Below are positions 1 through 40,602 of a stretch of 40,602 bases of DNA, one piece after another. Numbering within the stretch: the first letter of the stretch is position 1; the number at the start of each line of letters is the position of its first letter. A program made the position numbers and the translations under genes. Origin of the DNA: an uncultured bacterium (GTDB lineage: Bacteria > Verrucomicrobiota > Kiritimatiellia > RFP12 > UBA1067). The stretch is taken from positions 1 through 40,602 of the forward strand of contig CACWJS010000015.1 of the NCBI GenBank assembly GCA_902761275.1, given 5' to 3'. Under the pieces are notes generated by a model. That model searched no databases and had not been told where the DNA came from. It saw only the letters and a program-made list of their open reading frames with translations.

Positions 1-1530
1 GAGCGAGCGCTCGATCGCCTTGGTGTATCCGTTCGCGTAGAGGAAGGTGTCGGTGACGATGAACGCCTTCTTCTTCCCGAGCTCCTCGCCGAGCTCGCGG
101 AGCGCCACCGCGAGGCACCCCTTCTTCTGGTACACCTTCTCGGGCGCACGGAACCACAACATGTTATCTCTTCTCATTGCCACGGTCTTGATGTTCAAAA
201 GATGTTTGACGCCGACGTTCTCGGACACGGAATTGCCGCCCCAGCTGCCGCAGCCGAGCGTCAGCGAGGGAACGAGGCTGAAGTTGTAGATGTCTCCGAT
301 TCCGCCGAGGCTCGACGGCGTGTTGACGAGCAGGCGGCACGCCTTCATGCGGTCGGCGAACTTCGCGAGCTTCTCGCGCTCGCCGAGCTCGTCGATCCAG
401 AGCGACGACGTGTGGCCAAGCCCGCCGTTGTTGACGAGAAGCGCCTCCGCGATGTCGAGCGCGTTGTCGAAGTCGCGGCTCTTGTACATGCCGAGTATCG
501 TCGTGAGTTTCTCGTGTCCGAACGCCTCGGAGCTGTCGGTCGAGGTCGCCTCGCCGATGAGCACCTTCGTGGACTCGGGGACCTCGAAGCCCGCCATCTT
601 CGCGATGGCGACGGGCCTCTGGCCGACGATCTTCGCGTTGAGCGCGCCGTTGATGAGCATCGTCGCGCGGATCTTGTCGGCCTCCTCCTTGTTCAGGAAG
701 TAGCACCCGCGGCGCTTGAACTCGTCCTTGACGTCGTCGTAGATGAGCTCGTCCGCGATGACCGTCTGCTCGGTCGCGCAGATCATGCCGTTGTCGAACG
801 TCTTCGAGTGGATGATCGAGTTGACTGCGTTCACGAGGTCGCAGCTCGGGTCGAGTATCGCCGCCGCGTTGCCCGCACCGACGCCGAGCGCCGGGGTGCC
901 GCTCGAGTACGCCGCCTTCACCATGCCGGGGCCGCCGGTCGCGAGGATGATGTCCGCCTCCTTCATGAGGAGGTTCGTCTTGGGGAGGCTCGGCGCCTCG
1001 ATCCAGGAGATGATGTCCGCCGGCGCACCCGCAGCGACCGCCGCGTCAAGCACGGCCTTCGCCGCAGCCATCGTGCAGTTCTTCGCGCGCGGATGGGGGC
1101 TGATGATGATGCCGTTCCTCGTCTTGAGCGCGAGGAGGCACTTGAAGATCGCGGTTGAGGTCGGGTTCGTCGTCGGGATGACCGCGCCTATGACGCCGAT
1201 CGGTTCCGCGACCTTCATTATCCCGGCCGCATTGTCTTCCTCCACCACGCCGCACGTCTTCGTGTCCTTGTACGTGTTGTAGATGTACTCGGCCGCGTAG
1301 TGGTTCTTGATGATCTTGTCTTCCACTATGCCCATGCCGGTCTCCTCGACCGCCATCTTGGCGAGCGGGATGCGAAGGCGGTTCGCGGCCAGCGCGGCCG
1401 CCTTGAAGATCGCGTCCACCTGTTCCTGCGAATATGTAGAGTACTTTTCCTGTGCCGCTCTCGTCTTTGCAAGCGTCGCCTCCAAATCCGCCACCGGATT
1501 CTCGGGCGCAATTGTCTCGTTTGTTTCCAT
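1..1530 (-). CDS. adhE: Aldehyde-alcohol dehydrogenase AdhE (5' part, cut by window edge)
   Basis: The visible 510 residues are the N-terminal CoA-acetylating aldehyde dehydrogenase half of the bifunctional fermentative enzyme, which reduces acetyl-CoA through acetaldehyde to ethanol with NADH in the cytoplasm. The catalytic cysteine is in the motif NGMICATEQTV at about residue 251, and the NAD-binding stretch GVIGAVIPTTNPTSTA is near residues 112-127. The last visible residues (KKKAFIVTDTFLYANGYTK) are the start of the iron-dependent alcohol dehydrogenase half, so some 350-400 residues lie outside the window. The ATG at 1528-1530 is chosen because it has a strong AAGGAG ribosome site just upstream. 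It is divergent from the ATPase gene and has no regulon operator. Family assignment is secure. Confidence 0.95.
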   Translation of the reverse strand, partial: METNETIAPENPVADLEATLAKTRAAQEKYSTYSQEQVDAIFKAAALAANRLRIPLAKMAVEETGMGIVEDKIIKNHYAAEYIYNTYKDTKTCGVVEEDNAAGIMKVAEPIGVIGAVIPTTNPTSTAIFKCLLALKTRNGIIISPHPRAKNCTMAAAKAVLDAAVAAGAPADIISWIEAPSLPKTNLLMKEADIILATGGPGMVKAAYSSGTPALGVGAGNAAAILDPSCDLVNAVNSIIHSKTFDNGMICATEQTVIADELIYDDVKDEFKRRGCYFLNKEEADKIRATMLINGALNAKIVGQRPVAIAKMAGFEVPESTKVLIGEATSTDSSEAFGHEKLTTILGMYKSRDFDNALDIAEALLVNNGGLGHTSSLWIDELGEREKLAKFADRMKACRLLVNTPSSLGGIGDIYNFSLVPSLTLGCGSWGGNSVSENVGVKHLLNIKTVAMRRDNMLWFRAPEKVYQKKGCLAVALRELGEELGKKKAFIVTDTFLYANGYTKAIERSL

Positions 1531-1584
1531 CTTTCTCCTTAGTGACTTGTGACATCTCCCCCTAATACCTCGGGGTATGCGAAC

Positions 1585-1613
1585 ATTATACCTTTTTTGC
1601 CGCCACACGGCAA
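1585..1613 (-). promoter_or_regulatory. adhE promoter
   Basis: On the minus strand a perfect TATAAT (1585-1590) lies 17 bp from TTGCCG (1608-1613). The predicted leader is about 50 nt and ends in the AAGGAG ribosome site. I could not see a convincing Rex-type operator. Confidence 0.6.
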
Positions 1614-1793
1614 CTATCAGAAGTCGAATCCTTTATCAGAGTGTGCGTCGAATCACTATAGAGCCGAAATCCACGAATTTATGGTAAGTGTGCTATTATC
1701 GGCTGTTCTTCTATATAGTAGACCATAAAGTCTGCAAAAAACGAAACATTGTAGGCTATAATATTCAAAAGAATTAGATAGTAGATATGAAAG

Positions 1794-1823
1794 TTGACAT
1801 ATTCGAGCAAAAAATGATACAAT
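1794..1823 (+). promoter_or_regulatory. Promoter of the DUF234 ATPase gene
   Basis: TTGACA (1794-1799), an 18-bp spacer and TACAAT (1818-1823) form a near-consensus housekeeping promoter in an AT-rich stretch. It overlaps an in-frame upstream ATG at 1822, which shows that the ATG is not the true start. It lacks the operator seen in the xylan island. Confidence 0.75.
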
Positions 1824-1851
1824 GTCAGCCGTCAACAACGGGAGGGTTCCT

Positions 1852-3279
1852 ATGTTCATCGGACGAAAGGAATATTTGGATTCATTGGAGATGCTGTGGA
1901 ATAAGCCTACTGCATCGCTGGTGACTTGTCGCGGACGCAGGCGTATCGGCAAGTCAACGCTGATTGAGGAATTCGCGGCGCGCACTGCCGACCATTTCAT
2001 AGAGATAGAGGGGCTTCCGCCGCGCAAGGGAATGACGGATCGACGCCAGCGCCGCCATTTCTGCGAGATTCTTTCCGACCAGACAGGATGTCGCCGAGTG
2101 TCGCCGCAATCATGGACGGCTGCGTTTGGAATGCTTGACGATGTCATTCCAAAGAGAGGGCGGACTGTGGTTCTCCTTGACGAGATATCCTGGATGGGGT
2201 CGCGCAATCCCGATTTCGCCGGTTTTTTGAAAGGTGCCTGGGACAAGCTTTGGCGCAAGCACGACAATCTGGTCGTTGTCCTCTGCGGTTCGGTCTCGTC
2301 ATGGATTGCCGACAATATTCTGAACTCAACTGGTTTCGTTGGACGGAATTCGCTCGATGTCGAGGTGACCGAACTGTCTCTGCCAGAATGTGTGTCATGC
2401 TGGGGTTCCGCGGGCGAGCGGCTCTCGGCGTTGGAGAAGCTCGATTTTCTTGCTGTGACGGGAGGTGTCCCGCGATATGTCGAGGAAGTTCAACCTGGAT
2501 ACTCTGTCGCCGAGAACATCAATCGGATGTGCTTTTCGTCCGACGGGCTTCTCTTCAGGGAGTTTGATGCGACTTTCAGCGAGGTGTTCGGTCGAACCAC
2601 GCAAAGCCGGGGAAAGGTGCTTCGCGCGCTTGCTGAGAAGCCGCTTTCCATGTCGGAGCTCGCGGCCGTCGGCAAGCATCCTGCAAACGGGCGGCTTTCC
2701 AGGATTCTGAAGGAACTGGAATACGCCGGATTCGTTTCTGGAGACTCCGGATTGAATCCTGAAACTGGCGAGCCGTTTCGGATCGAACGCTATCGCATTC
2801 GTGACGCCTATACGCGGTTCTATTTGCATTACGTGGAACCGAAGCGCGAAGCCATTCGAAAGGGGCTCTTCAAATTCTCGTCCGTCGAGCAACTCGTCGG
2901 CTGGAGCGCCTGGCTTGGGCTTCAATTCGAAACACTGGTGCTGAATCATGTCAAGGAGCTATTCCCCCATCTTGGGCTGGGAAGGACGCTGGTCTTGTCA
3001 GCTGCGCCATATCTGCGCAAAAACGCCGCAGGTGAGAATTGCCAGATTGACTTGCTGATCCTCACGGCCAGTACGGCCCTTGTTGTGGAAATCAAACGGC
3101 GGAAGAAAATCGACAGGACTGTAATCGACGAAGTCCGGGAGAAGGTTAAACGGCTTAAGGTCTCCTCAGACCGCTCGATACGCACGGCGCTTGTCTACGC
3201 GGGGGAACTGTCGGAAGGAGTTCCTGCTGACGGTTATTTTGATTTCATCGTTCCGGCAGAAAAACTATTCCTGGCCTGA
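1852..3279 (+). CDS. AAA-family ATPase with C-terminal DUF234 nuclease-like domain
   Basis: The 475-aa protein has an archaeal-type ATPase domain (PF01637-like) with Walker A in CRGRRRIGKST near residues 25-35 and a Walker B-like VVLLDEISW. A winged-helix segment follows (GKVLRALAEKPLSMSELAAV), then a C-terminal DUF234-like part with a nuclease-like core (QIDLLI...ALVVEIKRRKK). Members are widespread and their function is not known. The ATG at 1852 is chosen over the in-frame ATG at 1822 because GGGAGGG precedes it and the upstream ATG overlaps the -10. The gene is visibly less GC-rich than its neighbours, has its own strong promoter, and its last codons run into transketolase-like DNA, so it probably arrived by insertion or recombination. 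Confidence 0.85.
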   Translation: MFIGRKEYLDSLEMLWNKPTASLVTCRGRRRIGKSTLIEEFAARTADHFIEIEGLPPRKGMTDRRQRRHFCEILSDQTGCRRVSPQSWTAAFGMLDDVIPKRGRTVVLLDEISWMGSRNPDFAGFLKGAWDKLWRKHDNLVVVLCGSVSSWIADNILNSTGFVGRNSLDVEVTELSLPECVSCWGSAGERLSALEKLDFLAVTGGVPRYVEEVQPGYSVAENINRMCFSSDGLLFREFDATFSEVFGRTTQSRGKVLRALAEKPLSMSELAAVGKHPANGRLSRILKELEYAGFVSGDSGLNPETGEPFRIERYRIRDAYTRFYLHYVEPKREAIRKGLFKFSSVEQLVGWSAWLGLQFETLVLNHVKELFPHLGLGRTLVLSAAPYLRKNAAGENCQIDLLILTASTALVVEIKRRKKIDRTVIDEVREKVKRLKVSSDRSIRTALVYAGELSEGVPADGYFDFIVPAEKLFLA

Positions 3280-3505
3280 TGCCACGCCAGAAAAGGTGAT
3301 GCGCGGCGGATATGTCCTTCTTGAGGAAGGGCGGCAGGACGAGAACACGATTCTCTTCGTGGCGACAGGATCGGAGGTGCATCTCTGCGTTGCAGCGGCG
3401 AAGGTGCTTGCTGCGGAGGGTCGCGGTGTGCGCGTTGGGTCGCTTCCTTGCGTCGAGCTTTTCATGCGCCAGGAGGCGGCCTATCGCGAATCCGTAGTTC
3501 CGTCG
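3270..3505 (+). pseudogene. Transketolase 3' fragment
   Basis: From about 3270 the DNA matches the internal-to-C-terminal part of the larger transketolase gene at 9465-11397. The frame reads DATPEKVMRGGYVLLEEG and continues into FVATGSEVHLCVAAAKVLAAEGRG, corresponding to about 10965-11210 of the other copy. It has no start and no 5' part, and its beginning overlaps the stop of the ATPase gene. The match ends at the sequence GTAGTTCCGTCG, where xylulokinase-like sequence begins. It is important because it carries the reading frame intact at the place where the larger copy is disrupted. Confidence 0.85.
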
Positions 3506-3765
3506 ACGAGGCCGACTTCGACTGGAAGGCCGCGTCCGACGCCGAGAAGGTCGTCTCGATTGTTCGCGGGCAGGTCCTCAACATGTACGAGCGCACGCGC
3601 TGGATCGGCTCGTTCGACACGATCCGCGTGACTGGAGGCGCAAGCCGCTCGAAGGGGATCCGCGACACGATCGCCGCGGTCTTCGGCGCGAAGGTTGAGA
3701 CGCTCGACGTTCCCGACTCGGCCGCGCTCGGCGGCGCGATACTCGCCTCGCGGCTGCTCGGATAG
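3506..3765 (+). pseudogene. Xylulokinase-type FGGY kinase, C-terminal fragment
   Basis: The reading frame carries about 85 residues typical of the end of xylulokinases: VLNMYERTRWIGSFDTIRVT followed by GGASRSKGIRDTIAAVFGA and LDVPDSAALGGAILASRLLG, then TAG at 3763. The first four-fifths of the gene, with the sugar-binding and N-terminal ATPase lobes, are missing. It is joined directly to the transketolase fragment on its left. No intact xylB is in the window. It is non-functional as a kinase. Confidence 0.8.
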
Positions 3766-3793
3766 GGGTTTGACGACTATGGGAGATGCGGTG

Positions 3794-4153
3794 ATGAAGG
3801 CATTCATTGAATCGGGCAAGGCGGTGATGGGCATCGAGTTCGGCTCGACGCGCATCAAGGCCGTTCTGGTCGACGACGGCTTCAGGGTCGTCGCGCAGGG
3901 CGCGCACGACTGGGAGAACCGGCTCGTGGACGGCGTCTGGAGCTATTCGCTGGAGGACATCGAGGCCGGCGTCAGGGGCGCGTACGCGAAGTGCGCGGCC
4001 GACGCCGAGGCGAAGTGCGACGCGAAACTGACGCGGCTTACCGAGGAGGTCTGCGCCTCGCGCCCCGCGCCCGGGCTCGTCCCCTACGTCGGCGAGAAGC
4101 ACTACCAGCGCAAGCACGGCAAAAACGCCTACTACGGACAGGGCGGACGTTAA
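3794..4153 (+). pseudogene. araB'-'araD deletion chimera
   Basis: The 119-aa ORF is a fusion. Residues 1 to about 79 (MKAFIESGKAVMGIEFGSTR onward, to EAKCDAKL) match the N-terminus of the ribulokinase-like gene at 34565. The rest (RLTEEVCASRPAPGLVPYVG and KHYQRKHGKNAYYGQ) matches the C-terminus of AraD at 36081. The intact pair keeps these segments about 1.86 kb apart, so a deletion joined them in frame. The junction region GCGAAACTGACGCGGCT resembles both parents at GC-AAG, which suggests a microhomology event. It lacks the kinase active site and the AraD metal-binding histidines, so activity is not expected. Confidence 0.85.
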
Positions 4154-4168
4154 GCGAAAGGAGCGAAC

Positions 4169-4309
4169 ATGAACGGGAAAATCAGTCTGGTCGCCGCAGT
4201 GGGCGCAGCCGCGGCCCTCACGGGATGCTGCAGGTGCGGCGGAATATACAGGCCCCAACGTGGGCATCGCGGCGGAATTGACGCGGATAGAAGCCGCGTC
4301 TCCAACTAG
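4169..4309 (+). CDS. Small lipoprotein-like ORF, probably a remnant
   Basis: A 46-aa ORF preceded by AAAGGAG at good spacing. It begins MNGKISLVAAVGAAAALTGC, a lipoprotein signal with lipobox LTGC. After residue 25 the in-frame sequence becomes arginine/glycine-rich, whereas another frame reads EYTGPNVGIAAELTRIEAAS up to a TGA inside the next operator. This suggests a frameshifted end of a once longer lipoprotein. Its last bases overlap the operator of the xylanase gene. Function unknown. Confidence 0.4.
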   Translation: MNGKISLVAAVGAAAALTGCCRCGGIYRPQRGHRGGIDADRSRVSN

Positions 4310-4352
4310 CCATAAAGGGTGATGGACGGGCACCGACGCCAAATGGTATAAT
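4306..4352 (+). promoter_or_regulatory. Regulon operator and -10 of the GH10 gene
   Basis: CTAGCCA-TAAA-GGGTGAT (4306-4323) is the regulon element with a degenerate left half. TATAAT follows 23 bp later (4347-4352), with the extended TGG in front. Unlike most members, this promoter has a leader of about 35 nt with AGGAG before the ATG at 4394. Confidence 0.7.
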
Positions 4353-4393
4353 CGCGTAGAAACTTAAGGTATGCACGTGCAACAGGAGATGAG

Positions 4394-5521
4394 ATGGGAA
4401 AATTAGCATTTGCGGCTGCGGCCGTGCTGTCGGTCGGCGCGATCTTCGGAGCTGACGGAATAAAGGACGCGATGCCGTTCAAGTTCGGCGTCGCGATCCC
4501 TGCCAGAATATTCATGCGCGCGCCGAACGACTCGTCGTGCCTCGTCGAGCGGCACTTCAACTCCATAACGCCCGAGAACGAGATGAAGCCGGCCTCGCTG
4601 CAGCCGAAGGAGGGCGAGTTCCGCTGGGATGTCTCGGATCGCTTCGTCGCGTTCGGCGAGAAGAACAAGATGAAGATCATCGGACACTGCCTTGTGTGGC
4701 ACAACCAGACGCCGCACTGGTTCTTCGTGAACGCGGACGGATCGAAGGCCGACCGAGAGACGCTGATCGCAAGGATGCGCGCGCACATCCACGCGGTCGT
4801 CGGACGCTACAAGGGACGCATCCACGGATGGGACGTAGTTAACGAGGCGTTTGACGACGGCGGCAGGCTCCATCCCTCGCCGTGGCGCGACGGAATCGGC
4901 GAGGATTTCATCGAGCTGGCGTTTCGATTCGCCCACGAGGCAGATCCCGATGCGGAACTGTACTACAACGACTTCAACATGTTCACCGCCGGCAAGCGCA
5001 GGGGCGTAGTCGAAATGGTGCGCAAATTCAAGGAGAAGGGCGTGCGAATCGACGCCGTCGGACTCCAGAGCCACGCCGGACTCAAGGGTCCGAAGGTCGA
5101 GGAGTACGAGGCTACTATCGAGGCGCTCGCTTCCGTGGGCGTAAAGGCGATGATCACCGAACTCGACGTCAGCGCGCTGCCGAGCGCGTGGGGTCACACC
5201 GCCGAGATCACGTCCAGGCACGACTACGACGAGAAGTACAATCCGTGGAAGGACGGTGTCCTGCCGAAGGACGTCGAGAAGGAGCACGCAAGACGCTACT
5301 TCGACCTCTTCAAGATGTACCTGCGACACGCGGACGTAATAGACCGCGTCACGTTGTGGGGGCTTACGGACGGCGACTCCTGGCTGAACGACTTCCCGGT
5401 AAGGGGACGCACGGACTATCCGCTGTTCTTCGGTCGCGACGGACAGATGAAGCCGTGCGCAAAGGCCGTATGGCGTCTCGCGCAGCAGACCGTAGAAAAG
5501 AAGTCCAAGAACGGCAAATAG
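4394..5521 (+). CDS. Secreted GH10 endo-1,4-beta-xylanase
   Basis: The 375-aa protein has a short signal peptide (residues 1-20) and then a single GH10 TIM barrel. Hallmarks are FNSITPENEMKP (55-66), GHCLVWHNQTPHWF (97-110), the acid/base glutamate in WDVVNEAF (E151) and the nucleophile in MITELDVS (E256), with WGLTDGDSW near the end. It should cut the beta-1,4-xylan backbone outside the cytoplasm by a retaining mechanism. No carbohydrate-binding module is present and the length is normal for a catalytic-domain-only GH10. It opens the xylan island and carries the shared operator. The start is supported by AGGAG eight bases upstream. Confidence 0.95.
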   Translation: MGKLAFAAAAVLSVGAIFGADGIKDAMPFKFGVAIPARIFMRAPNDSSCLVERHFNSITPENEMKPASLQPKEGEFRWDVSDRFVAFGEKNKMKIIGHCLVWHNQTPHWFFVNADGSKADRETLIARMRAHIHAVVGRYKGRIHGWDVVNEAFDDGGRLHPSPWRDGIGEDFIELAFRFAHEADPDAELYYNDFNMFTAGKRRGVVEMVRKFKEKGVRIDAVGLQSHAGLKGPKVEEYEATIEALASVGVKAMITELDVSALPSAWGHTAEITSRHDYDEKYNPWKDGVLPKDVEKEHARRYFDLFKMYLRHADVIDRVTLWGLTDGDSWLNDFPVRGRTDYPLFFGRDGQMKPCAKAVWRLAQQTVEKKSKNGK

Positions 5522-5647
5522 GCTTTCAGATTCTTCGCCTCGCCGTCAGTCCGCGGTGAACGGGTTGACGACGGCCATCCTTCGCGTCTTTTCCCCAACT
5601 CGACTTGATTCTTTCCCAAGTTCGTCAAGAAAATACAAGCTCTAGTG

Positions 5648-5693
5648 CCCGCCCGATAGGGTGATGGCGCCGTGGCGTGGCAGATGGTATAAT
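5648..5693 (+). promoter_or_regulatory. Regulon operator and -10, leaderless GH43 gene
   Basis: CCCGCCC-GATA-GGGTGAT (5648-5665), 22 bp, then an extended TGG-TATAAT (5688-5693). Six bases later is the ATG (5700), so the transcript is predicted to begin at or next to the start codon. Confidence 0.8.
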
Positions 5694-5699
5694 GTCCGC

Positions 5700-6824
5700 A
5701 TGAAAAGCACCACAGCACATGCGGCTTTCGCCGCGCTATCGGCCGTTTCCCTGTCTGCCATCGCTGGCAATCCGCTCGTGAAGGGCGTGTTCACGCCCGA
5801 TCCCGCGCCGTTCGTGCACGGCGACAAGGTGTACATGTTCACCGGACACGACGAGAACGACGCCAAGTTCTTCAAGATGAAGGAGTGGTTCGTCTTCGAG
5901 AGCGAGGACCTAGTTAACTGGAAGAGTCTCGGCGCGCCGCTTAATCTCGAGACGTTCGAGTGGGCGAAGAAGGACGACAAGGCGTGGGCTAGCCAGGCTG
6001 TCGAGCGCGGAGGGAAGTGGTACTGGTACATCTGCTGCAACTGCGCGCAGGGTGACGCAATCGGCGTCGCGGTGGCGGACCGCCCCGAGGGACCATACCG
6101 CGACCCCATCGGCAAGCCGCTCGCCGTCGGCGCGTCGTTCATCGACCCCACGGTTTTCGTCGACGACGACGGACGCGCCTACCTCTTCTGGGGCAACAAG
6201 GGATGCTGGTACGGCGAGCTGAACGCGGACATGGTCTCGTTCAAGGACGGATGGCGCGAGATACCGGGCTTCGACGACGAGAAGTGCTTCGGTCCGAAGT
6301 CCGTGCGCATGAACTGGGCCCACGGCAAGGAGGAGCCCATTGTCTCCTACGAGGAGGCGCCGTGGGTGATGAAGCGCAACGGAACATACTACCTCTCCTA
6401 CGCCGCGGGCGGAGTTCCCGAGCACATGGCGTACTCCACCGCGCCGACGATCAACGGACCCTGGACCTACCGCGGCAAGATCATGGACACGCCGCACAAC
6501 AGCTTCACGATACACGGAGGCAACATCGAGTTCAAGGGCCGCAGCTACATGTTCTACCACAACGGCGCCCTGCCGGGCGGCGGAGGCTTCAAGCGCTCCG
6601 CCTGCGTCGAGGAGTTCAAGTGGAACGAGGACGGGACGATTCCGTTCATCCCCCAGACGAAGGAGGGCGTGCAGCCTCCGGGCGCTATTGAAGACAAGGA
6701 GGGCAAGTTCTGGATCGACGGGTCGAAGGGACACGGCTACGGCAGCCGCAGAACGGGACGCGACAACGACGCGTGGCCAGAGCTCGCCGCCGTGTGGCTC
6801 AGGCGCACGCTTGGATTGAAGTGA
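5700..6824 (+). CDS. Secreted GH43 enzyme ending in an esterase-like stub
   Basis: The 374-aa protein has a signal peptide (1-22) and a GH43 five-bladed propeller to about residue 326. Catalytic residues are visible as D34 (FTPDPAPF), D149 (SFIDPTVF) and a glutamate near 219 (YEEAPW). It is likely a beta-xylosidase or alpha-L-arabinofuranosidase acting on arabinoxylan fragments. Residues 331-374 (WIDGSKGHGYGSRR, then WPELAAVWLRR) do not look like GH43 or CBM6; they resemble the C-terminal end of an alpha/beta-hydrolase esterase, with the catalytic histidine motif GHGYG. I infer a deletion that fused a GH43 gene to the end of an esterase gene. ATG 5700 is chosen over 5661 because the -10 lies between them. 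Confidence 0.85.
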   Translation: MKSTTAHAAFAALSAVSLSAIAGNPLVKGVFTPDPAPFVHGDKVYMFTGHDENDAKFFKMKEWFVFESEDLVNWKSLGAPLNLETFEWAKKDDKAWASQAVERGGKWYWYICCNCAQGDAIGVAVADRPEGPYRDPIGKPLAVGASFIDPTVFVDDDGRAYLFWGNKGCWYGELNADMVSFKDGWREIPGFDDEKCFGPKSVRMNWAHGKEEPIVSYEEAPWVMKRNGTYYLSYAAGGVPEHMAYSTAPTINGPWTYRGKIMDTPHNSFTIHGGNIEFKGRSYMFYHNGALPGGGGFKRSACVEEFKWNEDGTIPFIPQTKEGVQPPGAIEDKEGKFWIDGSKGHGYGSRRTGRDNDAWPELAAVWLRRTLGLK

Positions 6825-6832
6825 CGCGCCTT

Positions 6833-6878
6833 GTAGCCCGAACGGGTGATGTATGTCGCGGGTGCTTCGTGCTATAAT
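6833..6878 (+). promoter_or_regulatory. Regulon operator and -10 in front of a gene remnant
   Basis: GTAGCCC-GAAC-GGGTGAT (6833-6850), 22 bp, then TGC-TATAAT (6873-6878) and an ATG six bases later at 6885. The promoter module is intact although the gene behind it is almost completely deleted. Confidence 0.75.
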
Positions 6879-6884
6879 TGCGGC

Positions 6885-7022
6885 ATGAACACAAGGAATG
6901 AAAACATCGGTCTACGGAATCGGCGCGGAGACGTGCGACCTCTATTTCGTCTTCGTGAAATCCGCGGCGGGCACCGAGTTCGCGTCATACCGTTTCGCGC
7001 GCTGAGTAACCCGAACGGGTAA
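6885..7022 (+). pseudogene. Remnant of a CBM6-bearing glycosidase gene
   Basis: The ATG at 6885 opens a 45-codon arginine-rich frame that looks meaningless. In another frame (6898-7005) the DNA reads VYGIGAETCDLYFVFVKSAA and ends ASYRFAR, which resembles the final strand region of CBM6 modules (GxHDLYxVFxG). The start region and the last 35 codons of a GH43-CBM6-like gene thus appear to be joined, with everything between deleted. No function is expected. Confidence 0.55.
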
Positions 7023-7050
7023 TGTGCGCGCGAGTGCGTTGTGGTATAAT
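7006..7050 (+). promoter_or_regulatory. Regulon operator and -10 of the transporter pseudogene
   Basis: GTAACCC-GAAC-GGGTAAT (7006-7023), 21 bp, then TGG-TATAAT (7045-7050). The ATG at 7057 is six bases downstream, predicting a leaderless start. Confidence 0.75.
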
Positions 7051-7056
7051 TGGCGT

Positions 7057-8287
7057 ATGAAAGTTCCATTCCTAGAGAAGGTCGGCTACAGTCTTGGCGA
7101 CGGGGCGGCGAACCTCGTCTTCCAGCTGATGATCCGGGATACTCAGCGACAGGACCTCCACGAAATGGGGCAAGTACCGTCCGTGGGTCGTCGGCACGGC
7201 TGTTCCGTTCGCGCTCGTCTTTGCGCTCTCGTATCTTTCGCCGGACTGGGGCGTGCGCGCCAAGACCGCGTGGGCCGCTGGTACATACGCGCTTTTGATG
7301 GCGCTCTACAGCTTCAACAACACGCCGTATTCCTCGCTTGGCGGGGTGATGACGGACGACGGACGCGAACGCACTTCCGTTGCGACGGTTCGCTTCGTCG
7401 CCGCCACGGTCGCGACCATCGTCGTGCAGGTGGCGACGCTTCCGATGGTTAAGATGTTCGAGGACCCGCGCACGGGATGGTCCGTGACGGTAGGCATCTA
7501 CGCCGTCTTCGCGGCCGTAATGCTCGTCGTCAGCGGATGCGTGGCGAAGGAGCGCATCGCGCCGCCCGCTACGCAGAAGAACTCGATCAGGGAGGACCTC
7601 AGGAGCGTGTTCGGCGACGTGCCGTGGCGTGCGATGTTCACGCTCACGCTCTTCCTCTTCGTGACGCTTGCGCTCTGGGGCAGCGCGTCCGCCTACTACT
7701 TCAAGTACGCCGTTCCCGAGGATGTGCTCGACTTCTCGCTCTTCAACGGCGTAGGGCAGGGGATCACGTTCGTGGCCGTCGTGACGCTTCCCGGGATCCT
7801 CAGCGACCGCTTCGGCAAGAAGGCGACATACCTCGTCTGCCTGGCGCTCACGGCCGTCTTCACCGCCGGGTTCTACTTCGTGCCCGCGACAAGTCGCTAC
7901 GGGCTTCTCGTCCTGGGCGCGCTCAAGTCGCTCGCCTACGCGCCTACGATTCCGCTTCTCTGGGCGATGATGGGCGATGTGGCGGACCACGGCGAATGGG
8001 TTTCTGGCCGTCGCGCGACGGGCTTTGTCTTCGCGGGCATCGTCTTCGCGCTGAAGGCGGGGCTTGGCCTCGGCGGCGCCGTGTGCGGCTGGATTCTCGG
8101 CGCGGCCGGCTTTGATCCCGAAGCTGCGTCCCAGACAGCCGCGGCGCAGCAGGCGATCCGGCTCTCCGTCTCGCTGATCCCCGCCGCGCTCTTCGCCGTC
8201 GGCTGCATCGCACTCCTCTTCTATCCGATTTCGAAGCGCACCGAGAGGGAGATGCAGCTCGAACTGAACGCCAGGAGGTCAAAGTGA
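7057..8287 (+). pseudogene. GPH-type sugar transporter, disrupted by a deletion and frameshift
   Basis: The start encodes the typical N-terminus of glycoside-pentoside-hexuronide symporters (VGYSLGDGAANLVFQLM, residues 9-25). At about 7131-7138 the sequence jumps to SDRTSTKWGKYRPWVVGTAV in another frame. In this family these two motifs are separated by about 35 residues that form the end of helix 1, helix 2 and FYTDVFGI. The remaining frame is open to 8287 and carries the rest of the membrane helices. The gene therefore lost about 100 bp and its frame. It should have imported xylosides or arabinosides with the cytoplasmic GH43 next to it. A sequencing or assembly error is possible but would not explain the missing helix. 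Confidence 0.8.
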
Positions 8288-9270
8288 ACGCACGCTATCT
8301 ATTCCCCGCCGACTACATGGCCGATCCCGCCGCGCACGTGTGGAACGGGCGGATCTGGATCTACCCGAGCCACGACCGCGAGAGCGGCATCCCCGAGCGC
8401 GACAACGGCGACCATTTCGACATGGTCGACTACCATGCGCTTTCCATCGAACCCGACGCGGAAGGCCGGCTCGACCCCATGACGGGCGCGGTCGTGGACC
8501 ACGGCGTGATCCTCGACCTCGCGGGCGTACCGTGGGCGAAGCGGCAGCTGTGGGACAGCGACGTGGCGGAGAAGGACGGACGCTACTACCTCTACTTCTG
8601 CGCGAAGGACAAGGACGACGTCTTCCATATCGGCGTGGCGACAGCGGAGCGCCCCGAGGGGCCGTTCGTCGCAGAACCGGAGCCCATCGCCGGCAGCTAC
8701 TCCATCGACCCGTGCTGCTTCAGGGATCCGAAGACCGGTGCGCACTACCTTGTCTTCGGCGGCATCTGGGGCGGACAGCTCCAGCGCTACCGCGGCAACA
8801 AGGCGGTCTTCACGGCTGCGGAAGACACGCTTCCCGACGGCACGCGGTGTGCACTTGAGCCCGCCGATGCGGAACCGGCGCTCTGCCCAAAGATTGCGCG
8901 CCTTGCGGATGACATGCGCTCCTTCGCCGGGCCGCCAGTGGATCTCGTGATCGTTGACGAAAACGGCGAGCCCCTCAGGGCGGGCGACCACGCGCGGCGC
9001 TTCTTCGAGGCGAGCTGGCTCTACTTCAAGGACGGGAAATACCACTTTGCGTATTCGACTGGCGACACGCATCTCATCTGCGACGCCGTCTCGGATGCGC
9101 TTGAGGGGCCCTATCGCTACGATCGCGTGCTCCTGGAGCCGCAGGTCGGCTGGACGACGCACCACTGCGTCACGGAAGTCGACGGGAACTGGTATCTCTT
9201 CCACCACGACGCGGCTCCCTCCGGCGGGCGCACCTGGCTGCGTTCGCTCAAGGTCAAGCCGCTGCCGTAA
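8284..9270 (+). CDS. Cytoplasmic GH43 beta-xylosidase or arabinofuranosidase
   Basis: This 328-aa GH43 enzyme has no signal peptide, unlike the other GH43s here, so it should hydrolyse imported oligosaccharides. Visible are MADPAAHVWNGRIWIYPSHD (catalytic aspartate near residue 14), LWDSDVAEKDGRYYLYFCAKD, and EASWLYFKDGKYHFAYSTGD with the likely acid glutamate. The start is GTG at 8284, overlapping the transporter stop as GTGA, with AGGAGG just upstream. This is a classical transporter-glycosidase pair. The transporter frameshift means ribosomes starting at 7057 stop at 7452, so translational coupling is broken, although the strong ribosome site may suffice. Confidence 0.9.
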   Translation: MNARYLFPADYMADPAAHVWNGRIWIYPSHDRESGIPERDNGDHFDMVDYHALSIEPDAEGRLDPMTGAVVDHGVILDLAGVPWAKRQLWDSDVAEKDGRYYLYFCAKDKDDVFHIGVATAERPEGPFVAEPEPIAGSYSIDPCCFRDPKTGAHYLVFGGIWGGQLQRYRGNKAVFTAAEDTLPDGTRCALEPADAEPALCPKIARLADDMRSFAGPPVDLVIVDENGEPLRAGDHARRFFEASWLYFKDGKYHFAYSTGDTHLICDAVSDALEGPYRYDRVLLEPQVGWTTHHCVTEVDGNWYLFHHDAAPSGGRTWLRSLKVKPLP

Positions 9271-9324
9271 CCACATCAAGGGGCGTTGGCGCACGCCCGT
9301 ACCGCCTACAGGAGTTGCCGTGCC

Positions 9325-9456
9325 ATGAAAACAGGGATGCTACTTTCGCTCGCGCCGGTTCTTGCGGCGGCGATTCGTCCGTTGGCCGGTAGAAGGTCCG
9401 TCCGCCCGAAAATGACCCGAATGGGGGATGTCGCGCACTGGGCAAATAAGGTATAA
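9325..9456 (+). CDS. Short secreted-type ORF, probable gene remnant
   Basis: A 43-aa ORF preceded by CAGGAG. It begins MKTGMLLSLAPVLAAA, which looks like a signal peptide, and then reads into the transketolase operator and -10, ending at the TAA within TATAAT. It is likely the 5' end of a lost secreted-enzyme gene. Alternatively it is chance. Confidence 0.3.
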   Translation: MKTGMLLSLAPVLAAAIRPLAGRRSVRPKMTRMGDVAHWANKV

Positions 9457-9457
9457 T
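9412..9457 (+). promoter_or_regulatory. Regulon operator and -10 of the transketolase
   Basis: ATGACCC-GAAT-GGGGGAT (9412-9429), 22 bp, then TATAAT (9452-9457). The ATG at 9465 is seven bases downstream. This -10 has no TGN extension. It places transketolase in the xylan regulon. Confidence 0.75.
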
Positions 9458-9464
9458 TCCGCGC

Positions 9465-11397
9465 ATGAAATTCAAGAACGAAGAGCTGAAGGTTGCGGCG
9501 GACGCGATTCGCGTACTTGTCGCGGACATGGTCGAAAAGGCGAACTCGGGGCATCCCGGCGGTTCGATGGGTCAGGCGGACGTCGCGGCGACGCTGTGGC
9601 TCGAATATCTGAGGGTTGACCCCAAGAATCCACTTTGGCCCGACCGCGACCGGCTCGTCTTCTCGGGCGGACACTGCTCGCCGCTCGTCTATTCGCTCTT
9701 CCACCTCGCGGGCATGGACGGTCTCTCCATGGACGAGGTGAAGAACTTCCGCCAGTTCGGCTCCAGGACGGCGGGCCATCCCGAGCGCGAGCTCATCCGC
9801 GGCATCGAGGTGACGACGGGTCCGCTCGGACAGGGCCTGGCGATGGGCGTCGGCCTTGCACTGGCGGCGAAGATGAAGTCCGCCCGCAACCGCACCTGGG
9901 TTCTCTGCGGCGACGGCGACATGGAGGAGGGGATTTCGCACGAGGCGTGCTCCTTCGCGGGCACGCTCGGCCTCGGCGGCCTCGTGGTCGTCTACGACGC
10001 CAACGACATTACGATCGAGGGCCACGCCACGCTCGCGATGAAGGACGACACGCAGGCGCGCTTCACGTCGTATGGCTGGAAGGTTTTCACGTGCGACGGA
10101 CACGACTTCGACGCCATCCGCGCCGCGCTTGATGCGGCTGTCGCGGTATCCGACGCGCCGGTCCTGGTCATCTCCCGCACGCACATCGGCCAGGGAGCGC
10201 CCACCAAGCACGACACGGCCGGGGTGCACGGCGCGCCGCTCGGCGCGGCGGAGCTCGCGGCGACGAAAAGGGCTCTTGGCTACGATCCCGACAAGTTCTT
10301 CGCCGTTCCGCAGCAGGCCTACGACCTGTTTGCGCGCCGTGCGGCGGCAATCGCGCAGGACGCGTCGGCGCGTGGTGCCTGCGAGGCGCCGGCGATTGAC
10401 GTCGCGAAGCTCACGGCGCTTCTTCCCGCGTTCGACCCGGCGAAGGTCGTGGCGACGCGCGCCGCGTGCGGAATGGTCATGAACGCGCTCGCCGAAGGGT
10501 GCGCCGAACTTGTCGGCGGCAGCGCGGACCTCGAGCCGTCGAACAAGACGGGGCTCAAGAAGTACGGCTGGATCTCGGCCGACGACTTTTCGGGGCGCAA
10601 CATCCACTTCGGAATCCGCGAACTCGCGATGACGTCGATCGTCAACGGCATGGCGGCGTACGGCGGGCTGCGTCCGTTTGGCGCGACGTTCTTCGTCTTC
10701 AGCGACTACTGCAAGCCCGCGCTCCGTCTGGCGTCCCTCATGGGCCTGCCGTCCCTGTTCGTCTTCTCGCACGACAGCTTCTACGTCGGCGAAGACGGAC
10801 CCACCCACGAGCCGGTGGAGCAGATCGCCGCGCTCCGGGTCGTCCCGAACCTCGACGTGTACCGTCCGGCGGACGCCAACGAGACGGGGGCGTGCTGGGT
10901 TGCCATGCTGGCCCGCACGGCGGGTCCGAGCTGCATCCTCACGACGCGGCAGAATCTGCCGGTCCTTGCCGACGCCACGCCGGAGAAGGTGATGCGCGGC
11001 GGATAGCGGCGGATATGTCCTTTTTGCGGAGGGCCCGCAGGACGAGCGCACGGTTCTCTTCGTGGCGACGGGATCGGAGGTTCACCTCTGCGTCGCCGCG
11101 GCGAAGACGCTTGCCGCGGAGGGCCGCGGCGTGCGCGTCGTGTCGCTTCCGTGCGCCGAGCTCTTCGCGCGCCAGGACGCGGCCTATCGCGCGTCCGTAG
11201 TTCCGTCGGCGATGACGCGCCGCGTCCTCGCGGAGGCGGGCGTCGCGAAGGGGCTCATGGAGTTTGCTGTTGCGCCCACTACGACGCGGTATCTGTCGCT
11301 CGAGCATTTCGGCGCGTCGGGTCCCTACGCCCGGCTGGCGGATGAGTTTGGCTTCACGCCCGCGAACTGCCTGCGCCTTGCCCGCGAGTTGCTGTGA
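9465..11397 (+). pseudogene. tkt: Transketolase split by a 10-bp tandem duplication
   Basis: Transketolase moves two-carbon units between pentose phosphates using thiamine diphosphate. The first 513 codons carry SGHPGGSMGQ (28-37), TTGPLGQG (117-124), the ThDP-binding GDGDMEEG (149-156), the catalytic glutamate in FGIREL (E386) and EDGPTHEPVEQ. They end at TAG 11004-11006. The C-terminal transketolase domain continues in the next frame (YVLFAEGPQDERTVLFVATG and on) to 11397. The cause is visible: GCGGCGGATA occurs twice in perfect tandem at 10996-11015. Removing one copy restores a 640-codon gene matching the fragment at 3296-3330. It is either a pseudogene, a slippage-prone on/off switch, or a sequence error. 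Confidence 0.88.
10996..11015 (+). repeat. 10-bp perfect tandem duplication in the transketolase
   Basis: Two adjacent copies of GCGGCGGATA. The paralogous fragment at about 3305 has only one copy. The extra 10 bp shift the frame by +1 and create an immediate TAG. Confidence 0.95.
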
Positions 11398-11436
11398 GCG
11401 GCGCGCGGCGCGCTCCGTCCGCGACGGAACTTCGCC

Positions 11437-11483
11437 GTCACCCGAATGGACTATTGATGAAGCGGCGGGTGATTGCGTATAAT
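11437..11483 (+). promoter_or_regulatory. Regulon operator and -10 of the GH51 gene
   Basis: GTCACCC-GAAT-GGACTAT (11437-11454): here the left half is good and the right half is degenerate. TATAAT is at 11478-11483, 23 bp on, with no TGN in front, and the ATG (11490) is six bases after it. A second GGGTGAT half-site sits at 11467-11473, close to the -10. Confidence 0.7.
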
Positions 11484-11489
11484 GATCGC

Positions 11490-13451
11490 ATGAAAATCAA
11501 AAATACGCTTGTCGTTTCCGCCGCTGCGGTCGCCGCCTCGTGTGCGTCCCTTGCGGACGGCGCGAGAATCTCCATCTCGCCCGACGCAAAGGGCATGGAC
11601 ATGCCGAAGACGATGTACGGCATCTTCTTCGAGGACATCAACTATGCCGCCGACGGAGGCATATACCCTGAGCTGCTGGCGAACCGCGGCTTCGACTGGA
11701 AGACGAAGGACCTCGAGGGTTGGGAGGCCGACTACCGCGGCGGCGCGATGGCGCGCATCACGGTGCAGGAGAACGCGCCGCTGCATCCCAACACCGCTCG
11801 CCACCTTCGCATGGAGTGCTTCGGACCCGGCACGGGATGCGGCGTCAGGAACAAGGGCTTCCACGGCGTAAGCGTCGAGGCCGGCAAGAAGTACGACCTC
11901 ACGTTCTACGCACGGGGGCTCGAAGGGTATGCCGGTGGACTCCGCTTTGTGCTTGAGGACGGACAGGAGGTTGTCTGCGAGGCAAAGCTCGCGAACGGCA
12001 AGATGTCCGTCGCGCCGAAGTCCGGTGCGCTCGACCCCGCGGCGCCCGAGTGGCGAAGGCACACCTTCGTGTTCGCGCCGCAGAAGACCGTCAGGAACGG
12101 AACATTCTCTGTCCTTATGGACGCTCCCGGAATAGTCGAGCTCGAGCAGGTGTCGCTCTTTCCGCAGGAGACGTTCAACGGACGCAGGAACGGACTGCGC
12201 AAGGACCTCGTCCAGCTTCTCAAGGACCTGAAGCCGGGCGTGCTACGCTTCCCGGGCGGATGCGTCGCGGAAGGCGACTGCTTCGAGCGCTGGTTCGACT
12301 GGAAGCGCACGGTCGGCGCGCTTGAGCGCCGCGAGACGATCTGGAACACATGGGGCTACTGGCAGTCGTTCGGACTCGGCTACTACGAGTACTTCTGCCT
12401 CGCCGAGGACATCGGCGCGGAGCCGCTCCCCATCTGCCTCGCGGGCATCACGTGCCAGTTCCGCGGACCCAAGCTCGCGCCGCTCGATTCGATGGACTAC
12501 TTTGCGCAGAGCATCTGCGACCTTGTCGACTTCGCGAACGCCGACCCCAAGAAGAACAAGTGGGGTGCGCTCCGCGCCGAGATGGGCCACCCGAAGCCGT
12601 TCAACCTCAAGATGGTCGGCGTTGGAAACGAGAACTGGGGGCAGGACTTCCTCGACCGCTACCTCGCGATCGCAAAGATCGTGCGCGAGAAGCATCCAGA
12701 GATAAAGCTCGTCTCTACGGCCGGCGCGTCGCCGATCGGCGGAGACCACGACCTCGCGTGGAAGACTCTCACCTGCCAGACGGCCGACATGGTCGACGAG
12801 CATTTCTACGCGAACCCCGGATGGATGATGGGGCTTGCGCACCAGTTCGACGGATACGACCGCTCCAAGCCGAAGGTGTATGCCGGCGAATACGCGTGCC
12901 ACGTCGAGGACAAGGCGAACAGCCTATTCTCCGCGCTCTGCGAGGCGGTGTGCATGATGGGCTTCGAGCGCAACTGCGACGTCGTCGAGATGTCCAGCTA
13001 CGCGCCGCTCTTCGGCAAGATTGGCTGCGAGCAGTGGAAGCCCGACCTCATCTGGTTCGACAACCTCCGCGCGTTCACGACGCCCAACTACCACGTGCAG
13101 AAGATGTTCGGCAACAACCTTCCGAGCGTGTACATCCCGTCCGCGCAGTCCGGCGAAGTTGCCGACTTCCATCAGGTCTGCGGATTCGACAAGGCGACTG
13201 GCGAGTACGTCGTGAAGTGCGTCAACCTCGCGGCGGACCATGCGCTTGACCTCGTCGTCGACTTTGGCGTGGAGCTTCCCGCAGGAAAGATCAAGGTCGA
13301 GACGCTGACGGGCAATCCCAAGGTCGTCAACGACATGGAGAATCCCGTGCGCTGCAGGCCCGAGTCGAAGTCCGTTGCCTTCGCCGGCGGACGCGAGTTC
13401 AAGACGAGCCTCCCCGCCTCCTCGCTCACGATCATCCGGGCGAAGGAATGA
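11490..13451 (+). CDS. Secreted GH51 alpha-L-arabinofuranosidase
   Basis: The 653-aa protein has a signal peptide (1-22), an N-terminal segment of the GH51 domain (MYGIFFEDINYAADGGIYPE), a CBM4-like beta-sandwich insertion (about 75-225), then the TIM barrel with LRFPGGCVAEGD (252-263), the acid/base glutamate in VGNENWG (E381) and the nucleophile in VYAGEYAC (E467), and a C-terminal beta-domain. It releases terminal L-arabinose from arabinoxylan or arabinan side chains. The upstream in-frame ATG-like starts are rejected because the -10 ends six bases before ATG 11490. A strong hairpin follows the stop. Confidence 0.95.
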   Translation: MKIKNTLVVSAAAVAASCASLADGARISISPDAKGMDMPKTMYGIFFEDINYAADGGIYPELLANRGFDWKTKDLEGWEADYRGGAMARITVQENAPLHPNTARHLRMECFGPGTGCGVRNKGFHGVSVEAGKKYDLTFYARGLEGYAGGLRFVLEDGQEVVCEAKLANGKMSVAPKSGALDPAAPEWRRHTFVFAPQKTVRNGTFSVLMDAPGIVELEQVSLFPQETFNGRRNGLRKDLVQLLKDLKPGVLRFPGGCVAEGDCFERWFDWKRTVGALERRETIWNTWGYWQSFGLGYYEYFCLAEDIGAEPLPICLAGITCQFRGPKLAPLDSMDYFAQSICDLVDFANADPKKNKWGALRAEMGHPKPFNLKMVGVGNENWGQDFLDRYLAIAKIVREKHPEIKLVSTAGASPIGGDHDLAWKTLTCQTADMVDEHFYANPGWMMGLAHQFDGYDRSKPKVYAGEYACHVEDKANSLFSALCEAVCMMGFERNCDVVEMSSYAPLFGKIGCEQWKPDLIWFDNLRAFTTPNYHVQKMFGNNLPSVYIPSAQSGEVADFHQVCGFDKATGEYVVKCVNLAADHALDLVVDFGVELPAGKIKVETLTGNPKVVNDMENPVRCRPESKSVAFAGGREFKTSLPASSLTIIRAKE

Positions 13452-13485
13452 GTATTTTCGGCGACAGCGGCGTATAGAATAATTG

Positions 13486-13510
13486 GCGGCGCGGCATTTT
13501 GCCGCGCCGC
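13486..13510 (+). terminator. Hairpin after the GH51 gene
   Basis: A perfect 11-bp stem (GCGGCGCGGCA with its complement) and a 3-nt loop, without a clear U-tract. It ends only three bases before the GH97 operator, so it may shield that promoter from read-through. Confidence 0.6.
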
Positions 13511-13513
13511 AGT

Positions 13514-16353
<2,840 letters not shown>

Positions 16354-16357
<4 letters not shown>

Positions 16358-17724
16358 GTCTTGATCTCCAACCTTATGGATGTTGTGCGCCGCTTGGACG
16401 CAAAAGAGACGGTGAAGCCGCTTCTGCGCGCGCGTTCCCGCATTCCGGAAAGCCCGAAGTGCCCCGCTTCCGGACCGAGCGCGTGCTGCGTGTCGAAGGG
16501 TGCTCCGTTGTTCACGATCCGCAGCTTGAACTTCTTCGGTCCTGCAGCGTCGCTTGCAATGAGAATGCGAGTCGCCTTCCCGTGCTTGATGGCGTTTGTG
16601 ACGGACTCCTGCACTACGTATAGTATGTCCGAGAAGAGCGCCTCTGGCAGGGTCTCCGGAAGTCCCTTAAGGATGGCCTCCACGCGGACGGCGGTAGTGG
16701 ATGCGAGTTTCTGCGCAAGCGACATCAGCACGTCCTTCGGGCGCTTCTGCGTTAGTTCGTCGATTCTCAGGTTCCAGATCGTCTCGCGAATTTCGCGCTT
16801 CGCGGTGACGAGGATGTCGCGTGCAAGTTCGATGGGCTTCAGCTCTTCCGGAGCCGGCGATCCGGCCTCGGGCAGCATGCTGTCGAGGTAGAGCCTTGCG
16901 CCCGCGAGGTGCTGCTCGATCGAGTCGTGCAGGTCCGCCGCCATCCTGCGGCGCTCGGCGATGACGGCCTGCAGCCGGCTTTTCGTCTGGTGCGCCCTGT
17001 AGAGCTTGAACGAAAGTGCGGCTACGACGACGAGAAGCAGCCACGGGGCGTATCTTGCGGCCTTTGACGCCTTGTAGGCGACAAACCTGCGCTTGAACGC
17101 CGCATCGGGGATTATGGTTATTGCGTTCTCGTCTGGCAGCCTGATGTCGATTTTCGGCACTTCGCCATCGGGCAGGTCGATGTCCAGGGTTATGAGGAAT
17201 CCCTCAAGCTCGACGTTCGGGCGCAGGGACAGCTTCTCCGAGAGTTCCTCGCTTGCGTATCCCTGAAGGCTTGCGGAAATCACTGCGCCTTCGCAGTCGA
17301 TGTCGAAGTCCGTGAACGCCCAGTCCCTCGGGATGACGTTAAGGACGCGCGCCTTCAGGCGTACGGGCATTCCGTAGAGGTCGGAAGTCTTCCCCTCGTC
17401 GAAGACGCGCGGAAGGTCTTTCGGTCCGATGGACTGCGTCTCCGGGACGACGCCGTTCTCGCCTTTCTTCTCGTATCTCGCCGCTTCGACTGTGATGCGT
17501 CCGTTGCGCCTCGCCGGCACGCCGCGCGCCTCCACTAAGTCGCCTGGCGAAAGCTCCGGCGCGCCCTGCTTTGTCTGCACGCGGACTACGCGGTCCTCGG
17601 TCTTCAGCAGGAAGAACTGCCACGCCTGCCAGTATAGGACGGTGCCGCGGACCGATTCGGTCTGCGGCTCGTTTGCGTACAGCGGCAATGCCGCGAGCGC
17701 AAGGATGGATATGAGGCGTTTCAT
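16354..17724 (-). CDS. Sensor histidine kinase with extracytoplasmic OB-fold-like domains
   Basis: The 456-aa protein has a signal peptide (1-17), an extracytoplasmic region of about 205 residues that looks like two OB-fold-type modules (VRGTVLYWQAWQFFLL...GDLVEARG and VRLKARVLNV...VELEGFLITL), one transmembrane helix (226-239), a HisKA_3 dimerisation domain with the phospho-histidine in AADLHDSIEQH (H266), and an ATPase domain with N-box VQESVTNAIKHG and G-box HFGLSGMRERARR. It pairs with NarL-type regulators. The sensed signal is not known; released sugars are plausible from the context. It follows the GH43 gene by 26 bp on the same strand, so it can be co-transcribed from that operator-controlled promoter, which would give positive feedback. 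Confidence 0.93.
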
Positions 17725-17732
17725 CTATCCAT

Positions 17733-17738
17733 ATTATA
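17733..17738 (-). promoter_or_regulatory. Possible internal -10 for the kinase gene
   Basis: Minus-strand TGC-TATAAT, an extended -10, ends eight bases before the kinase ATG. There is no operator and no clear -35. It could give basal, nearly leaderless kinase expression. Confidence 0.5.
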
Positions 17739-17750
17739 GCAAATGCGCGG

Positions 17751-19190
17751 TCATTTTGCTGGAGTTCCGAAAGCCCACCAGTCGAGCTCCATGTTGCCGG
17801 CGAGGACGACGAAGACTGCGTGTTCGCCGGTTGCCGGCGCCTTGGTCTTGATCGACGTTGTCTTGAACGAATCGCCCGCGTCTACTGTGCCAGAGGCGAC
17901 GAGCGTTCCGTCCGGCTTGTCGAGCCTGACTTCGATCTTGCCCTTGCCGCGTGCGGAGAAGGTGAACTTCGCGGGCGCCTTCGGGCCGAAGTCCGCTCCG
18001 CGCACCGCCACCCACGCACCGTCCTCCTTCGGCTTCGCGGCGAGGTTGCCGAGCTGGGGAAGGCGGGTGAACGCCATGCCGGACGTCGCGGCGGCGGTCT
18101 CGCCCTGCACCCTGCGGCGGGGGTCGAGCTTCTCGACCTGCTCCACGCCCTTGCGCGTGTTCTTCACGGGCTTGAAGGTGACGGTCGCCTCGTCGACTTC
18201 GCAGATGTCGATGTTGATGTTTCGGAAACCGCCCGTCTGCGGCAGGAGGGACTTCTGGAGCTCCTGGTCGTGGTAGATGAGGTACCACTTCCCCTTGAAC
18301 TTGTGGAGATGCGTGTGGTTGTTGCAGAACATGTGTCCGAACATGCCCGGGTTCTGGTTGTATTCCCCGCGCATCTTCCAGCTCTTCTCGTCGAGCGGAG
18401 TCTTAGAGGTCTCATAGACCATGGAGCATCCGATCGGCTTCGGGCAGTCGCAGGGCCACGGCTCGTGGTCCGTCCAGTCGACGTTGTACGTGTAGACGCA
18501 CGTGTCGCCGATGAAGTTGAGCTCGTTCGCCTCGAAGTGGAACGGGGCGGGCGGAATCGTCGCCTCGCCGACGACGGAGATGAGGTCGGCGCCGAGCTTG
18601 ATGAGACGGGACTCAGCCCCACCGAAGGCGAGGTATCCCGTGCCGTCCGGACCGATCGCCGCGCCCGGATCGAACGGGACCTTGCACTTCTTCGTGAAGT
18701 CGGACTGCTGGTCGACGAGCGACTTCTGTAGCGGACTCGTCCAGGGCCCGAGCGGATGCGTCGCCGTGATGACGCCGGTGCCGCATCCGGAATTCGAGAA
18801 GTACATGTAGAAGTGCGTCTTCCCGTCCTTCTCCTTGCGCGAGATGACGGACGGCGCCCAGCTGTTGACGATCCACGGGGCGATTTCGCCTACGGGTATC
18901 TCGCCGTGGTAGGTCCAGTTCGCCATGTCGGCGGTTGACATCATGGAGAGGGTCTTGATGCATTCGTATGTGTTGTTCGTCTTCACGGGCGACTCGTCGT
19001 ACTGCTGGTGGTCGTTCGTTCCGTAGACGAAGAGGCGTCCGTTGTATTCGACTGCGGTCGGGTCCGCGCAGAAGTGGTGGTCGAGCAGCGGATTCCCGAA
19101 GAACTCGCCGTTCTCGAACTTTGGCGAAGGCGCCGCGAAGGCGCCGAAGGCGGCCGCAACCGCAACTGTGGAAAGTATTGTCTTTTTCAT
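17751..19190 (-). CDS. Secreted GH43-CBM6 arabinoxylan enzyme
   Basis: The 479-aa protein has a signal peptide (1-20), a GH43 propeller (about 25-355) and a C-terminal CBM6 (about 368-475, ending MELDWWAFG). Catalytic residues are D43 (CADPTAVEYNG), D174 (VPFDPGAAI) and a glutamate near 220 (HFEANELNFIG). The layout is that of arabinoxylan arabinofuranohydrolases, which remove arabinose from xylan chains. Residues 23-476 are closely similar to the middle of the 1400-aa protein at 22286, so the two are paralogues. It starts six bases after a TATAAT and shares a central operator with the divergent GH43 gene at 19279. Confidence 0.92.
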   Translation of the reverse strand: MKKTILSTVAVAAAFGAFAAPSPKFENGEFFGNPLLDHHFCADPTAVEYNGRLFVYGTNDHQQYDESPVKTNNTYECIKTLSMMSTADMANWTYHGEIPVGEIAPWIVNSWAPSVISRKEKDGKTHFYMYFSNSGCGTGVITATHPLGPWTSPLQKSLVDQQSDFTKKCKVPFDPGAAIGPDGTGYLAFGGAESRLIKLGADLISVVGEATIPPAPFHFEANELNFIGDTCVYTYNVDWTDHEPWPCDCPKPIGCSMVYETSKTPLDEKSWKMRGEYNQNPGMFGHMFCNNHTHLHKFKGKWYLIYHDQELQKSLLPQTGGFRNINIDICEVDEATVTFKPVKNTRKGVEQVEKLDPRRRVQGETAAATSGMAFTRLPQLGNLAAKPKEDGAWVAVRGADFGPKAPAKFTFSARGKGKIEVRLDKPDGTLVASGTVDAGDSFKTTSIKTKAPATGEHAVFVVLAGNMELDWWAFGTPAK

Positions 19191-19196
19191 GCCGCT

Positions 19197-19271
19197 ATTA
19201 TACCCTATTCCCCCGATGCCCGCAAATCATCCTGTGGGGTGATACCGAAGCAAGCGGAGGCATGGTAGAAT
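19197..19271. promoter_or_regulatory. Symmetrical divergent promoter with one shared operator
   Basis: One near-perfect palindrome, ATCATCC-TGTG-GGGTGAT (19226-19243), lies between two divergent GH43 genes. The minus-strand -10 TATAAT (19197-19202) is 23 bp away and the plus-strand TGG-TAGAAT (19266-19271) is 22 bp away. The operator centre is 44-45 bp from the ATG on each side. Both genes are predicted leaderless. Confidence 0.9.
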
Positions 19272-19278
19272 GTGTACC

Positions 19279-20841
19279 ATGAAAATGCATAAAAGGTCTG
19301 TAGTTTCCTCGATTGCGGCAGCGCTGTGCGTATGCGCCTCAGTCGCCGCCGGCGAGGTTAGGGAGCCGACGCTGTGGGCGGACGTGCCGGACGTCTCCAT
19401 GTGCCGCAAGGGCGGGAAGTACTTCATGGTCTCGACCACGATGCACTTCAACCCCGGCATCCCCGTCATGGTCTCGCAGGACCTCGTCAACTGGAAGATG
19501 GCGAGCTACTGCTACCAGACGGTCGAAAACCGTCCCTGCGACAGGCTGGAGAACGGCGAGAACGACTACGCCTTCGGGACTTTTGCCTCCTCGATAAGGT
19601 ACAACGAGTCGGACGGATACTTCTACGTCATCAGCGTCAACGTGAGGATCGACGACACGTATCTTTTCAGGACGAGGGATCCGGAGAAGGGCGGCTGGGA
19701 GTTCCACCGTCTGAAGAAGAACCAGTACGACGCCTCGATCTGGATCGAGAACGGGCGCTTCTGGGTCTTCGCCACGATGCCCGGCAAGCCGTACAAGGTG
19801 CGCCTTACGGAAATGAAGCCGGACTTCTCCGGTTTCGTCGACGACGGCATGATAACGCTCGACAACGTCACCGACTGCGTTGGCGGAGAGGGGCTCGGCG
19901 AAGGCGCGCAGGTGATGAAGCGCAACGGCTGGTACTACATCGTCAACATCTGCTGGCCCGCGGGGAACTGCCGCACCGTGGTAGTCCACCGCTCACGCTC
20001 AATGCAAGGACCATGGGAGGGACGAGTCGTGTTCCAGCACGCCGGAATCGCCCAGGGTTCGTTCATCGACACTCCCGACGGAAAGTGGTACGCGTATCTC
20101 TTTGGCGACAGAGGCGCCGTCGGACGCTGTCCGTACATCCTCCCTATGACATGGAACGACGACTGGCCGGTGATCTCGGAGGAAAGCCTCCCGCATCCGT
20201 CTGGAAGGCCCGGCATCGTGTCGGCGGACGATTTCGCGTCCGAGAGCCTGTCCCTCGTCTGGCAGTGGAACCACAATCCCGCTGACGGCCTCTGGTCTCT
20301 TGCGGACAGGCGCGGGTGGCTGCGTCTCAAGACCGACAGGGTCGACGGCGATCTGCTCTCAGCGCGCAACACGCTGACGCAGCGCTGCTGGGGTCCGACA
20401 TGCTCCGCTGCGGCGAAAATCGACATCAGCGGACTTGCCAACGGGGACAACGCCGGAATCGCGCTTTTCCAGCGCGACTACGTTTCGCTTTCGGCGACGA
20501 AGGAGAACGGTACGTCGTACCTCGTCCTTCGCCGGGCGGAGGACGGAAATGTGGGCGAGGTTGCGCGCGTCCAGGTCTCGCCCTGCGCGAGGACCGTATG
20601 GGTGCGTGCCTACGGCGACTTCTCGCGCGAACCCGAAAAGGACAAGCTGTGGAATTTCCCCGGGCGCGACGAAGGGTGGTTCGCGTATTCCACGGACGGC
20701 AAGTCGTGGACGCCCATCGGCGGCAAGTTCCACCTTGAATACACCGCGCCGCATTTCACCGGCTACCGCTTCGCGCTTTACATGTACTCGACGCTCAAGT
20801 CCGGCGGACACGCCGACTTCGACTGGTTCCGGATTAAATAA
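19279..20841 (+). CDS. Secreted GH43 enzyme with C-terminal beta-sandwich
   Basis: The 520-aa protein has a signal peptide (1-24), a GH43 propeller (about 27-320) and a C-terminal beta-sandwich of about 190 residues like those in GH43 xylosidases and arabinofuranosidases. Motifs include LWADVPDVSMCRKGGKYFMV with the base aspartate, MVSQDLVNWKM, QYDASIWIENGRFWV and EGLGEGAQVMKRNGWYYI with the likely acid glutamate. It probably releases xylose or arabinose from oligosaccharides. Start ATG 19279 is preferred over 19270, since the latter overlaps the -10. A DUF1593 gene follows after 15 bp in the same operon. Confidence 0.92.
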   Translation: MKMHKRSVVSSIAAALCVCASVAAGEVREPTLWADVPDVSMCRKGGKYFMVSTTMHFNPGIPVMVSQDLVNWKMASYCYQTVENRPCDRLENGENDYAFGTFASSIRYNESDGYFYVISVNVRIDDTYLFRTRDPEKGGWEFHRLKKNQYDASIWIENGRFWVFATMPGKPYKVRLTEMKPDFSGFVDDGMITLDNVTDCVGGEGLGEGAQVMKRNGWYYIVNICWPAGNCRTVVVHRSRSMQGPWEGRVVFQHAGIAQGSFIDTPDGKWYAYLFGDRGAVGRCPYILPMTWNDDWPVISEESLPHPSGRPGIVSADDFASESLSLVWQWNHNPADGLWSLADRRGWLRLKTDRVDGDLLSARNTLTQRCWGPTCSAAAKIDISGLANGDNAGIALFQRDYVSLSATKENGTSYLVLRRAEDGNVGEVARVQVSPCARTVWVRAYGDFSREPEKDKLWNFPGRDEGWFAYSTDGKSWTPIGGKFHLEYTAPHFTGYRFALYMYSTLKSGGHADFDWFRIK

Positions 20842-20856
20842 GGAGGACTTGTCCAG

Positions 20857-22236
20857 ATGAAGAATATTGCAGTTGCCGCTTTTGCGCTATTGACCGCATT
20901 GACCGCTGCTGCGGATGCGAAGCCGCGGCTGTTTGTCCTAACCGATCTTGCGAACGAGCCGGACGACGAGGAGTCGCTTGTCAGGCTACTCGCGTACGCG
21001 AACGAGTTCGACATCGAAGGAATCGCCGCGACCACGTCGTGCCACCTCAGGCAAAATCCGCGCGAGGACATTCTCCGTCACACAATCACCGCGTATGGCG
21101 AAGCGTGGACAAATCTGAGCGTTCATGCGCATGGGTATCCGACTTTGGAGAGGCTATCCGCAGTTGCGGCTTCCGGTCAGCCGAGGTTCGGCGTCGAAGG
21201 CGTGGGCGAACCGTCTCCCGGTTCGCGGCTTCTTGCGAAGTCGATAAAAAGCGACGATCCGCGTCCGCTGTGGGTGTCTATATGGGGCGGGGCCAACACG
21301 CTTTTGCAGGCGCTCAGGGAATGCCGCGCGGAGATGAAGGACGACGAGCTTGCCGCCGCGCTTGCGAAGCTTCGCGTCTATTCTATATCCGACCAGGACG
21401 ACGCGGGGCCTGCCGCGCGGCGCGAATTCCCGTCCGTGACGTGGATCGTCGATCCGAGCTATCCGTTCGACTACCGCGACTATTGGAAGTCGACATGGAA
21501 CGGCATGGCGGGCGATGTGCGCGGCGAGGGGCGAAAGTTGAATCTGCCATTCGTCGAGCTTGCGGACAACGAGTGGCTGAAAACGAACGTCATGGAGAAA
21601 GGCCCGCTCGGCAAATGCTACCCGCCGCACATCTACAGCATGGAAGGCGACACGCCGTCGTTCCTCGGGCTTATCGCGAACGGGCTGGGGTGGGCGGAAT
21701 CGCCCGCCTACGGCGGATGGGGCGGGCGCTATGAATGGCGGACGCCAACGGGCGAGTCGCATCCTGTATGGACGTCTCCCGAAAAGCCGGACGAGCTGAA
21801 GGGATTGCGTTCGCCCGGACATTCGGTGATGCGCTGGCGCGAGGGCTACCAGCTCGACTTCGCTGGGCGGATGATGTGGGCCGTCACGCCGAAATACGAA
21901 GACGCCAACCACAATCCAGTCGCCGTGCTGAACGGCGACAGGACGAAGGGCGTGGTCAGGATAGCCGCGAAGCGCGGAGACAAGGTCGCGCTTTCTGCGG
22001 AAGGGTCGAGCGATCCGGACGGCGACGCGATTTCATTCGAGTGGTCGATATACCGCGAAGCAGGGACGCTTAACGGCGGTGATCTTCGCGCAGACGGCGC
22101 GCGCGCCGTTATCGATCTTTCGGCGATTCCCGAAGGGGCGTCGGGATCGCTTCATGTCATTCTACGCGTGCGCGATTCCGGCACGCCGACTCTCTTCGCC
22201 TACCGCCGCGTGATAGTTGATCTCTCTGCTCCATAA
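20857..22236 (+). CDS. Secreted DUF1593 / Sde182-like nucleoside-hydrolase-fold protein
   Basis: The 459-aa protein has a signal peptide (1-20). The first 300 residues match the DUF1593 (Sde182-type) family, with a nucleoside-hydrolase-like aspartate cluster: RLFVLTDLANEPDDEESLVR near 24-43. The last 100 or so form a beta-sandwich (VALSAEGSSDPDGDAISFEW). The family occurs in polysaccharide-utilisation loci and was named for a cellulose-binding protein; the substrate is not established. AAGGAGG gives a strong ribosome site 15 bp after the GH43 stop, so it is the second gene of that operon. Its stop codon overlaps the operator of the next gene. Confidence 0.85.
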   Translation: MKNIAVAAFALLTALTAAADAKPRLFVLTDLANEPDDEESLVRLLAYANEFDIEGIAATTSCHLRQNPREDILRHTITAYGEAWTNLSVHAHGYPTLERLSAVAASGQPRFGVEGVGEPSPGSRLLAKSIKSDDPRPLWVSIWGGANTLLQALRECRAEMKDDELAAALAKLRVYSISDQDDAGPAARREFPSVTWIVDPSYPFDYRDYWKSTWNGMAGDVRGEGRKLNLPFVELADNEWLKTNVMEKGPLGKCYPPHIYSMEGDTPSFLGLIANGLGWAESPAYGGWGGRYEWRTPTGESHPVWTSPEKPDELKGLRSPGHSVMRWREGYQLDFAGRMMWAVTPKYEDANHNPVAVLNGDRTKGVVRIAAKRGDKVALSAEGSSDPDGDAISFEWSIYREAGTLNGGDLRADGARAVIDLSAIPEGASGSLHVILRVRDSGTPTLFAYRRVIVDLSAP

Positions 22237-22278
22237 CCCAGTAGGATGATGTTCTTGCCGCGCGATATTTTGTATAAT
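22233..22278 (+). promoter_or_regulatory. Regulon operator and -10 of the 1400-aa enzyme gene
   Basis: ATAACCC-AGTA-GGATGAT (22233-22250), 22 bp, then TATAAT (22273-22278). The ATG is seven bases on. There is no TGN extension here. Confidence 0.8.
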
Positions 22279-22285
22279 CTGCGGC

Positions 22286-25200
22286 ATGAAAACCACAAGA
22301 GGAATCGTGCTGGCATGTGCGGCAACCGTGTTCGCCACGGTCTCGCTTCGTGGTAATCCCGTATGGACAGGTGCATCAAGTTCCGATTGGTGGAACGCCG
22401 ACAACTGGACGCGGTGGCCTGAGGGATATGATGCAGGCAACGTGCCGTACGCCATCCCCGAGCCCGTCTTCTCGGATGATGCCGGCGGCTCTTCTACGGT
22501 GGACCTTAACGGACGGCGCGCCGAGGCGTCTGGCGCGGTGTGGGTGAGGCGATGCGACCGCGAGATGATTCTGTGGAACGGCGCGGTCGCGATGGATTCG
22601 GATTTGAACCTCCGCAGCACGGAGGGCGAAGGCGCGGTGACGAAGGGACCCGCCCTGCGGCTGATGAAGCTGGACATATCGGTCAACGGCAGCGTGAACA
22701 TCGGCGGCGACTGGAGGCATGACGGAATCGGAACGCTCTTCGTCGAGGACGGAACGGTTCTCAACGCAAGGGATCTGCGAATGGCGATCGGATCGGGCGA
22801 GCGTTCGTACTATGTCCAGAATGGAGGTGACGCGCGCTTCCACTGGTTTTGCTGCGCATCGCGGACCCAGGGTGGAGAGGGTAGTATTGAACTCAACGGC
22901 GGCGTGCTGAAGGTCCCTGGATTCGAGATTTCGGGTAGCGGGAGCGATCCGTATTCCGTCGCGACGACCCTGCACCTGAACGGCGGCGTGCTAATGCCGC
23001 ATCCGAACAACTACGGATGGGTGTCCGGCGAGATCGTGCCGCCGTGGCTTCCGACGGTGATCGGTAGGGCCGGAGCGAAGATAGACACGGCCTGGCGTGA
23101 CGTCCGCATCGCCTCGAATTCGCTGACGGCCGACGTGAACGACGGCGGATTGACGAAACTCGGCGGCGGAACGCTCGCGGTCGTGCGCGGCGTCGTCTGG
23201 AGGGGCCCGACGAAGGTAATGTCGGGTACGCTCGATCTGTGCGGACACTCCGACTGGCTGCCATGGGGATCTAAGCTCGTGCTCGGGGGTGGCAAGGTCG
23301 CAAATCTCGGGCCAAACGCGCGCTTCTCCGACGTCACGGTCGAAGACGGGGAGTACGAATCGTCGGAGGTCTTCTGTGCCGACGGCGGCACGGTGCATCT
23401 TAAGGGCGGGGTCCTGACAGTCCCGAAGGACGCCCCCTATCATGTGTCCGTCTCCGGCGGTTCGCTTGTCGTTTCTGGCTTCGCACCCGGCGAGCAGGTT
23501 TCGCTGCCAGCCTGCGTGGAGTTTCCGCAGGAAGCCTCCGGCCTAAGGTTTGACGTCTACTTCGCGGAACGGTCGGACGTGATGAGCGTCTTCGTCGACG
23601 GCGAAGGTAGCGTCTCCGGCACCACGCAGGGAGCGACTTCGCCGAAATACGTTAACGGCGAGTTCTACGGGAACCCGATCCTCGACCATCGCTTCACTGC
23701 GGATCCGACGTCGGTCGAGCACAACGGACGTCTCTACGTCTACGCCACGAACGACCACCAGCAGTTCGAGGAGTCTGCCGCTGGGACGGGTAACTCGTAC
23801 GAAAAGATAAAGACGATCACGATGATGTCGACGTCCGACATGGTCAACTGGACGTACCATGGCGAGATTGACGTTGCGGCTATCGCGCCCTGGATCATCG
23901 CAAGCTGGGCGCCGTCGGTCGTCTCGCGTGTCGAGGCTGACGGACAGACGCATTTCTACATGTACTTCTCGAATTCAGGCGCGGGCACGGGCGTGCTGAC
24001 TGCAACAAGCCCAGTCGGTCCTTGGACAAGTCCGCTGCCGGGTCCGCTTGTGGACCAGTCGTCGTGGTTCACGCGCGGATGCAAGGTGCCGTTCGACCCG
24101 GGCGCGGCGATTGCCCCTGACGGCACTGGCTACCTCACCTTCGGCGGCGGCGATGCGCGGATCGTGAGGCTCGGCGCTGACCTCGTTTCCGTCTCGGGCG
24201 AGGCGTCCGTGCTGCCTGCGCAGTTCCACTTCGAGGCGAACGAGCTCAATTTCATCGGCAACATGTGCGTGTACACGTACAACGTCGACTGGACGGGTCA
24301 CGACGGTTGGGATGCGCAGTGCGCGGCGCCATCCTCCTGCTCCATGGTGTATATGACGTCGGGTGATCCGATGAACGAGTCGAGCTGGACGGTGCGAGGG
24401 GAATACAACGCGAATCCAATGAACTTCGGCTGCATGCCGTGCAACAACCACACGCATCTGCAGAAGTTCAAGGGAAGATGGTATCTCATATACCACAACC
24501 AGGAGCTGCAGAAGGACCTCGTCCATGCCATGCGAGGAATGCGCAACGTCAACATCGATCTCTGCGAGGTTGACGAAGACACGGTTACGATCAGCCCCGT
24601 CGAAAACACGCGAAGGGGCGTCGAGCAGGTGGAGAGCCTCAACCCGTACGGCAGGCTGCAGGCCGAGACCGCGGCCGCAACGTCGGGCGTGTGCTTCGTC
24701 CCGCTTGCGGCGCCAGGGGACATGGCGGCGAGGGCGAAGACCGGACGCGGGTGGATCGCACTGCGTGGCGCCGACTTCGGTCCGACTTCCCCGGAGCTGC
24801 TGACATTCCGCGCAAGGGGAGGTGGAAGCATTGAGGTCCACCTCGACGCGCCGGATGGTCCGCTCGTGACCGAGTGCTATGTCAGCGCCGGATCCGAGTT
24901 TGAGGCGGCGACGAGTTCGAACTGGGCCTGGGCCACAGGGGTCCACGACATCTTTGTGGTCCTTGACGGTTCGGTCGAGCTGGACTGGTGGACGTTCGGC
25001 GGATTCTCGCGCAGCGCCGCGGAGTTCGTGAAGGACATATCGCTTGGAATCAACATCGGGAACACGCTGGACTGTCCCACCGCGAACGAGCTTGACTGGG
25101 GGTGCCAGCGGGTCACGAAGAGTCTGTTCAGGCTCTACAGGGAGAAGGGGGTAAACGCCGTGCGCGTGCCTGTCACGTGGAAGAACCAGTTCAGCCGCGA

Positions 25201-26488
25201 TGATCCTGAGCACAGGATCAGCAAGGCGTTCCTCGACCGCGTGCAGGATGTCGTCGACATGTGCCTTGCCGAGGGGATGATCGCGATACTCAACACCCAT
25301 CACGATTCCGGCGGAGCGGGCTGGCCTGATGAATGGCTTGCGGTCGACGGAGCAAACGAGGATGCCGCGAACGCCGTCCTTGCCGACGTATGGCGACAGA
25401 TAGCGACGCGCTTCAGGGACTACGGCGAGCGGCTTGTCTTCGAGGGCTTCAACGAAGTCAGGAAGGCGACCGCGTATTCGGGCTACGACGGCCAGCAGTC
25501 CGGCATGGACGACTGGAGCGGAAAGCCCCTCTACTGCGAAGCGGTGAACAGGTACGCGAAGACCTTCTACGACACTGTCCGCGCGACGGGCGGAAACAAC
25601 GCAAGCAGATATCTGCTCATCGCGACGTATGCGGCGACCGACTACGAGCCGTCCTGCCTTGCGTGGCGCCATCCGTCGCCAGGGGACGACCATGTGATGG
25701 TCTCAATCCACGCCTATGAGCCGGGCTCGTTCTGCCTGAGGGGAAATGACCCGGAGTACAGAGAGCAGGATTTCGCCGATTGCTTCGAACGCGTTTTCGG
25801 GATGCTCAAGCGCGTCTTCTCAGACAAGGGCGTCCCGGTTATTATAGGCGAGGTCAACGCGGACATGCGATTCTACGACGATGCGAAAACCATTCCGAAC
25901 GACGCGGACCGCGTGAACTGGGCCAGGCACTATGCCCGCGAAGCGGCAAGATACGGCTTCCCGTGCTTTCTCTGGGACAACGGATACGACAGGGGCATGG
26001 GGCTCGTAAACCGCAGGGACGTCGAGTGGAGCCACCCCGAGATCGTCGATGCGTTCAACGAGGGCCGCAGCGTAGGGAAGGGGCTCCCAATCCCCACGGC
26101 TCAGTGTGTCACGATGACGACGGCGGCGCCCGTTCCGTATCAATGGCTTGAGCCGTATGTCCTCAAATACGGCGGCGGAGACTACGAGACTGCGGGCAAC
26201 GCCAGCGGAGCGAACGGGGGCGCGCTCTGGGAGTCGTATGTAGCGGGGCTTGATCCCGACGACCCAGACAGCCGACTTCTGGCGATGATCGAGATGAAGG
26301 CCGACGGCTCGCCGGAGGTGTCCTGGGATCCCGATCTCAGGAACGCCGACCCGCCACGCAAGTACACGGTCCTGGGCAAGCAGTCCCTTGACGACGCGTC
26401 GTGGACCGTTGTGACGGAGGAGAACCTTGACCAGATGAAGTTCTTCAAGGTCGTCGCGGAAATCGATAGCTCCCGGCTATCATCCTGA
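22286..26488 (+). CDS. Secreted PATR-GH43-CBM6-GH5 multifunctional xylan enzyme
   Basis: This 1400-aa protein is modular. A signal peptide (1-24) precedes an N-terminal beta-rich region (25-450) with an autotransporter-associated strand repeat (GLTKLGGGTLAVV...VMSGTLDL, about 288-320). Next come a GH43 domain (452-785), a CBM6 (789-906) and a GH5 domain (908-1263) with acid/base E1057 (FEGFNEVRK) and nucleophile E1189 (IIGEVNAD). A C-terminal tail (1264-1400) has PYQWLEPYVLKYGGGDYETA and WESYVAGLDPDDPDS. The GH43-CBM6 part is a paralogue of the gene at 17751-19190, and GH5 of the gene at 29599-30762. Arabinose removal and backbone cleavage on one chain is the likely benefit. The tail may serve secretion or surface attachment. 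No barrel domain is present. Confidence 0.92.
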   Translation: MKTTRGIVLACAATVFATVSLRGNPVWTGASSSDWWNADNWTRWPEGYDAGNVPYAIPEPVFSDDAGGSSTVDLNGRRAEASGAVWVRRCDREMILWNGAVAMDSDLNLRSTEGEGAVTKGPALRLMKLDISVNGSVNIGGDWRHDGIGTLFVEDGTVLNARDLRMAIGSGERSYYVQNGGDARFHWFCCASRTQGGEGSIELNGGVLKVPGFEISGSGSDPYSVATTLHLNGGVLMPHPNNYGWVSGEIVPPWLPTVIGRAGAKIDTAWRDVRIASNSLTADVNDGGLTKLGGGTLAVVRGVVWRGPTKVMSGTLDLCGHSDWLPWGSKLVLGGGKVANLGPNARFSDVTVEDGEYESSEVFCADGGTVHLKGGVLTVPKDAPYHVSVSGGSLVVSGFAPGEQVSLPACVEFPQEASGLRFDVYFAERSDVMSVFVDGEGSVSGTTQGATSPKYVNGEFYGNPILDHRFTADPTSVEHNGRLYVYATNDHQQFEESAAGTGNSYEKIKTITMMSTSDMVNWTYHGEIDVAAIAPWIIASWAPSVVSRVEADGQTHFYMYFSNSGAGTGVLTATSPVGPWTSPLPGPLVDQSSWFTRGCKVPFDPGAAIAPDGTGYLTFGGGDARIVRLGADLVSVSGEASVLPAQFHFEANELNFIGNMCVYTYNVDWTGHDGWDAQCAAPSSCSMVYMTSGDPMNESSWTVRGEYNANPMNFGCMPCNNHTHLQKFKGRWYLIYHNQELQKDLVHAMRGMRNVNIDLCEVDEDTVTISPVENTRRGVEQVESLNPYGRLQAETAAATSGVCFVPLAAPGDMAARAKTGRGWIALRGADFGPTSPELLTFRARGGGSIEVHLDAPDGPLVTECYVSAGSEFEAATSSNWAWATGVHDIFVVLDGSVELDWWTFGGFSRSAAEFVKDISLGINIGNTLDCPTANELDWGCQRVTKSLFRLYREKGVNAVRVPVTWKNQFSRDDPEHRISKAFLDRVQDVVDMCLAEGMIAILNTHHDSGGAGWPDEWLAVDGANEDAANAVLADVWRQIATRFRDYGERLVFEGFNEVRKATAYSGYDGQQSGMDDWSGKPLYCEAVNRYAKTFYDTVRATGGNNASRYLLIATYAATDYEPSCLAWRHPSPGDDHVMVSIHAYEPGSFCLRGNDPEYREQDFADCFERVFGMLKRVFSDKGVPVIIGEVNADMRFYDDAKTIPNDADRVNWARHYAREAARYGFPCFLWDNGYDRGMGLVNRRDVEWSHPEIVDAFNEGRSVGKGLPIPTAQCVTMTTAAPVPYQWLEPYVLKYGGGDYETAGNASGANGGALWESYVAGLDPDDPDSRLLAMIEMKADGSPEVSWDPDLRNADPPRKYTVLGKQSLDDASWTVVTEENLDQMKFFKVVAEIDSSRLSS

Positions 26489-26525
26489 CGGGTGATGCCG
26501 CGTGACGGGGCGCAAATGATACAAT
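26479..26525 (+). promoter_or_regulatory. Regulon operator and -10 of the 972-aa PATR protein
   Basis: ATCATCC-TGAC-GGGTGAT (26479-26496), one of the best copies, overlaps the preceding stop codon. TGA-TACAAT (26520-26525) follows after 23 bp. A leader of about 30 nt with AAAGGAA precedes the ATG, so this one is leadered. Confidence 0.88.
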
Positions 26526-26561
26526 ATAAGCGAAAACATACCTCAGTGAAAGGAATGTCTT

Positions 26562-29480
26562 ATGAATAAAATAGTGGCTGCAGTCGGAATGGCGACACTG
26601 TCTCTCGGAGTGCTTGCGGAAGACAACGTTGCCAAGTACATGTGGGACGGCAACGCCGGCAATCTGAACCTTGCCGATTCCGGAAACTGGTACCTTGACG
26701 GTACGCAGGACGGGGAAAAGCAGCGGGGACTGCCGAACTTGTCCGAAGATTCGGATTTCAAGAACCGTACGGACCGCGCAGTGCTGAAGGATCTGTCTCG
26801 TTTCGAGACGCGTAAGCTAGAGCTGGCGCAGTGGGGCGGCATTGCGCAGATCGACGTGACGAACGCCACGATGAAGGTCGTGAACAATCTGATGATCGGC
26901 TGCGGCGGCGGCAGCGCCGCCGTGAACATCTACGACGACGCGACAGTCGACGCGGGTTTCGTCGAGGTGGGCTTCTGGAACTCGCATCAAGACTGTTCGC
27001 TGAACGTGTACGGCGGCAGTCTCATCGCAAGCTCGAATGACTGGGCAGGCTCGATCATGATCGGCAAGCAGTCCGAAAATGAGAATTATCCTGTCAAGGG
27101 CGAGATGAACGTCTACGGCGGCACTGTCTTTGCAACCAATAGCATCAAGATAGGCTACGGCTACACGCTGAATCCATGCAGGGAGACGGCGAGTGTCCTC
27201 AACATCGAAGGCGGACGGACGACAGGCGTCTTGATGGAGCTCGGAGGCTTCCAGCCGACGGCGTCGGGATATGTCTCGGTCTCCTGCGGAGAGCTTGCTC
27301 TCTCGGGCGACGTGAACATCGCGTGCCAAGATAATACATGGTGCGAAGTGGATGTCTCGGGCGGTTTGCTCTCCGTGGGCGGGACGCTTCGCGTCGGCAA
27401 TGACGCAGAGGCGCTTCATGCCGCGATGACGGTCTCGGGCGGCGTAGTGGATGTCGGCACGCTTTCCATCGCGAGGCAGTGCGACGGCACAGTTAATCTT
27501 ACCGGAGGCTCCGTATCTGCCACGAAGATCGAGCAGAGCGAAAATGCACCGGAGAGTGCCGTCTCGCGAATATATGCAAACGGCGGAGAGATTGTGGCAA
27601 AGAGTGACAACGACAGCTTCATGACGCGTCTTGACGAAGTCTGTCTCGGCGCGTCCGGACTTGTAATCGACGACGGAGGATACACGGTCAAGGCCACCGA
27701 CACCTGCGCCTTCACCGGCATCGGCGGAATCACGAAGGAGGGAACCGGCACCCTCATGCTGGATGCTGCGTACAACGCACACGGCGTCATCAACGTCCTG
27801 TCGGGAACGCTCCGCCTGCCGGCGAATGCGACTGTTTACTGTGAAGGGGTCACTGTTGCGGAAAATGCGACTCTGAACACCAATAACGCGACAGTGGTAA
27901 CAGTTACGAAAAAGGTCGTTTCGTCCGTCTGGACAGGAGCTGCGGGCGACGGTGATGTCTCTAACCCCGCGAACTGGCGTTCGGCTGTTGCCTTCTTCGA
28001 CGAAGACGGAAACGAGATCGCCGAGATAGCGGAGACCTATGACGGTGTTGCCCCTGCAGAGGACACGCCGGTCAGGGTTCCCGCTGGATTGGATCTTGGC
28101 GGTCTCGTCACGGGAGAAGTGTCGTATGTCGTCGATTCGGATATCTCCCTCGTCGCGGGATTTGACGCCACCTACGAGAACTACGCCGCAGGCCGCCTTG
28201 TCGCGACGGAGAACTTGAAGATACTGAACAACCTGAATGGACTCCTGAAGTCTGCCGTCGCATGGTACGATCCGAGCGATGTCGCGACACTCACGGTCGG
28301 TGATGACGGATTCGTGAAGACTGTTGCGAACAAGGGCTACCTCGGCTCGAAGATGAACGCCCAGGCCCGCGAGCAGAACGGCTCCGCTGTCATTGCGGCG
28401 GACGAGTTCAAGCAGAACGGACTCAACATCCTCGTCTTCACGAACAATGTCGGCTACACGTCCGCGGAGAAGCTTGGCACCATAACGAACGATCAGCCGC
28501 GCGCGCTCTTCGTCGTTTCCGCGCGCCAGGTAATCGGCGACTTCGCAATAGACTACGAATCATTCCCAGAAGGTGAAAAGAACATGAAGGTCGAGGTCAT
28601 GGGAATCGAAATCGCTGACACGAGCCATAATACAGACCAGAACCAGCTGGGCGTTTGCGGAATCGACCAGGTCGGCTGGGGCAACAGGATGAAGATACAT
28701 GTCCCGAAGGATGGAAGCGACGAGCAGCAGCAAGCTGAAGCGAGCTTTGGCTCCGCGCCATACGGACGAGCTGTTGTCCTTGCGATGAACGCGAAGGCGA
28801 CTTCCGTTTCCAGTGCGCAGAGATATTGGTCCGACGACGGGCAGAGCTTTGTTCGTGATACTAACTCTGCCGAATACAAGAAGCTCTTCGGCGGCGAGAA
28901 CATGAGCGTCGACTACGGATGGCGTGCGGAGTGGAGCTGCAGGTCCAGAGGTCGTCTCGGCGAAGCGCTTGCGTTCACCCGCGACCTTGGCAGCGATGCG
29001 GCGGTGGCGGTCGAGTCGTATCTTGCGGCGAAGTGGCTCGGCGATGAATCCGCGGCAGTTGCCATCGGCAAGACATCCCTGGACGGCCTTGTCCTTGAGA
29101 ACTCTGAGGTTGACTTTGACGGAGCTGCCGTCGAGATCGGCACGCTGTCCGGCTCCGGGTCAATCGTCAACGCGTCCTCTCTTGATGTAGATGCCGTCTC
29201 ATTCGATCTCGATCCGGACGGCGAGTTGCCGTGCATCACGTTGTCGGTGTCGCTCGACCTTTCCGAAGCGAGTATTGTTGTTTCGCCTGATGTTCTGTCC
29301 TTGGTGGGTGAAGCCAACGCTCCCGTTGCGCTGCTCGAGACGACAGGCAGCCTTGCCATCGGGCGGCGCCGCCGCTTCACGGCTGGAAACAGGCGGTATG
29401 TAGTTTTCGCCGAAACCAAGGATGGTGTATCCAGGCTCATGGCCGGTAGGGGCGCCGGATTTGCGGTCATCGTGAGATAG
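26562..29480 (+). CDS. Secreted beta-helix-like protein with PATR repeat and LamG-like domain
   Basis: The 972-aa protein has a signal peptide (1-19). Residues 20-430 are glycine-rich, repetitive beta-strand units (SAAVNIYDDATVDAGFVEVG; NVYGGSLIAS; NVYGGTVFATNSIKIG) ending in a PATR repeat (GITKEGTGTLML...VLSGTLRLP, near 389-423). About 565-830 resembles LamG-like domains of planctomycetes and relatives (SAVAWYDPSDVATLT; GRLGEALAFTRDLGSDAAVA; ESYLAAKWLGD). No catalytic motif and no outer-membrane barrel is visible. Its place in the xylan regulon suggests a surface binding or adhesion role on plant fibre, which is an inference. Confidence 0.75.
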   Translation: MNKIVAAVGMATLSLGVLAEDNVAKYMWDGNAGNLNLADSGNWYLDGTQDGEKQRGLPNLSEDSDFKNRTDRAVLKDLSRFETRKLELAQWGGIAQIDVTNATMKVVNNLMIGCGGGSAAVNIYDDATVDAGFVEVGFWNSHQDCSLNVYGGSLIASSNDWAGSIMIGKQSENENYPVKGEMNVYGGTVFATNSIKIGYGYTLNPCRETASVLNIEGGRTTGVLMELGGFQPTASGYVSVSCGELALSGDVNIACQDNTWCEVDVSGGLLSVGGTLRVGNDAEALHAAMTVSGGVVDVGTLSIARQCDGTVNLTGGSVSATKIEQSENAPESAVSRIYANGGEIVAKSDNDSFMTRLDEVCLGASGLVIDDGGYTVKATDTCAFTGIGGITKEGTGTLMLDAAYNAHGVINVLSGTLRLPANATVYCEGVTVAENATLNTNNATVVTVTKKVVSSVWTGAAGDGDVSNPANWRSAVAFFDEDGNEIAEIAETYDGVAPAEDTPVRVPAGLDLGGLVTGEVSYVVDSDISLVAGFDATYENYAAGRLVATENLKILNNLNGLLKSAVAWYDPSDVATLTVGDDGFVKTVANKGYLGSKMNAQAREQNGSAVIAADEFKQNGLNILVFTNNVGYTSAEKLGTITNDQPRALFVVSARQVIGDFAIDYESFPEGEKNMKVEVMGIEIADTSHNTDQNQLGVCGIDQVGWGNRMKIHVPKDGSDEQQQAEASFGSAPYGRAVVLAMNAKATSVSSAQRYWSDDGQSFVRDTNSAEYKKLFGGENMSVDYGWRAEWSCRSRGRLGEALAFTRDLGSDAAVAVESYLAAKWLGDESAAVAIGKTSLDGLVLENSEVDFDGAAVEIGTLSGSGSIVNASSLDVDAVSFDLDPDGELPCITLSVSLDLSEASIVVSPDVLSLVGEANAPVALLETTGSLAIGRRRRFTAGNRRYVVFAETKDGVSRLMAGRGAGFAVIVR

Positions 29481-29514
29481 TGTGAAGTCAATGCTAATGG
29501 AGCTGCCTTCGACT

Positions 29515-29545
29515 GCGCCGTATGCCATCCTTCGGCATGCGGCGC
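29515..29545 (+). terminator. Hairpin after the 972-aa protein gene
   Basis: GCGCCGTATGCC and GGCATGCGGCGC form a 12-bp stem with one G-T pair and a 7-nt loop. No U-tract follows; the next operator begins immediately after it, the same arrangement as after the GH51 gene. Confidence 0.6.
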
Positions 29546-29591
29546 ATCATCCTTATAGGTGATGGCGCAATTATGGAGACTATGACAGAAT
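29546..29591 (+). promoter_or_regulatory. Regulon operator and weak -10 of the GH5 gene
   Basis: ATCATCC-TTAT-AGGTGAT (29546-29563), 22 bp, then TGA-CAGAAT (29586-29591). The -10 is weak but has the TGN extension. The ATG at 29599 is seven bases on. Confidence 0.8.
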
Positions 29592-29598
29592 GTTGCAC

Positions 29599-30762
29599 AT
29601 GAAAAGCAAAATAGCCGTAGTACTTTCTTTCGGCGCGCTCGTCTGCGCGATGCGGCTTTTTGCGGCTGCGCCGTTCTCGCGCAGCGCGACGGAGTTCGTA
29701 AAGTCGATAGACCTCGGCATAAACATCGGCAACACGCTGGACTGCCCGAGCGGTAACGAGACGGAGTGGGGCAACCGCCCGGTGACCCGAAGCCTCCTGC
29801 GGCTGTACAAGTCGAAGGGCATAAACGCCGTCCGCCTGCCGGTGACGTGGCGGCGTCAGTTCGACAGGGACGATCCGAAGCACGAGATACGCCCGGTGTT
29901 CCTCGACCGCGTGCAGGAAGTAGTCGACATGTGCATCGCGGAAGGCTTCGTCACGATTCTCGACATCCACCACGACGGAGGAAGCGAAGGCTGGCCCGAG
30001 GAGTGGCTGACGATCGACGGCGTAAACGAAGACCGCGCCAACCAGGTGCTTGCGGACCTGTGGCGGCAGATCGCGACGCGGTTCAGGAACTACGGCGAGA
30101 AGCTCGTTTTCGAGGGGTTTAACGAAATCCGCAAGGCGAAGAGCCATCCAGGGCCGGACGGAGGCGAGGAGGGGAAGGACGACTGGGGCGGCAAGCCTCT
30201 CTACTGCAAGACGGTCAACCGCTATGCGAAGACGTTCTACGACACGGTGCGCGCGACGGGCGGCAACAACGCAAAGCGCTACCTCGTCATCCCGACATAC
30301 GCAGCGACGGGACACGAGCCGTCGTGCCTTGCGTGGGAGCATCCGAATCCGTCCGACAACCACGTGATGGTCGATCTTCATATATACGAACCCGGGTGGT
30401 TCTGCCTCTGGGGAGACAGCGCTGAATACAAGCGCGAGGAGTTCCAGAAACGACTGGCGGAAGTCTTCGAGCAGCACAAGCGCATATTCATCGACAAGGG
30501 CGTTCCGATTGTCTGCGGCGAGGTTAACGCCGAGCGGCGGTACCACGGCGGCGACAAGTCGAAGCCCAACGACGAAGACCGCGTGAAGTGGGCGAAGCAC
30601 TTTGGATACGTCGCGCGCCGCTTTGGGTGTCCGTGCTTCATCTGGGAGCCGGGCGGCTACGAGGGAATGGGCCTCATCGACCGCGCAAAGATAGAGTGGT
30701 CCCATCCAGAGATAATCGACGCCTTCAACGTCGGTCGCAAGGCCGCTGACAAAAAGCGGTAG
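29599..30762 (+). CDS. Secreted GH5 endo-glycanase
   Basis: The 387-aa protein has a signal peptide (1-23) and one GH5 TIM barrel. Motifs are LGINIGNTLDCP (39-50), NAVRLPVTW (76-84), ILDIHHDGG (120-128), the acid/base glutamate in FEGFNEIRK (E176), HIYEPGWFCLWG and the nucleophile in IVCGEVNAE (E308). GH5 enzymes of this type are endoglucanases, xylanases or xyloglucanases; the context favours a hemicellulose substrate. It is a close paralogue of the GH5 domain of the 1400-aa protein. ATG 29599 is preferred over 29590, which overlaps the -10. Confidence 0.92.
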   Translation: MKSKIAVVLSFGALVCAMRLFAAAPFSRSATEFVKSIDLGINIGNTLDCPSGNETEWGNRPVTRSLLRLYKSKGINAVRLPVTWRRQFDRDDPKHEIRPVFLDRVQEVVDMCIAEGFVTILDIHHDGGSEGWPEEWLTIDGVNEDRANQVLADLWRQIATRFRNYGEKLVFEGFNEIRKAKSHPGPDGGEEGKDDWGGKPLYCKTVNRYAKTFYDTVRATGGNNAKRYLVIPTYAATGHEPSCLAWEHPNPSDNHVMVDLHIYEPGWFCLWGDSAEYKREEFQKRLAEVFEQHKRIFIDKGVPIVCGEVNAERRYHGGDKSKPNDEDRVKWAKHFGYVARRFGCPCFIWEPGGYEGMGLIDRAKIEWSHPEIIDAFNVGRKAADKKR

Positions 30763-30771
30763 ATTCGCGGG

Positions 30772-30996
30772 ATGCGATGGTGCGGCGCATTCGCGGAGAC
30801 CATCGGACGCTACACGTACGTGACGGCGGAGGTGGTCGACGCGAAGGGCACGGTGTGTCCGTACGCCGACCGCGACGTAGACTTCGGCGAGAAGGCCGTC
30901 GCGACGTGCTCGGGCGACCTTTCCGACAACGTCGTCGCGACTTCGCGCGTCAGGCGCACCTGGATGGGCCGCGCGCTCGGCATTCTGCGCCGCTGA
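30772..30996 (+). pseudogene. GH2 C-terminal remnant
   Basis: A 74-codon frame reads GRYTYVTAEVVDAKGTVCPY, then ADRDVDF and VRRTWMGRALGILRR. This is typical of the C-terminal immunoglobulin-like domain of family 2 glycosidases. No catalytic barrel, promoter or ribosome site is present. The rest of the stretch up to the next operator at 31134 shows nothing that I can identify. Confidence 0.65.
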
Positions 30997-31133
30997 GGGG
31001 CCGGCACTGAGAAACCGCGTCCATCTGGGCTTCTTGGCCCTGTTTGCCTGCTTCTCCGCCCCTGACAAGGGATATTTTTGGCGTTTGGCATCATTTTCGA
31101 TGCGGATATACGGGAAGAAGGGATTTGCCAATT

Positions 31134-31179
31134 GTGACCCTTTTGGGTGATGGATGCTTTGCCGTGGTTTTGCTATACT
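31134..31179 (+). promoter_or_regulatory. Regulon operator and -10 of the symporter-ara operon
   Basis: GTGACCC-TTTT-GGGTGAT (31134-31151), 22 bp, then TGC-TATACT (31174-31179). A leader of about 25 nt with AAAGGAA precedes ATG 31211. It places arabinose uptake and catabolism under the same control as the secreted xylanolytic enzymes. Confidence 0.85.
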
Positions 31180-31210
31180 TCTCCACAAACAAGGGAAAGG
31201 AACGTAGAAG

Positions 31211-32953
31211 ATGCTGACGTGGATTGACTGGCTTATGATACTTGGCTATTTCGGCGTGCTGGCCGGAGTGGTCGTCTTCTCGCTGAGGCGCAACAAGATA
31301 GAGTCGGGCGAGGATCTCTTTCTTGGCGGGCGTTCCGTAGGATGGCTCGCGATAGGCGCGTCGATCTTCGCGGCGAACATCGGCTCGGAACACCTGATCG
31401 GGCTCGCGGGTTCCGGCGCGGTCGCAGGGCTTTCGCAGTCGCACTGGGAGTTCCACGCTTGGGTGCTCGTAATGATGAGCTGGGTGTTCCTGCCGTTCTA
31501 CTACAATTCAGGCGTGTCGACCATGCCCGAGTTTCTTGAACGACGCTTTGGCGCGAAGGCCAGGTGGATTCTCTCCCTTGTCTCGCTTGCTGCGTATGTT
31601 CTTACGAAGATTTCTGTTACCGTATTCGCAGGCGCGCTCTTCTTTGAAGTGATGATGCCCGAGGTGCAGCTCACGATTGGCGGAACGGTCATTTCCTCGT
31701 TCTGGATCGGTGCTGTTGCGACAGTCGTGCTCGCCGGTGTCTATTCGTCCATCGGCGGACTTTCCGCAGTCGTCTACACCGACCTTGTCCAGACTGGAAT
31801 CATCCTCTTGGGCACTTTGTCCGTGACCGGCTTCGCGCTTTACCACCTCGGACACTCTGGCGCAGTGCTTCCCGACGGGCAGACGGCGCAGGGCATCTGC
31901 GACGGGTGGCAGGTCCTCAAGGCGACGATCAAGTCGACTGGCAATGTTGAGCAGTTTGGTCTCTGGCACTCGCTCTCGCACAAGGCGTTCCCGTGGCTCG
32001 GCGTCGTAGTCGCCTCGGCGACAATCGGCGTCTGGTACTGGTGCACTGACCAGTTCATCATCCAGCGCACGCTCGCGGCGAAGAACATGACGAACGCCCG
32101 CCGCGGCGCCATCTGGGGCGGCTTTTTGAAGCTTGCGCCTGTGTTCCTCTTCCTCGTTCCCGGCATGCTCGGCTTCGCGCTCCACCACAACCACGTCGTC
32201 ATCAATGGCGCGGCTTTTGCCATCCCGCTTAAAGAGGGTGGTGTGCTGAACGGCGACACCGTGTTCCCGACGCTCGTGCAGACTCTTCTCCCAGTTGGCT
32301 TCCGCGGGCTTGTCGTCGCGGGAATGATTGCGGCGCTTATGAGCTCGCTCGCGTCGCTCTTCAATTCCGTCTCGACGCTGTTTACGGTTGACGTATACCA
32401 GAAGCTTAAGCCAGAGACTTCGCAGAAGAAGCTCGTCGTCATCGGGCGCACCACGACCATCGTCATGACGGCTCTCGGACTTCTGTGGCTCCCGATTATG
32501 AAGGCGATCTCCGGTGGCGGGCTCTACCAGTACATCCAGTCGGTGCAGGCGTTCCTCGCGCCGCCTATTGTCGCCGTGTTCCTCACGGGGCTTCTCTGGA
32601 AGCGCATGAATTTGCGCGGCGCGTGCTGGGGTCTCGGGCTCGGCTTTGTCCTTGGCATGGCGAAGCTTGCCGCAAACGCGATCTGGGGCTCGCCTACGGA
32701 AGCCGCGTTCATCCAGGACTTCTACTTCTCGGGAATCCTGCTCGTCACGTCGTTTATCATCGTCATCGTCGCGTCGCTCACCGCGCCTGCGCCAGATTAC
32801 GAACATCTCAACGGCCTCAACTTCAGTTGCCTCTCGCCCGAATACAAGAAGGCGAACCGTGAGAGCTGGAACTGGATCGACGTCGTGTCGTCCATCGTCG
32901 TCGTTGGCTGCGTGATCGCCGCCTATGCGTACTTCTGGACGTGGCTCAATTAA
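31211..32953 (+). CDS. Sodium:solute symporter (SGLT-like sugar transporter)
   Basis: The 580-aa membrane protein belongs to the SSS family: many hydrophobic helices, the N-terminal LFLGGRSVGWLAIGASIFAA and NIGSEHLIGLAGSGA typical of the sodium-binding core, and WCTDQFIIQRTLAAKN in the middle. The SGLT-like branch imports galactose, glucose, myo-inositol or arabinose with sodium. Because it is the first gene before the isomerase, kinase and AraD, I infer L-arabinose (or xylose) as substrate. With the GPH transporter broken, it is the only intact sugar importer in the window. The end is tightly followed by a repeat-rich 119-bp gap. Confidence 0.9.
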   Translation: MLTWIDWLMILGYFGVLAGVVVFSLRRNKIESGEDLFLGGRSVGWLAIGASIFAANIGSEHLIGLAGSGAVAGLSQSHWEFHAWVLVMMSWVFLPFYYNSGVSTMPEFLERRFGAKARWILSLVSLAAYVLTKISVTVFAGALFFEVMMPEVQLTIGGTVISSFWIGAVATVVLAGVYSSIGGLSAVVYTDLVQTGIILLGTLSVTGFALYHLGHSGAVLPDGQTAQGICDGWQVLKATIKSTGNVEQFGLWHSLSHKAFPWLGVVVASATIGVWYWCTDQFIIQRTLAAKNMTNARRGAIWGGFLKLAPVFLFLVPGMLGFALHHNHVVINGAAFAIPLKEGGVLNGDTVFPTLVQTLLPVGFRGLVVAGMIAALMSSLASLFNSVSTLFTVDVYQKLKPETSQKKLVVIGRTTTIVMTALGLLWLPIMKAISGGGLYQYIQSVQAFLAPPIVAVFLTGLLWKRMNLRGACWGLGLGFVLGMAKLAANAIWGSPTEAAFIQDFYFSGILLVTSFIIVIVASLTAPAPDYEHLNGLNFSCLSPEYKKANRESWNWIDVVSSIVVVGCVIAAYAYFWTWLN

Positions 32954-32955
32954 AT

Positions 32956-33057
32956 AGTTGGAGAGAAGAGTTCGAGTTCGAGAAAGGAATAATAAATACC
33001 GCTCTCCAACTCAATACTCCAACTCCAACTCAAAATTTCAACTCTAACTCAACAACT
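32956..33057. repeat. Degenerate CTCCAA hexamer repeat with long inverted repeat
   Basis: AGTTGGAGAG (32956-32965) and CTCTCCAACT (33002-33011) are a perfect 10-bp inverted repeat; CTCCAA/CTCAA-type units continue to about 33057. In mRNA this could be a hairpin between symporter and isomerase. The same hexamer recurs at 38912-38941. Confidence 0.7.
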
Positions 33058-33072
33058 AAAAGGACCAACAAG

Positions 33073-34560
33073 ATGATCAATCAGCCCAAGGTCAAACTCG
33101 CCGTCGTTGGCGTCAGCCGCGACTGCTTCCCCGCCACTCTCACCAAAAAGCGCGTCGCCGCAGTGATGGCAGAAGCCAAGAAGGCAAAGCTCGCGAACGT
33201 CGTCGACTGCCCGGTCACGATCGAGAACGAGATCGACGCGATGAAGGCGCTCGAGTGGGCGCGCAAGGAAGGCGTCAACGCGTGCTGCATGTTCCTCGGC
33301 AACTTCGGCCCCGAGGGCCCGACCACCCTGTTCGTCCAGAAGTTCGGCGGCCCCGCGATGGTTCTTGCCGCGAAGGAGGAGAACCGGGCGGTCCTCAAGT
33401 CAGACCGCGGCGACGCCTTGTGCGGCGTCCTCAATTTCAGCTACAACGTCGGTCTTAGGCGTCTCAAGGTCTACATCCCCGAGTACCCGGTCGTCGACGC
33501 GAAGGGCGCAGTCAGGGAACTCAAGGACTTCACCGACATCGCCCGCGTCGTTCTCGGCATCAAGAACCTCAAAGTGTTCGGCTTTGGCCCCCGTCCCTAC
33601 GACTTCCTCGCGTGCAACGCGCCGATCCAGCCGCTCTTCGACCTCGGCGTGAACGTGCAGGAGAACTCCGAGCTCGACCTCTTCGAGCACTTCCACAAGA
33701 TGGCGTCGCGCAAGGGCGAGATCGACGCCATCGCGAAGGACATGCAGAAGGAGCTCGGGAAGAACTGCCCGTATCCGGACCTCCTGCCGCAGCTCGCGCA
33801 GTTCGAGCTCGCGCTCATGGACTGGTACGAAAAACAGCGCGGCGCGTCCGAGTTCGCCGTCTTCGCGAACAAGTGCTGGCCGGCGTTCCAGACGAGCTTC
33901 CACTTTGTCCCGTGCTACGTCAACTCCCGCCTAACCGGGCGCGGCATTCCCGTCGCGTGCGAGGTCGACCTCTACGGCGCGGTCTCCGAGTATATGGTCG
34001 AGTGCGCGACTGAAAAGCCGGCGACGCTCCTCGACATCAACAACTCCGTCCCGGACGACATCCTCCCCAGGGGCATCAAGCTCGCGGGCGCGGAGAAGCG
34101 CGATCTCTACATGGGCTTCCACTGCGGCAACACCTGCATGAGCTGTCTCAAGAACCCCGCCATGAAGTACCAGCTCATCATGAACCGCGGGCTCGAGGGC
34201 GGCGGCAAGCCCGTCATCTCTCGCGGCACGATGGAAGGGCAGATAAAGGCCGGCGCGGCGACGATGTTCCGCCTCCAGTCGAACAGCGACTCGAAGCTCG
34301 TCTCCTACATCGCCGAGGGTTCGTTCCTCGACGTGAATCCCTGCTCCTTCGGCTCGCTAGGCGTCGCGGCGATCCCGGGCTTCGCGCGGTTCTACCGCCA
34401 CGTCCTCATCCAGAAGCGCTTCCCGCACCACGGCGCGTACGGCTTCGACCATGCGGGCAAGGCGCTCTTCGAGGCGCTGAAGCTCCTTGGCGTCGACGAC
34501 ATCAACACGCCGAAGCCCGCGGGCGAGCTCTATCCGGGCGAGAATCCCTTCGCGGTCTAA
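33073..34560 (+). CDS. L-fucose/L-arabinose isomerase family protein (probable arabinose isomerase)
   Basis: The 495-aa protein resembles the fucose-isomerase-fold group (COG2407-like), seen in FLGNFGPEGPTTLFVQKFGG, the substrate-domain stretch FGFGPRPYDFLACNAPIQPL, PVACEVDLYGAVSEYM with likely metal-binding residues, and MGFHCGNTCMSCL. Family members convert aldoses to ketoses with Mn2+. The next genes are a ribulokinase-like kinase and AraD, so the most economical assignment is L-arabinose to L-ribulose. It is not the classical AraA family and L-fucose or another aldose cannot be excluded. ATG 33073 is chosen because AAAAGGA precedes it; the longer frame from 32941 runs through the repeat. 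Confidence 0.8.
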   Translation: MINQPKVKLAVVGVSRDCFPATLTKKRVAAVMAEAKKAKLANVVDCPVTIENEIDAMKALEWARKEGVNACCMFLGNFGPEGPTTLFVQKFGGPAMVLAAKEENRAVLKSDRGDALCGVLNFSYNVGLRRLKVYIPEYPVVDAKGAVRELKDFTDIARVVLGIKNLKVFGFGPRPYDFLACNAPIQPLFDLGVNVQENSELDLFEHFHKMASRKGEIDAIAKDMQKELGKNCPYPDLLPQLAQFELALMDWYEKQRGASEFAVFANKCWPAFQTSFHFVPCYVNSRLTGRGIPVACEVDLYGAVSEYMVECATEKPATLLDINNSVPDDILPRGIKLAGAEKRDLYMGFHCGNTCMSCLKNPAMKYQLIMNRGLEGGGKPVISRGTMEGQIKAGAATMFRLQSNSDSKLVSYIAEGSFLDVNPCSFGSLGVAAIPGFARFYRHVLIQKRFPHHGAYGFDHAGKALFEALKLLGVDDINTPKPAGELYPGENPFAV

Positions 34561-34564
34561 GACC

Positions 34565-36088
34565 ATGAAGGACTTTATCTCCGCAGGCAAGGCCGTGATG
34601 GGCATCGAGTTCGGCTCGACGCGCATCAAGGCGGTGTTGATAGGCGACGACTTCAAGGTCATCGCGCAGGGCGCGCACGACTGGGAGAACAAGCTCGTCG
34701 ACGGCGTCTGGAGCTATTCGCTCGAAGACATCGAGTCGGGCGTTCGCGACGCGTACGCAAAGTGCGCGGCGGACGTTGAAGCGAAGTACGGCGCGAAGCT
34801 CGAGCGCCTTGCCGCGCTCGGCATCTCCGGCATGATGCATGGCTACCTTCCGTTCGACGATGGTGGGAATCTACTCGTGCCGTTCCGCACCTGGCGCAAC
34901 GTGATGACGGCCGAGGCCGCTGCGGAGCTTTCGAAGCTCTTTAGCTTCAACGTTCCGCAGCGCTGGTCTATTGCGCACTACTACCAGGCGATCCTTAAGA
35001 AGGAGCCGCACATAGGCGCGGTGCGCTGGCTTACGACGCTTGCTGGCTATGTCCACTACCGGCTCGCCGGCGAGAACGTCATGGGCGTCGGCGAGGCGAG
35101 CGGAATGTTCCCGATCGACCCTGCGATCGGCGACTACAATGAGCGGATGCTAGCGGCGTTTGACGCGAAGGTCGGCGGCTCGCTAAAGGAGAAGCTCCCT
35201 CGGGTGCTTAAGGCAGGCGAGAAGGCAGGCGTCCTTACCGAGCGCGGCGCGAAGTGGCTCGACCCTACGGGCACCCTCAAGCCGGGTGCCGTGATGGCGC
35301 CGCCCGAAGGCGACGCGGGAACGGGAATGGTGGCCACCAACGCCGTTGCGCAGAAGACTGGCAACGTGTCTGCCGGAACTTCCATCTTCGCAATGGTCGT
35401 TTTGGACAGCCCGATGAAAGGGTACTACCCCGAGATCGACGTCGTCACGACGCCTTCGGGCAGCGAAGTCGCGCTTGTGCATTGCAACAACTGCACGAAC
35501 GAGATAAACGCGTGGGCGCCGCTTCTCGGCGGAGACTACGAAAAGCTCTTCCTCGAGTCGCAGAAGGGCGACAAGGACTGCGGCGGTGTCGTGGTTGTGC
35601 CGTTCCTCTCTGGCGAACCGGTTGCTGGAGTCGAAGACGCCATGCTCAAGGTCGTTCGCAAGCCAGAGAGCCGCTTCACGCTCGCCAACTTCTTCCGTGC
35701 GCAGATCTACTCGGCGTTCGTCTCGCTTAAAATCGGCATGGATATCCTCGCGCGGGAGGGTGTGACGATCGACTCCCTCATGGGTCATGGCGGAATATTC
35801 AAGACGAAGGGCGTCGCCCAGCAGTATCTTGCCGATGCGCTCAAGACGCCAGTCGCCTGCATGTCCACTGCGACAGAAGGCGGACCGTGGGGGATGGCCA
35901 TCCTCGCTGCGTACGCCGCGAGGAGTTCAAAGTCTGAAGTTGAAAGTGGAAAGCGCGAGACGCTTGAAGACTTCCTGTCTCGTGAAGTTTTCAAAGACGC
36001 TGAGAGCGAAACTCTCGTTCCGACGGAGGAAGGCATGGCCGGCTTTGACCGCTATGTCTCGAACTTCAAGGAGGCCATAAATGCTTGA
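34565..36088 (+). CDS. araB: FGGY-family sugar kinase, probable L-ribulokinase
   Basis: The 507-aa FGGY kinase has the N-terminal phosphate motif VMGIEFGSTRIKAVL (11-25), GISGMMHGYLPF, VPFLSGEPVAG and the C-terminal GHGGIFKTKGVAQQYLADAL and STATEGGPWGMAILAAY. It should phosphorylate L-ribulose at O-5. The assignment rests on its place between isomerase and AraD; xylulokinase is the alternative. It starts 4 bp after the isomerase stop and overlaps AraD by 8 bp. Near the C-terminus a 28-bp heptamer run (35925-35952) adds SSKSEVESGK, a stretch not expected in the family. Its first 80 codons are duplicated in the chimera at 3794. Confidence 0.85.
   Translation: MKDFISAGKAVMGIEFGSTRIKAVLIGDDFKVIAQGAHDWENKLVDGVWSYSLEDIESGVRDAYAKCAADVEAKYGAKLERLAALGISGMMHGYLPFDDGGNLLVPFRTWRNVMTAEAAAELSKLFSFNVPQRWSIAHYYQAILKKEPHIGAVRWLTTLAGYVHYRLAGENVMGVGEASGMFPIDPAIGDYNERMLAAFDAKVGGSLKEKLPRVLKAGEKAGVLTERGAKWLDPTGTLKPGAVMAPPEGDAGTGMVATNAVAQKTGNVSAGTSIFAMVVLDSPMKGYYPEIDVVTTPSGSEVALVHCNNCTNEINAWAPLLGGDYEKLFLESQKGDKDCGGVVVVPFLSGEPVAGVEDAMLKVVRKPESRFTLANFFRAQIYSAFVSLKIGMDILAREGVTIDSLMGHGGIFKTKGVAQQYLADALKTPVACMSTATEGGPWGMAILAAYAARSSKSEVESGKRETLEDFLSREVFKDAESETLVPTEEGMAGFDRYVSNFKEAINA
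35925..35952 (+). repeat. Heptamer repeat inside the ribulokinase gene
   Basis: Four adjacent heptamers: GTTCAAA, GTCTGAA, GTTGAAA, GTGGAAA. It has the same total length (28 bp) as the run in GH97, and again the frame stays open. Confidence 0.75.
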
Positions 36089-36776
36089 GCAGCTAAAGCT
36101 TGATGTCTTCAAGGCGAACCAGCGGCTTGTCTCGTCGGGACTTGTAGTCCTTACGTGGGGCAATGCCTCTGGGTTCGATCCCGAGGCGAATCTCATGGTC
36201 ATCAAGCCGAGCGGCGTTGACTATGACAAGATGACGGCAGACGACATGGTGGTCGTCGACCTTTACGGAAACGTCGTCGAGGGGAATCTCCGTCCGTCGA
36301 GCGACACCGCGACGCACCTCGAGTTCTACAGGAACTTCAAGGGCGTTAAGGGCGCGGTCCACACGCACTCCGTCGAGGCGACGGCGTGGGCGCAGGCCTG
36401 CCGCGAGATACCGTGCTACGGAACGACCCATGCCGACACTTTCCACGGTTCAGTGCCGGTGACGCGCGTCCTCACTGAGGCGGAAGTCAACGAGGCGTAC
36501 GAGCTGAACACGGGGCGCGTGATCGTCGAACGCTTTCGCGACCTCGAGCCGCTGGCCGTTCCCGGCGTTCTTGTCGCGGGCCACGCTCCGTTCACTTGGG
36601 GCAAGGACCCGCAGGATGCGGTCGACCACGCGATAGCGCTTGAGGCGATTGCCAAGATGGCGCGGCTCACCGAAGAGGTCTGCGCCGCCCGCTGCGCGCC
36701 TGAGCTCGCGTCCTACGTCGGCGAGAAGCATTACCAGCGCAAGCACGGCAAAAACGCCTATTACGGCCAGAACTAG
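36081..36776 (+). CDS. araD: L-ribulose-5-phosphate 4-epimerase
   Basis: The 231-aa class II aldolase-fold epimerase is full length. Landmarks are WGNASGFDP (26-34), VIKPSGVDYD (40-49), RPSSDTATHLEFY (71-83), the metal histidines in AVHTHSVEATAWA (H94, H96), AGHAPFTWGKDPQDAV and the signature end VGEKHYQRKHGKNAYYGQN. It interconverts L-ribulose 5-phosphate and D-xylulose 5-phosphate in the cytoplasm and is the last step of the arabinose pathway. Its ATG lies inside the kinase stop region, so translation is coupled. The last 40 codons are duplicated in the chimera at 3794-4153. Confidence 0.96.
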   Translation: MLEQLKLDVFKANQRLVSSGLVVLTWGNASGFDPEANLMVIKPSGVDYDKMTADDMVVVDLYGNVVEGNLRPSSDTATHLEFYRNFKGVKGAVHTHSVEATAWAQACREIPCYGTTHADTFHGSVPVTRVLTEAEVNEAYELNTGRVIVERFRDLEPLAVPGVLVAGHAPFTWGKDPQDAVDHAIALEAIAKMARLTEEVCAARCAPELASYVGEKHYQRKHGKNAYYGQN

Positions 36777-36814
36777 CCGAAAGGCTGGTATGGAACGCCA
36801 AGATTGGATTTTGA

Positions 36815-36820
36815 TATAAT
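36815..36820 (+). promoter_or_regulatory. Extended -10 of the phosphofructokinase gene
   Basis: TGA-TATAAT (36815-36820) ends nine bases before the ATG, so the leader would be only 2-3 nt. There is no operator and no clear -35. Confidence 0.55.
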
Positions 36821-36829
36821 TTACTTGCT

Positions 36830-38014
36830 ATGAAAAAGATGAACATGGTAATCGCCCAGTCGGGCGGCCCCTCGATGGTAATCAACCAGTCGCTCGTAGG
36901 CGCGGTGCTTGAAGCCCGCAAGTCGGCGAAGATCGGCAAGATTCTCGGTGCCCGCCACGGCATCCTCGGAATTCTCGGAAACGACTACATTGATCTTAGG
37001 AAACCTTCTGCGAAGAAGCTCGAAGCGATTGCAGAGACTCCCTCCTCCGCGCTTGGCAGCTGCCGTAGGAAGCCGGATGCCGCCGACTGCCGCGCGATTT
37101 TCGAGGCGTTTAGGAAGCTGAATGTTGGTTACTTCTTCTATATCGGCGGCAACGATTCCGCAGATGCCGCGCGCATCGTCGCGGAGGAGGCCGAGAAGGA
37201 GGGCTATCCGCTCGTCGTCTACCACATCCCGAAGACGATCGACAACGACCTTCGCTCGTGCGACCATACGCCCGGCTTCGGCTCGGCGGCTCGCTTCGTC
37301 GCGAGCGCGATTCGCGGCGACGACCTCGACAACCGCGCGCTTGGCGGCGTCAAGATCGACATCATAATGGGCCGCGACGCCGGCTTCCTCACCGCGGCGT
37401 CCGCGCTTGCCCGCGTCCGTCCCGATGACGGTCCGCATCTCATCTATCTCCCAGAAGTCCCGTTTAGCGAGGCGAAGTTTGTGAAGGACGTCAAGGCGGC
37501 GCTTAAGAAGTTCGGCCGTTGCGTCTGTGCCGTTTCCGAGGGAATTCGTGGCAAGGACGGCGTTCCGATCGGCGCGAAGCTCGGCTCTGGCGAGAAGGAC
37601 AGCCACGGAAACGTGCAGATGTCGGGAACTGGCGCGCTTGGCGACGCGCTTGCCCGCGTCCTCAAGGAGAAGGCGAAGGTGAAGCGCGTTCGTGCCGATA
37701 CGTTCGGCTATCTTCAGCGTTCCTTCCCTGGCATTGCCTCGAAGGTCGACCAGGCCGAGGGTCGCGCGGCAGGTGCGGCGGCGGTAAAGGCGGCGCTGAA
37801 GGGGGCGCTTTCGAAGGGCACGATTGCGATTGTTCGCGAAGAGTCGAAGAAGTACCGCGTGGCGTTTGCGCCGGTGCCGATTCAGAACGCGGCGAAGTAT
37901 ACGAGGTCGGTGCCGAAAGAGTATATAGCGAAGAACGGCCACGACGTGACCGAGGCGTTCCTCGCCTATGCTCGCCCGATTGTCGGCGAGCTCCCGCCAT
38001 GCGAGATATTCTGA
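36830..38014 (+). CDS. Pyrophosphate-type 6-phosphofructokinase
   Basis: The 394-aa protein starts with the phosphate-binding NMVIAQSGGPSMVINQSL. It has GGNDSAD (106-112) in place of the ATP-type GGDGS, and PKTIDND (134-140). An aspartate at that second position with the PKTIDND lysine is the mark of the PPi-dependent group, which reversibly phosphorylates fructose 6-phosphate. PPi enzymes of anaerobes can also phosphorylate sedoheptulose 7-phosphate and so replace transaldolase. The position directly after araD (53 bp) fits such a pentose role. The gene has its own near-leaderless promoter but could also be read from the ara operon. Confidence 0.9.
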   Translation: MKKMNMVIAQSGGPSMVINQSLVGAVLEARKSAKIGKILGARHGILGILGNDYIDLRKPSAKKLEAIAETPSSALGSCRRKPDAADCRAIFEAFRKLNVGYFFYIGGNDSADAARIVAEEAEKEGYPLVVYHIPKTIDNDLRSCDHTPGFGSAARFVASAIRGDDLDNRALGGVKIDIIMGRDAGFLTAASALARVRPDDGPHLIYLPEVPFSEAKFVKDVKAALKKFGRCVCAVSEGIRGKDGVPIGAKLGSGEKDSHGNVQMSGTGALGDALARVLKEKAKVKRVRADTFGYLQRSFPGIASKVDQAEGRAAGAAAVKAALKGALSKGTIAIVREESKKYRVAFAPVPIQNAAKYTRSVPKEYIAKNGHDVTEAFLAYARPIVGELPPCEIF

Positions 38015-38321
38015 CGCCTGGCGAGAGGTGAGACTCGGCGGTGGCCGAAGGCTCCTCCTCGCGGAACCTCGGCGAATACGCCGTATCCGCTCGCTCGGAC
38101 CTTCGCTCCACCGCCTCGCTTTCCAACCACAATAAAGTGGTGGGCGCGGCGAAAGTGCCGCGTTTCCGTCTCGTCTCTCCGCCGCAAAAGTTTTTTACGA
38201 TTTAAGAAGCGGCGGGGACAAAGCGGCGGGGACAGACCCCGAGAAACGCTGATTTTTCAGGCCGTTTGCGGTTCAGCCCCATTGCAAGCATGGGAAGGTA
38301 GGGGTTTCTGTTGTTCCCCCA
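38015..38321. other. Gene-free stretch with hairpins and a tandem repeat
   Basis: No credible gene is visible. ACCAC/GTGGT (38126-38141) and CGCGGC/GCCGCG followed by TTT (38145-38162) are two hairpins that could end transcription of the phosphofructokinase gene. A T-run lies at 38191-38196. The rest resembles degenerate intergenic filler. Confidence 0.5.
38207..38241. repeat. 14-bp tandem repeat with a palindrome
   Basis: AAGCGGCGGGGACA occurs twice in perfect tandem (38207-38234); the second copy runs into the hairpin CGGGG-ACAGA-CCCCG (38227-38241). Such GGGGACAGACCCC palindromes resemble REP-like or IS200-end elements, but no transposase is nearby. Confidence 0.6.
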
Positions 38322-38351
38322 TTGCCAAGGCGAAAGCAAGTATGGTATAAT
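38322..38351 (+). promoter_or_regulatory. Promoter of the antitoxin-toxin pair
   Basis: TTGCCA (38322-38327), an 18-bp spacer, TATAAT (38346-38351). The leader is about 35 nt, with AAGGTGG before the ATG. Confidence 0.6.
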
Positions 38352-38392
38352 ACGGATGTATTTAAAACAACTACATAACGAAGGTGGAGTGC

Positions 38393-38710
38393 ATGAACCA
38401 GGCATTGTTGCAAGTAAGGGTTGACAGAGGTCTCAAGGAAGAGACTGCTGCCATCTATGACGCAATTGGCATTGACCTGCCTACGGCGATAAGGATGTTT
38501 CTCAAGAGAACGGTTATGGTTGGCGGTCTTCCCTTTGAAGGGAAGCTGGTCATAAAAGACAACGCGGCGCGGAGAGCCTTTGTCTCAATGCGCCAGAAAG
38601 TCGAAGCAGCGCAAGAGGACGAGCCTTCGCTCGATGAGATAAACGAATACATCTCTTCAGTTCGCCGGAGCAGAAAGTCGGCCGGAACAACGGCAAGGCG
38701 GCAAGCATGA
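38393..38710 (+). CDS. RelB/DinJ-family antitoxin
   Basis: The 105-aa protein has the RelB/DinJ ribbon-helix-helix start: LLQVRVDRGLKEETAAIYDA with IGIDLPTAIRMFLKRTV. The C-terminal part, rich in charged residues, would wrap the toxin. RelB-type antitoxins neutralise a toxin and repress their own promoter. It overlaps the PIN gene by ATGA. ATG 38393 is chosen over GTG 38384 because AAGGTGG is better placed for it. Confidence 0.85.
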   Translation: MNQALLQVRVDRGLKEETAAIYDAIGIDLPTAIRMFLKRTVMVGGLPFEGKLVIKDNAARRAFVSMRQKVEAAQEDEPSLDEINEYISSVRRSRKSAGTTARRQA

Positions 38711-38943
38711 TAAAAGCCGTCATAGATACGAATGTCCTTGTGTCTGCATTCTGGACTCCAAACAGGCGGTCGCCAACCGTGCGGATTGCCGATGCCATCA
38801 CGAAGGACTTGTTCACGCCCCTGTATTCACCGCAGATGATAGTGGAGTACCGCGAGGTATTATCCCGCTCAAAGTTCGCTTTCTCAGAAGATGAAGTTCA
38901 TAACCTCGTCTCTCCAACTCCAACTCTGAACTCCAACTCCTGA
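38707..38943 (+). pseudogene. PIN-domain toxin, truncated at a short repeat
   Basis: The 78-aa frame starts like COG1569 PIN toxins (KAVIDTNVLVSAFWTPNRRS), with the first catalytic aspartate in DTN, and continues to SPQMIVEYREVLSRSKF, giving the second acidic residue. PIN toxins of this type have about 135-145 residues and need further acidic residues, which are missing. At about 38911 the frame enters the CTCCAA repeat, giving SPTPTLNSNS and a stop. The RNase should be inactive, so the antitoxin is probably an orphan. Confidence 0.8.
38909..38941 (+). repeat. CTCCAA-type repeat at the PIN truncation point
   Basis: Units CTCCAA, CTCCAA, CTCTGAA, CTCCAA, CTCCTGA follow one another. The same unit occurs at 33002-33040 between the symporter and isomerase genes. 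Confidence 0.7.
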
Positions 38944-39051
38944 CTCCTCGGCACTCGCTCCGCTCGGCTCGGTCGCTTCCCCAAGGGTCGCGCCCACCCG
39001 CAAGGGGCGGTTACGACCCCTGACCCCTAAAACACTTATATAGGGTGCCGA

Positions 39052-39080
39052 TTGATTTTGGGGCCAGAATAGGGTATAAT
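39052..39080 (+). promoter_or_regulatory. Promoter of the PEP carboxykinase gene
   Basis: TTGATT (39052-39057), a 17-bp spacer, TATAAT (39075-39080). A leader of about 50 nt holds a small hairpin, GCCC-AAAAA-GGGC (39102-39114), and then TAAGGAG seven bases before the start-proximal AAAG. It has no regulon operator. Confidence 0.7.
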
Positions 39081-39136
39081 ATCTCCCAATACTTTCAAAA
39101 CGCCCAAAAAGGGCATTTCTTAAGGAGTAAACAAAG

Positions 39137-40602
39137 ATGGTCAAGACGCCGAAGTTCGCGAACGACAAGGTGTTCGCGTGGGTTGACAAGTGGAACAAAG
39201 TCTGCACGCCCGACAAGATCGTGGTCGTGAAGGGCACGAAGAAGGAGCACCTCGCGATCTGCGAGATGATGGTCAAGAACGGCCAGTTCATCAAGCTGAA
39301 CCAGAAGAAGCGCCCCGAGTGCTATCTCGCCCGCTCCCACGAGAGCGACGTCGCGCGTGTCGAGGGCCGCACGTTCATCTGCTCCAAGAAGGAGATCGAC
39401 GCGGGTCCCACGAACCACTGGATGGACCCCGAGGTCATGAAGAAGCTCATGCTCAAGAGCTACAAGGGCTGCATGAAGGGCCGCACGATGTACGTGATCC
39501 CCTACGCCATGGGCCCGATCGGCAACCCGATCACCCAGTACGGCATCGAGATCACCGACTCGCCTTACGTCGTCGTCAACATGAACATCATGACCAGGAC
39601 GGGCGACGCGGTTCTCAAGCACCTCGGCAAGGACGGTGACTTCATCCCCTGCATCCACTCCGTCGGCGCTCCTCTCAAGAAGGGCCAGAAGGACGTCGCG
39701 TGGCCTTGCGCGAAGAAGATCGACGACAAGTTCATCACGCAGTTCCCCGAAGACCGCCAGATCTGGTCGTTCGGTTCGGGCTACGGCGGGAACGCGCTCC
39801 TCGGCAAGAAGTGCTTCGCGCTCCGCATCGCCTCGAAGCTCGCGAAGGACCAGGGCTGGATGGCCGAGCACATGCTCATCCTCACGCTCACGAGCCCCGA
39901 GAAGAAGCAGTACCACGTCACGGCTGCGTTCCCATCTGCCTGCGGCAAGACGAATCTCGCCATGATGCTCCCGAAGCTCAAGGGCTGGAAGCTCCAGACG
40001 ATCGGCGACGACATCGCGTGGCTCAAGCCGGGCGATGACGGCCGTCTCTACGCCATCAACCCCGAGAACGGCTTCTTCGGCGTTGCTCCGGGCACCTCGA
40101 TGGACTCGAACCCCAATGCGCTTAAGAGCTGCAAGAAGGGCACGATCTTCACGAACGTCGTTCTCACCCCCGATGGCGACATCTGGTGGGAGGACATGGG
40201 CGTCAAAGCCCCGAAGGAAGGCATCGACTGGAAGGGCAACCCCTGCTACGTCTGCAAGGACGATCCTTTCCGCATGGGCCCGAAGCCGGGCATGACCAAG
40301 GCCGAGATCAAGGCGGCTGGCTACGTCGCGGCGCACAAGAACTCGCGCTTCACCGCTCCCGCCGAGAACTGCCCTGTTCTCGACAAGGCCGGCTTCAACG
40401 GCCTCTGGAACAAGAAGCCCACGGGCGTGCCGATTGACGCGATCCTCTTCGGCGGTCGCCGTCCTTCGACGATCCCGCTGGTGAATGAGGCGAAGAGCTG
40501 GACGCACGGCGTGTTCATGGGCTCCGCCGCGGGCTCCGAGGTCACCGCCGCCGTCATCTCCGACCAGATCGGCCAGGTCCGCCGCGACCCGATGGCGATG
40601 CT
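39137..40602 (+). CDS. pckG: GTP-dependent phosphoenolpyruvate carboxykinase (3' end outside window)
   Basis: The visible 488 residues cover most of a PEPCK (GTP). The P-loop-like kinase motif is [13 protein letters not shown] (265-277), preceded by the substrate region [22 protein letters not shown] and followed by [32 protein letters not shown] with the metal-binding aspartates. The enzyme interconverts oxaloacetate and PEP; in rumen-type fermenters it often works in the CO2-fixing direction on the way to succinate. About 100-130 residues are missing at the window edge. The start follows TAAGGAG. It is unrelated to the xylan island. Confidence 0.96.

Follow-up and report, generated by a model that had tools for sequence, protein, structure and literature searches.

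A GH43-CBM6-GH5 fusion gene of a rumen Kiritimatiellae genus, flanked by operator palindromes and probably derived from a duplicated set of contiguous genes

An uncultured bacterium of the Kiritimatiellae carries a single gene in which a GH43-CBM6 module and a GH5 module are joined in one reading frame. Probably, this gene encodes a secreted enzyme with two catalytic domains that arose by fusion within a duplicated set of contiguous genes; it is flanked by operators and is predicted to be switched on together with solo enzymes of the same families encoded nearby. The stretch of DNA analysed (the window, 40,602 nucleotides) makes up one entire contig in a metagenome genome of 3.4 Mb; the close relatives of the host likewise come from metagenomes, in several cases of the rumen, and all genomes compared are fragmented assemblies. 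Gene structure, homology, module trees, synteny and the sharing of palindromes are shown directly by the sequences, whereas the route by duplication and then fusion, the activities, the surface display and the identity of the regulator are inferred from them.

The fused gene (22286..26488, plus strand) is an uninterrupted frame of 1400 amino acids with a signal peptide, a beta-helix/PATR-like region, GH43, CBM6, GH5 and a C-terminal tail. Pfam placed GH43 at residues 461-763 (E 2e-16; 60.6 bits, gathering cut-off 32.2), CBM6 at residues 792-905 (E 1.5e-9; 38.7 bits, cut-off 28.9) and GH5 at residues 933-1234 (E 1e-47; 163.2 bits, cut-off 23.5), so that the open frame and the domains bore out the fused protein of 1400 residues proposed in the first-pass annotation. 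The GH43-CBM6 module was delimited to residues 449-906 (23630..25003, plus strand) and the GH5 module to residues 907-1264 (25004..26077, plus strand), with essentially no linker between CBM6 and GH5. Four further species of the genus have the full protein, at 99, 99, 96 and 88% identity, and dN/dS between the window and one of these copies (G083) is 0.13-0.20 in each part of the protein. Four whole-length copies and such dN/dS values argue that the fused gene is maintained and is not a chimera of one assembly.

The N-terminal region (residues 1-448; 22286..23629, plus strand) comprises the signal peptide and a predicted right-handed beta-helix. It carries the motif GGLTKLGGGTLAVVRGVVWRGPTKVMSGTLDL, and one PATR-like repeat lies near residues 286-318. 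Pfam gave no PATR (PF12951) match in the fused protein even at E 5, and in related proteins gave PATR only at E 0.05-0.15. The structure model of the region is nearly all beta (pLDDT 78). Using VIA-align, the model matched beta-helix proteins with a best Z of 13.6 (4.6 Å over 276 residues) and many others at Z 10-13; Foldseek returned no significant match for it. Among 61 genomes of the genus, relatives of the N-terminal region (E<1e-10) were found solely beside GH5, in G128, in G111 and as a fragment in G081. The G128 relative is 43% identical over 433 columns and stops at residue 444, just before GH43.

The tail (residues 1265-1400; 26078..26485, plus strand) is a lineage-wide domain of 136 residues, found in 42 of the 61 genus genomes with up to seven copies per genome. 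In each of nine proteins checked it lies at the C-terminal end or close to it. Its model is a small domain of one helix and four strands (pLDDT 84), with no Pfam match and with no PDB fold at E<=0.001 by Foldseek. VIA-align gave fibronectin-like beta sandwiches as the best matches (Z 4.4, 2.9 Å over 63 residues), too weak to name the fold. No C-terminal outer-membrane beta-barrel of the autotransporter type was matched by Pfam in the fused protein. The earlier proposal that the fusion adds a PATR region and a tail was therefore upheld as far as the motif and the beta-helix model go, but PATR itself is not recognised by Pfam and the tail is common property of the lineage. The beta-helix and the tail may serve to anchor the protein to the cell surface or to present it there.

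Stand-alone paralogues of both enzymatic parts, noticed at first pass within 8 kb of the fusion, were confirmed. The solo GH43-CBM6 protein (479 aa; 17751..19190, minus strand) aligned without gaps to fusion residues 452-905 at 66% identity, and the solo GH5 protein (390 aa; 29590..30762, plus strand, with the ATG at 29599 as the likelier start) to residues 907-1262, also gap-free, at 65%. Each solo gene encodes its own signal peptide. Between the fusion and the solo GH5 gene lies a gene for a PATR-like protein of 972 aa (26562..29480, plus strand; weak Pfam match to PATR, E 0.05), which is 27% identical to the N-terminal region of the fusion over 121 aa.

To place the modules, trees were built from 15 genus sequences and 20 outgroups (Bacteroidota, Spirochaetota and Bacillota) for GH43-CBM6, and from 16 genus sequences and five outgroups, drawn from other families within the order, for GH5. 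Since a concatenated tree with per-module outgroups could not be cleanly rooted, the single-module trees were used for rooting. The two trees are congruent. In both, the genus sequences form a single clade (100/100), and within it the fused modules of five species form one clade (100/100); the modules thus did not group with distant sequences, the outcome that would have spoken against local shuffling. A further group in both trees (G111, G126 and G127) consists of adjacent, unfused gene pairs. The solo genes have nearer kin in the G130 copies than in the fused modules, and G130 joins the solo clade with support of 88/85 and 87/94 in the two trees. Support for the branching order at the deepest splits is weak (65/30 in the GH5 tree).

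An AU test on the concatenated modules rejected a clade of fused and solo genes without G130 (p-AU 0.003) and did not reject a sister relationship between the fusion and the G111 group (p 0.30). By the trees and this test, GH5 and GH43-CBM6 were probably duplicated jointly, before the solo lineage parted from G130. The same test bears on the idea that the fused gene was made recently and straight from the two solo genes of this genome. Their proximity, the 65-66% identity and the common operator and promoter layout speak for such an event, but the AU result and the fact that the fused clade and the solo clade each span several species make it scarcely credible; at the present sampling of species, direct descent from the present solo genes was rejected by the test. 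Module shuffling in the neighbourhood, as first proposed, is supported, further so by the N-terminal region, itself a module of the neighbourhood, and by the fused, unfused, fusion-free and gene-converted states of relatives; the present solo genes as parents are not supported. An older duplication of the gene pair is the origin that fits the fused modules best.

The opposite direction, in which an ancestral GH43-CBM6-GH5 gene was duplicated and then split into the solo genes, could account for the coexistence of fused and solo copies, and the weak deep branches mean that the trees alone do not force the direction. We nevertheless hold fission to be very unlikely: in no outgroup is one module fused to the other (none has GH43 and GH5 in one frame), the solo genes have signal peptides of their own, three species with deep-branching pairs keep them unfused and adjacent, and two species have sites free of the fusion. 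Moreover, other families of the order encode their GH5 relatives in frames of about 590-640 aa, and in the two that were scanned GH5 is the sole Pfam domain. The unfused outgroups and the unfused adjacent pairs argue that the fusion is derived and not ancestral, and the evidence favours separate genes fusing over a fused gene splitting. Phylogeny of the domains with outgroups, the check suggested at first pass, favours this order when taken with the gene arrangements.

Several stages were seen in related genomes. In G111, separate contiguous genes encode a PATR-like protein, GH5, GH43-CBM6 and Sde182, in this order; G126 and G127 show GH5, GH43-CBM6 and Sde182, with the first two adjacent and separate. 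In the window, G118 and G123, the solo GH43-CBM6 gene is divergent from GH43_C2, which is followed by Sde182, the fusion, a PATR-like gene of the 972-aa type and the solo GH5 gene; G083 keeps the window order from Sde182 to the PATR-like gene and has the solo GH5 gene on a different contig. The order in G128 is fusion, solo GH5 and PATR-like protein. In G073 and G081, Sde182 is followed directly by the PATR-like gene and then by the solo GH5 gene, without the fusion. The presence of near relatives with and without the fusion could reflect repeated loss or exchange between species. Taken with these arrangements, the fused gene would have arisen when a contiguous set of genes for a PATR-like beta-helix protein, GH5 and GH43-CBM6 was duplicated, one copy of the set fused into a single gene, and the common C-terminal tail of the lineage was appended at its end.

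Two genomes show additional events. In G130, a second fusion (a 919-aa frame) joins GH5 to GH43-GH43_C2, 63% identical to the GH43-GH43_C2 protein of the window (beta-xylosidase-like; 19270..20841, plus strand), and GH43-CBM6 is a gene of its own just upstream. In G128, codons ~181-300 of the fused GH43 share 93.8% DNA identity with the solo gene of the same genome. Further downstream this falls to ~63%, and there the fused gene of G128 matches that of the window at 95.7%. In this single metagenome assembly, solo-type sequence appears to have replaced part of the fused GH43 by gene conversion. Because the assemblies are fragmented, the G130 fusion and the G128 conversion could be assembly errors.

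A palindrome, ATCAYCC-N4-GGRTGAT, precedes the solo GH43-CBM6, GH43-GH43_C2, fusion, 972-aa, solo GH5 and GH97 genes. With at most one mismatch it occurs in five places genome-wide, all inside the window, while the reversed control pattern at the same threshold has no occurrence in the genome; with at most three mismatches, 14 sites were observed in the window and 4 expected. One copy (19226..19243) is common to the divergent solo GH43-CBM6 and GH43-GH43_C2 genes, one (22233..22250; ATAACCCAGTAGGATGAT) precedes the fusion and overlaps the stop codon of the Sde182-like gene (20857..22236, plus strand), one (26479..26496) lies over the fusion stop codon before the 972-aa gene, and one (29546..29563) precedes the solo GH5 gene. 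The number of mismatches is 0 for solo GH43, 1 for the fusion and 1 for solo GH5. The distance from palindrome to ATG is 35 nt for solo GH43, GH43_C2, the fusion and solo GH5, in agreement with the earlier claim that the fusion and both solo genes share an operator. A -10-like hexamer, in solo GH5 merely CAGAAT, follows the palindrome by 22-23 nt. With this spacing, the transcripts would have a short leader or none, and an activator site would lie near -35.

The Sde182-like gene and the palindrome over the fusion stop codon mark the left and right edges of what would be a cassette between two copies of the regulatory palindrome. The fusion-free junctions of G073 and G081 have in common GTGGAGGTTGACATGGCTCCGCTATCATCCTG, and there the palindrome overlaps the Sde182 stop as the window palindrome overlaps the fusion stop. 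Sharp borders of this kind, the sites without the cassette and a fused GH5 that is unusually alike between species (dS between the window and G083 is 0.05 for GH5 and 0.16-0.18 for the other parts) would suit transfer of the whole fused gene into the site between the operators, the donor being an unsampled relative. No fused copy was found beyond the genus, however, in 162 genomes of the order, 388 genomes of the phylum and one scan of 84,980 species, and the nearest kin of all modules are in the same genus; we therefore consider such a transfer unlikely. A search for GH5 homologues in viral contigs gave none. More speculatively, the locus may be an active fusion site, in which stop-overlapping palindromes border cassettes that are inserted, lost, recombined or fused, with the tail as a lineage-specific signal for surface attachment; we offer this as a tentative idea.

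Beside the solo GH43-CBM6 gene, Pfam identified a LuxR-type response regulator (15743-16357, minus strand) and a histidine kinase (16354-17724, minus strand). Both are kept at 83-100% identity in palindrome-bearing relatives, where the contig reaches. In G126 no palindrome precedes the genes, and the nearby regulator/kinase pair is just 51/42% identical. Conserved alongside the palindrome, the response regulator is the best candidate for its regulator, and in our reading of a fusion derived from a duplicated gene set it would most likely switch on the fused gene together with the solo enzymes. Genes for GH10, GH51, GH97, several GH43 proteins and a sodium:solute symporter lie nearby, as do fucose-isomerase-like, kinase and aldolase genes and the two-component system. 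From this neighbourhood of CAZyme, symporter and sugar genes, a role of the locus in arabinoxylan or pentose use can reasonably be inferred.

The GH43-CBM6 module matched PDB 3c7g/3c7e (E 6e-71), with the catalytic Asp base, Asp modulator and Glu acid all aligned to 3c7g. For the GH5 module the match was 4im4 (E 2.5e-59), the two catalytic Glu being aligned, and its motifs FEGFNE and IIGEVN align with those of 4im4; its PDB matches are cellulases and xyloglucanases, one of them named GH5-4. The NCBIfam names endoglycoceramidase and BAD_1527-type arabinofuranosidase were discarded, their matches being far below the cut-offs. Judged by homology, a debranching activity of GH43-CBM6 and an endo-acting one of GH5 are plausible. 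The former part would trim or cut arabinoxylan and GH5, attached directly to it, would cut a beta-1,4-linked backbone, with CBM6 keeping hold of the substrate. Xylose is the main product of some GH43_29-CBM6 enzymes (PMC6556953), and endo-xylanase activity is known from one GH43-like-CBM6 enzyme (PMC11022575). Possible products, by relatives, are therefore arabinose or xylose (PMC6556953) and xylo-oligosaccharides (PMC11022575); that two R. cellulolyticum enzymes mainly release xylose calls for caution in labelling the module as purely debranching.

The genus thus offers a clear, though not revolutionary, example of the evolution of a multi-part enzyme with unusually good intermediate states, as its members retain the unfused pair, the fusion, fusion-free sites, a second independent GH5 fusion and a gene-converted copy. 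This range of states would allow a direct test of joined against single enzymes on arabinoxylan with matched natural controls. In a group that is almost uncultured, the tail and the operator also open ways to study regulation and the display of proteins.

Fibre-degrading microbes commonly have multi-catalytic enzymes, whose parent genes can usually not be traced. Multi-catalytic CAZymes as such are known, but in the genomes searched the GH43-CBM6-GH5 architecture turned up nowhere else, and a search of the open-access literature for a GH43-GH5 or GH5-GH43 protein returned just a mention of gene order and a partial-word match to GH43-GH51. The best PDB match of the GH43-CBM6 part, over nearly the whole module, is Bacillus subtilis XynD / BsAXH-m2,3 (3c7e, 3c7g), which has the same order of GH43 and then CBM6 and whose catalytic residues Asp24, Asp163 and Glu225 align with those of the module; unlike the fusion, it is a stand-alone two-domain enzyme without GH5. 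The best PDB matches of the GH5 modules are 4im4 (Endoglucanase E) and 4w84 (xyloglucan-specific endoglucanase), which makes GH5 subfamily 4 a candidate placement, with the acid/base and nucleophile Glu aligned; those enzymes are not joined to GH43-CBM6, and the likeness is one of sequence only. The GH43_29-CBM6-dockerin enzymes of the xyl-doc cluster of R. cellulolyticum belong to a hemicellulose cluster activated by a response regulator, but have a cellulosomal dockerin in place of GH5, beta-helix and tail (PMC6556953). The GH43-GH51 hybrid from a termite metagenome combines another pair of families, and no unfused parents or intermediates are described in the passage on it; like the fusion described here, it unites two hydrolases in one chain for one complex polysaccharide (PMC3662619).

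Before the fusion gene (22233-22286), the solo GH43-CBM6 gene (19190-19279) and the solo GH5 gene (29546-29599), the palindrome, a -10-like hexamer and the ATG are arranged with near-fixed spacing, a layout which suggests that the transcripts of several genes are leaderless.

The PATR-like gene located 3' of the fusion (26562-29480) was 91% identical to its counterpart in the related genome G083 but only 62-63% identical to those in G118, G123 and G073, whereas most genes flanking it showed >90% identity. Judged from these sequence identities, allele exchange at this gene is suggested.

Upstream of GH10, remnants of an FGGY kinase gene (70% over ~104 aa) and a class II aldolase gene (80% over ~41 aa) were found at 3728-4144. 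They resemble intact counterparts at 34487-36776, and the remnants look like a decayed duplicate of those genes. The 513-aa transketolase ORF (9465-11006) matched both N-terminal domains but not the C-terminal domain in the domain search; it is possibly shortened or frameshifted. Because the MFS_2 profile aligned to the sugar transporter ORF (7253-8287) only from position 96 onward, the start of this ORF may have been lost or misread.

The 136-residue C-terminal domain of the fusion (26078-26485), which has no name in Pfam, is also present in relatives L004-L007, L031-L036 and L150-L161. It was found in 42 of the 61 genomes of the genus; in all 9 cases checked it lies at the C-terminus of its protein or close to it, and it is possibly a lineage-specific sorting or attachment domain.
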